64,000 bases of DNA, from NCBI RefSeq assembly GCF_003024805.1, contig NZ_PUEC01000006.1, forward strand, positions 1-64,000. Direction: 5' to 3'. Below, one piece after another: positions 1 through 64,000 of this stretch. Below the pieces are notes generated by a model. That model saw only the letters and a list, made by a program, of their open reading frames with translations. It ran no database searches and was not told where the DNA came from. A program made the position numbers and the translations under genes. Every line of letters begins with the position of its first letter. The stretch's first letter is position 1. This stretch comes from Duncaniella muris. Its GTDB lineage: Bacteria; Bacteroidota; Bacteroidia; Bacteroidales; Muribaculaceae.

Positions 1-280
1 TGGCCAAATTTTCATTGCACTTATTTTCTTGAAAATCAGAGGTTAAAGCCTCTCCGCCCGTACTGCTCTCGCTATAAAATAACACATTTGTCGAGAATGA
101 GACGAAATCTTAAATGAAAGAGCCGTGACTACAACTTTGCCCTTATCGAAAATCAATGGCTTGCGATGAAAAAATTGGGGACAAAAATCAGCTAAGAAAT
201 AATTTGGGGGACAATCGGGGGACAAAAATCAAAAGAGAAATCCCGCAACTCTTGATTTTCAATGAGTTACGGGATTTTAT
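1..280. other. Probable end of a neighbouring integrated element
   Basis: No convincing gene is seen here. The stretch holds three copies of a GGGGACAA-type motif (177-190, 207-216, 218-230), two of them 11 bp apart. These are followed by a hairpin (arms 239-251 and 264-276) and then the tRNA-Leu 3'-end repeat at 281. The order of arm-like repeats, hairpin and tRNA end is the same as at the right end of the element that follows (13646-13736). It is therefore likely the terminus of a second element that used the same tRNA site. The hairpin has one position that pairs only as G-U in minus-strand RNA, which fits a terminator read out of the tRNA gene. Confidence 0.5.
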
Positions 281-296
281 GGTGCCCAGAACAGGA
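281..296. repeat. Left attachment-site repeat (attL)
   Basis: The 16-base sequence GGTGCCCAGAACAGGA is identical to 13721-13736, which is the 3' end of the intact tRNA-Leu gene read on the minus strand. Identity ends immediately to the right of the repeat, so this is the truncated copy left by integration. Confidence 0.88.
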
Positions 297-444
297 ACAC
301 GAATATTAGATTGTAATGAACTAACATAGAATTTGATTAAATTCTTGATATTATCGTATAATGCTGTATTTAACTATATTGGCGCAATTTGGATGATTTT
401 GAATAATTCGGAAAATCTGTCTTGATTTAGTTAAATCCAATCTT

Positions 445-465
445 GGTTGACACGGCGTTGACACG
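445..465 (+). repeat. Arm-type recombinase-site candidate, left end
   Basis: A 21-base motif contains two GTTGACAC copies spaced 11 bp apart, about one helical turn. The same 21 bases recur with one mismatch at 13646-13666 near the other end. Repeats just inside both element ends are the usual layout of arm-binding sites for tyrosine recombinases. Binding itself is inferred. Confidence 0.6.
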
Positions 466-495
466 AAAGCCATTGTATATGTCAATCGTATTGGC

Positions 496-503
496 TAATT
501 TTG
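496..503 (+). promoter_or_regulatory. -7 promoter element for the integrase gene
   Basis: TAATTTTG matches the Bacteroidetes -7 consensus TAnnTTTG and lies 25 bases before the integrase ATG. It is close to the arm-type repeat at 445-465, so recombinase binding could influence its own promoter. Confidence 0.5.
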
Positions 504-528
504 TGTTGGAAATAATAATCACTCTCCT

Positions 529-1884
529 ATGGCAACACTTACTCGTAATATCACGAAGGGTACCAACCCTATGGGGAAGGCGGAGCTTCTGCTGCGTCTT
601 TCTGTATCGCGTAATCTTGTAGTCCGCCTGAAGACTGGGCTTTGGATGGATCCCTCGCGTTTTGACAAGGGGATATTCTCTTTACCCAAAGACCCGACGG
701 CACGTGCCGAGATTCGCGCGATAGAGGACAGGCTTATCGACATTGAACGGTTCCTTATCAATCTCTGCGAAAAAACACCGTCAGACACGCTGACAAAGGA
801 TTTCGTTGTTGCTCAGTATGATTTGTTTCTGCATCCAAAACCGGAAAAGCAGAAACGGCAACCGCGTAATCCAAATTTCTTCGACATATTTGAGGATTAC
901 ATCGAAAAGAAAAATATTTCGGAATGGCGCATCAAGCATCTGCGAGTCCTGAAACGCGCATTAATGCGATATGAGCTGTATGTCCGCGCAAACGGTCGCG
1001 GCCGCTATAAAATCAAACTTGATGATTTTACAGTCGATGATGTCAACAGTTTCGAGAAGTTCCTGCGCTCAGAGCATGAAATCCACGAGAAATATCCGGA
1101 AATATATAAGGCGGTTCCGGCAGACACACATACAACGAGAAAGAAGCCTAAGCCCCAACCCAAGGGCGATAACACTATCATCGGGCTTTTTGGACTGATG
1201 CGGGCATTCTATCGCTGGTGCCGTGACCAAGAGTTGACAACCAATGACCCGTTTGCAAAATACAACGGCAAGACAACCGAAGTGTATGGCACCCCCTATT
1301 ACATTACTCTTGAAGAACGCGACAGGATTGCAGACTACGACCTTTCTGCGAATCCGTCATTAGAGGCACAACGCGATGTTTTCATCTTTCAGTGCCTCAT
1401 CGGATGCCGAGTATCAGACCTTATGGCAATGACACTGGCGAGTATCATCAACGGAGCCATAGAGTATATGCCGCAAAAGACAAAGGGCGAGCGTCCGCAG
1501 GTTGTAAGAGTGCCACTCAACGCAAGAGCCCAAGCCCTCGTCGCAAAATATGTCGGACGCGATGACCTCAACGGCAAACTGTTCCCTTTTATCAGCTCAC
1601 AGAAATACAATGTAGCTATCAAGAAAATTTTCACTATCTGCGGCGTGACCCGTATGGTGACTGTGCTCAATCCGACCACCGGAGCAGAAGAAAAGCGGCC
1701 GCTGAATGAAATAGCCAGCAGCCATTTGGCGCGACGCACCTTCATCGGCAACCTCTACAAGAAAGTCAAAGACCCTAATCTCGTCGGCTCACTCAGCGGC
1801 CACAAAGAAGGCAGCAAAGCCTTCGCCCGCTACCGAGACATCGACGAAGATATGAAGAAGGAACTTGTCAACCTTCTTGACTGA
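529..1884 (+). CDS. Tyrosine recombinase (integrase)
   Basis: This 451-residue site-specific recombinase is expected to integrate and excise the element at tRNA-Leu. Residues about 100-250 form an N-terminal SAM-like core-binding domain, and the catalytic domain follows. The catalytic set is visible: R294 in GCRVSD, H399-x-x-R402 in SHLARR, H425 in SGHKEGS and the nucleophile Y435 in ARYRDID. The domain order and length are typical of Bacteroidales mobile-element integrases. The gene sits 230 bp inside the left border and points into the element, as is usual. The ATG at 529 follows a good -7 element. No frameshift or missing catalytic residue is seen, so the gene looks functional. Confidence 0.95.
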   Translation: MATLTRNITKGTNPMGKAELLLRLSVSRNLVVRLKTGLWMDPSRFDKGIFSLPKDPTARAEIRAIEDRLIDIERFLINLCEKTPSDTLTKDFVVAQYDLFLHPKPEKQKRQPRNPNFFDIFEDYIEKKNISEWRIKHLRVLKRALMRYELYVRANGRGRYKIKLDDFTVDDVNSFEKFLRSEHEIHEKYPEIYKAVPADTHTTRKKPKPQPKGDNTIIGLFGLMRAFYRWCRDQELTTNDPFAKYNGKTTEVYGTPYYITLEERDRIADYDLSANPSLEAQRDVFIFQCLIGCRVSDLMAMTLASIINGAIEYMPQKTKGERPQVVRVPLNARAQALVAKYVGRDDLNGKLFPFISSQKYNVAIKKIFTICGVTRMVTVLNPTTGAEEKRPLNEIASSHLARRTFIGNLYKKVKDPNLVGSLSGHKEGSKAFARYRDIDEDMKKELVNLLD

Positions 1885-2063
1885 TTTCTCTTTTCCCCAG
1901 CCCCTATACATAGGTTCAGTTCAGCGGGCATATATAGTGCCCGAACTGAACTCATATCAATAATGTCACTGGTTTAACCGGTAGTTGTAGAAAATATTAT
2001 ACAAAGCCTTATTGATTTCACTGTTTCAGTGATTTGCTGGTTGTTTAATCCAATTAAAATCAC

Positions 2064-2071
2064 TAACTTTG
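2064..2071 (+). promoter_or_regulatory. -7 promoter element for the cargo operon
   Basis: TAACTTTG, a match to TAnnTTTG, lies 18 bases before the ATG of the first cargo gene. It is the only clear promoter seen before four co-directional, overlapping genes (2089-5921), suggesting one transcript for the unknown pair and both methyltransferases. Confidence 0.6.
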
Positions 2072-2088
2072 TAAAAAAATAAACAATC

Positions 2089-2925
2089 ATGAAAACCAGT
2101 TGGTATATACTCAATATAAAAGCTCGAACCAATCAGACACCGTCTCATTATGTGGAGTGTCTGAGAAATTTAAAAGCACAAGATCCTTTGGTAACAGTAG
2201 CAAAGGATAAATGTGTCAGCATATGGAGCATTGAAGAAAGTATTGAAAATACAAATGGAATCCCAAGTTGGATGATTATCAAGATTATCTCCTATACGAT
2301 AATTGATCCTACCAAATTTTACAATAGAAGAAGTAAGGAAAATCTTGAATTACAGTGGGACTCAGATGTTGTAGCCAACAAGAAAGAAACTGAACTGTTT
2401 TTTATCCCAGCATGTCATAAGTTGGCGACAAGAAAGAACAGTAAAATCACACTTAATTATGTTAAGAAATACTTAGAAGAAGCTCTAAATCAAGTAGAAT
2501 CAGAATCATTTGATGTTAATATAGTTGTATCCCAGGATCTTATAAGAAAAATTAAGGATGCTTTTGCAGTAGTTAGAATACGAGCGGATATAAGTTTTTC
2601 AAATCCGGGACATAGTGATGGATTTGCGCGAGTGTTAGATGAGAAGTTGCGCGCGGCAAATCCAGACAAAGCTTTAGTAGAGCTAATTGGTTCCAAGACA
2701 ACACCATTAGGTAATCAGTCTGATGGTTTAGTTTCAGCTATAACAGACATAGCGGAACAAGATGGAACGATAGAGGCAACAATCCAATCGGAAGAAGGAG
2801 GAATATATGAAAAAGTTTCAAGTTCCACTTATCCACGAATTGTATCTGTGATCCAGAGCAAAGCAAGCGAGGCCTGGGGAGCAGTATACAATGCCATTAG
2901 AGAAATATTCCCAACCGATGATTAA
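2089..2925 (+). CDS. Unrecognised cytosolic protein, weakly DUF4747-like
   Basis: This 278-residue protein has no signal peptide or membrane segment. It opens with MKTSWYILNIKA. A middle part (about residues 90-130) reads FFIPACHKLATRK followed by a helix with YVKKYLEEAL, and a further stretch VVRIRADISFSNPG lies near residue 165. This arrangement recalls DUF4747-type proteins, but that link is from memory and weak. It is the first gene of an overlapping run with a four-helix membrane protein and two DNA methyltransferases, and lies in an AT-rich block. The context suggests a role in phage or plasmid defence; no function can be read from the sequence itself. Confidence 0.6.
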   Translation: MKTSWYILNIKARTNQTPSHYVECLRNLKAQDPLVTVAKDKCVSIWSIEESIENTNGIPSWMIIKIISYTIIDPTKFYNRRSKENLELQWDSDVVANKKETELFFIPACHKLATRKNSKITLNYVKKYLEEALNQVESESFDVNIVVSQDLIRKIKDAFAVVRIRADISFSNPGHSDGFARVLDEKLRAANPDKALVELIGSKTTPLGNQSDGLVSAITDIAEQDGTIEATIQSEEGGIYEKVSSSTYPRIVSVIQSKASEAWGAVYNAIREIFPTDD

Positions 2926-3427
2926 ATTTGGCTTAAAAGGTATCTTCAAAGATTATTCGGTCACAGAGTTAGGGAAAGACCTAATCTTGCCTTTGGCAGT
3001 GACATGTGTACTTACTCCGATAATGTTGATGAGTAATATGTCTCCATACAGATGCCTTATGGAAATTCTGAATTTTGGAATTATTGTTGTCCCTATATTG
3101 ATAACATTAATCCTCACGGCTTATGTATTACTGTTATCTATGTTTGGATCTACTTTAAAGGACTTTTGCACATCTGAATCAGGAATCGATTTGCATAAGA
3201 AGTTGAATTCCGGTTTTGCTGCAAATCTCACAATCTCAATTTTGAGTTTAGTAGGAGTCTTTATCGGCACATTTATTGCAAAAATGGAATTTAGTTCGGA
3301 TTATGCCAATATCATTAATCAAATTGCGTATGCCATATATGTACTTTTAGTTTCATACCCAATTTTTTCTTTATTTGGGATTACTATAGACCTTTTTAAT
3401 GTAGGACAAGTAACGAGAATTAAATGA
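2891..3427 (+). CDS. Four-helix membrane protein of unknown function
   Basis: The protein is up to 178 residues long with four strongly hydrophobic segments, at about residues 36-53, 60-85, 113-132 and 143-165. There is no signal peptidase site and no recognised domain. Its start overlaps the previous gene. An alternative ATG at 2918 would shorten the overlap to 8 bases and remove nine residues. Its stop overlaps the next ATG by 4 bases, so it is translationally linked on both sides. A small multi-helix membrane protein beside a cytosolic partner is a common arrangement for membrane-disrupting effectors in abortive-infection systems. That role is inference only. Confidence 0.7.
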   Translation: MPLEKYSQPMIKFGLKGIFKDYSVTELGKDLILPLAVTCVLTPIMLMSNMSPYRCLMEILNFGIIVVPILITLILTAYVLLLSMFGSTLKDFCTSESGIDLHKKLNSGFAANLTISILSLVGVFIGTFIAKMEFSSDYANIINQIAYAIYVLLVSYPIFSLFGITIDLFNVGQVTRIK

Positions 3428-4533
3428 GCCTTATCAACATCATATATTTTCATGCTTCGCAGCAAATGACAGAGTTGGCGGATAATTCCGTAGACTTGGT
3501 TGTTACGTCCCCTCCTTATCCAATGATAGAAATGTGGGATGAGGTTTTGGGGCAGCAGAATCCTGAGATTACAAAAGCTATTGGCGCAAATAGTCCTAAA
3601 TTGGCGTTCGAGTTGATGCACTCTGAACTCGACAAGGTTTGGGCCGAGTGCTGGAGAGTAATGAAAGAGGGTGCATTTATGTGCATTAATATTGGCGATG
3701 CAACTCGAACTGTTAATGGCGAATTCTCTCTATATAATAATAACACACGGATTATATCCGCTTGTGAGAAATTAGGCTTTAACAATCTGCCGAATATCCT
3801 GTGGAGAAAGGCTACTAATGCGCCCAATAAATTCATGGGTAGCGGAATGTTGCCATGCGGTGCATATGTTACCTTAGAGCATGAGTGGATATTGATTTTC
3901 AGAAAGGGTTCTAAGCGCGCTTTCAAAACCGCAACGGAAAAGAAGGAGCGTAGAGAAAGTTCTTTCTTTTGGGAGGAGCGGAATATATGGTTTTCAGATA
4001 TTTGGGATTTAAAGGGAGTCAAACAGAAGATAGACAAGTCTCCTACACGAGAAAGAAATGCATCATTCCCTTTGGAACTTCCATTCCGTCTGATTAATAT
4101 GTTTTCTCAGAGAGGAGATGTTGTCCTTGATCCATTTGTTGGATTGGGAACAACTACTTTAGCTGCGATTCTCTGCGAGCGCAATAGTGTGGGATATGAA
4201 ATTGACTCCTTGCTGTGTGACATTATAGAGAATAACATTAAAAACTTTGATATAGATGAAGCGAATCGGTCTATAAGCGACCGATTTCATAGACATGTAA
4301 ATTTCATAGAAGAGCGTGAATTAGCTAAGAAGGAGGTCAAACACTATAATGATAGGTTGGGATGCAAAGTCATGACAGGTCAAGAGTCTGAATTGATATT
4401 CCACTTCATAAAGAATATTTCCAAGGTTCCTACAGCTGATAATCAACTTAGCTATGAAACATTTTACTATTCAGACAGATCGCTAATAAAAATTCCTATT
4501 AGGGAGTCATGCGTCTTATTTTCTGAAGAATGA
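3424..4533 (+). CDS. DNA methyltransferase, N4-cytosine type (first of two)
   Basis: This 369-residue AdoMet-dependent DNA methyltransferase has the catalytic motif TSPPY at residues 28-32 and the AdoMet-binding motif DPFVGLGTT at 236-244. Catalytic motif first and AdoMet motif second is the beta-class order. A serine before PPY is typical of N4-cytosine enzymes, although some such enzymes methylate adenine. The region between the motifs would carry the target recognition domain. The C-terminal 110 residues after the fold are unassigned. It overlaps its neighbours by 4 bases on each side, and the next gene is a second methyltransferase of the same class. It presumably protects the host from the endonuclease encoded at 5916-6512. 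Confidence 0.9.
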   Translation: MSLINIIYFHASQQMTELADNSVDLVVTSPPYPMIEMWDEVLGQQNPEITKAIGANSPKLAFELMHSELDKVWAECWRVMKEGAFMCINIGDATRTVNGEFSLYNNNTRIISACEKLGFNNLPNILWRKATNAPNKFMGSGMLPCGAYVTLEHEWILIFRKGSKRAFKTATEKKERRESSFFWEERNIWFSDIWDLKGVKQKIDKSPTRERNASFPLELPFRLINMFSQRGDVVLDPFVGLGTTTLAAILCERNSVGYEIDSLLCDIIENNIKNFDIDEANRSISDRFHRHVNFIEERELAKKEVKHYNDRLGCKVMTGQESELIFHFIKNISKVPTADNQLSYETFYYSDRSLIKIPIRESCVLFSEE

Positions 4534-5921
4534 GCCATCTGAATCACGTCTTGATAACTGGTGATTGTCGGCAGATGAGTTATACAGATAACGAATCTGT
4601 TGATCTTATTGTTACATCCCCTCCGTATTGGCAGTTAAAGGATTATGGCAATCCCAATCAGATTGGTTTTAATCAGAGCTATGAAGAATACATTGACAGT
4701 TTGAATTTGGTGTGGATGGAATGCTTTCGTGTGCTTCGATCCGGATGTCGGTTATGCATCAACATAGGAGACCAATTCGCAAGGGCTGCATACTATGGAC
4801 GCTATAAAGTAGTGCCTATACATTCAGAAATAATTCGATTCTGTGAAACTATAGGTTTTGATTACATGGGATCTATTATTTGGCAAAAGCCGACAACAAT
4901 GCATACGTCTGGAGGCGGAAAAGTTATGGGAAGCTATCCATATCCTCGCGGAGGAATAGTAAAAGTCGATTATGAGTATATTCTACTATTCAAAAAGCCC
5001 GGAAACTATAAAACGCCACCTACTGATATAAAAGATTCTTCAAAGCTCAGCGATGAGGAATGGAATACATTCTTTTCTTCTCATTGGAACTTCTTCGGAG
5101 ATCGACAGAATAAACATATTGCTGTATTTCCGGAGGAGTTACCTCATAGACTAATCAGAATGTTCTCATTTTATGGGGATATGGTTCTTGACCCCTTTAT
5201 GGGTAGTGGAACCACTGCTTTAGCTGCGATTCGTAATGGTAGAAATGTAGTAGGCTATGAGATTAATCACGACTTTCTTAAGTTCTATGAGGATAAGGTT
5301 CTTAGTCAGTTTTCAAAGAGTCAAGTTCACTTCCGGCATATTGTTCAGAAGGATTTAGTAACAGAAGAAGACCTTGTGAGACATCTACCATACCGGTATG
5401 TAGATGTATGTGGCCTCAAGCGAGATGAGATGGCTTATAAAAACTGTTATGGCAGTATCATGTCCGTTGGACCGGATAACTATCATGATTTAAATTCGGA
5501 CTCTTTAACAGACCTGTCAATTTTAGATGGAAGGAATAATGGATCCCCGACGGTCTTAGTGAATCATGTAGATAAACGAGCTATTCTCCAAATGATTGAG
5601 ACAGGAATAACCTATGTGAGAATCGGAGATGTCAGAGGATCATTAACCGTTACCCCGGGTTTTTCGCGTCTTAAATATGTATTGTTACATTACGGTGGAA
5701 CGGATCCTCTGCTTTTCAAACTGGCTAAAACCGGCTCATTCCAGATTTGGACAAAGGAAACTCTTGAAGAATATGGATTTTCGCCAAAATCCTCACCTTA
5801 TTATGCTGTATTGAGATTCAAAAGTTTAAATCCTATAAAATTCAAAAAAGTCCCCTCCCTAATGAAAGGGAAAGGAACTTATGTCGCTAAGATTATATCA
5901 GTTGACGAAATTGAATTATGA
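4530..5921 (+). CDS. DNA methyltransferase, N4-cytosine type (second of two)
   Basis: This 463-residue beta-class DNA methyltransferase has TSPPYW at residues 29-34 and DPFMGSGTT at 221-229. About 180 residues follow the catalytic fold (roughly 280-463), which is long for the class and has no domain that I recognise. It begins 4 bases before the end of the first methyltransferase. It ends 6 bases into the convergent endonuclease gene, so the two halves of the restriction-modification system meet tail to tail. Two tandem methyltransferases often serve an asymmetric target, each modifying one strand. The first enzyme shares the fold but lacks this long tail. Confidence 0.9.
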   Translation: MSHLNHVLITGDCRQMSYTDNESVDLIVTSPPYWQLKDYGNPNQIGFNQSYEEYIDSLNLVWMECFRVLRSGCRLCINIGDQFARAAYYGRYKVVPIHSEIIRFCETIGFDYMGSIIWQKPTTMHTSGGGKVMGSYPYPRGGIVKVDYEYILLFKKPGNYKTPPTDIKDSSKLSDEEWNTFFSSHWNFFGDRQNKHIAVFPEELPHRLIRMFSFYGDMVLDPFMGSGTTALAAIRNGRNVVGYEINHDFLKFYEDKVLSQFSKSQVHFRHIVQKDLVTEEDLVRHLPYRYVDVCGLKRDEMAYKNCYGSIMSVGPDNYHDLNSDSLTDLSILDGRNNGSPTVLVNHVDKRAILQMIETGITYVRIGDVRGSLTVTPGFSRLKYVLLHYGGTDPLLFKLAKTGSFQIWTKETLEEYGFSPKSSPYYAVLRFKSLNPIKFKKVPSLMKGKGTYVAKIISVDEIEL

Positions 5922-6512
5922 CTCAAATATTGCCGAGTCAAACTCAATTGTTATGCCATCCTTTTTCTTATCGTAGTAGATAATTGGCGTCTCGATGTTT
6001 TCTGCAAGTCTTGCTTCCAACTTATAGGTGGATGATTTGATCTGAACTGGAATTTCACCAATAAATCCGTCTATTCCCTGAGCTTCTTCTTCAACATTTG
6101 CAAGGCGCCAAGTTTTATTATATTTATCTCCAAGGAATGCTAATATCGCGCTCTGGAATTTAAGGCCACAGTAAGTCTTGTTATAAACCAAATCCTTAAC
6201 CCAAGCCTCAATCATGGGTCGATCGATTTGCGCGAAGGCTTCGCTCATGAGCTGATACATGGCAAAAATCTTGTCTGTAGCTTTAGTCACGGCATCAGGT
6301 TGTCGCTCCGAATACCATGCAATCCATTCTTCTAATGTTTTGCCGTCAAATTCCTGAATTAGTTCAGACATCTGACCCACTACTGCTGGTCTCGTCCCTT
6401 GTGCATTGCTATTTAGCAGATTAATAATCTGAGTAGCGTACTTGGGGAAAGGATACTTGCTGGCGTTTGAGAGTTGTTCTATCTCGCCATTGGAAATTTT
6501 AAATTTCTTCAT
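5916..6512 (-). CDS. Type II restriction endonuclease, MjaI-like
   Basis: This 198-residue protein resembles the MjaI restriction endonuclease family, whose founding member cuts CTAG. The family-like stretch is AQGTRPAVVGQMSEL near residues 37-51, followed by GKTLEEWIAWY. A PD-(D/E)XK-type core is visible as GIDGFIGEIPVQIKSS, with D148, E153, Q157 and K159; Q replaces the acidic residue directly before x-K, as in some known endonucleases. Its start overlaps the controller-like gene by 14 bases and its stop overlaps the stop of the second methyltransferase. It should cleave unmodified incoming DNA. The family call is from recalled sequence patterns; the actual target is unknown. Confidence 0.75.
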   Translation of the reverse strand: MKKFKISNGEIEQLSNASKYPFPKYATQIINLLNSNAQGTRPAVVGQMSELIQEFDGKTLEEWIAWYSERQPDAVTKATDKIFAMYQLMSEAFAQIDRPMIEAWVKDLVYNKTYCGLKFQSAILAFLGDKYNKTWRLANVEEEAQGIDGFIGEIPVQIKSSTYKLEARLAENIETPIIYYDKKKDGITIEFDSAIFES

Positions 6513-6768
6513 GCTCTTTCTGTTCTTCCTCTTTTAGATATTCATCAAATTCGGTTACGAATTCCGGGAAAGAAATTCCAAGAGCGAGACATATTTCACG
6601 AAGTTCAATTACATCCAATCTGCGTTCATGAGTTTCAATTTTGCTTACAATGCCTTGACCTACACCTAAGCGAGATGCAAGCTGTTCTTGTGTTATGCCT
6701 TTGTTGATTCTTTTCAACCTAAGGAGTTGCAACAAGCTTTGATATGCCTTATTATGAATGGATTTCAT
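6499..6768 (-). CDS. XRE-family HTH controller protein of the R-M system
   Basis: This 89-residue protein consists almost entirely of one XRE/Cro-type helix-turn-helix (about residues 13-72: ITQEQLASRLGVGQGIVSKIE), ending in an acidic tail. Size, fold and position directly upstream of and overlapping the endonuclease gene match C proteins of type II restriction-modification systems. Such proteins delay endonuclease expression until methylation is complete. Repeated AATATTC/GAATATT half-sites lie just upstream at 6792-6827, beside its promoter. The role as C protein is inferred from context; the DNA-binding fold is clear. Confidence 0.85.
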   Translation of the reverse strand: MKSIHNKAYQSLLQLLRLKRINKGITQEQLASRLGVGQGIVSKIETHERRLDVIELREICLALGISFPEFVTEFDEYLKEEEQKEHEEI

Positions 6769-6784
6769 TCCTAAAATTTGGAGT

Positions 6785-6827
6785 CAAAATTAATATTCCA
6801 TTATAGAATATACCAAATTAGAATATT
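6785..6827 (-). promoter_or_regulatory. Controller promoter with C-box-like half-sites
   Basis: On the minus strand a TAATTTTG -7 element (6785-6792) lies 16 bases before the controller ATG. It abuts three related half-sites on the plus strand: AATATTC (6792-6798), GAATATA (6806-6812) and GAATATT (6821-6827). The first and third are exact inverted copies. This arrangement fits autoregulation by a dimeric C protein and implies a very short leader. Confidence 0.55.
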
Positions 6828-6876
6828 TTCTGCAACCTATAAAATGACACGAATAGTCAGATAAATGTAGAAGTAA

Positions 6877-6913
6877 AATGCCATCGGCAACTGCGTGAGC
6901 TGCCGATGGCATT
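6877..6913 (-). terminator. Hairpin terminator after the mobilization genes
   Basis: Perfect 13-bp inverted repeat (6877-6889 with 6901-6913, 11-base loop) just past the relaxase stop. A run of weak pairs follows on the minus strand. It separates the mobilization operon from the restriction genes. Confidence 0.65.
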
Positions 6914-6922
6914 GAATTGGGA

Positions 6923-8125
6923 TTAATGTCCCATGTGGAAGCCTCCGTTGAGATGCTTGCCTCGGCGTTTGGCTCGCCATGCATCGAGGGCTTGCTTAGG
7001 AGTAAGCTCTGGATGTCTTGCTTTGAACTCGGGGAATGTTTCGGTATCGCTTCCGGATACTGAACAGCATCCATCTTCGGGAGCGGACGGTTGCTGAGTA
7101 TGGTTAAGAGATGGGGCAAAGGAAGAAGTTGAAGTCTGCTTAGGCTCGTCTGGATTTGATGAAAATACTTTGGGGACTTTGACTTCCGGTACGAATTTCA
7201 AATAGACGGTAGAGTATTCTCCCTTACATCCATCGACACGGATTGCTTTACCGGCAACGTAGTCATTAATCTGCTGTCCCGAAAATTTCACTCCTCGGAA
7301 ATTGGTTATCGGGACAATAGAGCCGTCAGCATACATCCATTTTGAGTCGGGATGCAATGGGCGATTCTCTGAAAGATGCTTTCGAATATTACTGTAACTG
7401 AAACGCCGGTCAATCTTCGATGCAGAAAACCGTTTCCCTTTTCGGGTGTACCACAGGCCTTGCACCTCATTGGTGCCACGCCTGTATTTGTACTCTATAC
7501 CGACACCTGACGCTTTGAGTTTAGTCTTGAATTTGTCAAAATCGCAGATGCTACGATCTTCCCATGCGTCATTTACTGCATTGAAAATCTCGTATCTGAT
7601 TTTCTCGACACCACGAAGATTATCCACATTAGTATGCTGCTTACCTTCGGAAATATGCAGTCCATACTCCTCAGTCAAGGAACGACAAGCGTCTTTATTG
7701 CGACTATAGTCATTACTGTCGGAGATAGTCTCCCCGAAATTATTGATTCGGCTATACACCAAGTGGCAGTGCGGATAATCCTTGTCGAAATGCCTGACCA
7801 ATATATAAGGAGTGTCTTTTATGTCCATTCTCTCCATATATTTTCCAGCGATTTCAACCATCATTTCCTCTGTCACCTTGCCCTTATCCAAGGCGTGAAA
7901 GTTGAGAGAAATGTGTCCGACCGGGTCTTTGACATTCGGATTCATAGATATGTTATCCTGTAAAGAGGCGGTGATTTCCGCTCGCCCACCTGACAGAAAT
8001 ACATCCTTAGAGTCGATGATTTTCCATTCATCACAGGGCGAACCATCCGGTTTGTCCTTCTTCTTTCGGGTGACATAATCAATGCAACCTCCGGCACTTC
8101 CGCCGTTGCTTATCTTGCCCATCAT
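6923..8125 (-). CDS. Relaxase (MobB-type mobilization nuclease)
   Basis: This 400-residue relaxase/mobilization nuclease (Relaxase, PF03432-type) nicks the transfer origin and pilots the strand into a recipient. The metal-binding histidine cluster is visible as RHFDKDYPHCHL, with H112, H119 and H121. Y17 in IDYVTRKKK is the likely catalytic tyrosine. The C-terminal third is low in conserved features and ends in a basic tail. Its start overlaps the MobC-like gene by 4 bases. With no secretion genes nearby, it would use the conjugation machinery of another element. Confidence 0.9.
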   Translation of the reverse strand: MMGKISNGGSAGGCIDYVTRKKKDKPDGSPCDEWKIIDSKDVFLSGGRAEITASLQDNISMNPNVKDPVGHISLNFHALDKGKVTEEMMVEIAGKYMERMDIKDTPYILVRHFDKDYPHCHLVYSRINNFGETISDSNDYSRNKDACRSLTEEYGLHISEGKQHTNVDNLRGVEKIRYEIFNAVNDAWEDRSICDFDKFKTKLKASGVGIEYKYRRGTNEVQGLWYTRKGKRFSASKIDRRFSYSNIRKHLSENRPLHPDSKWMYADGSIVPITNFRGVKFSGQQINDYVAGKAIRVDGCKGEYSTVYLKFVPEVKVPKVFSSNPDEPKQTSTSSFAPSLNHTQQPSAPEDGCCSVSGSDTETFPEFKARHPELTPKQALDAWRAKRRGKHLNGGFHMGH

Positions 8126-8517
8126 ATGCTGTCGGGAGTATTACGATAGGTTTTGATAAGCGACAAAATAAAGTCCCGGCATTCGTATATGTCCCGGAAA
8201 AGTTGGACAAGGTTCTCATTTGTTGAACCTCTGTTTAGAATGGATGAACAAAATTTGGCGATGCGATTGAGATTCTCGGCTATGCCCTGAAGATCTCTTA
8301 TCGCCTTTACGTCTTTGGGTTTTAGACGCTCCGTCACCGTACAATGGATTGATGCCTGACGGATATATTCCGAACGGTTCAATCCAGCAACAATTGCCTT
8401 GTTCATCATTATCTCATATTTGTCGAGGCCGTATTTCACCGGAACAACGATTGACTTTCGTTCCTCGGCGGGTAGTTTGGGTCGACCTTTGGAAGGTCGG
8501 GAATTGTATCTTCTCAT
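8122..8517 (-). CDS. MobC-like relaxosome accessory protein
   Basis: This 131-residue basic protein begins with a proline-rich basic tail (RPSKGRPKLPAEERKS). A ribbon-helix-helix-like strand, IVVPVKYGLDKYEIM, follows, then the RSEYIRQASI helix. The later stretch GIAENLNRIAKFC is characteristic of MobC/mobilization accessory proteins. It should bind oriT and help the relaxase open the strands. It is translationally coupled to the relaxase by a 4-base overlap. The inverted repeats at 8551-8654 lie directly upstream, the expected place for its DNA target. Confidence 0.88.
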   Translation of the reverse strand: MRRYNSRPSKGRPKLPAEERKSIVVPVKYGLDKYEIMMNKAIVAGLNRSEYIRQASIHCTVTERLKPKDVKAIRDLQGIAENLNRIAKFCSSILNRGSTNENLVQLFRDIYECRDFILSLIKTYRNTPDSI

Positions 8518-8550
8518 AATAGCAGTGTGTTTAGAAGTCTGTGACCATCG

Positions 8551-8654
8551 GGAGCGGTTGGGCGAGTCGTTTTCGGATTACTTGTAATACGAAAACATAA
8601 ACTCGCTCCAACCCCAACTGAACACTGACGATAGTTTCGAGCTGCGCGAAACTA
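8551..8654. other. Candidate origin of transfer (oriT)
   Basis: This 190-bp gap before the mobilization genes holds a long imperfect inverted repeat: GGTTGGGCGAGT with CGTTTTCG (8556-8575) against CGAAAAC and ACTCGCTCCAACC (8590-8613). A perfect 8-bp hairpin follows (8632-8639 with 8647-8654). Inverted repeats directly upstream of a MobC/relaxase pair are the usual oriT layout. No nick site can be assigned from sequence alone. Confidence 0.6.
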
Positions 8655-8708
8655 AGCCCGCTTTTAGTGGTCGTGATTAATCATTTTTAGACAGTTGCAA
8701 TCAAACAA

Positions 8709-9119
8709 TCAGAGTTTGCGCCAGATTTCGTGGTCGGCGGCGTAGTCGTCCATGTGGCGGAGAAGCACCGAGTCGATAAAGCCGGAGATGGTGGTGTCGA
8801 TGCCTCCGAGTCGACGAACCATCAACGCGATGCGGTTGTATAGTTCCTTGCTGATGCTTGTCTGCTTTCGCTGGTCAAGTATCTTCGGGGCGAGGTAGGC
8901 TGACTTGTATTCCTCGTACTCCATCTTGCGCTGTTTTATGCCGATGCGCTGTAGTTTCGGCTCGTCTGCTGACAGTAGCGCAACTGTTGTGTTGTTCTCG
9001 GCGGTTGCGTTATCCGCATTGTTGACAGTGGTGTCGCTGTTGGCTTCAACACTATTGTTGAAGATGTTGTCAGTCATTTCGGACGACTGAGTTTCTGTAA
9101 AATTCTTTTTATTACTCAT
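8709..9119 (-). CDS. DUF3408-type mobile-element protein
   Basis: This 136-residue protein has a low-complexity Asn/Thr/Ala-rich N-terminal half (residues 1-55). A charged C-terminal domain follows (KQTSISKELYNRIALMVRRLGG then ISGFIDSVLLRHMDDY), resembling DUF3408 proteins found in Bacteroides mobilizable and conjugative elements. The C-terminal part looks like a ribbon-helix-helix DNA-binding unit. It overlaps the toprim gene by 4 bases, placing it in the replication/mobilization operon. Its exact role is not established; DNA binding near oriT or partitioning is possible. Confidence 0.75.
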   Translation of the reverse strand: MSNKKNFTETQSSEMTDNIFNNSVEANSDTTVNNADNATAENNTTVALLSADEPKLQRIGIKQRKMEYEEYKSAYLAPKILDQRKQTSISKELYNRIALMVRRLGGIDTTISGFIDSVLLRHMDDYAADHEIWRKL

Positions 9120-9988
9120 AATTGTAAATTTTGATTGTTTGTAAAACTTGTTGTCAGATACTCATTCAGGTCATTGCAACCTGAGTAGAGTGTGGAGCGG
9201 TCAATCACCTTTATTTCGAATCGCTCTGTCAACTGACCCAATGCCGTTTTACCTGCAACATCGTTGTCAAGATAGCAATGGATAGCGTTGTAATCCCGCA
9301 GATAGGGGATTGCCTTGTTGACATTGCTGACCGAGTTAAGAATGATTGCGTCCGCTTCGATGATTCCGAGTGTCAGTGCCGACAGATAATCAATGAACCC
9401 TTCAAACACTGCGCACTCCGTTGACGGACCATCGCGTATGCGCCATATCGAGATGTCTTTCGGCGATATGCAACCTTTGAAATATCGGTTGCGTATCTCA
9501 TGGCCGCCTGATCCGTTGGCAAAGGCAACGGCATAGTATCGTTTGCCTCGGCAACTGTAATGAATCTGTTGACAGTGTGCCTTTGAAATCTCCGGTGGAA
9601 TGCCGCGCTCTTGGAGGTATGCGACAAGTGCGTGGCTCTCCAACGGCACTGTTCGGATGTCCTCAAAACTCGGAGCAGTGTGTCGCGTAACGGATGTGGC
9701 AGCGACTGTCTGCACCGATGGCACAGGGCAACTGTCGGCAATGCATCGCAGTAGATGACGCATATCGGTTGACTGATACATCTCGGCTGCAAGGTCGATG
9801 ATGTTGCCTCCTTTACCGATACCGAAGTCATACCAGCAGTTGAGCGTGGCCTCCACCTTGAACGATGGCGTATGCTCCTGTCTCAGCGGCGACTTATACC
9901 AAAGTTTGTCTCCACACCGTCTTACCGGCTCATGTCCGAGTCGGGACATGAAGGTGGCTAAAGGAATAGATTCTATCTCTTTGAACAT
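9116..9988 (-). CDS. Toprim primase-like protein with degenerate zinc finger
   Basis: This 290-residue DnaG-like protein of mobile elements starts at the ATG of MFKEIESIPL; the upstream 18 residues in frame do not look conserved. An N-terminal CHC2-like region is recognisable (SPLRQEHTPSFKVE then WYDFGIGKGGNIIDL). Most of the cysteine and histidine zinc ligands of true DnaG are replaced, so it probably does not bind zinc. A toprim domain follows, with an acidic residue in VFEGFIDYLSAL and YLDNDVAG. It likely makes primers or assists strand synthesis after transfer, together with the RepA-like ATPase encoded just upstream. Confidence 0.85.
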   Translation of the reverse strand: MFKEIESIPLATFMSRLGHEPVRRCGDKLWYKSPLRQEHTPSFKVEATLNCWYDFGIGKGGNIIDLAAEMYQSTDMRHLLRCIADSCPVPSVQTVAATSVTRHTAPSFEDIRTVPLESHALVAYLQERGIPPEISKAHCQQIHYSCRGKRYYAVAFANGSGGHEIRNRYFKGCISPKDISIWRIRDGPSTECAVFEGFIDYLSALTLGIIEADAIILNSVSNVNKAIPYLRDYNAIHCYLDNDVAGKTALGQLTERFEIKVIDRSTLYSGCNDLNEYLTTSFTNNQNLQL

Positions 9989-10061
9989 GGTGGTAAAATG
10001 TTTAAGGGTGGCAGTTCGAGTTCGGCTCACATATATACACACCGTACCGAACTAAACTCGA

Positions 10062-11096
10062 TTAGTAGTAGAAGTCGCGGTTAAACTGATAGGCTCCCTT
10101 CTCCTTGACAATCATCCGCTTGTTCATCAGGAAGGTCTTCAGTTTGGTGACCTTGCCGTCGCCATACGGATAGCCGCAAGATGCGTATGCCGCCTTGATT
10201 TTATCCTCGCAGTTCTGACAGCCTTTGATGGCTCCGTCGGCGAAGGCGAGTTCAAGAGCTTCGCGGTGCCGGTCGGGTGACAGCTCGTTGTAAGAGAACA
10301 CCTGCTGTTTGGCGGATTTACCGAAGGTGTGGTTCTCTACAATCTCCGGCAGACCGTAGTCATTGATCCTAAAAGCGAATGGCGCGAAGTCCATTGACCG
10401 GATACATGATGCCGACACCTCGGTCACTTCATCATCTGTCGTGCTTTTGGAAACCTGCAATACGGTCTCGGCTTTGTTGTTTAGCTCCGTGCCGACATGA
10501 CCGCGCACATTGTCATCGCTCTTGTTGAGATGCAGGACAGTGTGGATGTGTATCTGATACTTGTCCGTCCACTCCATCAGCTTGTTGATGAGCCTTGATG
10601 ATTCGGTAGCATTGTTGATGTCGAACATCAGGTCGCGTACACCATCTATGATTACCAGACCGACATTGGGTGTTGTGGCAATCGCCCGGTCGATAATCTC
10701 CAGCCTTATATCGGGCACTTGTGCCCTGAGCTGGGCAAAGATAAGATTGTCGGGATGACGGTCGAGCGGCAGACCGGCGAGTTGCAATGCCCGGCGAATC
10801 ACCTTCTGACAATGATAGGGACTCTGTTCGGTGTCGAAGTAGAGGACAGTCCGCTTGTTGTCGGGAAATTCGGCTACATACCGCAACACCTCGCCGTTCA
10901 TCAGCGCAGCCGCAACGATAGCACTTACATTGAAAGTCTTCTTGCTCTTTGCTTTCCCGGTCGATGCCGAGAAGTTCCCGAGTGTGCCGATTACGGAGCC
11001 GTTGCAAAAGAGAACCTCCGGTGCCACGGCAATCTCGTCCGTCACTCTGATTTGCGAGGCCTGCCACAGAGCATCCAAATCCTTGGCATCCATCAT
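10062..11096 (-). CDS. RepA-like RecA-fold ATPase/helicase
   Basis: This 344-residue AAA/RecA-fold ATPase resembles RepA-type hexameric helicases carried by Bacteroidales mobilizable elements. The P-loop is unusual: GKAKSKKT (about residues 47-54) instead of GxxxxGKT. Walker B reads LVIIDGVRDLMFD, and a downstream RGHVGTELNNKAE motif is typical of the family. The ATG at 11096 is chosen because it gives a 4-base overlap with the HTH gene, matching the other junctions in this operon; an in-frame ATG at 11123 would add nine residues. It probably unwinds element DNA for replication with the toprim protein. Confidence 0.82.
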   Translation of the reverse strand: MMDAKDLDALWQASQIRVTDEIAVAPEVLFCNGSVIGTLGNFSASTGKAKSKKTFNVSAIVAAALMNGEVLRYVAEFPDNKRTVLYFDTEQSPYHCQKVIRRALQLAGLPLDRHPDNLIFAQLRAQVPDIRLEIIDRAIATTPNVGLVIIDGVRDLMFDINNATESSRLINKLMEWTDKYQIHIHTVLHLNKSDDNVRGHVGTELNNKAETVLQVSKSTTDDEVTEVSASCIRSMDFAPFAFRINDYGLPEIVENHTFGKSAKQQVFSYNELSPDRHREALELAFADGAIKGCQNCEDKIKAAYASCGYPYGDGKVTKLKTFLMNKRMIVKEKGAYQFNRDFYY

Positions 11097-11404
11097 CGTT
11101 TGCCGCGCTGAATGATGAGACATTCCACATCTGCCTGACGGTAATAGACCTTGCGGCCGATTTTTACAGGCTCGATGTATTTCTTCCTCTCCCAGTTCCA
11201 GAGCGTGGTGGGACAGATGTTGAATTTCTCCAGCACCTCTGCTTTGGGCAGAAGTTTTTCCTGCGACTGTTTCACCATCGGCGAGAACAGTGCCTCCTTC
11301 GCCTCGCTGATAAAATGGTCGGCAAACTCCACAAGGTCTTCGATTTTTATGTTGAGGGTAAGACCGGTAACCCCACTCTTGACGAGTTCAATAATGTTAT
11401 TCAT
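11093..11404 (-). CDS. Excisionase-like helix-turn-helix protein
   Basis: This 103-residue protein has a C-terminal MerR/excisionase-type winged helix (about residues 52-100). It reads LPKAEVLEKFNICPTTLWNWE followed by the wing IGRKVYYRQADVE. The N-terminal half is a helical stretch without a recognised domain. Proteins of this type in Bacteroidales elements act as recombination directionality factors or regulators of the mobilization operon. It is the first gene of the operon running left to the relaxase, so it may also control that operon. The large non-coding region directly upstream (11405-12715) would contain its promoter and binding sites. Confidence 0.82.
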   Translation of the reverse strand: MNNIIELVKSGVTGLTLNIKIEDLVEFADHFISEAKEALFSPMVKQSQEKLLPKAEVLEKFNICPTTLWNWERKKYIEPVKIGRKVYYRQADVECLIIQRGKR

Positions 11405-12715
11405 ACAAGTTTTTGTTCCGCCGGATGATGGAAGGCATGGAGCGATGGCGGATTTAGGTCATCCCATACCTTTCGTCACGATTGACGTGGATTAGTGGTC
11501 TTTCCGATTTGAAAACAGGCATGGCGATAGCGTTCTCGACTCACTTGGGTCAAGGCAAATGACATGACAATATCAAATACGGAAGTGGGAAGTGGCCATT
11601 AAAACGATGTACATTCCGTGGGCTCTCTGGCTCTCCCAAAGCCTCAAGCATTACTGGGAACAAAATTTACGGCTTCTTCTTTGCCAAAGGAAGAAGGCTG
11701 GCGCTTAACCCTGCGCGGGTCATGAATAGTCGGTCATCTGCCTTCGGTCTCCGGATACCGTCAACATTCTGACCATTGGTTGGTCGCAGAGGTGTCGGAT
11801 TACGAATCCGGTTCTCCCCGCTTTTACTCGACAAACATACCGCCAAGTGAGATTGTTTCGCCTCTCGATACCGGTTTCCCGATATTTCCGAGATTTTGAT
11901 CAACATTGCCCAACATTTTTATTTCGGGCGATTTTCAATGAGAATAATCTCATCAGCGGATTGTCTGCCAGTCTATCATTATAACTATCAAATTTGCATT
12001 TTGTTCACACAAATAATTGATATATAGACGGTTGTCTGCCGTTGTCCGGCTTTTGTCTGATGTTGAGTCAGACCTTGCGACAAGATTAGACCAGATTAAA
12101 CCAGATTATCAGATACGATAGAATCTCCAAACGGTCAAATGTTAAAATTCAAATGTCCGATAATTTTTTTTCGTTGAGACACCCTTTTTGACCATGATAA
12201 CGGGTACCACTCCGTTATCAGCATCCCACCTCAGAATTCCAGCGATAGCGTCTTTGACAACACCACCATCATCAGACTGCACCAAAACAGTATTCAGTGG
12301 CAGTCAGTATCAGGAGTCACGCATCTGATTGACCTGCGTCTGATATTGCAACATCGGCAATATGTTGATAGTTTGCAACAAATCAGACACTTCCCCAACG
12401 TGCCCCAATCTTTCCTCAACATGTCCCAACAAATTTTTCATGTCTGAACCATCGGGTGTAATCGGGTGTTGATTGATTCATCCTGAATTCGGACTCTCAG
12501 TCGGAACAATCGGCTTTAGCAAGACCTCCGTCTCAGCAACCATCCATCAGTCCAACACCTGTTCCGCTTGCATTGCTCACGCAATTTCGCCGAGTAATCA
12601 ACGTGAAACAACTTTAATACAAACTTGAACAACAAAAGCCCCGACCGCCACGTCACATCGACGCAGCAGCCGGGGCATATATCACAGACACATTATGCCA
12701 GATAATCGGAGTTAG
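11405..12715. other. 1.3-kb non-coding region, candidate replication origin
   Basis: No convincing gene is seen; a 79-codon minus-strand frame at 11667-11906 has a protein-like sequence but no clear homology. The region contains three tandem 10-bp repeats (AGATTAGACC, AGATTAAACC, AGATTATCAG at 12083-12112). Before these, GTTGTCTGCC/GTTGTCCGGC-type repeats lie near 12029-12058. A small hairpin around 12345-12365 and C-rich CCCCAA/CCCAAC repeats near 12393-12430 are also present. Short tandem repeats next to RepA-like and toprim genes suggest an origin for the excised circle. That function is inferred. Confidence 0.5.
12083..12112 (+). repeat. Three tandem 10-bp iteron-like repeats
   Basis: AGATTAGACC, AGATTAAACC and AGATTATCAG lie head to tail in an AT-rich setting. 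They are about 680 bp upstream of the excisionase/RepA operon. Iterons of one helical turn commonly bind replication initiators. Confidence 0.5.
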
Positions 12716-13516
12716 TTATTGTTGTTTTCCATTCCTAACCTTACGTTGCAAAGCCATTAGAAATGAATCGTAGCTTGTTTTTCGATGTAGTTTAACATAC
12801 GTGGAATAACCTTCATTGAGCAATCGCGTGTATTGGGTTGCTTTATATTCATTATATAATGGCATTCCTGTCTTTGGATGAATCAGGTTCCCGAAATCTT
12901 CAAATGCGTGTATCTTACAGGGAATCTTTTCTTTGTGAATCAAGAAAGAAATAAACTGTTCGAGATCATCGATACTTGTAATATGAGAGCTATCATCAGT
13001 ATATTTATTTTCTTTATGTAAGGTATCAGTAACAGGCAGTTTTCCCCTCCACTTCCAATTTATAATCTCTCTGCCGCTTAAATCTGTAGTGCATAGAGGT
13101 TTCATATAGTATGTACTAGATTTGGAAAAATATATTGTCACATCCTTAATCCAGCCACAACTTTTAACATCATTCCACACAATTGATATTTTAGAAGCCA
13201 CGGATACATCATCCAAGCCGGCTATTCTCTTTTTGAAGTCGACCCAAATGCCTATCATAAGAAAATCACATGAACCCTTATCAACTGTCTTATAGTTGGG
13301 ATCGAAATACTTGTTATTATGATAGTGTTCTATATCTACAACATTATCATAACCAAATCCCTTTTGTAAAGAGCTTCTTAATGGGAGATAAGATTTCTCT
13401 TCTTTCAGCAGTGTCTCTATAATTTTGATAGCTCTATCGAATACCAAGTCATCAAATATTTGCTCATAAAATCTTGACTGCTCTTCTGTCGGGTTGATTG
13501 ATGATACTTTAGGCAT
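12716..13516 (-). CDS. Unrecognised cargo protein at the right end
   Basis: This 266-residue, mainly soluble protein has no signal peptide. It has many aromatic and charged residues and mixed alpha/beta character. Stretches such as GSCDFLMIGIWVDFKKRIAG (about 83-102) and IHPKTGMPLYNEYKATQYTRLLNEGYSTY (late part) look well formed, but I recognise no family. It is AT-rich like the restriction cassette and unlike the mobilization genes. It is the last gene before the right arm repeat and attachment site, a usual place for variable cargo. The start at 13516 is the only plausible ATG at the beginning of the conserved-looking part. A defence or anti-defence role is possible but unsupported. Confidence 0.65.
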   Translation of the reverse strand: MPKVSSINPTEEQSRFYEQIFDDLVFDRAIKIIETLLKEEKSYLPLRSSLQKGFGYDNVVDIEHYHNNKYFDPNYKTVDKGSCDFLMIGIWVDFKKRIAGLDDVSVASKISIVWNDVKSCGWIKDVTIYFSKSSTYYMKPLCTTDLSGREIINWKWRGKLPVTDTLHKENKYTDDSSHITSIDDLEQFISFLIHKEKIPCKIHAFEDFGNLIHPKTGMPLYNEYKATQYTRLLNEGYSTYVKLHRKTSYDSFLMALQRKVRNGKQQ

Positions 13517-13645
13517 ATCTTGAAGGAATCCTGAAATGGAGTGAAAATGGAGTGTACTAATAAAAGTTAAAGAATTTAATTTCGGTTTATTTAATATGCG
13601 TCATGACGGTTGATTTCGGTTTAAATCGGGGGTTGCGCGGAGGTC

Positions 13646-13666
13646 GGTTGACACCGCGTTGACACG
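13646..13666 (+). repeat. Arm-type recombinase-site candidate, right end
   Basis: A 21-base copy of the motif at 445-465 with one mismatch, again with two GTTGACAC units 11 bp apart and in the same orientation. It ends 54 bases before the right attachment repeat. Confidence 0.6.
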
Positions 13667-13680
13667 GAGTGAAACTGAAA

Positions 13681-13713
13681 ATCGCAAGTGATTGAGAAAT
13701 AATCACTTGCGAT
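13681..13713 (-). terminator. Element-borne terminator for tRNA-Leu
   Basis: Perfect 13-bp inverted repeat (13681-13693 with 13701-13713, 7-base loop) right after the tRNA 3' end on the minus strand, followed by TTTC. It lies inside the element, so integration replaces the tRNA gene's original terminator. Confidence 0.65.
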
Positions 13714-13720
13714 TTCTTGG

Positions 13721-13736
13721 GGTGCCCAGAACAGGA
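13721..13736. repeat. Right attachment-site repeat (attR)
   Basis: Same 16 bases as 281-296. Here they form the 3' end of the intact tRNA-Leu gene, so the tRNA stays functional after integration. Confidence 0.88.
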
Positions 13737-13803
13737 CTCGAACCTGCACGCCTCGCAGCACTCGCACCTGAAACGAGCGCGTCTACCATTCCGCCACCTG
13801 GGC
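13721..13803 (-). tRNA. tRNA-Leu (anticodon CAG)
   Basis: The 7-bp acceptor stem GCCCAGG pairs with TCTGGGC (one G-U), followed by A and an encoded CC. The anticodon stem CTCGT/GCGAG encloses the loop TTCAGGT, giving anticodon CAG, which reads CUG codons. A long variable arm typical of leucine tRNAs and a T arm with the loop TTCGAGT are present. It is the integration target of the element to its left, and its last 16 bases are duplicated at 281-296. Confidence 0.95.
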
Positions 13804-14395
13804 TTTTCGGAGGACAAAGGTAAGCATCTTTTTTCATTCCTCCAAATTTTTTCGGCTTTTCAATATGTTTTTTTCTTACTTTTTTCTTGTTACTTTGTTT
13901 TTTACCGCTTATTAACAGTATCTATTCTCTTGTTATGCAACAACTTATACAGACATCTTTTACTATATTCATCCGCCATTATTCCTGCCGACTGCTTTTC
14001 CCGGAACAATGCAAGGTGATTAATCACTAACAATCAACCTATTTCACACACCCAACAGTCCTGACTGACTCGATTCAACCTCTTTTCAAGACTGATCTTC
14101 ATGTTTCGTTCTCTATTTTTATCTCTTCCTTGCTCTGATTTTTTCACTACTCCAATACTCTATCTATGGCGATTCTCTCGCTGCGCGATTTTGTTTTTAC
14201 ACCTTAATTATATATTGGGAGCCAAGCATTGTTGACAATTGTTTTATGGTAGCAATGGCGACCTTTAAGGCCTTTAATTCTTTTTGTGTTTCTCTTGTCG
14301 GTGTTTTTTTGTATTTTTGGCAGCATTTTCCCGATAATCATAAGTTTATCACCAGTCACCGCACTGCAGTCATTTTTCATTCCCGTCAATTAACG
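13804..14395. other. AT-rich intergenic region
   Basis: About 590 bases between the tRNA gene and the PKD lipoprotein. It must hold the tRNA promoter near 13804-13850 (minus strand) and the lipoprotein promoter (plus strand), but no clear TAnnTTTG match is seen. Short frames here have no protein-like features. Confidence 0.4.
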
Positions 14396-16090
14396 ATGAA
14401 ATCAAATATCTTTTACCTCCTCCTATCTTTTCTCTGCCTCAACAGCCTCTTCGCCTGCAATACCGACAAAGACCTGATGGCGCCTGACCGTAGCCCGATT
14501 TCTGTTTCGTTTGACAATGAATCCGGCGTCTACGAGCTCAAAACCGGCCGTCAGCTTACGGTCACGCCCATTGTGACCAACGCAGTCAATCCGCGCTACA
14601 AGTGGGTCGACGACCGCGGAACGACCGTGGCTTCCGGTTTGACCCTGAGTTTTTCGTCACAGACAGAGGGTGTGTTCTATTTCACTTTCTGCGTTGATGC
14701 CGACAACGGTTCGGCCCGTGAAGAGATACGCATTGATGTGCTTTCTATGGTGATTCCAACCGTCACTCTGCCTTCGGAGATGCAGACCACCGTGGGCCGT
14801 GAGCTTACAATCACTCCTGCAGTCAGCACCGGGGGCGATGAATCGGCCGCCTATGAGTGGCAACTCGACGATACTGCTGTCAGCTCCGACACGGTGTTCA
14901 CCTTCCATGCCGACAAGGAGGGCTCCTACACTCTCCGCCTGACGGTCAGCAACTCTGACGGAAGCGGATCTGCGGAAATGAAAATCAACGTCACAAGCGG
15001 CCAGGACCTGTCGGTAAGCTTTCCGCGCTCTGAAATCGAGGTTCTCAGCGGACGCACCGTCAGCCTCGCCCCGATCATCCGCGACACCATAGGCCTGACG
15101 AGCTATGAATGGAGCATCGACGGGCGTCTGATAGCCGATGCCAACGGCACAGTCCTCGAATACACGCCTTCTTCACCGGGTCTGTCTACCGTAAGTTTGA
15201 AAGTCACAGACTCAAACACCAGCCGCGCGGCATCTGTCAGCGTCAACTGCCTCCAGGCCACCGAAGCCGACCGCTACCGCCCGGCCACTGCATCAAGCTC
15301 CGCCGACCGCGTCACCGTCTATGAATTCCGGCCCGCTCCCGGACAGTTCATCCATCAGATCAGCGCGACAACCGCCACCGAAGCCTGCCGCGAAGCCGAG
15401 CGGCGCCTCGCCAACAACCAGACCGTCTCGCTCGGAGCATTCGGCGGATACATCACCGTCGGTTTCGACCACAGCGTCAGAAATATCAGCAGCGACTACG
15501 ACTTTGCCATAGCCGGCAACTCATTCCGCACCAGCAACGAGCCCGGAATAGTCTGGGTGATGCAGGACGAAAACGGCAACGGACTGCCCGACGACACCTG
15601 GTATGAACTGCGCGGCAGCGAGACCGACAAGCCTGAGACGCTCTACAACTACTCCGTCACCTACTACCGCCCGACCGCCGCAGGTTCACCGATAGCCTGG
15701 GCCGACAGCGGGAATCTCACCGGAACCCTGACCGTCATGCCATCATGGCCCTCATGGCAAAACACCGGAAGCTACACCCTCAGCGGCACCAGACTTAAAG
15801 CCAGAACCATTTTCTCAACCGAATGGTCAAACGAGCCTTTTGACTGGGGCTATGCCGATAACATGGGCAGCGACCGCCTCACCGACTCCGAAAACCCCGA
15901 TGCCGGCATGAACTACAACTATTTCAAGATCGAAAACGCCATGTCAGCCTCGCGCCGACCGGTGAGTCTTGCCTATATCGACTTCATCAAAGTGCAATGC
16001 GGAGTCAACTCCACAGCCGGCATACTCGGAGAAGTCTCCACCGAAGTCTTCGGCTTCCTCGACTGCACAATGAACAGGCAGGCGGAATAA
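14396..16090 (+). CDS. Surface lipoprotein with PKD-like domains
   Basis: The start at 14396 is chosen because it gives a proper SPII signal (MKSNIFYLLLSFLCLNSLFAC), with the lipid-anchored Cys at residue 21; the frame extends upstream to 14246. The 564-residue protein then has three PKD/Ig-like domains (about 35-105, 110-195 and 200-285, with repeated Y-x-W and GxYxLRLTVS-like patterns). A C-terminal domain of about 250 residues follows, containing DENGNGLPDDTWYE, a likely calcium-binding loop. Similar outer-surface proteins occur in Bacteroidales, but the ligand is unknown. It stands alone between the tRNA and glnS. Confidence 0.8.
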   Translation: MKSNIFYLLLSFLCLNSLFACNTDKDLMAPDRSPISVSFDNESGVYELKTGRQLTVTPIVTNAVNPRYKWVDDRGTTVASGLTLSFSSQTEGVFYFTFCVDADNGSAREEIRIDVLSMVIPTVTLPSEMQTTVGRELTITPAVSTGGDESAAYEWQLDDTAVSSDTVFTFHADKEGSYTLRLTVSNSDGSGSAEMKINVTSGQDLSVSFPRSEIEVLSGRTVSLAPIIRDTIGLTSYEWSIDGRLIADANGTVLEYTPSSPGLSTVSLKVTDSNTSRAASVSVNCLQATEADRYRPATASSSADRVTVYEFRPAPGQFIHQISATTATEACREAERRLANNQTVSLGAFGGYITVGFDHSVRNISSDYDFAIAGNSFRTSNEPGIVWVMQDENGNGLPDDTWYELRGSETDKPETLYNYSVTYYRPTAAGSPIAWADSGNLTGTLTVMPSWPSWQNTGSYTLSGTRLKARTIFSTEWSNEPFDWGYADNMGSDRLTDSENPDAGMNYNYFKIENAMSASRRPVSLAYIDFIKVQCGVNSTAGILGEVSTEVFGFLDCTMNRQAE

Positions 16091-16392
16091 AAAAATTTCG
16101 CTCCGCCCGCATTATCGCACCAAAACGCGGCCCTGACGGCATTACCTTTGCATCATCATCACCAAAATCACCCGCACCCCCGCTCCCCTAACCCTCTCAA
16201 CCGTCACTCCCGCAATGAAAACCCTCACCTCCAGCCATCGCCACCCGCGCCCCACAGTTTCCCCGCAAGCCCTACGCCCCCTACAGTCCATAGCCGAATC
16301 AGCGTATGTGACATGATTTTTTATGCAATTACAAAAATTCTGACTAACTTTGCATTTTAAATCGAACAGAAACTCACAATATAGCCAGAACA
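16091..16392. other. Leader/intergenic region before glnS
   Basis: About 300 bases with two -7-like elements: TACCTTTG near 16143-16150 and TAACTTTG at 16345-16352. The second is close to glnS and is the likely main promoter. Between them is a C- and CA-rich stretch without clear coding signals. Confidence 0.45.
16345..16352 (+). promoter_or_regulatory. -7 promoter element for glnS
   Basis: TAACTTTG matches TAnnTTTG and lies about 40 bases before the glnS ATG. Confidence 0.6.
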
Positions 16393-18093
16393 ATGGAAAA
16401 TAATAACCCGTCCACAGCCCAGGAATCCAAGGGACTCAGCTTTGTAGAGCAGCTTGTGCTCGAAGATCTTCAGGCCGGCAAAAACGGCGGCCGGCTCAAC
16501 ACCCGTTTCCCGCCCGAACCAAACGGCTACCTCCACATAGGCCATGCCAAGGCAATATGCATGGACTTCGGAATCGCCGAAAAATTCGGTGGCACATGCA
16601 ACCTGCGCTTTGACGACACCAACCCCGTCAAAGAGGACGTGGAATATGTCGACTCCATCCGTGAAGACATCCATTGGCTCGGCTTCGACTGGGGCGACCG
16701 CGAATACTACGCCTCCGACTATTTCCCCCAGCTCTTCGACCTCGCCGTACGCCTCATCAAGGAAGGCAAAGCCTACGTCGACGACCAGACCTCCGAAGAA
16801 ATCGCAGCCCAGAAAGGCACCCCCACCCAGCCCGGCACCGAGAGCCCCTACCGCAACCGCTCGGTAGAAGAGAACCTCGACCTCTTCATCCGCATGAACC
16901 AGGGCGAATTCGAAGAAGGCGCCCGTGTGCTCCGCGCCAAGATCGACATGGCCAACCCCAACATGCACTTCCGTGACCCGATCATGTATCGCATCATCAA
17001 GACTCCCCACCACCGCACAGGCACAACCTGGAAAGTCTATCCGATGTATGACTTCGCCCACGGACAGAGCGACTACTTCGAAGGCGTCACCCACTCGATC
17101 TGCACACTTGAATTCGTGGTCCACCGTCCGCTCTACGAATACTTCGTCAAAGAACTCGCCGACGAAAGCTACTGCCCACGTCAGATCGAATTCAACCGAC
17201 TGAACCTCACCTACACCGTCATGTCGAAGCGCAAACTCCTGCAACTCGTCAACGAAGGCCTCGTAGCCGGCTGGGACGACCCCCGCATGCCGACCATCTC
17301 CGGTCTGCGCCGCCGAGGCTTCACCCCGCGCTCCATCCGCAACTTCATCGACACCATCGGCTACACCAAATACGAAGCCCTCAACAGCATCTCGCTGCTC
17401 GAACACGCCGTGCGCGACGATCTCAACAAAGTAGCCACCCGCGGCATGGCCGTCATCAACCCCGTCAAAGTAGTCATCACCAACTACCCCGAAGGCCAGA
17501 CCGAAACCGTAGAGATGGACAACAACCCCGAATCACCCGAAGCCGGCACCCATGAAATGCCCTTCAGCCGCGAAATCTACATCGAGCGCGACGACTTCAT
17601 GGAAAACCCGCCGAAAAAATTCTTCCGCCTCGCCCCTGACGGCGAAGTCCGTCTGAAAGGCGCCTATATTATTAAATGTACAGGCGTGAAGAAAGATGCC
17701 GAAGGCAACATCGAGGAAATCTACTGCACCTACGACCCCGAAAGCCGCAGCGGCCTCCCCGGAAGCCAGCGCAAAGTCAAAGGCACACTCCACTGGGTAT
17801 CGGCCACCCACGCCATCGATGCCACAGCCCGCCTCTACGACCGCCTCTTCAGCGTCGAGAACCCCGGAGCCGAAACCGAACGCGACTTCCGCGAACTGCT
17901 CAACCCCGACTCGCTCAAAGTAGTGGAAGGCATCAAAGTCGAGCCCTATCTGGCCGAAATCGCCGCCCCCGGCCTGCCCCTCCAGTTCCAGCGCATCGGC
18001 TACTTCACCCTCGACCCCGACTCAACCCCCGGCAATCTCATCTTCAACCGCACCATAGCGCTTAAAGACAGCTGGGAAAAAGCTCAGAAATAA
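16393..18093 (+). CDS. glnS: Glutaminyl-tRNA synthetase
   Basis: This 566-residue class I aminoacyl-tRNA synthetase charges tRNA-Gln with glutamine in the cytosol. The HIGH motif is at residues 48-51 within PPEPNGYLHIGHAKA, and the KMSKS-type motif is MSKRK at 277-281. The catalytic Rossmann fold is followed by two anticodon-binding beta-barrels, including the stretch GTLHWVSATHAIDATARLYD typical of GlnRS. Length and order agree with bacterial GlnRS. GlnRS in Bacteroidales means direct charging rather than only the amidotransferase route. The gene precedes a TPR protein, with a hairpin in between. Confidence 0.97.
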   Translation: MENNNPSTAQESKGLSFVEQLVLEDLQAGKNGGRLNTRFPPEPNGYLHIGHAKAICMDFGIAEKFGGTCNLRFDDTNPVKEDVEYVDSIREDIHWLGFDWGDREYYASDYFPQLFDLAVRLIKEGKAYVDDQTSEEIAAQKGTPTQPGTESPYRNRSVEENLDLFIRMNQGEFEEGARVLRAKIDMANPNMHFRDPIMYRIIKTPHHRTGTTWKVYPMYDFAHGQSDYFEGVTHSICTLEFVVHRPLYEYFVKELADESYCPRQIEFNRLNLTYTVMSKRKLLQLVNEGLVAGWDDPRMPTISGLRRRGFTPRSIRNFIDTIGYTKYEALNSISLLEHAVRDDLNKVATRGMAVINPVKVVITNYPEGQTETVEMDNNPESPEAGTHEMPFSREIYIERDDFMENPPKKFFRLAPDGEVRLKGAYIIKCTGVKKDAEGNIEEIYCTYDPESRSGLPGSQRKVKGTLHWVSATHAIDATARLYDRLFSVENPGAETERDFRELLNPDSLKVVEGIKVEPYLAEIAAPGLPLQFQRIGYFTLDPDSTPGNLIFNRTIALKDSWEKAQK

Positions 18094-18114
18094 TCTATTG
18101 ACAACCACAATCCG

Positions 18115-18154
18115 GGAGCGTGTCTAACCTCTTTTTCGGGGTCAAACACGCTCC
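18115..18154 (+). terminator. Hairpin between glnS and the TPR gene
   Basis: Perfect 9-bp inverted repeat (18115-18123 with 18146-18154) with a 22-base loop. It has no following T run, so it may be a weak terminator or processing site. It occupies the place of a GTG start that would otherwise extend the next gene. Confidence 0.4.
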
Positions 18155-18176
18155 TGACATAACCACCCCTGACCGA

Positions 18177-19643
18177 ATGGACGAACCCAACGACCGCCGG
18201 GACCTCTACGAAGAATTCGAATCAGAAGTAGTCCGCCGAGGCAACACCGAAGCATTTTTCGACGAAAACGACCTCGTCGAGATCTTCGACTACGCCTCGG
18301 ACTACGACAACTACATCGTCAAAATGGAAGTACTCCTCTACGGAGCCATCCACTACCCCAAGAGCGAAGCGCTTGCCACGCGCCGCGCCTGGCTCTACTA
18401 CTCGTTCGGCGACGTAGAAGCAACCTCCGAGCTCAACAGACGCGTCGGCACAGGTGGCGTCCTCAATCGGCTCCTTGATCTCCGCGCCAGCAACGCCAAT
18501 CTCGAACTCGGAGACGAAGAAGTGATCAGCGCCCTCGAAAAAATACTCGACGATACCGACGACTTCGATGACGAAGGCATCATACAATTCACAGACTACG
18601 CAATGGAACTGCGTCTCGAATCATGGCTGATGCAGAACAAAGACCGCATCCAGTCAAAATGCTCCTATCCGCAGACCTTCCTCTATGAATTCGCCGACCA
18701 TCTGGAGGAAAACAACGACCTGCCGGCAGCCGCAAGACTCTTCGAGGAACTGACCATGCTCGAACCCTTCAACCTCGACTTCTGGCTAAGACTCGCCACA
18801 GTCCAGATCAACAACGACGACTATGAAGGAGCCCTCTCGTCAGCCGAATACGCCCTCGCCATAAACCCCGAATCAATGATGGGCCTGCGCATCAAAGGCG
18901 CATCGCTCTACAGACTTGAACGCGACCCGGAGACAGTGACCGCCATCTACCGGCGCATCGTTGCATCAGCCGAAGCCGAAGACACCGACGTCTCCACCCT
19001 CGCAGCAGCCCTCATGGAGACCAACCGGCAGGCCGAAGCCGTGGAAATGCTCACCAGATACATCGGACAGCACCTCGACTCGCGTCTTGCCATCGACGTG
19101 CTCCTCGTACTCGACCGCGAGAAAGCCTCCCCCTACGTGCGCAGCCTCATAGCCTCCGACCTCCTGAGTGAAAAAGACACCGTAGAGTGGGCCCGCAACC
19201 ACGTGGTCCACGGCCAGTTCGCCTCCGCCGCCACCGTCTGCCTCATCTATGACGAAATCAAAGGATTCCAGGAAGAAATCCCATTCCTGATCGAGATAAC
19301 CTACTTCGCCCTCCGCTTCGACGACGTCATCAGAGTCTACCGCGACAAATTCATCAAAATGAAATGGCCCTACCTCCCGGCACTCACCTACCCCTACCTG
19401 ATGAGCCTCGTGCGCACCGGACACCGACAGGAAGCACTTGACGAAGCCAAAGAAATCCTCAACACCATACGCACCTTCAAAAAAAGCCACACCAATTCGG
19501 ATCTCGGCACACTCTTCCGCCTCACCCCGGCCTCGACAGCCGCAATGATCACCGGCTACATTGAACACCTCAGAAACATAATTCACGCCCTGAAAGCCCC
19601 GGAACCGATTCCGGCCGACGAATTTGACCCCATGCTGCTCTGA
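18177..19643 (+). CDS. Tetratricopeptide-repeat protein
   Basis: This 488-residue soluble, acidic, all-helical protein is built of TPR-like repeats. Clear examples are LPAAARLFEELTMLEPFNLDFWLRLA and YEGALSSAEYALAINPESMMGLRIKG around the middle. The ATG at 18177 (MDEPNDRRDL) is preferred over the GTG at 18120, because the intervening bases form a hairpin and encode no protein-like sequence. TPR arrays mediate protein-protein contact; no enzymatic motif is present. It has no signal peptide, so it should act in the cytosol. Proteins of this length and acidity are widespread in Bacteroidales without an assigned partner. Confidence 0.8.
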   Translation: MDEPNDRRDLYEEFESEVVRRGNTEAFFDENDLVEIFDYASDYDNYIVKMEVLLYGAIHYPKSEALATRRAWLYYSFGDVEATSELNRRVGTGGVLNRLLDLRASNANLELGDEEVISALEKILDDTDDFDDEGIIQFTDYAMELRLESWLMQNKDRIQSKCSYPQTFLYEFADHLEENNDLPAAARLFEELTMLEPFNLDFWLRLATVQINNDDYEGALSSAEYALAINPESMMGLRIKGASLYRLERDPETVTAIYRRIVASAEAEDTDVSTLAAALMETNRQAEAVEMLTRYIGQHLDSRLAIDVLLVLDREKASPYVRSLIASDLLSEKDTVEWARNHVVHGQFASAATVCLIYDEIKGFQEEIPFLIEITYFALRFDDVIRVYRDKFIKMKWPYLPALTYPYLMSLVRTGHRQEALDEAKEILNTIRTFKKSHTNSDLGTLFRLTPASTAAMITGYIEHLRNIIHALKAPEPIPADEFDPMLL

Positions 19644-19815
19644 ACCACCGGACTGAGCACCCCGAAAAAGCCACACCTCAACCGGCCTCGCCCAAAGAGA
19701 GAATTAGAGGTCGTTTAAAGACAACCGCTTAGAAGCTGTTAAAAAACAATCGCTAAAGCCGGCCCTGCTATAAAGCAGACGGACGGCAAAGTTTTGCGAT
19801 TTGGGATTTTTTTGT

Positions 19816-19823
19816 TAATTTTG
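19816..19823 (+). promoter_or_regulatory. -7 promoter element for tig
   Basis: TAATTTTG matches TAnnTTTG and would give a leader of about 90 bases before the trigger-factor ATG. Confidence 0.55.
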
Positions 19824-19920
19824 CACGCTGATTCAACGCGCGCGGGCGAATCTGCAACGGCAGCCCCCCGGCGAAAAACAATCATCAGACGTAAACACTA
19901 ATAAAACAGATAAATAGGAA

Positions 19921-21264
19921 ATGAAAATTACCAAGGAAGAGATTTCACCCGTAGACGTACGTCTTACCGTGGCGATCGAAGAAAACGACTATAAGGACGA
20001 GGTCACCAAAAAACTCAAGGAAATCGGCCGCACCCACGTGCTCCCCGGCTTCCGCAAAGGCCACGTTCCCTTCGGAGAACTCAAACGCCGTTTCGGCAAG
20101 CAGATGACCAGCGACGTCATCAACGACACCGTTTACCGTGCAGTGGTCGACTACATCACTGAAAACAATCTCCCCGTAATGGGTCATCCCGTACCCGTAG
20201 AAGTGAAAGAAGCTTTCGAGGACGGCGATCAGGAATTCAAATATGACCTGGCCCTCATCCCCCAGCTCGACATCAAGCCCGGCAGCGACGACCACTATCC
20301 CTACTACGAAATCGAAGTTACCGAAGAAATGATCGATGAGCAGGACAAAAACCTCCGCAAACGCTTCGGCAAGCAGGAACCCGGCCAGGAAATGACTGAA
20401 GACGGCGTTGTAAAAGGCACCCTCATGCAGCTCGCCGAAGACGGAACTGTCAACCAGAACGAAGGCGCCATCCAGGTAACCGACGGCATCGTCTTCCCCC
20501 TCTACTTCAAAGACAAGGAAGAAGCAGCCAAATTCAACGGCAAAAAGCCCGGCGACAAAGTGGTATTCAACCCCAACAAGGCAGCCGGAGGCGATGCAGG
20601 CGAACTCGCATCAATGCTCCACGTCGACAAAGCCATCGCATCTGACATCACAAGCGACTTCGAGATGACCATCTCAGAAATCATCGTAAGCGTTCCCGCC
20701 GAACTCGGCGAAGAATACTACAAGATGGTATTCGGCGAAGACAAAGTACACAACGAAGAGGAATACCGCGCAGCCATCAAGGAAATGATCGCCGGCGAAC
20801 TCAGCCAGAACAGCCACATCCTCTTCCGCAACCAGTTCGACAAAGCCATGATGGAAAAATACGGCGAATCAATGACACTCCCCGCCGAAACCATCAAGAA
20901 ACTCTTCTTCGCTGACGCCGAAAACGCCGATGAAGCATTCAAAGCTCAGGAAAACGGCATCAAACACGAAATCATCGAAAACAACCTCCTCAAGGCCCTT
21001 GAGATCAAGGTTGAGGAAGACGAAGTGCTCCAGACAGCCAAATTCCTCACTGCCCGCCAGTTCGCACAGTACGGCATGGCCGGAATCGACGACGAGATCA
21101 TCACCCGCTACGCCAAAGAGCAGCTCGAAAAATCAGAAATCCGCCAGCAGCTCATCCAGCAGGTGCTCACCTCCAAACTTTACGATGCAATCGAAAAGGC
21201 TGTCACCCTCGACAAGAAAACCGTCAGCCTCGACGAATTCAAGACCATCGCCCAGGAAGCATAA
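19921..21264 (+). CDS. tig: Trigger factor
   Basis: This 447-residue ribosome-associated chaperone binds nascent chains at the exit tunnel. The N-terminal ribosome-binding domain contains the signature LPGFRKGHVPF (residues 40-50; the family motif is GFRxGxxP). The middle FKBP-like region is divergent, as in other Bacteroidetes trigger factors, and probably lacks strong prolyl isomerase activity. The C-terminal helical arms are rich in Glu and Lys. The length is normal. It is a single-gene unit, with its own promoter and a 10-bp hairpin terminator after it. Confidence 0.93.
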   Translation: MKITKEEISPVDVRLTVAIEENDYKDEVTKKLKEIGRTHVLPGFRKGHVPFGELKRRFGKQMTSDVINDTVYRAVVDYITENNLPVMGHPVPVEVKEAFEDGDQEFKYDLALIPQLDIKPGSDDHYPYYEIEVTEEMIDEQDKNLRKRFGKQEPGQEMTEDGVVKGTLMQLAEDGTVNQNEGAIQVTDGIVFPLYFKDKEEAAKFNGKKPGDKVVFNPNKAAGGDAGELASMLHVDKAIASDITSDFEMTISEIIVSVPAELGEEYYKMVFGEDKVHNEEEYRAAIKEMIAGELSQNSHILFRNQFDKAMMEKYGESMTLPAETIKKLFFADAENADEAFKAQENGIKHEIIENNLLKALEIKVEEDEVLQTAKFLTARQFAQYGMAGIDDEIITRYAKEQLEKSEIRQQLIQQVLTSKLYDAIEKAVTLDKKTVSLDEFKTIAQEA

Positions 21265-21334
21265 CAGACATCCATTGCCGGCATCCGCTTCCCCGAACTA
21301 AAGCGGACCGCACAGCATAACCACCATCAGAACC

Positions 21335-21370
21335 AGGCCGCAAGCAGATCTCAACCCTGTCTTGCGGCCT
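21335..21370 (+). terminator. Terminator after tig
   Basis: Perfect 10-bp GC-rich inverted repeat AGGCCGCAAG/CTTGCGGCCT (21335-21344 with 21361-21370), followed by GCTTTAAAA. It lies between tig and the MATE gene. Confidence 0.6.
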
Positions 21371-21403
21371 GCTTTAAAATCACCATCGAAAGCACCGACA
21401 CCT

Positions 21404-22819
21404 ATGAAAGCAAGCACCCTGACCGGAAAAGCCGGTTTCTGGAAAGCATATAAGCCCGAATACAAAAGCCTGTGGCGACTCGGAATGCCCGTCCTCGTCA
21501 CTCAGGTCGGAATCATCGTAGTCAGCTTCGCCGACACCATGATGGTCGGAGCCTACGGCACAGAAGAACTCGCCGCAGCAGCCTTTGTCAACAGCCTATT
21601 CATGATAGCCATAGTCATGCAGCTCGGCTTCGCCTCCGGAATGACACCCATAATCGGAGCCCTCTACAGCCGCCGGCAGCATGACCGGGTCGGAGCCACA
21701 CTCCGCGCCGGACTCCAGATAAACTCGATCGTCTCGATCGGATTCACAGCCATAATGGGCACACTCTATTTCTTCCTCGACCGCTTCGGACAGCCGGAAG
21801 AACTAATGCCGCTGATCAGGCAATATTACCTCATAATACTGGCCACACTACTCCCTATGGCCATATTCAACTGCTGCCAGCAGACTGCAAACGGCACCAC
21901 AGACACCGCCACACCGATGTGGATGATCCTCGGCGCCAACATAATCAACATCATAGGCAACTACCTGCTCATCGGCGGACGCTTCGGGTGCCCCGAACTC
22001 GGCCTGGCAGGAGCCGGAATCAGCACCCTGACAGCCCGCTGCATGGCCACCGTCGGAATACTGACAGCATTCTTGACATCGAAGCGATACAGAGTCTACA
22101 GAAACGGACTCCGCACCCCCTCGCCCGAAACCGCCGCCATCCGCCGCCACGTATGGCTGACATCCTACCCAGTCATGATACAGAGCGGAGTGGAATGCTT
22201 CCTTTGGTCATTCGGAGCCATCGTCTCAGGCTGGTTCGGAAAAATACAGCTTGCTTCCTACCAGGTAGTCAACACCATCTCACAGCTCGGATTCATGACC
22301 TACATGAGTTTCGGCATAGCCACCTCCATACGCGTAGCCAACTACACCGGACTGCGTGACACCAACGGCATCCGCCGCATCACCTCAGCTGGACTCCATC
22401 TGAATCTGCTCCTTAGCACCATCGCCTCCGCCATCTTCCTCATCGGAGGCTCCGACCTGATCCGCATCTTCACCCCCGACCCGGAAGTAACCGCCGCCGC
22501 CCTGCTCCTCATCGCCCCGCTGATCCTCTACCAGTATGGCGACGCCATCCAGCTCACCTATGCCAACGCACTCCGCGGCACATCCAATGTCAAGCCCCTG
22601 CTCTGGATCTCCCTCACCAGCTACATAGTCATCGGCATCCCCTTCCTCCTTCTGCTCGCCAAAGGGCTGTCGATGAAAAATGTCGGCGTCTACTACAGCT
22701 TCTCGCTTGCCCTGATCGTAGCCTCGGTCCTGCTCTACCGCTCCTTCCGGTCCACCATCGCAAAAAAGGAACTTGAGACTTTACAGACCGTTGCGGCCGG
22801 CAACAGCGAAACAGACTGA
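21404..22819 (+). CDS. MATE-family multidrug/sodium antiporter
   Basis: This 471-residue inner-membrane protein has about twelve transmembrane segments and belongs to the MATE (multi antimicrobial extrusion, NorM-like) family. Typical early features are the PVLVTQVGIIVVSFADTMMVG segment and GFASGMTPIIG. The second half repeats the pattern starting near SYPVMIQSGVECFLWSFG. It probably exports cationic compounds in exchange for Na+ or H+. The ATG at 21404 is chosen; an upstream TTG falls within the tig terminator. No regulator is adjacent, and the substrate cannot be inferred. Confidence 0.9.
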   Translation: MKASTLTGKAGFWKAYKPEYKSLWRLGMPVLVTQVGIIVVSFADTMMVGAYGTEELAAAAFVNSLFMIAIVMQLGFASGMTPIIGALYSRRQHDRVGATLRAGLQINSIVSIGFTAIMGTLYFFLDRFGQPEELMPLIRQYYLIILATLLPMAIFNCCQQTANGTTDTATPMWMILGANIINIIGNYLLIGGRFGCPELGLAGAGISTLTARCMATVGILTAFLTSKRYRVYRNGLRTPSPETAAIRRHVWLTSYPVMIQSGVECFLWSFGAIVSGWFGKIQLASYQVVNTISQLGFMTYMSFGIATSIRVANYTGLRDTNGIRRITSAGLHLNLLLSTIASAIFLIGGSDLIRIFTPDPEVTAAALLLIAPLILYQYGDAIQLTYANALRGTSNVKPLLWISLTSYIVIGIPFLLLLAKGLSMKNVGVYYSFSLALIVASVLLYRSFRSTIAKKELETLQTVAAGNSETD

Positions 22820-22894
22820 AACACCGTCAGAAATATTTCCACGGATACCCGAAATTTATAGCTTCCGCATTGTTTAAAAAAAGTAAAAAAATCG

Positions 22895-22902
22895 TACCTT
22901 TG
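22895..22902 (+). promoter_or_regulatory. -7 promoter element for the AspT-type permease
   Basis: TACCTTTG matches TAnnTTTG. The chosen start is about 145 bases downstream, so the transcript has a long leader. Confidence 0.55.
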
Positions 22903-23047
22903 CACTCTCAAAACCGCACCTCCTGCCTGGATGTATCCGGAGCGGTCTCCAATAGGCTTCAGATCCCTCTTCGAGACGCGGCGTGGTCAGGTGAAAAAGA
23001 TTGAAACATTCTCTAAATTTCCTATAACAATTTCGTATCTCAATCAA

Positions 23048-24697
23048 ATGGAATGGTTAATTGATCTGATCGGTCCGGGACACACGGAACTTGCGAGCAC
23101 CCTTGTGCTCTACTCGTTTGTCATCGCGGCCGGCATTTTCCTCGGCAAACTGAAAATCGGAGGAATCTCACTTGGGGTCACCTTTGTACTGTTCGTGGGA
23201 ATCATCATGGGCCACTTCGGCTACATCGTCAACCCCGAAGTCCTGAAATTCGTACGTGAATTCGGCCTCATCCTCTTCATCTTCGCCATCGGCATCCAGG
23301 TAGGCCCCGGCTTCTTCTCGTCATTCAAGAAAGGCGGCGTATTGCTCAACGGACTCGCAGTGCTGATCATAGCGCTCAATGTCGCTATCGTGCTCACCAT
23401 CTTCTACATCGACGGCGACACAGGCATCGAAGCCCTCGTAGGCGTCATGTCAGGAGCCGTGACCAACACCCCTGGTCTTGCAGCCGCTCAGCAGACTGCC
23501 GGCTCGACCGAAGCCATCAACATCATGGCTATGGGCTATGCCGCCGCCTACCCCCTGGGTGTAATCGGCATCATCCTCTCGATGCTCATTGTCAAAGCCA
23601 TCTTCAAAATCCGCACCGAAGATGAGATCAAAGCCATCGAAGACGAAATAGAAAGCAGCCAGCAAAAACCGCTCATACTGTCATTCGAAGTGACCAACAA
23701 GCTCATTGACGGCAAAACCCTCTATGAACTCCACCAGATCCTCGACTGCGACTTCGTGGTTTCACGACTGATGGGAGCCGACGGAAAAGTGATCATCCCC
23801 ACCTCCAAGACAGAACTCCACGTCGGCAACAAGATCTTCGTTGTCATCGGCCCGGCTGATGAAATGAAATTCCAGGGCGTAATCGGCCATGAGATCGAAA
23901 TGGACTGGGAAGAAGTCCAAAGCCAGGTCTACTCACGCCGCATCGTAGTCACCCAGAGCAAATACAACGGTGTGCCCCTCGGCGACCTGCGCCTCCACAC
24001 CGCCTACAGCCTCAACTGCACCCGCGTCAACCGTGCCGGCGTCGACCTGCTCGCATCGCCCAACCTCCGCCTGCAGATGGGCGACCGCCTCGTAGTTGTC
24101 GGCGACCTCAATGACATCGAGCGTCTCGGTGTGCGCCTCGGCAACTCAATGAAGCGCCTCAACCAGCCAAACCTCATCACCATCTTTGTCGGCATACTCT
24201 TCGGCATAATCATCGGCTCAATCAACGTAGGCTTCGGCATGAAACTCGGTCTGGCAGGCGGACCGCTCGTGGTAGCCATCCTTCTCAGCCGCTTCGGCTA
24301 CAAATTCAAACTCGTCACCTACACCTCCTCGTCGGCATCGCTGCTCATGCGCGAACTCGGCATCTGTCTCTTCCTCGCCTCCGTCGGCATCTCGTCGGGA
24401 CGCGGCTTTGCTGACACCGTCTTCAACACCACCGGTATGTGGTGGGTTATCTGGGGCTTCATAATAACCTTCGTGCCACTGCTCATCGTCGGCATCATCG
24501 CCCGCGGAGTCTACAAGATCAACTACCTCACCATCATGGGTCTTGTTTCCGGCGGCTGCACCGATCCCCCTGCACTCGCCTATGCCAACAATTCCACCGG
24601 CAGCGACGCTCCCGCCGTGGCCTACTCGACTGTCTATCCGCTGACCATGTTCCTCCGCGTGGTAGCTGCCCAGGCCCTCATCCTTTGCTTCTTTTGA
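23048..24697 (+). CDS. AspT/YidE-type permease with RCK_C domains
   Basis: This 549-residue inner-membrane transporter belongs to the aspartate-alanine exchanger (AAE, YidE/YbjL) family. Two blocks of about five hydrophobic helices flank a cytoplasmic region (about residues 200-380). That region holds two TrkA-C/RCK_C-like domains (DCDFVVSRLMGADGKVIIP and YNGVPLGDLRLHTAYSLNCTRVNRAG). The signature GVMSGAVTNTPGLAAA is repeated as GLVSGGCTDPPALAYA in the second half, showing the internal duplication. The start at MEWLIDLIGPG is preferred; the upstream frame to 22931 is not hydrophobic or conserved-looking. Its substrate is probably an amino acid or dicarboxylate. Confidence 0.88.
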   Translation: MEWLIDLIGPGHTELASTLVLYSFVIAAGIFLGKLKIGGISLGVTFVLFVGIIMGHFGYIVNPEVLKFVREFGLILFIFAIGIQVGPGFFSSFKKGGVLLNGLAVLIIALNVAIVLTIFYIDGDTGIEALVGVMSGAVTNTPGLAAAQQTAGSTEAINIMAMGYAAAYPLGVIGIILSMLIVKAIFKIRTEDEIKAIEDEIESSQQKPLILSFEVTNKLIDGKTLYELHQILDCDFVVSRLMGADGKVIIPTSKTELHVGNKIFVVIGPADEMKFQGVIGHEIEMDWEEVQSQVYSRRIVVTQSKYNGVPLGDLRLHTAYSLNCTRVNRAGVDLLASPNLRLQMGDRLVVVGDLNDIERLGVRLGNSMKRLNQPNLITIFVGILFGIIIGSINVGFGMKLGLAGGPLVVAILLSRFGYKFKLVTYTSSSASLLMRELGICLFLASVGISSGRGFADTVFNTTGMWWVIWGFIITFVPLLIVGIIARGVYKINYLTIMGLVSGGCTDPPALAYANNSTGSDAPAVAYSTVYPLTMFLRVVAAQALILCFF

Positions 24698-24730
24698 TGC
24701 ACGGCATCAAAGTATAACACCAGAACAAAA

Positions 24731-24778
24731 AATTCCCTCGCATTTAACACTATGGCCGAGGGAATTTTTGTAATTTTG
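24731..24778 (+). terminator. Terminator fused to the prs promoter
   Basis: A 10-bp hairpin AATTCCCTCG/CGAGGGAATT (24731-24740 with 24757-24766) with a TTTTTG tail ends the permease transcript. The next -7 element TAATTTTG (24771-24778) begins 5 bases later and serves prs. Confidence 0.7.
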
Positions 24779-24807
24779 CACCCAAACTCATCATTATCAC
24801 ATAAACC

Positions 24808-25752
24808 ATGATTGATTCCCTTCCACCAATCAAAGTTTTTTCAGGGACTAAGTCTCACTACATGGCTGAGGAAATCTGCCGCGATTTAGGCTGCGAACTC
24901 GGCAAGATGAACATCCAGTATTTCGCCGACGGCGAATTCGAGGTTTCTTTCGAGGAATCCATCCGCGGCTGCGAGGTCTATCTCGTGCAGTCCACATTCC
25001 CCAACACCGACAACCTCATGGAACTCCTGCTGATGATCGACGCCGCCAAGCGCGCATCGGCAGCCTCGATCATCGCCGTGATGCCTTACTTCGGCTGGGC
25101 CCGCCAGGACCGCAAAGACAAACCGCGTGTGTCAATCGCCGCCAAACTCGTCGCTGACCTTCTGACAACCGCCGGAGTCGACCGCGTGATCACAATGGAC
25201 CTCCACGCCGACCAGATCCAGGGCTTCTTCGACATCCCCGTAGACCACCTCTACGCTTCGTCGGTCTTCATCCCCTACATCCAGTCGCTCAAACTTGAAA
25301 ACCTGGTTATCGCATCGCCTGACGTAGGCGGAGCCAAACGTGCCAACAGCTACGCCAAATATCTCAACGTGCCTTTGGTCCTCTGCCACAAACAGCGCGC
25401 CAAAGCCAACGTAGTAGCCCAGATGACAGTCATCGGCGATGTCAAAGACAAAGACGTCATACTGATCGACGACATGGTAGACACAGCAGGCACCATCACT
25501 AAGGCAGCAGACCTGATGATGAGCAACGGGGCCCGCTCGGTGCGCGCACTCTGCTCTCACGCCATCATGTCTGATCCCGCATCAGAACGCGTTGACAACT
25601 GCGCCCTGACCGAAATGATGTTCACCAACTCCATTCCGTTCAACAAAAGCTGCAAGAAAGCCACCATACTTTCTGTGGCCCGCCTCTTCGCCGACACCAT
25701 CCGTCGCGTCCACACCCACGAGTCAATCTCCTCACAGTATCTTATAAAGTAA
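24808..25752 (+). CDS. prs: Ribose-phosphate pyrophosphokinase
   Basis: This 314-residue PRPP synthetase makes PRPP from ribose 5-phosphate and ATP for nucleotide, histidine and tryptophan synthesis. The ATP-binding flexible loop region YFGWARQDRKDKPR is present near residues 95-108, and the PRPP-binding loop reads DVILIDDMVDTAGTITKA around residues 213-230. The N-terminal half carries FADGEFEVSFEESIRG. Length and motifs match class I enzymes. It is a monocistronic housekeeping gene with its own promoter immediately after the previous terminator. Confidence 0.96.
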   Translation: MIDSLPPIKVFSGTKSHYMAEEICRDLGCELGKMNIQYFADGEFEVSFEESIRGCEVYLVQSTFPNTDNLMELLLMIDAAKRASAASIIAVMPYFGWARQDRKDKPRVSIAAKLVADLLTTAGVDRVITMDLHADQIQGFFDIPVDHLYASSVFIPYIQSLKLENLVIASPDVGGAKRANSYAKYLNVPLVLCHKQRAKANVVAQMTVIGDVKDKDVILIDDMVDTAGTITKAADLMMSNGARSVRALCSHAIMSDPASERVDNCALTEMMFTNSIPFNKSCKKATILSVARLFADTIRRVHTHESISSQYLIK

Positions 25753-25804
25753 GAGCCTGTCTGTGCATATCAAACAACCGCTAATTACTTAGACCACAGT
25801 TTTT

Positions 25805-27964
25805 ATGAAAAATATTCTTGTCATGGCTGCAACCGCACTCACTCTTACTGCATGCGCAGGGGCAGGCGAAAAAGAAGCCGATATCATCGACAAGCCCGAC
25901 TACAAGAGCGAGACAGGAGTCTTTGACATCGAAGCCCTCGAAGCCCTCGGCCGCGTATCAGCGGTGCAGGTTTCACCCGCCACAAAAAAGGTACTGTTCA
26001 ACATTTCATATGAAAGCGTAGAGCAGAACCGCAGCAATGCCGACCTCTACGTCATGAACCCCGACGGTTCCGACCTGCAGCGCATCACCCGCACAGCCGG
26101 CTCGGAAAGCAACTTCGTCTGGATCAACGAAGGCAGACAGATCGCCTTCACCTACGCAGTAGAAGGTGTGCCACAGCTTTTCGTCATGAACGCCGACGGC
26201 AGCGCCCGCAAACAGGTGACCAAACTTGAAAAAGGCGTGGAAGGCTTCCTTTTCTCTCCTGACGAAAAGAAAGTCATGATCATCTCCCCCATCAAGTTCA
26301 TGCGCGAGGCCAAGGACCTCTATGAAGACCTGCCCGATGCCACCGGCCGTGTAATCGACGACCTCATGTACAAGCACTGGGACCAGTGGATGACCGAAAT
26401 CCCCCACCCCTTCATCGGCGACTTTGACGGCAACGAAGTCAGCAACCTCGCCGACATCATGTCAGACGAACCCATGTATGAAGCTCCGATGCGCCCCTTC
26501 GGCGGATCAGAATCATTCGCCTGGGCTCCTGACAGCAAGTCGATCATCTACGTATCACGCAAGAAGACCGGAGTTGACTATGCAGTCTCAACAAACTCCG
26601 ACCTCTATCTCTATTCACTCGAAGACAAGACCACACGCAACCTCACCGAAGGCATGATGGGCTACGACACAGCTCCCGCCTATTCCCCTGACGGCAAATA
26701 CGTGGCATGGCTCTCGATGGAACATGACGGCTACGAATCAGACAAGAACCGCATCTTCCTGCTCGACACCGCAACCGGTGAGAAACGCGACCTCACAGCC
26801 GACTGGGACTACACAGCCGATGCCATCGCCTGGAACCCCGACAGCAGATCGCTCTACTTCCTCGCCGCACGTGACGGCGTCTGCCCCATCTTCAACATGT
26901 CCCTTGACGGCACCGTCTCTGTGGTCGCCCAGGGCGAATGTGACTATGCCGCACTCGCACCCGTCGACGAAGAAACCGTCATCACCCTGCGCCACTCAAT
27001 GCTTGCACCCAACGAAGTCTGCGCAGTCAAAGGCGGAGAAGTGAAACAGATTTCCAACGTCAACACCGAATTGCTCGCATCACTGAAAATGCCCCGCGTG
27101 GAACGCAACATGGTTCCCACCACCGACGGCAAGGAAATGCTCGTCTGGGCCGTCTATCCCCAGGACTTCGACAGCACCAAGACCTATCCTGCACTTCTCT
27201 ACTGCCAGGGCGGCCCGCAGCAGGCTGTCAGCCAGTTCTGGAGCTACCGATGGAACCTCGCGCTCATGGCTGCCAACGGCTACATAGTCATAGCCCCCAA
27301 CCGCCACGGCCTGCCCGGATTCGGCACCGAATGGAACGCCCAGATCTCAGGCGACTACCCCGGCCAGAACATGCGTGACTACCTCGCGGCTGTCGACTTC
27401 ATGAAAAAGCGTCCCTACGTAGACGAATCACACATCGGCTGCACAGGCGCAAGCTACGGCGGCTTCTCAACCTACTGGCTTGCCGGCAACCACGAAAAGC
27501 GCTTCGCCGCCTTCCTCGCCCACGCCGGAATCTTCAACATGGAAGCCCAGTATCTCGAAACCGAAGAAATGTGGTTTGCCAACTGGGACATGGGTGACGG
27601 CGCCAAAAACGGCCCTGCCGACACCGCCACAGCCTATGACTACGGCGCATTCTGGAAGAAAGACAACGCCACAGCCCAGCGCACATTCGCAATGTCACCC
27701 CACCGATTCGTTGACAAATGGGACACCCCGATCATGGTGACCCACGGCGAATTCGACTACCGCATCCTCTCATCGCAGGGCGAAATGGCCTTCAACGCTG
27801 CCAAACTCCGTGGCATCCCCGCCGAAATGCTCATCTTCCCCGATGAAAACCATTGGATTCTGAAGCCGCAGAACGCCATCCTCTGGCAGCGCCTCTTCTT
27901 CCGCTGGTTCGACAAATGGCTCAAGCCCGAAAGCGCAGCTAAAACTGAAGCCGAAGCCAAATAA
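25805..27964 (+). CDS. S9-family serine peptidase lipoprotein
   Basis: This 719-residue prolyl-oligopeptidase-family (S9, DPP/acylaminoacyl-peptidase-like) enzyme starts with an SPII signal (MKNILVMAATALTLTAC), so it is a periplasmic or outer-membrane lipoprotein. Residues about 45-430 form a WD40-like beta-propeller with NPDGSDLQRIT-type repeats. The C-terminal alpha/beta-hydrolase has the nucleophile S550 in GASYGGF, D651 in GEFDYRI and H683 in ENHWIL, a complete triad. It likely removes dipeptides or acyl amino acids from short peptides, supplying amino acids. It follows prs by 50 bases, but functional linkage is doubtful. Confidence 0.92.
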   Translation: MKNILVMAATALTLTACAGAGEKEADIIDKPDYKSETGVFDIEALEALGRVSAVQVSPATKKVLFNISYESVEQNRSNADLYVMNPDGSDLQRITRTAGSESNFVWINEGRQIAFTYAVEGVPQLFVMNADGSARKQVTKLEKGVEGFLFSPDEKKVMIISPIKFMREAKDLYEDLPDATGRVIDDLMYKHWDQWMTEIPHPFIGDFDGNEVSNLADIMSDEPMYEAPMRPFGGSESFAWAPDSKSIIYVSRKKTGVDYAVSTNSDLYLYSLEDKTTRNLTEGMMGYDTAPAYSPDGKYVAWLSMEHDGYESDKNRIFLLDTATGEKRDLTADWDYTADAIAWNPDSRSLYFLAARDGVCPIFNMSLDGTVSVVAQGECDYAALAPVDEETVITLRHSMLAPNEVCAVKGGEVKQISNVNTELLASLKMPRVERNMVPTTDGKEMLVWAVYPQDFDSTKTYPALLYCQGGPQQAVSQFWSYRWNLALMAANGYIVIAPNRHGLPGFGTEWNAQISGDYPGQNMRDYLAAVDFMKKRPYVDESHIGCTGASYGGFSTYWLAGNHEKRFAAFLAHAGIFNMEAQYLETEEMWFANWDMGDGAKNGPADTATAYDYGAFWKKDNATAQRTFAMSPHRFVDKWDTPIMVTHGEFDYRILSSQGEMAFNAAKLRGIPAEMLIFPDENHWILKPQNAILWQRLFFRWFDKWLKPESAAKTEAEAK

Positions 27965-27994
27965 GCCCGAACGTTTCTCATCATAAACAAAACG

Positions 27995-28026
27995 CGCAGC
28001 CCGCCTCATGGCGGGCTGCGTTTTTT
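27995..28026 (+). terminator. Terminator after the S9 peptidase
   Basis: 10-bp GC-rich hairpin CGCAGCCCGC/GCGGGCTGCG (27995-28004 with 28011-28020) followed by six T. Confidence 0.85.
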
Positions 28027-28404
28027 ATCCCCGCTCCCCAAATAGTTTTTACCGCCTTTGAGTTACTGCAAAGATACACCCCCTGCCTTGACGGAGTGTC
28101 ATAATGCGTAGGCACCCCATCCGGAGCGGTAAACCGGTGTCCTGCCGGACACCACATGCCGGGAGGATCGCAAACCCGTGACACCTTCGCGCTTTGCGCT
28201 CCGGTGTCACGGGCTACGAGTAAATCGATGTCCTGACGGACATCACCATCCGGTCTCAACACGCGCAACATGCCCCATACAGATTGCAGCCAGCAGTCAA
28301 GCCCGACAAGACGTATCCCGGACCATGCCCCGAACAGATCTGCGGCCTGCGGGTGTCCGCAAGACGGGTGCTTGATGGGATCGTAGCTTACCTATATCAT
28401 AAAA
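28027..28404. other. Intergenic region with three palindromes
   Basis: No convincing gene is seen; short frames on both strands are artefacts of the repeats. Palindromes: 28136-28153 (GGTGTCCTGCCGGACACC), 28175-28213 (11-bp arms with a GCGC/GCGC inner stem) and 28227-28244 (GATGTCCTGACGGACATC). The first and third are variants of one another. This resembles a REP-like intergenic repeat cluster. Confidence 0.5.
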
Positions 28405-28435
28405 AACAGCAATTGCTTGTAAGACAATTGCTGTT
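28405..28435. terminator. Bidirectional terminator
   Basis: Perfect 11-bp stem AACAGCAATTG/CAATTGCTGTT (28405-28415 with 28425-28435). It is preceded by an A run and followed by a T-rich stretch, so it can stop transcription from either side, including the minus-strand gtrA-like operon. Confidence 0.7.
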
Positions 28436-28482
28436 CTATTTTTTGACATCCATTGCAGAGCCGGAAGCGGATTATGCAGAAA

Positions 28483-28920
28483 TCAGCGGTGGAAGGTGAC
28501 GAGGCGGTTGTAGAGGTAGTTGCAGACGGTGTAGGCACCCATGCCAATGAGGGTAGCCAGGCCGTAGGGACTCATCACAAAACCACCCGGAAGCTGCCAC
28601 TCGGCCTCGCCCATCATCCGTGTCAAAGCCCACGTCAGCGCGAACTGCACGGCATAACACAGACCGAAGCCTATCAGGAAGCGCAGGGCCTCACCGTGGA
28701 AACGCCGGCTGTGCGAATGGAAGACCCAGAGTTTGTTCCAAAGAAAAGAATTGATCATTCCGGCCACGTAGCCGCAGGCATTTGCCACCCACGGATTGAT
28801 GCCGAGGCCAGATTTCAGCCCTATGATCACTATGAGAGTGAGGGCGGTGTTGCCGCCTCCGACGAGCAGATATTTGCCGAACTGAGCGGCATCGGTCCGA
28901 TGCAGATGCGGAGTCTTCAT
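28483..28920 (-). CDS. GtrA-like membrane protein
   Basis: This 145-residue protein has four transmembrane helices and the GtrA-like pattern (FGKYLLVGGGNTALTLIVI, then CGYVAGMINSFLWNKLWVF). Members assist transfer of sugar-lipid precursors across the inner membrane. The ATG at 28920 is chosen; the longer frame to 29184 overlaps the previous gene out of frame. It overlaps the TRIC-like gene by 4 bases and probably shares its transcript with that gene and nth. No glycosyltransferase is adjacent, so the substrate is unclear. Confidence 0.85.
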   Translation of the reverse strand: MKTPHLHRTDAAQFGKYLLVGGGNTALTLIVIIGLKSGLGINPWVANACGYVAGMINSFLWNKLWVFHSHSRRFHGEALRFLIGFGLCYAVQFALTWALTRMMGEAEWQLPGGFVMSPYGLATLIGMGAYTVCNYLYNRLVTFHR

Positions 28921-29537
28921 CTGGTGCGTTCCTTCATTTCGGGCAGATGCCATCCGTAACGCAGTGCACCCCAGCGCAACACGAGGATGGCCAGAACGCA
29001 CAGCGACTGCTGAAGCCATACCGGACCGCCGAACACAGCCGTCATCCAGTAGAGCGCGCCACCTGCCAGGCAGGCTGTGGCATAAATGTCTTTGCGAAAA
29101 AAGAGAGGTTCCTCGTTGAGAAGCACGTCGCGCAGAATACTGCCGAACGAACCGGTGATCATGCCCATTATTATCGCCACCCACATCGGATAGCCTATGG
29201 CGAGGGTCTTCTCAATGCCGGTGATCACGAAAAGCGTAAGCCCGACGGCATCAAACATGAAAAGCGATTTGGAATCTGAAGTGAGCACCTTGGTAAAGGC
29301 AAGCACAATCAGAAACGAAACGCCCGTAACAGCGAGATAGAGCCATGTCTGCATCCAGAACACAGGGATGTCCAGAAGCACATCGCGCACCGTACCGCCA
29401 CCTATGGCGGTGATCACGCCGAGCGTATAGGCGCCGAACCAGTCGAAATGCTTTTTTGCGGCAAGACGGACACCGCTGACTCCGAAAGCCAGCGTGCCGA
29501 GAATCTCTATTATAAATAAGAATGTCGACTCAACCAT
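28917..29537 (-). CDS. TRIC/YadS-type membrane channel
   Basis: This 206-residue membrane protein of the UPF0126/TRIC (trimeric intracellular cation channel, YadS-like) family has seven hydrophobic segments. Two inverted halves each carry the glycine hinge motif: GGGTVRDVLL near residues 46-55 and SFGSILRDVLL in the second half. Bacterial members are proposed potassium-permeable channels. It overlaps gtrA by 4 bases and nth by 8 bases, so all three are probably one operon. Function beyond ion conduction is not known. Confidence 0.88.
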   Translation of the reverse strand: MVESTFLFIIEILGTLAFGVSGVRLAAKKHFDWFGAYTLGVITAIGGGTVRDVLLDIPVFWMQTWLYLAVTGVSFLIVLAFTKVLTSDSKSLFMFDAVGLTLFVITGIEKTLAIGYPMWVAIIMGMITGSFGSILRDVLLNEEPLFFRKDIYATACLAGGALYWMTAVFGGPVWLQQSLCVLAILVLRWGALRYGWHLPEMKERTR

Positions 29538-30168
29538 TTTTTGAATAAAAACGACAGACTGATGTCAGAAAACAGTTAAGACAGTCCGGACGACGTGCCT
29601 TGCAGACGTAGCGTCCGTGAAGTATAAGCCAGTGATGGGCCTTCGGTATCAGTTCCTCAGGGATATATTTCACAAGAGCCTTTTCGGTGGCAAGCGGAGT
29701 CTTGCTGCCGGTGGTCAGGCCTATGCGCTCGCTGACGCGGAACACGTGGGTGTCAACCGCCATTGTCGGGCGGTCGAAAATCACCGAGAGGATCACATTG
29801 GCGGTCTTTCGCCCTACTCCCGGAAGACTTGTTAGCGAGTCAAGATCCGAGGGCACCTCGCCGCCGAAATCTTCGACAAGCCGCCTGGCCATACCGCTGA
29901 GCGAACGGCTCTTGTTGTTTGGATAGGAGCAGGATCTGATGTATTCGAATATCTCTTCCTGTGTGGCCGCAGCCAGGGCCTGAGGTGTCGGATAGGCCTC
30001 GAAAAGCGCCGGGGTGATCAGGTTGACCCGCTTGTCGGTGCACTGAGCCGAAAGAATCACGGCCACAAGCAGCTGAAACGGGTTTTCATAATGCAACTCT
30101 GTCTCGGCGACAGGCATCGCCGAGGCAAAGAGTTCGAGCACTTTTGAATAGCGTTCCTTGACGGTCAT
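29530..30168 (-). CDS. nth: Endonuclease III
   Basis: This 212-residue bifunctional DNA glycosylase/AP lyase removes oxidized pyrimidines. The helix-hairpin-helix LPGVGRKTA contains the catalytic lysine K121, and D139 lies in MAVDTHV. The [4Fe-4S] cluster ligands C189, C196, C199 and C205 have the classical CX6CX2CX5C spacing. Length matches E. coli Nth. It is the first gene of a minus-strand trio with a TRIC-like and a GtrA-like gene. It lies 55 bases after pheS, which is read in the same direction. Confidence 0.95.
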   Translation of the reverse strand: MTVKERYSKVLELFASAMPVAETELHYENPFQLLVAVILSAQCTDKRVNLITPALFEAYPTPQALAAATQEEIFEYIRSCSYPNNKSRSLSGMARRLVEDFGGEVPSDLDSLTSLPGVGRKTANVILSVIFDRPTMAVDTHVFRVSERIGLTTGSKTPLATEKALVKYIPEELIPKAHHWLILHGRYVCKARRPDCLNCFLTSVCRFYSKNG

Positions 30169-30222
30169 CAGAGACTGTTTGGTTTCGGAAGTATGTCAGG
30201 AATATGTCTGAAAAACGTCTTC

Positions 30223-31242
30223 TCAGTGCGCAGCCTGGAACTGCTCAAGGAAGCGTACGTCATTTTCAGAGAACATGCGCAGGTCTTTGACCTGATATTT
30301 CAGGTTGGTGATTCGTTCGACACCCATGCCGAGGGCGAAGCCGGAGTAGACTTTGGAGTCTATGCCGCAGGCTTCAAGCACATTTGGATCGACCATGCCG
30401 CAGCCGAGAATCTCGACCCAGCCGGTGTGTTTGCAGAACGAGCAACCCTTTCCGCCGCAGAGGTTGCAGGAGATGTCCATTTCGGCAGAGGGTTCAGTGA
30501 AGGGGAAGTAGCTCGGACGCAGGCGGATCTTGGTTTCAGGTCCGAACATTTCGCGGGCAAAGTAGAGCAGAGTCTGGCGCAGGTCGGCGAAAGAGACGTT
30601 TTTGTCAACGTAGAGAGCCTCCACCTGATGGAAGAAGCAGTGGGCGCGGGCCGAGATGGCTTCGTTGCGGTAGACACGTCCGGGACAGATGATGCGGATT
30701 GGCGGCTGGGTCTTTTCCATCACGCGGCTCTGCACGGATGAGGTGTGGGTGCGCAGGAGCACATCGGGGTTGCGCTGGATGAAGAAAGTGTCCTGCATGT
30801 CACGTGCGGGATGGTCTTCGGCAAAGTTGAGCGAAGAGAACACGTGCCAGTCATCTTCGATTTCCGGACCTTCGGCAATGGTGAAGCCGAGACGCGAGAA
30901 GATCGAGACGATTTCGTTGCGGACAAGCGAGAGCGGATGGCGGGTTCCGAGGGGCATCGAGGCCGCTGTGCGCGAGAGGTCGATGTCAGCGGCTGTATTG
31001 TCAGCGGTCTCAAGCGCCTCGCGAAGAGCGTTTAGGCGGTCAGTGGCAAGATTTTTGAGCTCGTTGAGTTTCTGTCCGAGCTCACGTTTCTGCTCAGCGG
31101 GCACGTTGCGGAAATCGGCCATGAGTTCCGACACGGCACCCTTTTTGCTGAGATACTTGATGCGGAGGGCTTCTACATCCTGGGGAGTCTTGGCTTCAAG
31201 AGCCTCGATTTCAGCCTTTAGCTGATTTATTTTGTCTATCAT
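30223..31242 (-). CDS. pheS: Phenylalanyl-tRNA synthetase alpha subunit
   Basis: This 339-residue class II synthetase alpha subunit charges tRNA-Phe together with PheT, which is not in this window. An N-terminal coiled coil (about residues 1-85, rich in Lys and Glu) binds tRNA. The catalytic core includes GTRHPLSLVRNEIVSIFSRL, the PGRVYRNEAISARAHCFFHQ motif 2 region, and LGMGVERI as motif 3. The start at 31242 (MIDKINQLKAE) is chosen; the frame extends upstream to 31356 without conserved residues and past a -7 element (31279-31286). Separate pheS and pheT is common in Bacteroidales. Confidence 0.96.
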   Translation of the reverse strand: MIDKINQLKAEIEALEAKTPQDVEALRIKYLSKKGAVSELMADFRNVPAEQKRELGQKLNELKNLATDRLNALREALETADNTAADIDLSRTAASMPLGTRHPLSLVRNEIVSIFSRLGFTIAEGPEIEDDWHVFSSLNFAEDHPARDMQDTFFIQRNPDVLLRTHTSSVQSRVMEKTQPPIRIICPGRVYRNEAISARAHCFFHQVEALYVDKNVSFADLRQTLLYFAREMFGPETKIRLRPSYFPFTEPSAEMDISCNLCGGKGCSFCKHTGWVEILGCGMVDPNVLEACGIDSKVYSGFALGMGVERITNLKYQVKDLRMFSENDVRFLEQFQAAH

Positions 31243-31278
31243 CGTGTATGATCGGTTTAGAATGCGTTTGATGGAGTG

Positions 31279-31286
31279 CAAATTTA
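31279..31286 (-). promoter_or_regulatory. -7 promoter element for pheS
   Basis: On the minus strand the sequence reads TAAATTTG, a match to TAnnTTTG, 37 bases before the pheS ATG. It lies inside the upstream frame extension, supporting the later start. Confidence 0.5.
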
Positions 31287-31312
31287 GTGATTTTCCTCTT
31301 AACGGAGAGGTC

Positions 31313-32185
31313 TCAGCGACGTTTTTTTGCAGGCTGATCCCCATCGGCATCAGCAAAGCGGTTCGGGAAAGTCAGCTGTTGGCGGGGCCGCATCATGGCG
31401 TAGACAATCAGTCCGACGCCAAGGAGTATGAAGGGTATGCTGAGGAGCTGGCCCATGTTGAGCACCATTGTCTGTTCGAACTCGACCTGGGGATTCTTTA
31501 TGAATTCTATGAGGAAGCGTGGCAGGAAGATGCCGATGAAGAAGACTCCGAAGATGAGTCCCGGACGCTCTTCGGCATTCTTTTTCCAGTACATCCACAT
31601 CAGCAGGCCGAAGAGTGCGAAATAGCACAGAGCCTCGTAGATCTGCGTCGGGTGGCAGGCCTGGCCGTAATAGAGCTGGTGCCACTCGGCGGAGCGCACA
31701 AACATGAAGCCCCAGGGGAGGTCTGTGGAGTGGCCGAAAATTTCGGAGTTCATCAGGTTGCCCAGGCGTATGAGTCCTCCCACAAGCGCAATCGGTATCA
31801 CCAGGCGGTCAAAGGCCCAGAGGGGGCTGCGCTTCGTTGTGAAGATGGAGTACATGATGATGCAGAGCACAATCCCGATGGTGCCGCCGTGGCTTGCAAG
31901 TCCGCCTTCCCAGACATAGAGAATGCTGATGGGGTCCTGCCTGTAGAGGTCCCACTGATAGAAGAACACATGGCCGAGGCGGGCGCCGATTATGGTGCCG
32001 GCTATGGTCCATAGCAGCAGGAGGCTGAGCCACTTTTCAGGCGCTCCCTCATGCTTGTAGATACGGGCTTCGATCTCGTAGCCGACGAGGAATCCGATCA
32101 TGAAGGCCAGGCTGTACCAGCGGATTCCGAAGTTTCCGATATGAAACAGAAAGGGATCGGCATTCCAGACTATAAAATCCAACAT
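31313..32185 (-). CDS. lgt: Prolipoprotein diacylglyceryl transferase
   Basis: This 290-residue inner-membrane enzyme transfers diacylglycerol from phosphatidylglycerol to the lipobox cysteine of lipoprotein precursors. It has seven transmembrane segments. The family signature is seen in GGLIRLGNLMNSEIFGHSTDLPWG, with the essential Arg and Asn. An early GIRWYSLAFMIGF segment contains the conserved RWYSL. It is essential for the many lipoproteins in this window. A TAATTTTG promoter lies at 32230-32237 on the minus strand. The C-terminal tail is basic, as expected for the cytoplasmic end. Confidence 0.95.
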   Translation of the reverse strand: MLDFIVWNADPFLFHIGNFGIRWYSLAFMIGFLVGYEIEARIYKHEGAPEKWLSLLLLWTIAGTIIGARLGHVFFYQWDLYRQDPISILYVWEGGLASHGGTIGIVLCIIMYSIFTTKRSPLWAFDRLVIPIALVGGLIRLGNLMNSEIFGHSTDLPWGFMFVRSAEWHQLYYGQACHPTQIYEALCYFALFGLLMWMYWKKNAEERPGLIFGVFFIGIFLPRFLIEFIKNPQVEFEQTMVLNMGQLLSIPFILLGVGLIVYAMMRPRQQLTFPNRFADADGDQPAKKRR

Positions 32186-32229
32186 TTGCAGAAGTTGTGA
32201 TGAGGTGTGATTATTTTGTTAAATTCCTG

Positions 32230-32237
32230 CAAAATTA
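32230..32237 (-). promoter_or_regulatory. -7 promoter element for lgt
   Basis: Minus-strand TAATTTTG, matching TAnnTTTG, 45 bases before the lgt ATG. Confidence 0.5.
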
Positions 32238-32284
32238 CGCAGAATCGGGGTGTCGGCCAACCGCAATCGGCATTTTTACATTAA

Positions 32285-33691
32285 TTAACCCTTGCGAAGA
32301 TCTCTCAGCCTTGCCACCAGGCCGTTGTTGCGGTCGCTGTGGCGTGAGAAGAAGCTGTCAGCGGTGAATAGCCTGACTACTCCGAAAGAGACAGTGGCCG
32401 TAATCATCAGGGGCAGGAAGTAAGAATAGGCCGCTCCCATCTCGCATGTCAGAAAGATGGCCATCAAGGGCGCTCTGATGGCTCCGGCCATCACTCCGGC
32501 CATAGCAAAGTAGGCGAAGGAGGCCTCCGGCAGATGCAGGACGAAGAGGCCGTTAAGCAACGAGGCAAAGAAGAATCCACCCATGCAGCCGGCAAAGAGC
32601 GTGGGCGCGAAGTCGCCGCTGACACCTCCGCCATTGTTTGTGGCTGATGTGGCGAAGCATTTCACAAGGAGAGCTCCGCCGGTAAAGAGCACCAGACTCC
32701 ACTGTCCGCCACATCCGGCAAAAAGGCTGTCATTGAGAAGAGTGGAGAAGTCTCCGTTGATTACCTTCCCCACCGTCCCGTAGCCTTCGCCATAGAGGAC
32801 CGGAAACAGAAACACGAGCAGCGCGAGAATGGCGCCTCCGGCCAGATTTCTGACCCACGGGCTTGAAATGCGATATAGGATTGTTCCGACGGATTTCATC
32901 ACATGACTGTAATACAATGAATAAGCTCCGCAGAACAAGCCAAGACAAAGCACATAAGGAAGCAGCGAGGAATCAAAGCCTGCCCCCTGGGCAAAGGGAA
33001 TGTCGAGAGTGCAGCCCGACAGCATGTAGGCCGTCATGCCGGCTGTGATGCATGAGACCAGGAGTACCAGCACCGAGACTGTGGACAGCGGCAGTCTCAG
33101 CACCTCAAGAGTGAACAGCACTCCTCCGAGCGGCGACTTAAAGATGCCTGCGATGCCCGCTCCGGCACCGCAGCCCACAATCACCATCATCATCCGCGGC
33201 GAAAAGCGCATGACGCGCCCAAGGTTACTTCCGATAGCGGCTCCGGCATAGGCGATAGGCCCTTCCGAGCCGGCCGAACCGCCGAATCCGAGGGTGATGG
33301 TGCTCGCAAGGATGGGAGTGACTGTCAGTGCGGCCCGCAGACGGTAGATTTTTTCAGACAGATTTTTCATCAGCTGCCTGACCCCGTGGGCCAGTTTCAT
33401 GCGAATCACATAGCGGCAGAAGACACCTGTCAGCAGTATTCCGGCCAAAGGAATGATCAGCAGAACCCAGTTGGCCGACATGCTGTGCAACCCGGCCACC
33501 AGGAGTCCGGAGACTCCGGCCACCAGCCGTTTCAGCACAAAAGCCCCCGCTCCGGCAAGCAGACCTGTGACCGTGGCGACTATGAAGAGAAAAGCCGTGT
33601 CGGAAACATGTCTGCGGCGCCACAGCAGAAAGCGCAGCAACCTCCGGTTGAATTTCCATCCGGAGCTATGTCGAAACTGGTGAAACGTCAT
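32285..33691 (-). CDS. ClC-family chloride channel/transporter
   Basis: This 468-residue membrane protein of the ClC family has about ten to twelve hydrophobic helices. The anion-selectivity motifs are visible: GSEGPIAYAGAAIGS, GAGAGIAGIFKSPLGGVLF and GGGVSGDFAPTLFAGCMGG. There are no C-terminal CBS domains, unlike many longer relatives. The glutamate in GSEGP is the usual gating/proton-coupling residue, so it may act as a Cl-/H+ antiporter. The ATG at 33691 is chosen over one at 33733, because MTFHQFRHSSGWKF leads into the basic cytoplasmic start. It is a single gene, divergent from the SusC locus. Confidence 0.92.
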   Translation of the reverse strand: MTFHQFRHSSGWKFNRRLLRFLLWRRRHVSDTAFLFIVATVTGLLAGAGAFVLKRLVAGVSGLLVAGLHSMSANWVLLIIPLAGILLTGVFCRYVIRMKLAHGVRQLMKNLSEKIYRLRAALTVTPILASTITLGFGGSAGSEGPIAYAGAAIGSNLGRVMRFSPRMMMVIVGCGAGAGIAGIFKSPLGGVLFTLEVLRLPLSTVSVLVLLVSCITAGMTAYMLSGCTLDIPFAQGAGFDSSLLPYVLCLGLFCGAYSLYYSHVMKSVGTILYRISSPWVRNLAGGAILALLVFLFPVLYGEGYGTVGKVINGDFSTLLNDSLFAGCGGQWSLVLFTGGALLVKCFATSATNNGGGVSGDFAPTLFAGCMGGFFFASLLNGLFVLHLPEASFAYFAMAGVMAGAIRAPLMAIFLTCEMGAAYSYFLPLMITATVSFGVVRLFTADSFFSRHSDRNNGLVARLRDLRKG

Positions 33692-33987
33692 ATTTTTTAA
33701 ACAAAATTCAAAGCGGCAAGGTTTTACCGGCACAAATAGTTAATATTTATTAATGCAAATTACACCGTCTACAAAGATAAACATCTAAGCGACAATGCAA
33801 TAATACCCGTCACTACTAATTTTCACTTTAATTAAAATTTCAATAAACAAACTGACATTTTGCTACTTAATGATAAAATACATATCTTTGAGGTCTGTTA
33901 AAACAGATCAAATTTATCGCAAAGCGAGTAAAACAGTAACATTTTGATATAACGCCCAATCAGTTTTACACTTCTTAACAAAAAGCA
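33692..33987. other. Divergent promoter region
   Basis: About 300 AT-rich bases between the ClC gene and the SusC gene. They contain TATCTTTG at 33883-33890 for SusC, followed by a small TCTGTT/AACAGA hairpin near 33894-33907. No gene is seen. There is no adjacent sigma/anti-sigma pair. Confidence 0.5.
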
Positions 33988-36900
33988 ATGAACTTAGTTA
34001 ACCATTATCCCTCCGGATTAACTCGGATGATCGGGACTTTGGCTGTATGGCTTGTCTGTGTGCTTTTCGCTGCCGGAAGCGCGTCTGCACAGAACTCCGG
34101 GACAGTCAACGGCGTGGTCCTTGACGAAGCCGAGCACCTGCCGATGCCTGGAGTTACAGTCGCCGTCATGAAAGGCGGCAAGATAGTAACAGGCACTTCG
34201 ACCAACCTTGACGGCGAATTCAGCCTCAGTGTTCCCTCCGGCGCCAAACTGCGCTTCTCTTATATCGGCTATGCTTCCCAGGAAGTGGCCCCAGTGTTCG
34301 GCAAGAGCATGGAAGTGGTCATGAAGGAAGAGTCTGAGATGATGGAAGAAGTAGTTGTCAACGGCTACTTCACCCGCAAGCGCAACACCTATACAGGTGC
34401 GGCCAAGAGCATTTCAGGCGATGAGCTTCTGAGCGTGTCGCCCACCAACATTCTCCAGGCCATCAGCACCCTTGACGCGGGTCTTAACATCACCCAGAAC
34501 AATTCAATGGGCTCAAACCCCAACAACATCCCCGATCTTGTGATCCGCAGCACCACGTCGCTTGCCACCAACAACGAAGTGGGCCTGAACTCGCCGCTGA
34601 TCGTCATTGACGGTGTGGAGAGCACGCTCCAGGCCCTCTATGACATGAATATCCAGGACATAGAGCGCGTGGACATCCTAAAAGACGCATCGGCCACAGC
34701 TCTCTACGGCGAGAACGCCGCCAACGGCGTGATCATCATCGAGCGCAAACGAGTGACCCAGGCCCCCGTGCGCGTCCGCTACACATTCACCCCCCAGATG
34801 AGTTTCGCCGACCTCAGCAGCTATGATCTCTGCAACGCCGGCCAGAAGCTTGAGCTCGAACGCATAGCCGGCCTTTATGATGCAACCGACGGCTCGCTTG
34901 ACCAGAGCTATTTCGACAAGCTGGCAATCATCAGCGGAGGCCGCGACATAGACTGGATATCCAAGCCTGTGCGCAACAGCTTCTCCCACACCCACTCTCT
35001 CTCGGTGTCGGGCCGCGGCTCAAGCCTCGACTACAACATCACGGCCGACTACCAGAGCATCAACGGCGTGATGAAAGACGACGGGCGCAACCGCTACGGA
35101 ATGAACCTCTATCTGAGCTATCGCGTGCAGGACAAACTGATCGTGACTCTGCGCGCAGACCACACCAGCCTGCAGACCAACAATTCGAAATACGGATCGT
35201 TCTCTGACTATATCTCGGCCAATCCCTATGACTCGCCTTATGACGAACGGGGCAACCTTCTGAAACAGCTCTCCTACAGCAAGCGCAATCCTCTCTATGA
35301 GGCGTCGCTGAGCAGTTTCAGCAAGACGCAGACCAGAACTCAGAACGTGTCGCTCGACGTGCGCTACAATTTCAAGCCGAATCTCTACGTGACCGCCCAG
35401 GGCACTTACTCTACCTCGCGCGGCACAAGCGACGTGTTCGTGTCGCCGGAATCCAATTCATTTGCCAGCGCTCCGCTCGAACAGAAAGGCTCCTATCAGT
35501 TAGGCAACCTCGGCACTGACAACTGGAGCGGCAAGATTGTGGGTAACTGGATACACAATTTCGACAAGCAGGGCACCATGTTCACCCTCAACCTCGGCTG
35601 GGAGGTGAAACGCAACAAAACAACCAGCAGCTACCTCACCGGCAGCGGCTTCCTTTCAGACGATATGGACGATCTGTCATATGCCACCACCTATTCAACA
35701 TCTCAGCTCCCCTATGGCGGAGAAGATCTATCGACAAGCATAGGCGGATTTGCGGCAGCCAACTTCATCTGGAAAAACCGCTACGTGGTTGACGGAAGCT
35801 ACCGTCTGTCAGGCTCCTCGAAGTTCGGCGCCGACAAGCGCACAGCGCCGTTCTGGTCAGCAGGTCTCGGCTATAACCTCCACAACGAGAGCTTCATCCG
35901 CGATCTCGGATTCGTTGATCTCCTTCGCCTGCGCGGAAGCTACGGCTACACCGGCAGTGTCAAGTTCGACTCATATCAGGCTATCTCGACCTACTTCTAT
36001 TCGGTCAACTATCTTCACTATGCGGGCGTAGGCGCCATTCCGATGGGCATGGCCAACCCCGACCTTACATGGCAGACAACCAAGAAGTTCAACGTGGGTC
36101 TGAATTCATCGCTCTTCGGCGACCGCGTGAACATCAACTTCGACTACTACCGCGAGACTACCGACGACATGCTCATCGATGTCAGCCTGCCGCCGTCATC
36201 AGGCGCAAACTCTGTCAAGAACAACTTCGGCAAGCAGCGCAGCAACGGTATAGAATTCTCTCTCTGGGGCAAGATCATCCAGACACGCGACTGGAGCTGG
36301 AACCTCTCGGTCAACGGCCTCCACTCCAAGACCACCATCCTGAACATCTCTGACGCGCTCAAGCGCAAGAACGAGAACAACTCGCAGGTCAACGACGAAG
36401 TGGCCCCCCGCCTGCAGTTCCGCGAAGGCGAATCGCCCACAGCCATCTATGCCGTGCGCTCCGCCGGTATCGACCCCGCCTCAGGCAAAGAAATCTTCAT
36501 CAAGAAAGACGGCTCATATACCTATGAATATGACACAGCCGACCAGGTAGCCTGCGGTGACACCAACCCGACCCTCCAGGGAACATTCTCATCGCTGGTG
36601 ACCTGGAAGAACCTCTCGATGAACCTCAACTTCTCCTATCGTTTCGGCGGCGACATGTACAACTCGACACGTATGGCCAAAGTAGAGAACGTGGACCCGC
36701 GCCAGAACGTGGACATCCGCGCGTTCACCGAACGCTGGAAGAAACCCGGCGACCGGGTGCCCTATCTCGCCATCTCGCAGAACGGCGGGTCGACATTCAA
36801 CTATACCGACCGCTTCATCGAGAAAGACAACGAGCTCTGGCTGTCAAGCATCACCCTGCAATACAACGTGCCTCAGAACTGGATCACCCCCCTCGGTCTG

Positions 36901-37023
36901 CAGCGCCTCTATGTGAGCGCCGGAGCCGAAGACCTCTTCCGTCTGACCAGCGCCAAATATGAACGCGGCACCAACTACCCCTTCAGCCGCAGCGTGAACC
37001 TCTCGCTCAGTGTGACATTCTAA
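33988..37023 (+). CDS. SusC/RagA-type TonB-dependent outer-membrane transporter
   Basis: This 1011-residue outer-membrane transporter imports oligomers that its SusD partner captures. A signal peptide ending at SASA-Q (about residue 35) precedes a carboxypeptidase-regulatory-like domain (about 39-115, VNGVVLDEAEHLPMPGVTV). The TonB-box-like EEVVVNGYF and plug domain follow, then a long 22-strand barrel ending in LSLSVTF. There is no STN domain, so it is not coupled to an anti-sigma factor. The first gene of a five-gene locus with SusD, DUF4843, PKD-like and TlpA-like lipoproteins. No enzyme that degrades polysaccharide accompanies it, so peptide or another substrate is possible. Confidence 0.93.
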   Translation: MNLVNHYPSGLTRMIGTLAVWLVCVLFAAGSASAQNSGTVNGVVLDEAEHLPMPGVTVAVMKGGKIVTGTSTNLDGEFSLSVPSGAKLRFSYIGYASQEVAPVFGKSMEVVMKEESEMMEEVVVNGYFTRKRNTYTGAAKSISGDELLSVSPTNILQAISTLDAGLNITQNNSMGSNPNNIPDLVIRSTTSLATNNEVGLNSPLIVIDGVESTLQALYDMNIQDIERVDILKDASATALYGENAANGVIIIERKRVTQAPVRVRYTFTPQMSFADLSSYDLCNAGQKLELERIAGLYDATDGSLDQSYFDKLAIISGGRDIDWISKPVRNSFSHTHSLSVSGRGSSLDYNITADYQSINGVMKDDGRNRYGMNLYLSYRVQDKLIVTLRADHTSLQTNNSKYGSFSDYISANPYDSPYDERGNLLKQLSYSKRNPLYEASLSSFSKTQTRTQNVSLDVRYNFKPNLYVTAQGTYSTSRGTSDVFVSPESNSFASAPLEQKGSYQLGNLGTDNWSGKIVGNWIHNFDKQGTMFTLNLGWEVKRNKTTSSYLTGSGFLSDDMDDLSYATTYSTSQLPYGGEDLSTSIGGFAAANFIWKNRYVVDGSYRLSGSSKFGADKRTAPFWSAGLGYNLHNESFIRDLGFVDLLRLRGSYGYTGSVKFDSYQAISTYFYSVNYLHYAGVGAIPMGMANPDLTWQTTKKFNVGLNSSLFGDRVNINFDYYRETTDDMLIDVSLPPSSGANSVKNNFGKQRSNGIEFSLWGKIIQTRDWSWNLSVNGLHSKTTILNISDALKRKNENNSQVNDEVAPRLQFREGESPTAIYAVRSAGIDPASGKEIFIKKDGSYTYEYDTADQVACGDTNPTLQGTFSSLVTWKNLSMNLNFSYRFGGDMYNSTRMAKVENVDPRQNVDIRAFTERWKKPGDRVPYLAISQNGGSTFNYTDRFIEKDNELWLSSITLQYNVPQNWITPLGLQRLYVSAGAEDLFRLTSAKYERGTNYPFSRSVNLSLSVTF

Positions 37024-37041
37024 CCCTCCACAGACACGACA

Positions 37042-38496
37042 ATGAAAAAAATATATCTTACCTTACTTTCGGTCCTGGCCCTCACCGCAAGCTCCTGCGA
37101 TGATTTTCTGGACGTAAGGCCGAAAGGCGAACAGGTTGAGAACGACCAGTTCGAAACGGCCAAAGGCTTTGAAGATGCCATCTACGGAGTCTATGGCTAC
37201 ATGACCGAAAGCGCCCTCTACGGCATGGATATGGTATGGGGCGTGGCCGAAATACTTTCGCAGGACCTCAAATGCACCGACACATTCGGAACCGACCTCG
37301 GCAAATATGACTACAAGAGCAACGCCGTGACCCGCGGGCGCTTTCTTGCCATGTGGACCAAAGGCTATCAGGCTATCGGCTATGCCAACAACGCGCTGAA
37401 AAACCTTGACAAAAAATCGCCTGACGCATTCCCGCTCTATGACTTCTACAAAGCCGAACTGCTGGGCATCCGCGCCATGATCCACTTCGACCTGCTGCGC
37501 TTCTTCGCCCCGACTGATCCGGCCAAGCAGGGTATCCCCTACGTCAAGACGTTCAATTTCTCAGTGAAACCGTTTTCGACCGTAGGCGAATGCTATGACT
37601 TCATCATCGCCGATCTCACAGAGGCCGAAAGTTTGCTCAAGGAGAAGGAAGTGATGGTCTATCCGCGTGACAACGAGAATTATGACCGTTTCCTTAACTG
37701 GCGCGAGACACACCTCAACCTCTATGCAGTGCAGGCACTGCTCGCCCGCGTCTACTGGTATATGGGCGACTACAGCAAGGCTGCCGAATATGCCGAAGCC
37801 GTCATAGGCAGCGGGCGTTTCCCGCTGGTAGATGTGACCGAGGTCCAGAACTACGTGGCAGGAGTGCTCTCTCCCAAAGAAACTATTTTCGGCCTCTACT
37901 CAACCAAATATCTGAGCACCGCCACAGATTATCTCTACTCCTACGAGACCAACAAGTCATACAATCCGTTTGACGACATCAGCGGAACCAACTATCTGCA
38001 GTCATGGTCGGCAGTCTATTCGGCCGACACCGAGTCGACAAGCCAGGACTACCGCAAGAATCAGTTCCGCCAGGGCAACGGTGTGGCCTACTGCCTCAAG
38101 ATGGTCGACTATCTGACCATCGAGAACAGCAACGTGCAGGCCCGTCCAAACCTGATCACCGGCATCAGCCTTATCCACAGCGCCGAGATGTATCTCATCG
38201 CAGCCGATGCACTTCTGGAAAGCAACTATTCAAAGGCTCTGAAATATTTCAACGATGAAATCTCGTCGCGCGGCCTCACTCCGCTGCCCGACACAGAGAC
38301 CCTCACTGCCGAGCGGATCTACAATGAATTCCACAAAGAACTTTTCTGCGAGGGCCAGCAATGGTTCAACATGAAGCGTCTTGGCCGTGACATCATCTCC
38401 AACGTAGAGAGCCGCGTCATTCCCGCAAGTGACAATATTTATGTGCTCCCCATCCCGGATGAAGAGTTTGAATATCGTCCCGATTACAAAAACTAA
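37042..38496 (+). CDS. SusD/RagB-type surface lipoprotein
   Basis: This 484-residue lipoprotein has the lipobox LTASSC (Cys about residue 19) followed by DDFLDVRPKG, the classical start of SusD proteins. Helical TPR-like segments (about 70-130 and 230-290) pack against the lid over SusC. The C-terminal SusD-type stretch reads RIYNEFHKELFCEGQQWFNMKRLG, a family hallmark. It lies 18 bases after SusC. Together they form an open/close outer-membrane uptake pair. The ligand is unknown. Confidence 0.93.
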   Translation: MKKIYLTLLSVLALTASSCDDFLDVRPKGEQVENDQFETAKGFEDAIYGVYGYMTESALYGMDMVWGVAEILSQDLKCTDTFGTDLGKYDYKSNAVTRGRFLAMWTKGYQAIGYANNALKNLDKKSPDAFPLYDFYKAELLGIRAMIHFDLLRFFAPTDPAKQGIPYVKTFNFSVKPFSTVGECYDFIIADLTEAESLLKEKEVMVYPRDNENYDRFLNWRETHLNLYAVQALLARVYWYMGDYSKAAEYAEAVIGSGRFPLVDVTEVQNYVAGVLSPKETIFGLYSTKYLSTATDYLYSYETNKSYNPFDDISGTNYLQSWSAVYSADTESTSQDYRKNQFRQGNGVAYCLKMVDYLTIENSNVQARPNLITGISLIHSAEMYLIAADALLESNYSKALKYFNDEISSRGLTPLPDTETLTAERIYNEFHKELFCEGQQWFNMKRLGRDIISNVESRVIPASDNIYVLPIPDEEFEYRPDYKN

Positions 38497-38531
38497 CACC
38501 GTCCCCACAAAAAAACTCAGAAAAATCACAT

Positions 38532-39305
38532 ATGGAATTCAAGTCTATAAAAAACATCCTTCTGATCACAGGTCTGGCGACGGCCGCTTCAGCCTGTACG
38601 GAGGATGACTACAAACTCTATGATGTCTCTCAGAAAGACTCGGTCTTTTTCGAATACCGCGATTCGAAAAACGATCTGGCCGACGAGATCGAATATGCCT
38701 TCAACTTTGACATAGCCACAGTCCACACCATCGAGATCCCCGTCACGCTCATGGGCATGCCTAAGGACTATGACCGCACTATCAACATCGAGGTCATAGC
38801 TGACAAATCGACCATGACCGAAGGTGTGAACTACACTATCACCGACAACATCATCGCGGCAAACGCTGTAAGCGGCACCGTAAAGGTCAATCTGCTCCGC
38901 GACATCGATCCTGAGATACTGACATCGGCCAAAACGCTTGTGCTCACCATAGGCGAAAACGATGACCTGCGGTCAGTCGGAGAGAACTCCTTCACCATCA
39001 CCTATTCCGACATCCGTCCGGAAGTACGGCCTGAATGGTGGTCAGTCTCAAGTACCTCCCCAATGCCGGAATATACGTTTGAAAACGCCCAGCTTTTCTT
39101 CCAGTATTTCTATGAGTACGCCCCGAAGGCCGACATCAATCTTTTCAACGAAATGATTGACAAGTATGGAGACTATTTCGTCGATGCCGCGTATGTGCAA
39201 GGCCCTTTGGCCATGTACAGCGCATTCATCAAGAATTATGTCTGCATTCCGCTCTACCGCGATCATCCTGAAATCGGCTGGCCATACTCTATCCCCGAAT
39301 GGTAA
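38532..39305 (+). CDS. DUF4843-type lipoprotein
   Basis: This 257-residue protein has an SPII-type signal (LATAASAC, Cys about residue 22). It has the beta-rich organisation of DUF4843 proteins, with VFFEYRDSK, IEIPVTLMGMPKDYDRTINIEV and TEGVNYTI segments. Such proteins occur almost only in SusC/SusD loci with PKD-like lipoproteins. They are presumed to sit on the cell surface as accessory subunits of the SusCD complex. It lies 35 bases after susD in the same direction. No catalytic motif is visible. Confidence 0.85.
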   Translation: MEFKSIKNILLITGLATAASACTEDDYKLYDVSQKDSVFFEYRDSKNDLADEIEYAFNFDIATVHTIEIPVTLMGMPKDYDRTINIEVIADKSTMTEGVNYTITDNIIAANAVSGTVKVNLLRDIDPEILTSAKTLVLTIGENDDLRSVGENSFTITYSDIRPEVRPEWWSVSSTSPMPEYTFENAQLFFQYFYEYAPKADINLFNEMIDKYGDYFVDAAYVQGPLAMYSAFIKNYVCIPLYRDHPEIGWPYSIPEW

Positions 39306-39340
39306 AACAAGAGACCAAACAACAAAGCAAGTAAAGAATC

Positions 39341-40918
39341 ATGATAAAAAAATCATATTTATTCCCCACCTTTGTCGCCATGCTGGCGGTGACAGCCACC
39401 TCATGTATCGACGACAGCTCATCCTACGGCGGGAATCCGCTTCCGGGGCTCTCGGTCACCGTGCCCGGCGACGAGGAGATGCCGGTCTACAGCTTCAACT
39501 ACGGCGAGGACTGCGTCATCACGCCGGATATCCGCTATGACGGCACCGGCGAACTGAGCTATGAATGGAGCATCGGCACATTCAACAACCGCGTGAAAGG
39601 ACCGATGGAATTTGTCACAAATGACAAGACGCTCAGATACTTCTTCCCGCAGGGAGGCAGCTACTACGCCCACCTCGTGGTCTCTGACGGAGAAGTAGGC
39701 CTCGTGCAGGACTATGAGATCAATATCAACCGCACATTCGAACAGGGCTACATGATTCTCTCCAACAATGCCGCCGGCGAAGGCAATCTCGTGTTTATCA
39801 AAGACCTGACACGCGAGGAAATCGAGGCCGGCCAGGAGCAGACAATCATGGAGAACTGTCTGCAGCGCGTCAACCCCAACCTCAGCAGCTCTTCGCTTAT
39901 CGGAGCGCAGATCATCCAGTGGTATGCATGGGGCGGCAGCGGCCCGGTGCAGACAAGCAGACTCGCGGTTATGACCACTGAAGAGGGCCTCTATGTGGAC
40001 CCCAACACCTTTGTCATCTCATCGACTATCAGATGCAACGACATTGTGCCCGGATTCAAAGGCAACCAGTTCTTCATGAGCGGAATCACTCCGGTGATAG
40101 TCGACAATGTCTCAAAGAAATATATCTCGCTGAACAGTCAGTATATGTTCGGTTTTGAAGACAGTCTCTACAAGGGTGAGGAGTTTGATCTGATCAAGAA
40201 CAACACCTATCAGGTGGGGCTGAATCAGGTTTCAGACGTTTATTACGTCAATCTGTCACCTCTCGTGCTTTCAATCACAGCCCCATATTCGCCCACAAAA
40301 TGGTCATCGTCAAACACGATTGATGAAACAGATGAGAACGGCTATCCGCTGTTCACCAATGAAGAACTGCTTGCTATCTTCAAGGGTGAAGGCATTTCCG
40401 GCTCTACCGGCACCACTTCATATCCGGCCACACTCATCACCCGCAACAAGACCACCGGACAGATCTACTCCACAGCTTTTGTGGGCATCGGAGACTACAC
40501 AGACGGCCTCAGATTCTCATCGCGCAACGTAGTCACAGCCGACGCATCGACTGCACTGCCTGACCAGAATTCACAGATAGTATGCTCGAACACATACCGC
40601 CGCGGATTCTTCTCAAAAGGAAATCAGATTTTCGTGATGCTCAGAAACGAAAGCATCTATAACTTCCCGCCGGTCTCTCAGGCAGCCGTCACCTATCCTT
40701 CAAACGAAGAGATCACCTATATGACCATCAGCACCCAGAGCGGATCGGAATCTCTTATCGTGGCGACTGTTGACAACAATACCGGCCGCGGCAACCTCTA
40801 TTTCTATAACGTGAGTGATATCCGCACCGACAACCCGAATCCTGCGCCTATGGCCACATATCCCGATTGCGCCGACCGTATTTCATACATTACCTATAAA
40901 CCCAGTATCTCCAATTAA
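39341..40918 (+). CDS. PKD-like family surface lipoprotein
   Basis: This 525-residue protein has a lipobox at AVTATSC (Cys about residue 22). An N-terminal PKD/Ig-like domain (about 35-135: YEWSIGTF and YYAHLVVSDGEVG) precedes a large beta-propeller-like region (about 140-520, repeated GNLVFIKD and GNLYFYNV elements). This is the PKD_2 family seen in SusCD loci with DUF4843. It likely serves as a surface binding or lid subunit. It lies 35 bases after the DUF4843 gene. The substrate cannot be deduced. Confidence 0.87.
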   Translation: MIKKSYLFPTFVAMLAVTATSCIDDSSSYGGNPLPGLSVTVPGDEEMPVYSFNYGEDCVITPDIRYDGTGELSYEWSIGTFNNRVKGPMEFVTNDKTLRYFFPQGGSYYAHLVVSDGEVGLVQDYEININRTFEQGYMILSNNAAGEGNLVFIKDLTREEIEAGQEQTIMENCLQRVNPNLSSSSLIGAQIIQWYAWGGSGPVQTSRLAVMTTEEGLYVDPNTFVISSTIRCNDIVPGFKGNQFFMSGITPVIVDNVSKKYISLNSQYMFGFEDSLYKGEEFDLIKNNTYQVGLNQVSDVYYVNLSPLVLSITAPYSPTKWSSSNTIDETDENGYPLFTNEELLAIFKGEGISGSTGTTSYPATLITRNKTTGQIYSTAFVGIGDYTDGLRFSSRNVVTADASTALPDQNSQIVCSNTYRRGFFSKGNQIFVMLRNESIYNFPPVSQAAVTYPSNEEITYMTISTQSGSESLIVATVDNNTGRGNLYFYNVSDIRTDNPNPAPMATYPDCADRISYITYKPSISN

Positions 40919-40923
40919 GCATC

Positions 40924-42261
40924 ATGAAATCAACTTATATCACCATCGCTTTGGCCATGTGCACCGCCATTCCTGCCGGAGCCGCAACTCTGGATCTGAC
41001 CGTCGGCATGCCGGCTGAGGACCTCAGAATGTTCGTACGTCCTGTCAACGATACATCCAGAGAAGCACTTGTGGAACTGACCGCAGATGAAAGCCGCCGC
41101 AACGCCAAAGGCCAGGTCAATGTCAATCCTGACGGGCTTTACTATCTGTTTGTCTCAAACTCAAACGCTCAGTATTCACTTCCGTTCTATATTCCGGCTG
41201 ATAAACCGGCATCAGAATTCTCACTGATTCTTGACGGCACCACCACTGCCACCTCACTCTCTGACAATGTCAATTCGGCTCTTAACACCTACACCACCTC
41301 ACAGACTCAGAATTCTAAAATACTTGGCGCAAAAGCTGAAAGCCTTAGTCCTGAACAGATCAGAAGCATGCTTACAGGCTGTATCACAGAAGCCGATTCG
41401 CTTATCGGTCTCGGCCATCTGCCTACCGCAGTGGCTGATTTCATGCGTATCCAGGCCTATATCGCAGCCTCTGACGCCTATCGCTTCGCCGACTATATGA
41501 CCATGCGGGCCAAACGCCAGCTCGGCTTCGGCTCAGCCGATATTCTGCCCGCCGCATCCACCGTGCTTGACACACCGATGGCTGCATCTTTCCCCACCGC
41601 ACCGCAGATTATCATCGCCAGCCTGCCCCAAGGCACTCTGGAGGAACGCCTCGCGGCTCTTGACAACATATACAAAACTCCGGAGATCAAAGGCCGCATC
41701 AGAGAGCTACTTGTCAGCTCCTTTATCGATTCCTTTGACTATGCCAATGATTTTGCCAATGGTGAGGCCCGTCTGAAAGCCGTTGTCGAACAGTACTCGC
41801 TGCCACAGACCTATCTCACAATTTTCCGCGCACGCCTCGCCACAATACCCGGCACTCCTTTCCCTGCCGGAGTGACACTCGTAGACAACGAGGGAAACAA
41901 GGTTGATTTCAGTAAATTCAAAGGAAAATTCGTCTATGTAGACCTTTGGGCTTCATGGTGCGGACCGTGCTGCAAAGAGGTTCCGTATCTTCAGGAACTT
42001 GAAAAGGATTTCGAGAATTCAGACGTGGTTTTCGTCTCGATCTCAATCGACTCCGCCAAAGAACCCTGGCTCAAGAAGATGGGACAACTCAACATGCACG
42101 GCAACCAGCTCTGGAACAGTGACGGTGAGCTGCCCAAACAACTCAACATCCGTGGAATCCCACACTTCCTGATCTATGACCGCGAGGGCAAGCTTCTGGA
42201 TTACGATGCACCGCGCCCGAGCTCAGAAAAGATCAAGGCCCTGCTTCAGTCACTGAAATAA
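40924..42261 (+). CDS. TlpA-like thioredoxin-fold protein
   Basis: This 445-residue exported protein has a signal peptide (AMCTAIPAGAA, about residues 12-22). A long N-terminal region of unknown fold (about 25-300) precedes a C-terminal TlpA/AhpC-TSA thioredoxin domain. The active site WCGPCC is at residues 345-350, with conserved GIPHFLIYDREG later. It lies 5 bases after the PKD-like gene and closes the locus. Such fusions reduce or isomerise disulfides in the periplasm. Here the activity may serve disulfide-containing peptides or redox repair of imported ligand. Confidence 0.88.
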   Translation: MKSTYITIALAMCTAIPAGAATLDLTVGMPAEDLRMFVRPVNDTSREALVELTADESRRNAKGQVNVNPDGLYYLFVSNSNAQYSLPFYIPADKPASEFSLILDGTTTATSLSDNVNSALNTYTTSQTQNSKILGAKAESLSPEQIRSMLTGCITEADSLIGLGHLPTAVADFMRIQAYIAASDAYRFADYMTMRAKRQLGFGSADILPAASTVLDTPMAASFPTAPQIIIASLPQGTLEERLAALDNIYKTPEIKGRIRELLVSSFIDSFDYANDFANGEARLKAVVEQYSLPQTYLTIFRARLATIPGTPFPAGVTLVDNEGNKVDFSKFKGKFVYVDLWASWCGPCCKEVPYLQELEKDFENSDVVFVSISIDSAKEPWLKKMGQLNMHGNQLWNSDGELPKQLNIRGIPHFLIYDREGKLLDYDAPRPSSEKIKALLQSLK

Positions 42262-42301
42262 TCCGTACACACGGCTAACGTGTAGCCGATCATCGGCCAC
42301 A

Positions 42302-42354
42302 AAAAAATCAGGGGATCACAAAAAATGCTATTTTTTGTGATCCCCTGATTTTTT
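42302..42354 (+). terminator. Very strong terminator, perfect 24-bp stem
   Basis: Two perfectly complementary 24-base arms (42302-42325 and 42331-42354) surround a 5-base loop. The arms include flanking A/T runs, so the hairpin acts from both strands. It separates the SusCD locus from the DUF695 gene. Confidence 0.9.
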
Positions 42355-42355
42355 G

Positions 42356-42363
42356 TATCTTTG
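42356..42363 (+). promoter_or_regulatory. -7 promoter element for the DUF695 gene
   Basis: TATCTTTG starts 2 bases after the terminator stem, 28 bases before the next ATG. Confidence 0.6.
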
Positions 42364-42390
42364 CCGAAGCGTTGTATCCATATATAATAT

Positions 42391-42858
42391 ATGAGCAACG
42401 CATTATCTGAACCAAACTGTCGATTTATGGAAAATGGAACCTGGTGGACGGCTCCCACTGAAAGCGAATCAGGCAAACTGATTCTCGTCACGGGCCGCAA
42501 AAACGTAGAAAAATTCCGCTCCAATCCGCGCTTCAACATCCGCGTGGAAGTCAGCTGGAAATATGAGGGCGATGCCAAAGGTATGCCTGACAAGGAGACT
42601 TCAACCCTTATGGAGGAGGTCCAGGAGGCTCTGCAGAAGGAGTTTCACAAAGATCCGGTGGCTGTGCTCACCGGCATCTTTACCGGTGACAGTCAGCGCG
42701 ACTGGATTTTCTACACTCTGAGCACCCACATCTTCGGCCGCAAACTCAACGAGGCTCTTGAATCGTTTCCCCTGCTTCCCTTGACCATCTATACAGAGAA
42801 TGACCCTTCATGGGAAGAATATGACGAGATGTCGGAAGCCGAGATAAAACTCGACTGA
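42391..42858 (+). CDS. DUF695-family protein
   Basis: This 155-residue soluble protein has a mixed alpha/beta pattern matching DUF695: VEVSWKYEGDAKGMPD, the acidic helix TLMEEVQEALQ, then VLTGIFTGDSQRDWIFYT. The function of the family is unknown; members occur alone or fused to other small domains. It has no signal peptide, so it is cytosolic. It is a monocistronic unit between a strong terminator and the convergent DUF6155 gene. Confidence 0.82.
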   Translation: MSNALSEPNCRFMENGTWWTAPTESESGKLILVTGRKNVEKFRSNPRFNIRVEVSWKYEGDAKGMPDKETSTLMEEVQEALQKEFHKDPVAVLTGIFTGDSQRDWIFYTLSTHIFGRKLNEALESFPLLPLTIYTENDPSWEEYDEMSEAEIKLD

Positions 42859-42892
42859 GGCCACACCTGTCAGAGGCTGTTAAAGCTGCCTT

Positions 42893-43441
42893 TCACGCAT
42901 CAAGATCATACTGACTCAGATCTGCGCCCGCTTTGGAAAGATTGCTGTCGACAATCTTCCGGAGCGGGTTGACTGTATGACGGTAGTCACTTATATAGCG
43001 CCGCATTTTCAGTATGCGCGGCACATAGTCCTGCACCATGTCGCGCTCCTGCAGAAAGTCCATCACCTCGGCCATGAATTTGTCGATATTTGTGTAAAGA
43101 GCATCAAGGAGCCATGTCTGCGCGCCGTTGCCTATCAGAGCCAGCAGAGTGTCAACCATCAGTTCGGCCACTGCATCATCGCCCGGTTCGAGCGAGCGGA
43201 AGCGTTTCAGAGTAGAGCGCAGACGCGATATGCGCGGGCGGAATGCCCTTTTGGCATAGCGGGTGGCTTCTTTACGGAGAATAGCCCTATACTCTTCGGT
43301 CTTCTTCATTACATCAGGGTCGGCCAGAAAGTCGAGATATTCCCTCGCGTCCTTACTGTGGGAATAGACATCCATGATCAGTGACCGGAGCTGCACGTCG
43401 CTGAAATCATTGAGTAATTTTCGTAGAGTTGTTTTTGACAT
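42893..43441 (-). CDS. DUF6155-type protein
   Basis: This 182-residue helical, basic protein begins MSKTTLRKLLNDFSDVQLRSLIMDVY, with a charged helix EYRAILRKEATRYAKRAF and a late VDSNLSKAGADLSQYD. It resembles small DUF6155 proteins of Bacteroidales; I know of no assigned activity. There is no signal peptide or membrane segment. It is read towards the DUF695 gene and is followed by only 35 bases of intergenic DNA. Confidence 0.7.
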   Translation of the reverse strand: MSKTTLRKLLNDFSDVQLRSLIMDVYSHSKDAREYLDFLADPDVMKKTEEYRAILRKEATRYAKRAFRPRISRLRSTLKRFRSLEPGDDAVAELMVDTLLALIGNGAQTWLLDALYTNIDKFMAEVMDFLQERDMVQDYVPRILKMRRYISDYRHTVNPLRKIVDSNLSKAGADLSQYDLDA

Positions 43442-43480
43442 GTCGTGAGGTTCAGATTATATAGCGTGGCCGTAAACGGA

Positions 43481-43517
43481 AGGCGGCGTGTCGCACTGCT
43501 TGTCCGACACGCCGCCT
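43481..43517. terminator. Hairpin between DUF6155 and dsbD
   Basis: Perfect 13-bp stem (43481-43493 with 43505-43517, 11-base loop), GC-rich. It lies just past the dsbD stop on the minus strand and upstream of DUF6155. Confidence 0.7.
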
Positions 43518-43565
43518 CTTTAAGCCCCCATATGGGGTGGAATTCAGATCTACTCTGATCAGAGT

Positions 43566-45626
43566 TTATTTCTTATAGCCTTTGATGCCTTTTTCAAGAA
43601 ACTCGGAGAAGCGGGCCACATTTTCGTCATAGGTATAGGGCCCTGACAGGAGCTCGCCTTCGTCATTGAGAATGACATAGTAGGGCTGGGCGTTGGCGTT
43701 GAATTTGTAGCGCTGCAGATAGCTCCAGCGGTCACCATAGGTGTAGAGAGTCATATCCTTGCCATATTCCTTAACAGTGATAGGCTCCGGAAGGTTCTTC
43801 TTCTCGTCTACCATAAGCTTGATGACTGTGAAGTTGTCTTCGATCATGGCCTTGACATTCGGTTCGTCAAGCACGGCGCCTTCCATCTTGCGGCAGTTGA
43901 CACAGCCGAAGCCGGAGAAGTCGATGAGGACGGGTTTGCCTGACTCCTTGGCAACCTTCATGCCTTCTTCAAAGTCGTCATATTCCTTGAAGCCGTCACC
44001 GTAGAGGTTGAAATCCTGAGTGAACAACGGGGGCACGAATGCGCTGACTCCCTTGAGGGGAGCACCCCAGAGACCGGGGATCAGATAAATTGTGAACGAG
44101 AACGAGCAGAGGGCAAGGAAGAAGCGGGTCACACCGACACTTCTGTCAGCCGGGCCGTAGTGGGCGAAGTTGAACTGGCCGAGCAGATAGAGGCCGAGCA
44201 GGGCGAAGATCACGATCCAGAGAGCGAGGAAGGCTTCGCGGTCAAGAATATGCCATCCGTAAGCGAGGTCGGCTACAGAGAGGAACTTGAGCGAGAGGGC
44301 GAGTTCAACGAAACCGAGCACCACTTTCAGTGTATTCATCCAGCCGCCGGAGCTGGGAGCGGCCTGCAGCATTGTGGGGAACATGGCGAATAGCATGAAC
44401 GGAAGAGCAAGGGCTGTCGAGAAGCCGAGCATACCGATTGCCGGGCCCCAGAGGTCGCCCTGTGAGGCTGCCTCAACGAGCAGAGTGCCGATGATAGGGC
44501 CTGTGCAGGAGAATGACACAAGTGTCAGGGTGAAAGCCATGAAGAAGATGGAGAGCAGACCGGTGGTCTTCTCGGCTGTGGCATCCATCTTGTTTGACCA
44601 TGATTCGGGGAGTTTGATGTCAAAAGCTCCGAAGAAGCTGATGGCAAACACCACGAGCAGAAGGAAGAAGATGATGTTGCAGACGGCCGAGGTAGAGAGT
44701 GCGTTGAGCGAGCTTGCGCCGAAGATACCGGTGATGAGCAGGCCGAGGGCCACGTAGATTATGATGATTGACAGACCGTAGGTGCAGGCATCGGCGATGC
44801 TCTTCGCGCGGTCTTTCCCTTTTTTAAGGAAGAAGCTGACAGTCATCGGGATCATTGGCCACACGCAGGGTGTGAAGAGGGCCACGAGACCACCGAGGAA
44901 GCAGGTGAAGAATATGTACCAGAGAGAAGTCGACGAGAAGTCCTCGGCGCTTTCTGAATCCTCGAATGACACGGGGGCCCAGAGGTCGGCACCTGCACTT
45001 GCAGGTGCGGTGGAGGTCAGAGAATCTGCGGCTACGGAATCTGCCGGAACAAGCACCGCGGCCTCCTCAGCCACTTCGACTTCGGCAGTCTCGACAAGTT
45101 TGGGTTCTTCCTTCACCTCTGCCTTTTCTTTCGGCTCATCTTTTGAAGAGACGGCAGCGGCAATCTTGGCCGTGCCTGAGAGGTTGAATGTAGAGCGTGA
45201 CGGCGGAATGCAGTTTTCATCGTTGCAAGCGCCACACACAATCATCACGTCGATGTTGAACTCAGGCTTGGTGGCTTTGAACTTCTGTGTGATGGTCACA
45301 CTCTGCGTCCACCATGAGAGTTCGGCTCCAAACATTTCGTCAAACTGTTTGTGAGAGGGCTTGTTGGGTGTGGGTTTTCCTTCGAGAGTCACTCCTTCGA
45401 GTTTAGGATAAGAGATCTCAAGGATCTGGGGACCGGCATCAGGGTTGCAATCAAGCGCATACATGTGCCAGCCGGAACTGATCGCAGCTGTAAGAACTAC
45501 CTGCCCTTGGACATCGCCTGTCATTTCGACCTTGGCCTGCCATTTTACGGGGTTCATGATCTGCGCGACGGCCATGTTGCATACCATCGACAATAGAAGC
45601 AGAAGCGTGAAAGTGTACTTTCTCAT
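43566..45626 (-). CDS. dsbD: Thiol:disulfide interchange protein DsbD
   Basis: This 686-residue transporter carries electrons from cytosolic thioredoxin across the inner membrane to periplasmic reductants. A signal peptide (about residues 1-21) is followed by an N-terminal Ig-like domain with CGACNDENC (about 131-139). A low-complexity Glu/Val/Ala linker (about 160-215) precedes eight transmembrane helices starting YIFFTCFLGGLVALFTPC. A C-terminal thioredoxin-like domain has the CVNC active site near residue 575. Length and order match Bacteroidales DsbD. Its output could support the TlpA-like protein encoded upstream at 40924. Confidence 0.93.
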   Translation of the reverse strand: MRKYTFTLLLLLSMVCNMAVAQIMNPVKWQAKVEMTGDVQGQVVLTAAISSGWHMYALDCNPDAGPQILEISYPKLEGVTLEGKPTPNKPSHKQFDEMFGAELSWWTQSVTITQKFKATKPEFNIDVMIVCGACNDENCIPPSRSTFNLSGTAKIAAAVSSKDEPKEKAEVKEEPKLVETAEVEVAEEAAVLVPADSVAADSLTSTAPASAGADLWAPVSFEDSESAEDFSSTSLWYIFFTCFLGGLVALFTPCVWPMIPMTVSFFLKKGKDRAKSIADACTYGLSIIIIYVALGLLITGIFGASSLNALSTSAVCNIIFFLLLVVFAISFFGAFDIKLPESWSNKMDATAEKTTGLLSIFFMAFTLTLVSFSCTGPIIGTLLVEAASQGDLWGPAIGMLGFSTALALPFMLFAMFPTMLQAAPSSGGWMNTLKVVLGFVELALSLKFLSVADLAYGWHILDREAFLALWIVIFALLGLYLLGQFNFAHYGPADRSVGVTRFFLALCSFSFTIYLIPGLWGAPLKGVSAFVPPLFTQDFNLYGDGFKEYDDFEEGMKVAKESGKPVLIDFSGFGCVNCRKMEGAVLDEPNVKAMIEDNFTVIKLMVDEKKNLPEPITVKEYGKDMTLYTYGDRWSYLQRYKFNANAQPYYVILNDEGELLSGPYTYDENVARFSEFLEKGIKGYKK

Positions 45627-45967
45627 GGTTACAAAAAAAGAGAAATGCTAAATTAGATTGGTTTTACAGCACAAATGTAATGATTTTTCCTCAATCGCAA
45701 CTGTTTTTACCTTACGGAAACGTAAAAAGTCATTGTAAATCTTGCAAAAAGCACGATTTTTCGGTTTCTCGCTGTTCAAAAAGTCAAAAACGGCCTTGCT
45801 TTTGGCCCAAAACGACCTCTGCATGATGACTTTTTGCCACATGAGGAAGTAGTCATACTTTTTTGCCATTTTATTGGCGCAAGAGCTTGACACAGCCTCC
45901 GGTTTTCAAAAATTTCATTATCTTTGTAGACAGACAAAACCAACCTACATTTTACCTCAGTCCTCCC
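45627..45967. other. Divergent promoter region, dsbD and GH36
   Basis: 340 AT-rich bases. A minus-strand TACATTTG (45672-45679) serves dsbD, and a plus-strand TATCTTTG (45919-45926) serves the GH36 gene. A short minus-strand frame (45648-45893) is dominated by AT-rich composition and is not considered a gene. Confidence 0.6.
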
Positions 45968-48178
45968 ATGAAGCAATTCCTTTTACTGCCCGGAGCGGCG
46001 CTGCTGCTGATGACAGCCGCACTTCCGGCTACTGCCGAGACAGTCAACATCTCCACCCCAAACACATCTCTTGTACTCGACGCCGAAAAAGGGGGCAAAC
46101 TCCGCATCCTCCACTATGGCAACAGGCTCAGTGATGCCGACATAGCAAACCTTTCGGAGGCAGGAGCCATCAGGCGCGACGCCTATCCAGTCTACGGTAT
46201 CTATCCGCAGGCCGAAGCAGCCATGAGCGTGACCCACGCCGACGGCAACAGAACCACCGACACTGAAGTGACCGGTATCACAAGCCGCAAAGATGCCGAC
46301 GGAGCCGACGTGACCACCATAGCCATGCGCGACAAGGTCTATCCTTTTGACCTCAACGTAAACTACCGTACATATCCGGGTGAAGACGTAATCGAGACCT
46401 GGGTCGATGTAAAGAATAATGAAAAGGGCACTGTCACCCTCAACCGCTTCATGTCGGGCTACCTTCCGGTGCGCTACGGCAACGTATGGCTATCTCAGCT
46501 CTACGGCTCATGGGCCAACGAGGGCAAGGTGTCAGAGACTCCGCTGAACCACGGGGTCAGAATGATCAAAAACAAAGACGGAGTGCGCAATTCCCACACC
46601 TCACACGCCGAGATCATGCTCTCGCTTGACGGCAAGCCGCAGGAAAACACCGGCCGCACCGTGGGCGCGGCTCTTGAATATTCAGGCAACTACAAACTGT
46701 TTATCGACACTGATGACAGCGACTATCACCACTTCTTCGCCGGCATCAATGAGGAGAATTCGGAATACCATCTCAAGACGGGTGAAAGTTTCGTGACCCC
46801 GCCTCTGGCTCTCACCTACTCCGAAGAAGGTCTCTCAGGTGTAAGCCGAAATTTCCACCGCTGGGGACGCAACCACCGTCTGCACGCCGGCAACACCGAG
46901 CGCAAAGTGCTGCTCAACTCCTGGGAGGGTGTCTATTTCAACATCACAGAGCCTGTGATGGACGGAATGATGAAGGACATTGCCGACATGGGCGGCGAAC
47001 TCTTCGTGATGGACGACGGATGGTTCGGCAAAAAATATCCCCGCGACAACGACAGCACCACCCTCGGCGACTGGGTTGTGGACACCAACAAGCTTCCCAA
47101 CGGAATCCAGGCGCTGATCGACTCTGCGTCCACCCACGGTATAAAGTTCGGAATCTGGATCGAGCCTGAGATGACCAACACCGTCAGCGAACTTTACGAA
47201 AAGCATCCCGAATACATAATAAAGGCTGCCAACCGCCCGGCCACTCAGGGACGAGGCGGCACTCAGTTAGTGCTCGATCTCGCCAACCCCAAAGTGCAGG
47301 ACATAGTGTTTACCGTCGTTGACACCCTCATGCGCAAATATCCGGCCATAGACTATATCAAATGGGATGCCAACGCGCCGATCATGGACCACGGCTCGCA
47401 GTATCTCACCGCCGACAATCAGAGCCATCTCTACATAGACTATCACAAGGGATTCGAGACTGTGCTCAATCGCATCCGCAAGGCACATCCCGATGTGACC
47501 ATCCAGGCCTGCGCCAGCGGCGGCGGCCGTGCCAACTGGGGCATTCTCCCCTGGTTTGACGAATTCTGGACCAGCGACAACAATGACGCTCTGCAGCGCA
47601 TCTACATGCAGTGGGGCACCAGCTACTTCTTCCCTGCCATTGCTATGGGATCGCACATCTCGGCTTCACCCAACCACCAGACTTTCCGCAGAATTCCTGT
47701 GAAATTCCGCGCCGACGTGGCCATGAGCGGCCGTCTCGGTCTCGAAATGCAGCCCCGCGACATGAACGATGAAGACAAGGCCGTGTGCCGTCAGGCCATC
47801 ACTGACTACAAGAAGATCCGCCCCATAGTGCAGTTCGGCGACATCTACCGTCTGATCTCGCCTTACGATGGAAAGGGCGTGGCCTCGCTGATGTATGTCA
47901 CTCCGGAGAAAGACGACGCCGTGTTCTACTGGTGGAAGACCGAAACATTCATGAACCAGCAGCTCCCGCGTGTGGTGATGGCCGGTCTCGACCCCGACAA
48001 GATCTATATGATCACCGAGCTGAACCGCATTGACAAAGAGCCTCTGAGTTTCGAGGGCAAGACTTTCAGCGGCCGCTATCTGATGTCGAACGGACTTGAG
48101 ATTCCTCTGACCCACAAGGTGGACTATCACAAGAACACCGACTACGCCTCACGAGTGCTGCGCGTCACAGCTAAGTAA
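45968..48178 (+). CDS. Alpha-galactosidase, GH36
   Basis: This 736-residue secreted glycoside hydrolase of family 36 has a signal peptide ending near residue 25 (LLMTAALPATAET). An N-terminal beta-sandwich (to about 320) precedes a (beta/alpha)8 barrel. Catalytic residues are D467 in YIKWDAN (nucleophile) and D537 in FWTSDNND (acid/base). FVMDDGWFGKKYP, GIWIEPEMTN and CASGGGRANWG complete the family signatures. It removes terminal alpha-1,6-galactose from raffinose-type sugars or galactomannan. It stands alone with its own promoter and is separated from the GH5 locus. The start at 45968 follows from the signal peptide; the frame continues upstream to 45863. Confidence 0.93.
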   Translation: MKQFLLLPGAALLLMTAALPATAETVNISTPNTSLVLDAEKGGKLRILHYGNRLSDADIANLSEAGAIRRDAYPVYGIYPQAEAAMSVTHADGNRTTDTEVTGITSRKDADGADVTTIAMRDKVYPFDLNVNYRTYPGEDVIETWVDVKNNEKGTVTLNRFMSGYLPVRYGNVWLSQLYGSWANEGKVSETPLNHGVRMIKNKDGVRNSHTSHAEIMLSLDGKPQENTGRTVGAALEYSGNYKLFIDTDDSDYHHFFAGINEENSEYHLKTGESFVTPPLALTYSEEGLSGVSRNFHRWGRNHRLHAGNTERKVLLNSWEGVYFNITEPVMDGMMKDIADMGGELFVMDDGWFGKKYPRDNDSTTLGDWVVDTNKLPNGIQALIDSASTHGIKFGIWIEPEMTNTVSELYEKHPEYIIKAANRPATQGRGGTQLVLDLANPKVQDIVFTVVDTLMRKYPAIDYIKWDANAPIMDHGSQYLTADNQSHLYIDYHKGFETVLNRIRKAHPDVTIQACASGGGRANWGILPWFDEFWTSDNNDALQRIYMQWGTSYFFPAIAMGSHISASPNHQTFRRIPVKFRADVAMSGRLGLEMQPRDMNDEDKAVCRQAITDYKKIRPIVQFGDIYRLISPYDGKGVASLMYVTPEKDDAVFYWWKTETFMNQQLPRVVMAGLDPDKIYMITELNRIDKEPLSFEGKTFSGRYLMSNGLEIPLTHKVDYHKNTDYASRVLRVTAK

Positions 48179-48282
48179 GCTGATGACGGCATTTCCATTG
48201 TGATTTTCCGCAGAATTTCAAGTCGATTTTTATTCTTAAAACTTTTTGGCGCATTTTACTTAGTAATTTGCGCCTTTTTATG

Positions 48283-48290
48283 TAATTTTG
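48283..48290 (+). promoter_or_regulatory. -7 promoter element for ilvE
   Basis: TAATTTTG, 25 bases before the ilvE ATG. Confidence 0.55.
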
Positions 48291-48314
48291 CCATAAACTA
48301 TAAAAACTCATATC

Positions 48315-49337
48315 ATGAATCAGGAACTTGACTGGGGCAACCTATCATTCGGCTATATCCCCACCGACTATAATGTGCGCTGCTATTTCCGCGACGGGAA
48401 ATGGGGCGAGATCGAAGTGTCGCAAAGCGAAGAGATCAGTCTCCACATCGCCGCCACCTGTCTCCACTACGGCCAGGAAATTTTCGAAGGCCTCAAAGCC
48501 TTCCGCGGCAAGGACGGCAAAGTGCGAGTGTTCCGCCTCGAAGAAAATGCCCGCCGCATCCAGGAATCAGCCAAAGGAATCCTTATGGAGCCGCTGCCGC
48601 TGGAGAAATTCAAGGAAATGGTGCTGAAAGTGGTGAAACTCAATGAGCGCTTCGTGCCGCCCTACGGTTCCGGCGCATCACTTTACATCCGTCCGATCGA
48701 GCTCGGCATTTCGGCCCAGGTCGGTGTCAAGCCGTCTACCGAATATCTTTTCATTATTCTCGTTACTCCGGTAGGTCCTTACTTCAAGACCGGATTCAAG
48801 CCGACTAATATCTGCATCATGCGCCAGTATGACCGCGTGGCCCCCAACGGCACAGGCCTCTGGAAGGTGGGCGGCAACTATGCGGCATCGCTCACTGCCG
48901 GCGAACACGCCCACGAGCTTGGATATTCGGCCGTGCTCTATCTCGATCCGAAGGAAAAGAAATATCTCGACGAATGCGGTCCGGCCAACTTCATCGCCAT
49001 CAAGAACGGTGTCTACATCACTCCAGCCTCTAACTCGATACTGCCTTCGATCACCAACAAGAGCCTCATGCAGCTTGCCGAGGATATGGGAGTGAAGGTT
49101 GAACGCCGCCACATCACGGTCGATGAACTGCGCGATATCGACGAAGCCGCCGCTGTCGGCACTGCCGCTGTGGCTTCACCCGTCGGCGAGATCGATGACC
49201 TTGACACCGGCGAGAAATATATCGTTTCGAAAAACGGCGAACCGGGCCCCATCACCACTCGCCTCTACAATACGCTCCGCGGCATTCAGCTCGGAGAGAT
49301 TGAGGACGTCCACGGATGGTGCACTATATTAGAGTGA
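48315..49337 (+). CDS. ilvE: Branched-chain amino acid aminotransferase
   Basis: This 340-residue PLP enzyme interconverts Leu, Ile and Val with their keto acids, using glutamate/2-oxoglutarate. The PLP-binding lysine is K184 in GLWKVGGNYAAS. The fold-type IV signature YLDECGPANFIAIK follows downstream. Length fits class II BCATs. It is the last step of synthesis and first step of breakdown of these amino acids. It has its own promoter and is followed within 40 bases by an HD-domain gene, possibly on one transcript. Confidence 0.95.
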   Translation: MNQELDWGNLSFGYIPTDYNVRCYFRDGKWGEIEVSQSEEISLHIAATCLHYGQEIFEGLKAFRGKDGKVRVFRLEENARRIQESAKGILMEPLPLEKFKEMVLKVVKLNERFVPPYGSGASLYIRPIELGISAQVGVKPSTEYLFIILVTPVGPYFKTGFKPTNICIMRQYDRVAPNGTGLWKVGGNYAASLTAGEHAHELGYSAVLYLDPKEKKYLDECGPANFIAIKNGVYITPASNSILPSITNKSLMQLAEDMGVKVERRHITVDELRDIDEAAAVGTAAVASPVGEIDDLDTGEKYIVSKNGEPGPITTRLYNTLRGIQLGEIEDVHGWCTILE

Positions 49338-49376
49338 TCCAAGACAATTCACAGAATCAATCCACAACACTGAGCC

Positions 49377-49925
49377 ATGACATGGCAGGAAATGATTGAC
49401 AGATATTATCCCGAAGACGGCTGCCTTCGGGATATTTACATGGCCCACTGCCGTTCGGTGGCCGATCTGGCACTTGAAATCAACCGCCGGAAAGGGCTCG
49501 GCCTTGATCAGGCGGCAGTAGAAGAGACCGCTATGCTCCACGACATCGGCATTTTCATGTGTGACGCTCCCGGCATAGAGTGTCATGGCGACGAGCCTTA
49601 TATACGCCACGGTGTGCTTGGCGCCGCACTGCTGCGCAGCGATGGTCTTGGAGAGGACTGCGCCCGTGTGGCCGAGCGCCATACCGGAGCGGGCCTGAGC
49701 CGTGAGGATATTGCCCGGCAGCATCTGCCTCTTGATCCTGACGGGGACTACATGCCGCAGTCAACACTAGAACGCCTCGTCTGCTATGCCGACAAGTTCT
49801 ATTCAAAGAGCGGCGACATGCAGCGCAAGCCGCTTGAAAAGGTGATACGCTCAATGCAAAGGCTTTCGCCTGAGACTCTGGAGCGCTTCATGGCGCTCCA
49901 TCGCGAGTTTGGCGAGCAGGAGTGA
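49377..49925 (+). CDS. HD-domain phosphohydrolase
   Basis: This 182-residue cytosolic protein has the HD-superfamily metal ligands visible: H24 in MAHCRSVAD, the HD pair in AMLHDIGIF (about residues 59-60), and later E-R-H in VAERHTGAG. These proteins hydrolyse phosphomonoesters or phosphodiesters; the substrate is unknown. It lacks the extra domains of nucleotide-second-messenger enzymes, so signalling is not implied. It lies 40 bases after ilvE in the same direction and ends before a strong hairpin. Confidence 0.83.
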   Translation: MTWQEMIDRYYPEDGCLRDIYMAHCRSVADLALEINRRKGLGLDQAAVEETAMLHDIGIFMCDAPGIECHGDEPYIRHGVLGAALLRSDGLGEDCARVAERHTGAGLSREDIARQHLPLDPDGDYMPQSTLERLVCYADKFYSKSGDMQRKPLEKVIRSMQRLSPETLERFMALHREFGEQE

Positions 49926-49950
49926 GCCTCCGAAAACGCAAGACACACAT

Positions 49951-49989
49951 AACGGCCCGCATGAAGACAGAATTTTCATGCGGGCCGTT
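49951..49989. terminator. Terminator, 15-bp stem
   Basis: Perfect 15-bp stem (49951-49965 with 49975-49989), 9-base loop, then TTTC. It closes the ilvE/HD unit. A second hairpin with arms 49994-50002 and 50027-50035 lies past the GH5 stop on the minus strand. Confidence 0.75.
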
Positions 49990-50050
49990 TCTAAGAGATT
50001 GTCTATGAGAATGTCTCACAGCAGAAACAATCTCTAAAGCTGACATTTTA

Positions 50051-51574
50051 TCAGAAGGGATAGATGCCGTTGGCAGCTCCGTTCATGAGGGCATTGAAGA
50101 GATAGCCGTTAAGCTGATTGCCGTTGTTACGGTCAATGTCTCCACCGGTTTCCCAGAAGAAGGGCACACAGCCATGAGCCTTGGCCGATCTGGTGACATA
50201 TTCAGTCCAATAGGCGCGGCTTGCTTTGTGTTTTTCAACATCCATGCTATCAATGTTGCGGTTAGAAGCAACACCATATTCGCCTATGATAGCAGGAACT
50301 CCCTTGCTGACGTAGGCATCCTGCACTTTCTTGAACTGGGCATCAATATTTGCCTCTTTGTGCCATGTGCAGTTGCGGTCAGAACCGGCCACGAAGTTGG
50401 CCTCACCCCAGTAAAGCTTGATAGGATTGTTGGGACCCCCCCAAGCGTTGTCTTTATCCATGATAGTGAAGTCAGTGGGATCATAGAAATGCACTTCGAC
50501 CATTGAACGGTCTGCTACGGGATCTTCGGGAAGTTTATAGAGGCCTCTGACACCTTCATCAATATTGGTGAAAGGAGTCTGATGGATCAGCACTCGTGAA
50601 GCATTGTTTCCGCCTGTAGCACGGACAGCGTCGACAAAGGTCTGCTGATAGGCCATAATTGCATTGACAGACTGCTGCTGGCCGGCTGCAGACTGATTCT
50701 GCTGGCCGGGTTCGTTCATGCCGGCAAAGAGAAGATGCTCGTCATAGTGGTTGAGTTTGTTGGCGATCTGAGTCCAAAAAGTGCTCTGCTTTTTGTCAAC
50801 GTCAGCATCATAGCCGTTTACGCAGCTTTCTTCAAGCCAGCCACCGTCCCAATGGATGTTCACAATGGCATACATGCCTTCGCCTATAACCCAGCCTACA
50901 ATCTCGTCAACACGATCAAGCCAGGCGGGATCAATTATATTTTTGGCTTTTTCAGCGGTTGTCTTACCCTGAATGTGGCTGTTCCAGGCGCATGGGATAC
51001 GCACGGCGTTGAAACCTGCGGCCTTAAGGCCACGGATGTAGCTGACAGTCACAGGGCGACACCATGATCCTTCTCCGTCAGGAGCTTCAAGTGTATTGCC
51101 GATGTTGACACCTGCAAAGATGTTTTTGGCAATCTCAGTTGCGCTGACATTGTTGATGGGGGTTTCGGCCGGCACCACAGGAGCATAGGTAGGCTGAGTG
51201 ACAACCATGCCGCGGGCCACGTTGCCTGCAAAAACCGAGACACGGGCCGAACGCGGACCGCGGGTTTCATTAAGTTCGGTTATCACAGTCACAGGGGAAC
51301 CGTCGGCTGTACGGTCACCAACTTCTGCTTTGATCCATTTTAGATCATCGTCCTCATCTATTTTTTCAACCTGAACCGATACGGCTGCAGGCGACTTTAC
51401 TATAAAAGTCTGAGGTCCGCCAATCGCAGCAGCAGTCATACCATCGGCAAAAAGCTGATCGGGCACCTGAATCACTTCATAGCGCATTTCATTTCTGTCA
51501 TTGTCACACGATGCGGCAAACGAACCGCCTGCCACCGTACAGAAAGCAAAAAGAATTGATTTAGTCATATTCAT
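50051..51574 (-). CDS. BACON-GH5 endo-glycanase lipoprotein
   Basis: This 507-residue surface enzyme has a lipobox in GGSFAASC. A BACON-like domain (about residues 45-140, ending RGMVVTQPTY) serves as a spacer on the cell surface. The GH5 barrel starts at NIFAGVNIGNTLEAP. Catalytic residues are E288 in MNEPG (acid/base) and E432 in GEYG (nucleophile), with NIHWDGGWLEE near the substrate cleft. It probably makes the first cuts in a beta-glucan, xyloglucan or mannan. It is the last gene of the SusCD locus, behind a hairpin that may lower its expression. The start at 51574 includes a second Met; 51592 is also possible. Confidence 0.9.
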   Translation of the reverse strand: MNMTKSILFAFCTVAGGSFAASCDNDRNEMRYEVIQVPDQLFADGMTAAAIGGPQTFIVKSPAAVSVQVEKIDEDDDLKWIKAEVGDRTADGSPVTVITELNETRGPRSARVSVFAGNVARGMVVTQPTYAPVVPAETPINNVSATEIAKNIFAGVNIGNTLEAPDGEGSWCRPVTVSYIRGLKAAGFNAVRIPCAWNSHIQGKTTAEKAKNIIDPAWLDRVDEIVGWVIGEGMYAIVNIHWDGGWLEESCVNGYDADVDKKQSTFWTQIANKLNHYDEHLLFAGMNEPGQQNQSAAGQQQSVNAIMAYQQTFVDAVRATGGNNASRVLIHQTPFTNIDEGVRGLYKLPEDPVADRSMVEVHFYDPTDFTIMDKDNAWGGPNNPIKLYWGEANFVAGSDRNCTWHKEANIDAQFKKVQDAYVSKGVPAIIGEYGVASNRNIDSMDVEKHKASRAYWTEYVTRSAKAHGCVPFFWETGGDIDRNNGNQLNGYLFNALMNGAANGIYPF

Positions 51575-51600
51575 TTGTAGATATTTTATCAAAAAATAAA

Positions 51601-51634
51601 GAAGTCCGGCCGGACTGAAGCCTCACCGGACTTC
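51601..51634 (-). terminator. Intra-locus hairpin before GH5
   Basis: Perfect 9-bp outer stem GAAGTCCGG/CCGGACTTC (51601-51609 with 51626-51634). In minus-strand sense it is followed by TTTATTTTTTG, as in an intrinsic terminator. It lies between the glycan-binding lipoprotein and GH5. Confidence 0.65.
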
Positions 51635-51664
51635 TCTATAAATTTTATTTCTGTTATTTGAAAA

Positions 51665-54271
51665 TCACCATTCAACAACCGGGAACAGTCTGTCAACGGA
51701 GAAGCCTACACTCATCGAATTCGAGAATCCGAGTTCCACGATCTTCATCTCGCCACCGCTCTGAACGGGTGTGCCGAAGGCACAGCCTGAAGATGCAGTG
51801 ATTCCATAAGTGTTCCAAAGTTCAAGACGATGCTTGTCACCGTCATCAGAGTTAAGAACTTTGGCAGAATCCCAGCCGGTTACTGCGTTGCCGTCAAGTT
51901 CAAGCGATGTAAGAGTCATGTGAGTGCCTGGGAAGTCCTTATATAGCTGCTCGGTGTTGATAAATGTCATTATCGATCCGTCAGCATGGTCTGTGGAGTT
52001 GAGAGTGATGACAAAATCCTTCTTGCTTGCGGCAATTTTTGAATTTTCGTCAACTACAACGGTGAACGATCCGTCATTCGGACCGGTCCAGTCACCACCC
52101 CATGAGGGATTGATTGTGATAAGACCCGGAGTGTAGTAGGCGGGGCTGAGATTAATTGTGTAGTCTATCTCAAGTTCAGATGAAACCTGGAATGCAGGCT
52201 CGCTTTCCAGATTTGTGGCTGCACTGAAAGGACTTTCCACAACCTTGCCGCCCTGCTGGCCCTTGCCCCAGATGTTGAAGAGCTCAATGCGGTAGTTGCC
52301 GTTGTCTTCAATGTCGCCATAGAAGAATCTGTTGGCATCAAATTTTATTGACTTGCCGTCACAACGTATATCGTTGATATAGACGATGGCAGTCGGATAT
52401 TTTGCAACAAGGTTCTGGAAGTCGATGTTGAATACCATAGCGCCATTGACGGTGCCGTTATAGGTCACGGTGTGTTTGCCTTCGAGTTTTTCGGCATCAA
52501 TGCGGTCGCAGATCGCCCCCCATTCACCGTTCCAGTCACCGCCTACACACTGGAAGTTGACCGGAATGGCGTCATCGAACTCCAGTTTGCGTTCACTGTA
52601 GTAGTTGACTGCATAGCCGTAGTCTCCGTCAGGGATGGCGATGCGGAGTCCGTCATTGTCAAGAGCGAGGATCTTTAGGCTTCCCGACTTGTTGGCAAGC
52701 CAGGTGTTGCCGCAAAGAATGTCAATGTCAATGTTAAGGACAACGTTCTTTTCGTCAATAGTGTAGTGGCCGGTCTCGTCGGTAACTGTTCCGTCCTCGG
52801 CGATACGATGGATGCTGACGGTTCCGTCTTCAAGAAATTCCATGTAGCCATAGTCCTTGCCGTAAGTGTAGCCGATCCAGCCGTTGTTGGTTCCCATTTC
52901 CCATCCGATCTGCTGTTCGACATTGGGATGATTGTTGGTGATGGTGTTCCAGTTGTCAGTTACGCCAAACTGGGTGAAGGGACCTTCAAACACGTGGAGT
53001 TTGCCGTCCTGGCCGTTTTCCATGTACCATTTGCCATAGAGTTTTGTCTTGTCAAACGGAATGTTGCGGGCAGTTGAAATGGCACGGACTGCTGCCGCCT
53101 GATAGACAGGAAGAGAGGCGCGGGCTCTGTTGGACAACGAGAACTGATAGGCATAGTAGAAATCGCCATTGTTTACAGAGCCTGTGGCATAGTAACCTGC
53201 TGTGCCCTGAGAGCTGATATCACTGACTGTACGAGTGCCGGCAGCGGGAAGGAAGATGGAGTTTCCGTTGGGGCCGGTCAGTCTGTAGCCGGCTACGCCC
53301 TCAACTTCAGTCCATTCGGCTGTACATTTTGCAAAAAGTTCCTCATAGTCCTGGTAAGAGGGAAGTGTTCCGACACCTCCAGTCACGTTCCATGCGAGGT
53401 CCTGCTTGGTGCGATAGATGTCGCCTGAAGCATAGTCTTCGGGGAGATACGATGTATTGACACCTGAGAGATCTCCAAAGCCGAAGAGGCCTCCGAAGTC
53501 AGACTCTGATTTCGCGCCAAGATTGCTTTTTGCCCATTTGACAGAGAGACCGAGGTCTACGAAATCGGCATCGGCATCAAAGGTCTTTGCGTCAGTGGTG
53601 AATTCTTTCACGTCGCCGTAGATGACACCTGCGCCAAGATCGAGATAAGCGGCATAGTAATATTTGGTTCCGGGAACGAAGCCTGATTTTTCGACAGAGA
53701 ATGCGGCAGCCTGCTCCGCAGCGGGAACAATGAGACCTGCACGGACTTTCTCCACATCAGGATCAGCAGATATAACCACACCCACTGTGGCACCTTCAGG
53801 TGCTTCGGTAACGGCTCCGCCCATAGTGGCTGATGCGAAATCAACGGTCTGTACATTGTCCGTGACAACGGTGGCGCTGGTGGTCACGAATGACTTGACT
53901 TCGCCCTGGAATGAAACCTGGCCCTTGAGAGATACAAACACCTGATAATAGTATGTCTTGCCGGTCTCAAGGCCATCGACAGTGGCTATCACGACGTTTT
54001 TGTCAAGCACACCGTCAACGCGGTTTGTCAGACTGTTCTGATCCTCGCCATAGTAGAATCCTACAGAGTAGAATGCAGCAGACTTGTCGGCCAGGCCCTC
54101 CACCGTTCCGTGGAGGGTTGCGCTGTTGGCCGTCACATCAGAGGAGCCGGTTGTGACCGATGACTGGTCTATAACGGGGTCCGTCGAGATGAAATAATTG
54201 TCATCGTCATTGCAGGAAGCCAAGGAAAGGCCGAGCATGAGCGACGCACAGAGAAATATTTTGGTTTTCAT
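51665..54271 (-). CDS. Large surface glycan-binding lipoprotein with FISUMP-like domain
   Basis: This 868-residue lipoprotein (lipobox LGLSLASC, Cys about residue 20) has two fibronectin III-like repeats (about 35-225, each ending in GKTYYYQVFVSL or GTKYYYAAYLDL). A domain resembling the Fibrobacter major paralogous (FISUMP) fold follows (about 237-395: FVDLGLSVKWAKSN, then NGNSIFLPAAGTR). Next is a lipocalin-like region with KLYGKWYMENGQ. Two C-terminal beta-sandwich modules of CBM type follow, each with a GxWxGxW-like aromatic pattern (CVGGDWNGEWG and SWGGDWTGPND). It should hold polysaccharide on the surface for SusCD and GH5. No hydrolase motif is seen. Confidence 0.85.
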   Translation of the reverse strand: MKTKIFLCASLMLGLSLASCNDDDNYFISTDPVIDQSSVTTGSSDVTANSATLHGTVEGLADKSAAFYSVGFYYGEDQNSLTNRVDGVLDKNVVIATVDGLETGKTYYYQVFVSLKGQVSFQGEVKSFVTTSATVVTDNVQTVDFASATMGGAVTEAPEGATVGVVISADPDVEKVRAGLIVPAAEQAAAFSVEKSGFVPGTKYYYAAYLDLGAGVIYGDVKEFTTDAKTFDADADFVDLGLSVKWAKSNLGAKSESDFGGLFGFGDLSGVNTSYLPEDYASGDIYRTKQDLAWNVTGGVGTLPSYQDYEELFAKCTAEWTEVEGVAGYRLTGPNGNSIFLPAAGTRTVSDISSQGTAGYYATGSVNNGDFYYAYQFSLSNRARASLPVYQAAAVRAISTARNIPFDKTKLYGKWYMENGQDGKLHVFEGPFTQFGVTDNWNTITNNHPNVEQQIGWEMGTNNGWIGYTYGKDYGYMEFLEDGTVSIHRIAEDGTVTDETGHYTIDEKNVVLNIDIDILCGNTWLANKSGSLKILALDNDGLRIAIPDGDYGYAVNYYSERKLEFDDAIPVNFQCVGGDWNGEWGAICDRIDAEKLEGKHTVTYNGTVNGAMVFNIDFQNLVAKYPTAIVYINDIRCDGKSIKFDANRFFYGDIEDNGNYRIELFNIWGKGQQGGKVVESPFSAATNLESEPAFQVSSELEIDYTINLSPAYYTPGLITINPSWGGDWTGPNDGSFTVVVDENSKIAASKKDFVITLNSTDHADGSIMTFINTEQLYKDFPGTHMTLTSLELDGNAVTGWDSAKVLNSDDGDKHRLELWNTYGITASSGCAFGTPVQSGGEMKIVELGFSNSMSVGFSVDRLFPVVEW

Positions 54272-54296
54272 GTTAAAATTTTCCTTGTTTCATGGT

Positions 54297-56303
54297 TTAT
54301 TCAATTGTCAGCGAAACGATTTCGGGCTTGACCACAGTTGCGTCAAGATTTCCGTCGGCGTCAAGCGGTGACACTACAAGACCCTTCTGCTGTATGCAGA
54401 TTGAGAAGCAGCTTGCGCCCTCAAATTTCAGAGTTCCGGAGGTGGTATTGGTCAGGCTGATTTCGGTCACACCGTCCTTGTTGAGGGAAACAGACGGATT
54501 ACTGAACACACCTGCGTCATTTGAGTCCCAGTTGAAAGCAGCCAGGTCATCGAAGTTATGGCCGAAGACTACTTTGGGGTCAGCTCCGTCAGTCCAGGTG
54601 ATGCCGGGGAGGCGGAATGCAAGCTTGATGGTCTGTCCTTTCTTGAGACGGAGTTTGGTCACATCAACAGGATAGAGGCCATCGGCATCATAGAATGCGT
54701 TGTAGACTTCCAGACGATAGTGGTGGTCATCCTGGATGTAGCAGTTAAGATATTCAGGATTTACAGCAATAACAGTCGGACCTGCCTGGCCACCGCCAAG
54801 AGACTTGACAGTCAGATTGGCACAGACATAGCGGTTGGCGACACCGTTTTCATCCTTAGCCACGGGAACACCGATAACGAGGGTGCCGTTTTCAGGGTTA
54901 CATTCAAAGACTGTGAATTCTTTGCCCTTGACGGGATCAGGAGTAGTGGCGAGAAGTGTCACTTCCCGTGCAAACACGATCTTGTTGCCTTCAATGGTGA
55001 ATTCAGTCTGCGCCAGGCGTTCTTCAATAGCAAGTCCGTAGGCATTGTAAGGGATGCTGAATTTGCCGTCAGAATCCTCTTTGTAGCCGGTGTAGCGATT
55101 CATTGTCATTACGAATTCGTCATCAGAGAAAGCCGGACAGGCGGGAGTGCCATAGAGTTCAGAGAGTTTTTTCCATGCACCTTCAACCTTGCCTTCACCG
55201 TTCTTCACTGTACCGTCCCATTCCATAAGACAATAGGGCTGTTCAGAATCAAGGAGATATGTGACAGCGGTTGCGTGATAAGAAGCATCATCGCCGATAA
55301 TGGTGAAGAGATCCGTGGCAAGATCCTTGTACTCAGGAAGAACCGGTGGAACTGTCGACAGAGACGGTCCGGTGACAGGCCACTCGCCGTCCCAGCCTTT
55401 TTCAACGAAGCAGAGAACCATGCGCTGATCCTTGTTGCCTCCTTTGCCGTCGTTACGGATGAGTTTGAGACCGAGAACGTGTTCGTTGAGTTTGACCAGT
55501 TCGATATTAACCATGTCGACAAAATACGAGTCACCAATGCGGTCGCCAAGCCAGTTCAATCCGGCAGGCATAGTGATAGTTTTTCTATCAGGGTCCATGA
55601 CGAACGCTTTTGTCTGGCCGTTGACAGTCAGATTTGCGCCATTGATGAGATCGAACGTGAGTTCGTGGATAGACTCGATGGTAGCTGTGGTAGTGGCGGC
55701 ATCGCCAAACAGCCAGTCAGGAGCACCGGCCTGCCATACCCAGTTGGGGTCATCGACACCATCTTCGGCATATGAGGGATAATCGGCCTCGGTATATGTT
55801 TTGCCGTCGGTAAATTTATCCCATCCCATCGGAGCGCACATGAATGTGAACGCGCCTAAATCAAGGTTTTTGGTGTCCAGCTCCCATGTTTTTGACTGGT
55901 CGGCCCCACCGGTGAGGTATGTCCAGAGAGGGTCTGTCAGCAGGTCACCGTTGGTATTTTCGAGTGTGAAACGATAGGGTTCGCCATAGACTATGCCGCC
56001 ACGGGTCATTACGCCGAAACGGATTTCATAATCACCGGCAAAGGGGATGTTGGCTTCTGTAGAGGTTTTGCGCTCTATGCCCTGCGGATGAATCCAACTT
56101 GTGACGTAGCGGCTTCCAAGGAGGCTTTTCATTTTAACCTTGTTAGTAGCCTGGTCGATTTCAATTGTGTATGCTTTGCCTTCCACGAGATCCGCAGCCG
56201 TCAGATCAGGAGCGGGAAGGGATTCATCTTCCGGCGTACAGGCAGTGGAAGAAAACAACAGAGCCACGCCTGCAAGAAATGAATAAAAAAACTTATGCTT
56301 CAT
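54297..56303 (-). CDS. Surface glycan-binding lipoprotein
   Basis: This 668-residue lipoprotein (lipobox FSSTAC, Cys about residue 22) is built from beta-rich domains. Residues about 35-115 resemble SusE-type Ig folds. About 125-310 form a beta-sandwich with KTWELDTKNLDLGAFTFMCAPMGWDKF, a family of lipid-anchored PUL proteins. Later modules contain many aromatic residues for sugar stacking, and the last domain (about 560-668) is CBM-like. It lies 25 bases before the other binding lipoprotein and 45 after SusD. It probably presents the polymer to the SusD lid. Exact ligand unknown. Confidence 0.85.
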   Translation of the reverse strand: MKHKFFYSFLAGVALLFSSTACTPEDESLPAPDLTAADLVEGKAYTIEIDQATNKVKMKSLLGSRYVTSWIHPQGIERKTSTEANIPFAGDYEIRFGVMTRGGIVYGEPYRFTLENTNGDLLTDPLWTYLTGGADQSKTWELDTKNLDLGAFTFMCAPMGWDKFTDGKTYTEADYPSYAEDGVDDPNWVWQAGAPDWLFGDAATTTATIESIHELTFDLINGANLTVNGQTKAFVMDPDRKTITMPAGLNWLGDRIGDSYFVDMVNIELVKLNEHVLGLKLIRNDGKGGNKDQRMVLCFVEKGWDGEWPVTGPSLSTVPPVLPEYKDLATDLFTIIGDDASYHATAVTYLLDSEQPYCLMEWDGTVKNGEGKVEGAWKKLSELYGTPACPAFSDDEFVMTMNRYTGYKEDSDGKFSIPYNAYGLAIEERLAQTEFTIEGNKIVFAREVTLLATTPDPVKGKEFTVFECNPENGTLVIGVPVAKDENGVANRYVCANLTVKSLGGGQAGPTVIAVNPEYLNCYIQDDHHYRLEVYNAFYDADGLYPVDVTKLRLKKGQTIKLAFRLPGITWTDGADPKVVFGHNFDDLAAFNWDSNDAGVFSNPSVSLNKDGVTEISLTNTTSGTLKFEGASCFSICIQQKGLVVSPLDADGNLDATVVKPEIVSLTIE

Positions 56304-56348
56304 GTTTTTCAGAAAATAATAATATAATGACTGTGTGTTTCCTTAAGG

Positions 56349-58058
56349 TCAATCAGCCCAACCTGGGTTCTGCTTAAGCACACCGTTTGAAAGAATAATC
56401 TGATCGTTGGGTATCTGCGAAAGACCCTTTGTGGCAATGATCTTGTTGCGGCTGTATGAAACCTGAGCGGGAGATCCGCCATTCTGTACGGAACCGGCAC
56501 TGGCTACAACTGCATCAGCCATCACTTCAACTCCCTGACGCAGGAGATCCCAGTAACGGATGCCTTCAAAGGCAAGTTCACGGGCACGTTCCGCCATGAT
56601 GTTTTCTTTATTGACAGGGATGTCTGAAAGTCCGGCGCGCGAACGAATGCGATGCATGTAGGTTGCAGCTTGAGGCGAGCCGAGTTCGGCTGCCATCAGA
56701 AGAACGTCGGCATAGCGTATAATATTGTACGGCTGACAGTTATTGATCTGCATATCACCGGCTCCGGTAGACATATTAGCATTTTTTATGACCAGAGCTC
56801 CGTTTTCGAGCTGATAGAAAGCGATGGGTGAATATTTTTTAACGGTATATCCCGTATATTCACGCCAGTCATTATATGACGGTTTGAAGTTTGCGTCTGA
56901 TCCGATGCCTTCGCCTGCAATATCAATCACGCCTGCTGTGCGGCGGGGATCGGCAGCATCATAGATGGAATTGATGAATGAGGGAATCACGGTGCATGCG
57001 CCCCAGCCGCAGTAGTAGGGAACCACGCTGAGCGGGCTACGCATACCCATCATCACCTGCCAGCGGTTGCCGTCAGCCGATCCTTCGGTAGCATATGAGG
57101 CCATCGGAGTGAAGTTCATGCTGAGCACTACCTCTGAGTTGGCATCGCCTGCGTAAGTGGAGGCTGCTTCGTTCCATCCGGCTGAGGTTGTATTGGCTAC
57201 GAGCGATGATGCCGGCCAGAAGTCTTTGTATGAGTCCAGAAGTTCGTAGTTGCCGCTGGCAATGACATCTTCGACAGCTGCAAGGGCTTCCGCCTTTGTG
57301 ACAACGCCTGTGGTTTCGCCGGATTCATTGGTGAAACCGGGTTCCTGTCCGTAATAGCCTGTATAATAAAGGTAGGCACGGGCAAGGATTGCCTCTGCGG
57401 CATATTTTGTGATACGGCCGAACTGTGATTTTTCAAGATTTGCATCGCCGGGAATATTGGCGATCGCATATTTGAGATCTTCGAAAATAGCAGCATAGAC
57501 TTCTGCGGGATCGGCCTGACTGCGGTTTTCATTGACGGGTTCGAGAAACAGAGGTATGTTGCCCCAGAGGCGTACCATGTCAAAATAGAGCAAGGCGCGG
57601 AGAGCATGACATTCGCCCATGTAGAGACCGCGGTTCGAGTCTTTGTCTTTCCACTTGATCTGATCTTCACGGGTTATAAGCTCATTGCAGCGGTAGACTC
57701 CCTGATAGTACATTTTCCAGTCCTGTGCATACATCTGGAGATCGGCGGGCGATTCGCTCTGGTCAAAACGGTCGATGACCTGATAGTTGCGGGCATCGGA
57801 GTTGCCTGTGCCTCCGTAGCATTCATCGCCCATGACGGTGGAGGCTACGTAGAAGCCTATGCCGGGAGCGGTTGAAGTCTGACGCCAGCCGTTGTAGCAG
57901 CCGATCAGCGCGCGCCATGCATCGGCTTCGGTCTTATAGAAATTGTTGGTGTTGGAATTTGTCATCGAATTTACATCGAGGAAGCTTTCTGAGCATGAGC
58001 TCATGCCGAGCAGCCCGACAACACCGAGTGCGAGTATGTTGACTTTAAATTTATTCAT
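56349..58058 (-). CDS. SusD/RagB-type lipoprotein of the GH5 locus
   Basis: This 569-residue lipoprotein has a lipobox at LGMSSC (Cys about residue 22) followed by SESFLDVNSM. Helical TPR-type repeats include ADAWRALIGCYNGW and GECHALRALLYFDMVRLWGNIP, a SusD hallmark. A glycan-binding surface is expected, with many Trp/Tyr in about residues 270-420. The C-terminal SusD segment reads ENIMAERARELAFEGIRYWDLLRQG. It follows SusC by 33 bases. It forms the lid of the transporter and selects oligosaccharides. Confidence 0.94.
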   Translation of the reverse strand: MNKFKVNILALGVVGLLGMSSCSESFLDVNSMTNSNTNNFYKTEADAWRALIGCYNGWRQTSTAPGIGFYVASTVMGDECYGGTGNSDARNYQVIDRFDQSESPADLQMYAQDWKMYYQGVYRCNELITREDQIKWKDKDSNRGLYMGECHALRALLYFDMVRLWGNIPLFLEPVNENRSQADPAEVYAAIFEDLKYAIANIPGDANLEKSQFGRITKYAAEAILARAYLYYTGYYGQEPGFTNESGETTGVVTKAEALAAVEDVIASGNYELLDSYKDFWPASSLVANTTSAGWNEAASTYAGDANSEVVLSMNFTPMASYATEGSADGNRWQVMMGMRSPLSVVPYYCGWGACTVIPSFINSIYDAADPRRTAGVIDIAGEGIGSDANFKPSYNDWREYTGYTVKKYSPIAFYQLENGALVIKNANMSTGAGDMQINNCQPYNIIRYADVLLMAAELGSPQAATYMHRIRSRAGLSDIPVNKENIMAERARELAFEGIRYWDLLRQGVEVMADAVVASAGSVQNGGSPAQVSYSRNKIIATKGLSQIPNDQIILSNGVLKQNPGWAD

Positions 58059-58091
58059 TTGTATAGATCTAAACTTTATAAGAAAGTGAAT

Positions 58092-61000
58092 TTAGAACGC
58101 GAGGTTCACACCGAAGAGGAATGTGCGCGGACGCGGATAGTAGCCGAGGTCTACGCCTGATACCCATGCCTGGGTGCCATAACCGATTTCCGGGTCCATT
58201 CCGTCATATTTGGTGAATGTGTAGAGGTTCTGTACCTGGAAGTAGAGGCGGGCGTTGCTGCACCATTTCTGCTTCATGAGGGGAGCGAAGTTGTAGCCGA
58301 AGGTGAGGTTCGAGAGACGGAGGAAATCGCCATCCTGCACATAGAGGTCGGAGAACTGCCAGTTGATGTTCTGGTTGGTCACACGCGGAATTTTATTGGA
58401 TGTTCCTTCGCCTGTCCAGCGGCCGAGGATACGGGTGGTGTAGTTGGCCTGCTGACTGTCCCAGCTGCGGTAGCTCTGCACGATCTTCTGACCGGCGGCA
58501 CCTGTGGCGACAAGGCCGAGATCGAAGTTCTTGTAGTAGAGATTGATGTTGAAGCCGTAGGTGAACTTGGGCATGCCATTGCCGAGGTTGACTTTGTCAT
58601 TGTCATTGATGACACCGTCGCGGTTGATGTCGACAAAGATCACGTCGCCGGGCTGCACATTGTCCTGTAGCACACCGTTGCCGGCCTGAAGCCACTGGTT
58701 GATCTGTTCCTGGTTCTGGAAGATGCCTGCGGTCTTGAAGCCCCAGAAGTATCCTATTGGATTGCCGTTTTCAGCACGGTAGAATTCAGGGGTATTGTTG
58801 TAGAGTTCATTGACATTGCCGTGAATGATACCGTCCTGGTTGGGGATCGAGCCGACTTTGTTTTTGTTGAACGCGCCGTTGACACCTACACTGTAGGAGA
58901 AGTCGCGGCCGATTACGTCGGTCCAGGTGAGATTGAATTCGACACCGGTGTTTTTCACGTTACCACCGTTGATGAATGGAGCGTCAGTACCTGCGGTGGC
59001 AAGAATCGGAGCCACAACGAGCCAGTCTTTTGTGTTTTTGAGGTAGAAGTCAAATGCTACGGCAAGACGGCTGTTAAAGAGGCGGGCGTCAAAACCGAAG
59101 TCGGTCTGCTCGGAAGTTTCCCAGGTGATGTCGAGGTTGCCGAGACGTTCGGGGTATGCGCCCCAGTTGTCAGCCCAGGTGGAGTTGTATTCACCGTTGT
59201 AGACACCGTTTGGTCCCATGTACTGTCCGAAGAAGTAGTTGGCGTAGAGGTTTTTGATCGGTGAGAGATACTGGTAGTTGTCGATATTCTGATTACCTAC
59301 GCGGCCCCAGCTTGCACGGATTTTGAGGAAGTCGAGCCATGAGCGGGTAGATTCCATGAATTTTTCGTTGGAGATGTTCCAGCCTGCCGAAACAGAGGGG
59401 AAGGTGCCGAAGCGGTGGCCACGGGCAAACTTCGAAGAGCCGTCGCGGCGCACGGTGGCGTTGATCATGTATTTTTCTTTCCAGTTCCAGCCAATACGTC
59501 CGAAGTAGCTGACCGAACGAGACTCGTCATGAGGATAGCCTGCGGCGTTGAGGCCGTCGGCAGTAGAGGCAGCTGTGCCGTTGCTGATCCATGCGTGGCT
59601 CCAGTCATCGAAGCCTTCTTTGAGATGGCTCTGCTTGGCTTCAAGATAAGAACCTGAGTAACGGTAGCTTTCCATACCGATGAGAGCGTTGAAATGGTGG
59701 TCTTTGATGTCCCAGTCGTAGGTAGCGGTGTTGGTCCAGGTCATGCCGAGAGAGTTGGTCTTGTTCTGGGCTACTTTGGTGTAGGAGTGGGAGGTGTCAG
59801 TCGAGGTGAACTGGAAGACCGGCTCGAAGCTGCGGTATTCGGAAGCACCGTAGACAGCGCCGAACACGGTGCGCACCTTGAGATTCTTGATCGGTTCGAT
59901 CTGGGCGTAGACATTTCCTGAGAAAGTGGCGCTCTTGTTGTCGTTCTTAAGCAGCATCATGTTGCCATAGGGGTTGCCGTCGCCCTTGTTCCAGTCGGAA
60001 TTGACGGTTGAGTTGAAATCGCCGTCGGCATTATATATAGGTGCGAGCGGAGATGTGTAGAACGCGCCGCGGAGGGTGTTGTTATACTGGTTGCCCACGC
60101 CGATGCCGATTGAGTTGACGTAAACGAAGCTTGCCTGTTCGCCGACAGTGATGATGCCGTCAAAGAGTTTATGGTCTGAATTGATACGGAAGTTGTAGCG
60201 GGAGTAGTCCGAAGCATCTTTGCCACCTACGATACCTTCCTGATTGATATAGCCGAGAGACATGGCATAGGTTGAATTTACCGAGCCGCCTGTCACACCG
60301 AGAGTGTAGCTCTGAGTCTTGGCGTTGTCCTTGAACATTGCATCCATCCAGTCGGTGTCATAGACCGAAACAGGGTTGCCATCGGCATCACGGCGCCAGA
60401 TGCTGCTGATCGACGACCAGTCATAGGGAGCGAGACCGCTGTTGATCTGCTGTTCGTCCATGATAGTCATATATTCCTGAGCGTTGAGCATCTTGGCTTT
60501 GCGGGGAGCCGACTGCCAGCCGTAGTAGCCGTCGAAAGTGACTTTGGCTTTGCCTTCACGGCCCTGGCGGGTGGTGATGAGCACAACGCCGTTGGCTGCC
60601 TGCGCGCCATAGATGGCTGCCGAGGCAGCGTCTTTCAGCACGTCGATGCTTTCGATGTCGGCAGGGTTCAGAGTAGAGATGTCACCGCCGATACCGTCAA
60701 TGAGGTAAAGAGGCTGAGCATTGCCTGTTGTTCCAAGACCGCGGATTGTCACTTTCATGGCTGCTCCGGGCTGTCCTGACTCACTGGCGATGTTTACGCC
60801 TGGGAGCTGGCCCTGCATAGCCTGCAGTGGAGAAGTGGTGTTCATCTTGGCGATGTCATCACCCTTGATCTGTGCGGTAGCTCCGGTGACAAGTTTCTTT
60901 TTCTGGACGCCGTAGCCCACGACTACGACTTCGTCAAGTACTTCGGAGTCTTCTACGAGAGCAACATCCATGCGTTCTGACGTCACTTTGATTTCGCGGG

Positions 61001-61271
61001 TTGTGAAACCTACATAGGAGAATACGAGAGTGGCGCCTTCGTCGGCCTTAAGGGTATAGTTGCCGTCAATGTCCGTCGATGTGCCTTGCGACGAGCCCTT
61101 GATGAGGACACTGACTCCGACAAGCGGTTCACCGTCGGAAGCCTGGGTGACTGTACCTGATACAGTCAGAGGAGCGGCCGATGCGGTCATTCCGGCCAGA
61201 AGGCAGAATGCCAGCAGGGCAGTCCGGAAGAGACGCAGAGACTTGCATCGTTCCAAATTGTTTTTTCCCAT
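58092..61271 (-). CDS. SusC/RagA-type transporter of the GH5 locus
   Basis: This 1059-residue outer-membrane TonB-dependent transporter is the import channel of the locus. The start at 61271 (MGKNNLERCKSLRL) leads into a signal peptide ending near MTASAA; the frame runs further upstream without protein-like sequence. A carboxypeptidase-regulatory-like domain (VSGTVTQASDGEPLVGVSVLIKG) precedes the TonB-box-like EVVVVGYG and plug (LYLIDGIGGDISTLNPADIES). The barrel ends RPRTFLFGVNLAF with the terminal Phe needed for outer-membrane insertion. Its -7 element TACATTTG is at 61455-61462, giving a leader of about 180 bases. Confidence 0.95.
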   Translation of the reverse strand: MGKNNLERCKSLRLFRTALLAFCLLAGMTASAAPLTVSGTVTQASDGEPLVGVSVLIKGSSQGTSTDIDGNYTLKADEGATLVFSYVGFTTREIKVTSERMDVALVEDSEVLDEVVVVGYGVQKKKLVTGATAQIKGDDIAKMNTTSPLQAMQGQLPGVNIASESGQPGAAMKVTIRGLGTTGNAQPLYLIDGIGGDISTLNPADIESIDVLKDAASAAIYGAQAANGVVLITTRQGREGKAKVTFDGYYGWQSAPRKAKMLNAQEYMTIMDEQQINSGLAPYDWSSISSIWRRDADGNPVSVYDTDWMDAMFKDNAKTQSYTLGVTGGSVNSTYAMSLGYINQEGIVGGKDASDYSRYNFRINSDHKLFDGIITVGEQASFVYVNSIGIGVGNQYNNTLRGAFYTSPLAPIYNADGDFNSTVNSDWNKGDGNPYGNMMLLKNDNKSATFSGNVYAQIEPIKNLKVRTVFGAVYGASEYRSFEPVFQFTSTDTSHSYTKVAQNKTNSLGMTWTNTATYDWDIKDHHFNALIGMESYRYSGSYLEAKQSHLKEGFDDWSHAWISNGTAASTADGLNAAGYPHDESRSVSYFGRIGWNWKEKYMINATVRRDGSSKFARGHRFGTFPSVSAGWNISNEKFMESTRSWLDFLKIRASWGRVGNQNIDNYQYLSPIKNLYANYFFGQYMGPNGVYNGEYNSTWADNWGAYPERLGNLDITWETSEQTDFGFDARLFNSRLAVAFDFYLKNTKDWLVVAPILATAGTDAPFINGGNVKNTGVEFNLTWTDVIGRDFSYSVGVNGAFNKNKVGSIPNQDGIIHGNVNELYNNTPEFYRAENGNPIGYFWGFKTAGIFQNQEQINQWLQAGNGVLQDNVQPGDVIFVDINRDGVINDNDKVNLGNGMPKFTYGFNINLYYKNFDLGLVATGAAGQKIVQSYRSWDSQQANYTTRILGRWTGEGTSNKIPRVTNQNINWQFSDLYVQDGDFLRLSNLTFGYNFAPLMKQKWCSNARLYFQVQNLYTFTKYDGMDPEIGYGTQAWVSGVDLGYYPRPRTFLFGVNLAF

Positions 61272-61707
61272 TAGATGAATAGATTTAGTTTTACTGGTTA
61301 GTCTTGCTGATTTTGTTATTCTCTCTTTGTGTGCGGCCGCGCTCGGCCTATAAATATATTGTATGTCAGGCAAAGTGCTGTATGCAGGTTTGAAGCAATT
61401 GCAGAACTTTGTTTTTAAGGTAAGAAGATAGTGCGATAGTCTAATAAAAGTAAGCAAATGTAAAGATTGCTTTCGTAATCACCAATTTTTTACCCTCATT
61501 ATATGGGATAAAAACTGTTCTATCCGGGAGTTATTTGTTAACTTTATTAGCTTAAAATGTTTTAACCGATAATATTCACGACTAACATTCAACACTTTAC
61601 ATCATTGACGCAAATGTTACTCCACCACCCGCAATCGCAGTGGATTTGGATATTTCATGAAAATCATTTTACTTTGTGAATGTAAATACTCCTTAAATGT
61701 TAACGCC
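61272..61707. other. Divergent control region, PUL and regulator
   Basis: 436 AT-rich bases between SusC and the sensor gene. A minus-strand -7 element TACATTTG (61455-61462) serves SusC. The SusC leader (about 180 bases) is long enough for post-transcriptional control. No clear TAnnTTTG is seen for the sensor gene. A frame upstream of SusC on the minus strand is not considered coding. Confidence 0.5.
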
Positions 61708-64000
61708 ATGCGTTTACCCTTACTCATAAGCCTGACTCTTTGTTTCCTCTTCGGCTCCGCCCAGGAGTTCATGCTGAAACATCTTGACACATCCAACGGT
61801 CTTGCAAACAACAAAATAAATGCCTTTTACCGTGACTCAGACGGCTTTCTATGGGTCGGGACATCTTCAGGGCTCTGCCGTTACAACGGCTATGGCTTCA
61901 AGATCTACCTTCCTGCCGTCGAAGACTCCGTCATGATTTCCTATGACGAAGACATCACCGACATACAGGAAGACAGAAAAGGACGTCTGTGGGTCCGCTC
62001 CGGGAAAACATATCTCATCTATGATCCGGTTTCAGACTGCCTGTCGACCGACCTCTCGCCTATTCTTAAGGAATACAATATGCAGTCTGCACCTTCACAG
62101 ATCCATTTCGACAGCGGCAAAAATGCATGGATTCACATCAACAATGAAGGACTCTACCGGATCAAATCCGGATCAGGCAAAGCCGAGCTGCTGAAAGACA
62201 AAAGCTTTGCCGGAGACGAGATCACAGACATTGTCTCCATCCCTGACGAAGTCATGACCATCGACAACCACGGCGTCATAAAATTCATCTCCCCTCAATC
62301 AATGCTTGTAACCCGCACCGACTCTCTCATAGCGGTGAACACCGACCCAAGCACTACTTTTGTCTACACCATCGTGCCTGACAACGATGGCCTGGCCTGG
62401 ATCTTCAGCAATGAAAAATTGTGGCTCTACGACACCCGCAGCCACACCTGGGCCAATCACCTTCTCCCCGATGACAGAAATCAAAAAGTTGTCAAGACGT
62501 TTATGCACGACAGCTCCGGAATCCGCTGGATAGCACGCGACCATAACGGCCTCGAAAAAGTGGTGCGCGAAAACGACCGCTTCCGCTTCATTCCGGTAAC
62601 CACATCGGTAAGCTCAGGCATACGCAACACCGTCACCGCTCTTTATGACGACAACGCCGGATCACTATGGATCGGAACATATAAAAAAGGTATATATTAT
62701 CACAATGAAAGCGCAAACAAATTCAAACTGATACCATTCCCTGATGTCAACTGCCTGTATCCATCGCTGATCGACGGCTCGGTATGGATCGGCACCGATG
62801 CCGCTGGTATTATAAAATGGAATCCGCAGACCAACAGCCGCACCCCGATCCCCTACCTTACTGACAACGGCTCGCACCCGGCAATCACCACCATGCTAGA
62901 ACTGCCCGACGGCACACTCTATTTCGGATCCTTTGCACGCGGCCTGCGCCGATGCCGCAACGGAAAAATAGAGACTCTGAGCACAGGAACAACCCTTGAC
63001 AACGCCTACACCTGGGCGCTGGCCAAAGCCCCTGACGGCAAAATCTGGATCGGAACCCTCGGTCACGGACTCTACAGATTCGATCCGAAATCGCTCGAAG
63101 TGAAATCATACAACATGTCCAATTCCGATCTGTTTTCGGACTATATCCTTGATATCGCGCGCGATGGCGAAGGTGAGAGGCGCATCTACATCGCCACCTC
63201 CTCAGGTGTCGCCGTATTCGACCCCATAAAAGAAAAATTCTCCAGCATCCCCCTCCTTGACGGACTTAAGATCAACGACCTGCTCCACGACACCCGCGAT
63301 CTGCTATGGGTAGCCTCAACCCGCGGACTGCACATCTATGACCCTCATAGAGAACGGATAATCCCGCTAAAAACTTCTCCAGACAAGGCCACTCCGGATT
63401 TCATTCTCGGCCTGCAGATCGACAACAACGGAAACGTCTGGGCCAGCGAAGGCGGCAATCTCGTAAAATTCAATGTCAGATACAATGACAAAACCGGAGA
63501 ATTCTCATACACCACACACCGCTATGACTCAGCTGACGGCCTGCAGAACTGCGACTTCAACCAGCGCTCCTTCGGCCGTCTCCCTTCGGGACAGATATTC
63601 ATAGGCAGCCTTTACGGTCTCAATGAATTCAACCCTGACAGCATCCGTCACAACCGCGCACTTCCAAACGTAATGTTCTCAGACATCAGTGTCGGATCAA
63701 AAACCATCAGAGTCGGAGAGAATGTCAAAGGTCATGTATTGCTGAAATCATCGCCGAATCATGGCGGCACACTTGAACTCTGGCCTGACAACTCATCATT
63801 TTCAGTAACATTTGCGACTGACAACTACATATTCCCAGAAAAAACCACCTATCAGCACAAGCTTGAAGGCCTTGATGACGAATGGATGACCACACCACCC
63901 GGAGTCCACATGGCAAGCTACACCAATCTGGCTCCCGGCACCTACAGGCTGCTTGTAAAAGCCGTCAACAATGACGGTTACGAAAGTGTAAGCGCCGCAG
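61708..64000 (+). CDS. Hybrid two-component sensor/regulator (partial, HTCS)
   Basis: The frame is open from ATG 61708 to the window edge, 764 codons without a stop. A signal peptide (MRLPLLISLTLCFLFGSAQ) is followed by a propeller-type sensor. It is made of repeated reg_prop units such as NNKINAFYRDSDGFLWVGTSSG and later GSLWIGTYKKG, IWIGTLGHGLYRF and LLWVASTRGLHIY. The last residues (YTNLAPGTYRLLVKAVNNDG) match the Y_Y_Y domain that precedes the membrane helix. The kinase, receiver and AraC-type DNA-binding parts expected in hybrid two-component systems lie beyond the window. It is divergent from the SusCD/GH5 locus and is its likely activator. Confidence 0.9.
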   Translation, partial: MRLPLLISLTLCFLFGSAQEFMLKHLDTSNGLANNKINAFYRDSDGFLWVGTSSGLCRYNGYGFKIYLPAVEDSVMISYDEDITDIQEDRKGRLWVRSGKTYLIYDPVSDCLSTDLSPILKEYNMQSAPSQIHFDSGKNAWIHINNEGLYRIKSGSGKAELLKDKSFAGDEITDIVSIPDEVMTIDNHGVIKFISPQSMLVTRTDSLIAVNTDPSTTFVYTIVPDNDGLAWIFSNEKLWLYDTRSHTWANHLLPDDRNQKVVKTFMHDSSGIRWIARDHNGLEKVVRENDRFRFIPVTTSVSSGIRNTVTALYDDNAGSLWIGTYKKGIYYHNESANKFKLIPFPDVNCLYPSLIDGSVWIGTDAAGIIKWNPQTNSRTPIPYLTDNGSHPAITTMLELPDGTLYFGSFARGLRRCRNGKIETLSTGTTLDNAYTWALAKAPDGKIWIGTLGHGLYRFDPKSLEVKSYNMSNSDLFSDYILDIARDGEGERRIYIATSSGVAVFDPIKEKFSSIPLLDGLKINDLLHDTRDLLWVASTRGLHIYDPHRERIIPLKTSPDKATPDFILGLQIDNNGNVWASEGGNLVKFNVRYNDKTGEFSYTTHRYDSADGLQNCDFNQRSFGRLPSGQIFIGSLYGLNEFNPDSIRHNRALPNVMFSDISVGSKTIRVGENVKGHVLLKSSPNHGGTLELWPDNSSFSVTFATDNYIFPEKTTYQHKLEGLDDEWMTTPPGVHMASYTNLAPGTYRLLVKAVNNDGYESVSAA

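Follow-up and report, generated by a model that had tools for sequence, protein, structure and literature searches.

The six genes at positions 2089..6768 of the 64,000-nucleotide stretch of Duncaniella muris DNA analysed here (the window) probably represent stacked phage-defence cargo, in which a two-gene abortive-infection module heads a methyltransferase operon and may act in the manner of the CarolAnn and Sbash pairs and RexAB. The pair itself is of a known kind; it is the direct gene-to-gene joining of two defences that is unusual.

All six ORFs that a sequence-only reading had listed are present, with the overlaps it described. The first gene (2089..2925, plus strand) encodes a 278 aa protein, the proposed sensor or activator, which had been called unrecognised. 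It is a DUF4747 protein (PF15931, E 2.3e-13; 50.6 bits against a cut-off of 27, profile positions 1-251 of 257) that also matches phrog_10040 (5.7e-12), and the absence of any hydrophobic segment agrees with its earlier description as cytosolic. The second gene, on the same strand, encodes the proposed effector, a membrane protein with four hydrophobic peaks, as expected from the four helices claimed for it. Its ORF is open from 2891 (178 aa), but the gene more probably occupies 2918..3427 (169 aa), starting at ATGATTAA, since the related locus L006 begins at that codon; the overlap with the DUF4747 gene is then 8 bases rather than 35. Overlaps of 4 bases each join the genes for DNA methyltransferases M1 (3424..4533, plus strand; PF01555, 3.1e-42; SPPY at residues 29-32; PADLOC MTase_II) and M2 (4530..5921, plus strand; PF01555, 8.3e-44; SPPY at residues 30-33), which are 36% identical over 312 columns. 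On the minus strand, the gene for an MjaI-type restriction endonuclease (5916..6512; RE_MjaI, PF09568, 1.2e-57) converges on that for M2 with a 6-base overlap (5921 vs 5916) and shares 14 bases with the gene for an HTH_3 regulator (6499..6768; PF01381, 5.2e-12). The two PF01555 matches and the PF09568 match bear out the earlier assignment of two beta-class methyltransferases and an MjaI-like endonuclease. The regulator is a candidate C protein, although Control_protein (1.8e-6) is only its third-best PADLOC match and HTH_VI scores better.

L006 has the identical four-gene order, with overlaps of 8, 4 and 4 bases. The pair proteins of the window and L006 are 85 and 90% identical, and synonymous change is at or near saturation (pS 0.80 and 0.61, pN 0.08 and 0.06 for the two pair genes); judged from this comparison, both pair genes are under purifying selection. 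Because the overlapping order recurs despite such change, and with high protein identity, we do not attribute it to chance. It is nonetheless quite possible, if not the reading we prefer, that two independent defence modules merely lie side by side and gain nothing from overlapping. Just two closely related loci, those of the window and one Bacteroides MAG, are known to have the pair fused to an MjaI-type restriction-modification (R-M) system, and the pair is missing from L047, which is related to the double R-M cassette; on the other hand, every junction overlap has been kept between the window and L006 in the face of saturated synonymous change.

The pair and the methyltransferases plausibly lie behind a single promoter, as the earlier reading had it. 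The candidate is a TAACTTTG box at 2064..2071 on the plus strand, 17 bases from the first ATG, a putative -7 box of the Bacteroidetes type. Taken by itself, this 8-mer occurs in the window about as often as chance predicts (33 observed, 26 expected), with further boxes at 2923 and 3139. The promoter arrangement is not kept in L006, where just 8 bases separate the end of another gene from the start of the DUF4747 gene. A full TTTG-N21-TAATTTTG promoter match lies on the minus strand at 6785..6817, 16 bases before the regulator gene, and contains an ATATTC-N7-GAATAT palindrome (6793-6811), a putative operator. A sigma-70 scan gave 11 sites, fewer than the 17 in shuffled sequences, and was disregarded.

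The window's protein and its counterpart in each of the nine other intact loci score above the Pfam cut-off for PF15931, giving ten intact, readable loci from seven lineages in two phyla. In this count, L067, L092 and L093 are one contig and were taken once, and G145 (L011/L016) was left out, with an E-value of 8e-4 under the cut-off and four internal stops. A gene for a multi-TM protein lies directly downstream of the DUF4747 gene, on the same strand, in 10/10 loci across the two phyla. A crude hydrophobicity scan of the ten partners gave four peaks in eight and three in two, and the partners are homologous to one another (hhalign E 3.7e-9 for the window and L006 against five others, and 2.2e-9 across phyla). 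From these comparisons, a predicted multi-TM protein is the standard partner of DUF4747, and the two constitute a two-gene module.

How closely is this module tied to restriction-modification? R-M genes adjoin the pair in three of the ten loci (two of the seven lineages); elsewhere its neighbours are toxin-antitoxin genes, a patatin lipase, phage-contig genes or metabolic genes. The pair was found in none of the 20 fetched MjaI-type R-M regions, and a search of the same genomes with the DUF4747 model agrees. G250 has both the pair and an MjaI-type R-M system, on different contigs. Judged by its neighbourhoods, the pair is a stand-alone module, and its membership of the R-M system is not supported. 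However, a recurring R-M link is not refuted, because housekeeping genes are in the minority among the neighbours and because a Hymenobacter plasmid carries the pair inside a different R-M operon, 18 bases behind the gene for the R-M methyltransferase. The same data divide on whether the two modules are independent: the seven loci without adjoining R-M genes, the 20 MjaI-type regions without the pair and the separate contigs of G250 suggest that they are, whereas the Hymenobacter operon is a second, independent case of joining. They also bear on the idea that R-M proteins or methylation silence the pair, which would fire when a phage blocks restriction, much as PrrC does. The pair is placed in the methyltransferase operon and not in that of the endonuclease, and PrrC, with its linked type I R-M system, offers a precedent (PMC2610378). 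Nevertheless, we find this idea very doubtful: since most loci read have no adjoining R-M system, the pair cannot in general need one for its silence.

The R-M genes themselves conform to a known type, in which an RE_MjaI endonuclease is combined with PF01555 methyltransferases to form a type II system. Unlike most MjaI-type loci compared, the window has two methyltransferases with one endonuclease; among 21 loci (L006 and the 20 fetched), 17 have one methyltransferase type, two have both types together with two endonucleases, and two were not typed. The window's two methyltransferases are explained by these relatives, which carry two methyltransferases and two endonucleases. Endonucleases cluster by partner type (M1 or M2) in a tree of 25 rows, in which the branches bearing on the window's cognate methyltransferase are unsupported.

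The arrangement of the pair resembles that of tested phage-exclusion systems. Published accounts describe the CarolAnn, Sbash and Butters pairs, and lambda RexAB, as DUF4747-plus-4-TM; report phage exclusion by the first three, and defence with membrane damage by a RexAB-type pair of P. putida; leave the role of the Butters membrane partner unclear; and link CarolAnn and Sbash with DUF4747 through a weak HHpred match. CarolAnn 44/43, Sbash 30/31, Butters 30/31 and lambda rexA/rexB all have the gene order of the window pair and four peaks in the partner. In the case of CarolAnn (gp44/gp43) and Sbash (gp30/gp31), a soluble-protein gene is likewise followed by an overlapping four-TM-peak gene, but these pairs sit in prophages, whereas that of the window is at the front of a methyltransferase operon within a mobilizable element. 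Lambda RexA is soluble and almost equal in length (279 vs 278 aa), but RexA and RexB belong to Pfam families of their own (PF15969 and PF15968), neither of which matches the window proteins. No profile comparison of the pair with RexA/RexB or CarolAnn/Sbash, whether with 7-sequence profiles, 10-sequence profiles or a proteobacterial partner profile, gave significant evidence of sequence kinship. By hhalign, DUF4747 gave E 0.26 against RexA and 0.016 against the CarolAnn/Sbash soluble protein (72 columns, probability 2.8%); the membrane partner gave 0.14 and 0.21 against RexB, and 0.84 and 0.73 against the CarolAnn/Sbash membrane protein (probability 0.05% and 0.06%). None of the CarolAnn, Sbash and Butters proteins has a Pfam match to DUF4747. 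The same hhalign method that fails on the tested systems does join the DUF4747 partners to one another. The earlier picture of a sensor plus membrane effector is retained with regard to the soluble and four-TM layout, similarly described pairs being able to exclude phages, but not with regard to membership of the R-M system.

No PADLOC model matches the DUF4747 protein, and only one matches the membrane protein (E 0.055). A PDB sequence search with DUF4747 profiles gave nothing and then two chance-level matches. Four DUF4747 proteins (window, Hymenobacter, L067 and A. lwoffii) had no tblastn match in a phage collection; against plasmids, the window's membrane protein gave no match either, and Hymenobacter DUF4747 retrieved only itself. 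Scans of viral contigs with three DUF4747 alignments all returned one single contig, and those with A. lwoffii DUF4747 or the window's membrane protein returned none. AlphaFold2 models, each from an alignment of three sequences only (window, L006 and L067), reached pLDDT 32.6 for DUF4747 and 51.3 for the membrane protein, a quality too low for a fold search or for comparing DUF4747 with the two-domain, RdgC-like fold of RexA.

The whole island is cargo of a 13.4 kb integrative mobilizable element (281..13736), bounded by two copies of a 16-bp direct repeat, GGTGCCCAGAACAGGA; one occupies 281-296, and the other, at 13721-13736, is the 3ʹ end of tRNA-Leu(CAG). The element encodes a tyrosine integrase (529..1884, plus strand; PF13102, 9.5e-9; PF00589, 3.4e-5, the latter below cut-off) and, on the minus strand, a relaxase (6923-8125; PF03432, 1.2e-28) and a NikA-like mobilization protein (8122-8517; PF21983, 2.8e-12). 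In gene content and target site it resembles NBU-type integrative mobilizable elements of Bacteroides, which likewise have a tyrosine integrase, a relaxase and a tRNA-Leu target. This setting, and the two small Acinetobacter plasmids on which the pair lies beside toxin-antitoxin genes, would also suit a maintenance or toxin module of mobile elements with no anti-phage role. However, defence genes are likewise common on mobile elements, and published accounts of the Sbash, CarolAnn and Butters pairs, which share the layout, report that they exclude phages, so we consider such a module unlikely.

If the pair is an abortive-infection module, the soluble DUF4747 protein would, by analogy with published systems of the same layout, sense an infecting phage and activate its four-TM partner, which would then breach the membrane barrier, such that growth stops and the phage is unable to finish. 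Since the module heads the methyltransferase operon, an observed layout, the pair is probably co-transcribed, and hence co-produced, with M1 and M2; the endonuclease and HTH regulator would be expressed from the opposite strand. Restriction would act first, and the membrane pair could then deal with any phage that evades cleavage, without needing a dedicated signal from the R-M system.

A 2026 study of capKS loci names DUF4747/CarolAnn as an immune operon in 17 of 443 loci and places 88 of 443 capKS just downstream of an R-M system (PMC13373217). As in the window, an R-M system and a DUF4747/CarolAnn-type operon occur within one locus, and this published recurrence of R-M and immune operons around capKS argues against mere adjacency of independent modules. 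In capKS loci, however, the R-M system lies upstream and the immune operon downstream, whereas the window pair is first in the methyltransferase operon. Neither capK nor capS lies between the pair and the R-M genes at the window locus, where the membrane-protein gene shares 4 bases with that for M1 and no other gene intervenes. A bolder proposal, which we regard as improbable, is that of a composite defence: the pair would be hard-wired to the type II methylation arm, co-produced with the methyltransferases, and would fire on blocked restriction or disturbed modification of the DNA. A single mobile unit would thus cut first and arrest the cell afterwards, with no capKS involved, and this wiring would have arisen at least twice (in the MjaI-type island and in the type III-like operon of Hymenobacter).

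DUF4747 pairs have hardly been studied, and the defence work among the five papers found to name DUF4747 concerns actinophages. The window provides a small, complete and testable Bacteroidota unit that joins such a pair to an R-M system. Should the two layers work in concert, it would represent a compact means of coordinating restriction and abortive infection without capKS regulators; if they act separately, it would be a clear-cut instance of defences stacked on a mobilizable element.

All six genes that the sequence-only reading assigned to the island are present where it placed them. Four lie on the forward strand (2089-2925, 2891-3427, 3424-4533 and 4530-5921) and two on the reverse strand (6499-6768 and 5916-6512), the latter tail to tail with the forward-strand operon across a 6-base overlap. 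For the second gene, 2918 is a more probable start than 2891, because its counterpart in the nearest relative locus, from a Bacteroides MAG (L006), begins at the matching codon, giving the same 8-base overlap in both. Gene 2089 had been called unrecognised; however, its product aligns with almost the full length of the Pfam DUF4747 profile (2.3e-13; 50.6 bits, cut-off 27), and also matches PHROG 10040. The second gene has no family match at a useful level, and its product shows four hydrophobic peaks. Genes 3424 (M1) and 4530 (M2) encode PF01555 methyltransferases, assigned to the beta class because an SPPY motif near the N-terminus precedes the SAM-binding motif. SPPY is the usual mark of N4-cytosine enzymes. 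Gene 5916 encodes an RE_MjaI endonuclease (1.2e-57) and gene 6499 an HTH_3 protein, for which the PADLOC control-protein model (1.8e-6) is the third-best PADLOC match.

In searches of genome sets for DUF4747, the phylum set (395 genomes) gave five matches at E 0.001, four of them over the cut-off and the window's genome included; the order set (393) and the class set (375) each gave the window's own match alone, and a set from another class (244) gave three, all found previously, the genome sets being overlapping. The window's DUF4747 protein likewise matched only itself among 118 close relatives. Further loci came from genome contigs (L006), viral contigs (L067) and plasmid records (one Hymenobacter, one Niveispirillum and two Acinetobacter), making ten intact loci, all above the DUF4747 cut-off. 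A weak, stop-bearing match in one further genome (G145) was left out of this count.

In all ten loci, a gene for a multi-TM protein lies directly downstream of the DUF4747 gene on the same strand. With the starts chosen here, the two genes overlap by 4-14 bases in eight loci; the two Acinetobacter loci instead have a spacer of 1 or 12 bases. One crude hydropathy scan gave four peaks in eight of the membrane partners and three in the other two (L014 and L096), and a second scan gave 3 to 5. Profile comparison joined the membrane proteins of the window and L006 to those of five other loci (E 3.7e-9, 161 columns), and these seven non-proteobacterial partners to the three proteobacterial ones (E 2.2e-9, 159 columns), so that the partners form one family. 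With this invariable pairing and homologous partners, the pair is a two-gene unit conserved across Bacteroidota and Pseudomonadota. Between the window and L006, synonymous change is at or close to saturation (pS 0.61-0.82), and protein identity is 85% for DUF4747, 90% for the membrane protein, 79% for M1, 68% for M2 and 85% for the endonuclease. This one comparison of two loci points to strong purifying selection on the pair, and to a fused gene order that has outlasted their divergence.

Is the pair a component of the R-M system? R-M genes adjoin it in three of the ten loci (the window, L006 and the Hymenobacter plasmid), or two of seven lineages when near relatives are counted once. The window and L006, both with MjaI-type R-M genes, form one of these lineages. 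On the Hymenobacter plasmid (L012, 1823-11049), a ResIII-type restriction gene and a PF01555 methyltransferase gene are followed, after 18 bases, by the pair and then DUF2075. There, a type III-like R-M operon, the pair and the DUF2075 genes all share one strand, with the pair in the middle. Conversely, RE_MjaI occurs at 66 places in 63 of the 395 genomes, and the pair is absent from all 20 regions retrieved with flanking sequence, which cover 21 of these places; contig ends shortened some of the flanks. The window's DUF4747 protein matched none of these regions at E 1e-3, a search that distant members would escape; the DUF4747 model matched only one of the 20 source genomes (G250), on another contig. 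Therefore, the pair does not belong to the R-M system, although it has been placed beside R-M genes more than once.

At loci lacking R-M genes, ORFs within a few kb were read and part of them compared with family libraries. In three genomes of one genus (G250, G227 and G364, with loci L013, L014 and L015), a patatin-like lipase gene and an HU-domain gene precede the pair (by Pfam in one of the three), possibly forming a three- or four-gene defence unit. Toxin-antitoxin genes lie beside the pair on both Acinetobacter plasmids; in Niveispirillum, by reading of ORFs, the neighbours are metabolic genes and a ribbon-helix-helix-like gene. On the viral contig (L067, 4746-6728), DUF5131 and GMT-wHTH genes adjoin the pair and are possibly another defence cassette.

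The R-M arm appears to be composite. Among 21 MjaI-type loci (L006 and the 20 regions), 17 carry a single methyltransferase type (7 M1, 10 M2), two have both and two were not typed. The two with both, L006 (4397-5601) and L047 (6078-7368; from G347), also carry two tandem MjaI-type endonuclease genes. The window keeps the endonuclease nearer the regulator; the second has left no remnant, since the M2 gene overlaps that of the retained endonuclease. The most economical interpretation is that two MjaI-type systems were joined and one endonuclease has since gone from the window, so that one methyltransferase, M1 or M2, may lack its own endonuclease; the branches of the endonuclease tree that bear on this choice are unsupported. 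L047, from the same order as the window's genome, lacks the DUF4747 pair, and therefore the double cassette also occurs without it.

The island is cargo of a 13.4-kb integrative mobilizable element (281-13736) in the 3ʹ end of a tRNA-Leu gene. A 16-base direct repeat, GGTGCCCAGAACAGGA, occurs at 281-296 and 13721-13736, the latter copy being the 3ʹ end of tRNA-Leu(CAG). Between the repeats lie a tyrosine integrase gene, the island and genes for a relaxase, a NikA-like protein, DUF3408, a Toprim/CHC2 primase-like protein and an AAA_25 protein, and a reverse-strand 266-aa ORF (12716-13516) with no Pfam match at E 0.01. G+C content is 38% in the island versus 55% to its right (13800-30000). Separately, the opening 127-130 bases of the window (1-127) are repeated at 99-100% in six further contigs of its genome, in three of them at the contig start; this repeat may break the assembly.

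The two arms of the island would be under separate control. Within or beside the island, TTTG-N19-21-TAnnTTTG is matched in full once, on the reverse strand 16 bases ahead of the HTH gene (6785-6817); the whole window has four matches against 0.5 expected. Within this promoter match is an ATATTC-N7-GAATAT palindrome, a possible self-control site of the HTH protein. Upstream of the DUF4747 gene, the -7 box alone was matched. In L006 another gene ends 8 bases ahead of the DUF4747 gene, and therefore the pair may be driven differently there.

What might the pair do? Published accounts describe comparable two-gene systems. Sbash gp30/gp31 are necessary and sufficient to exclude one phage, with loss of membrane potential as the proposed action. 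CarolAnn gp44/gp43 are relatives of identical topology. Butters gp30/gp31 are also defensive, gp30 being the main antagonist and the role of gp31 unclear. Lambda RexA, like three actinophage relatives, binds DNA with no preference for sequence; in a Pseudomonas putida RexAB-type pair, over-produced RexA leads to membrane damage. On this analogy, sensing of infection, perhaps through DNA, would fall to the DUF4747 protein, and the membrane protein would be the effector that, once activated, damages the membrane. The analysis itself establishes the family, the pairing, the topology and the conservation; co-transcription, like this mode of action, is inferred. The likeness to Sbash and CarolAnn is one of topology, without a significant sequence match. 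Pfam found no DUF4747 in RexA or the actinophage proteins, and the published link between them is weak, with E 140 given for the Butters protein. Profile comparison of the pair with the RexA, RexB, CarolAnn and Sbash proteins gave no significant match (best E 0.016 over 72 columns, to the soluble CarolAnn/Sbash protein), while the same method does join the DUF4747 partners to one another; for the Butters proteins, the comparison covered Pfam and hydropathy. The pair probably works like the Sbash, CarolAnn, Butters and RexAB systems, but we do not class it as RexAB because neither comparison shows significant kinship.

In the passages and abstracts surveyed from the open-licence literature on DUF4747, and on RexAB with R-M systems or defence islands, we found no DUF4747 pair described as part of a methyltransferase operon. 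The nearest precedent is in PMC13373217, where capKS, the regulator genes of such loci, can be flanked by R-M operons and DUF4747/CarolAnn operons. In the window, by contrast, the pair is fused directly to R-M genes without capKS. Given that precedent, the direct fusion is a variation on a known type of neighbourhood, perhaps with its own mechanism.
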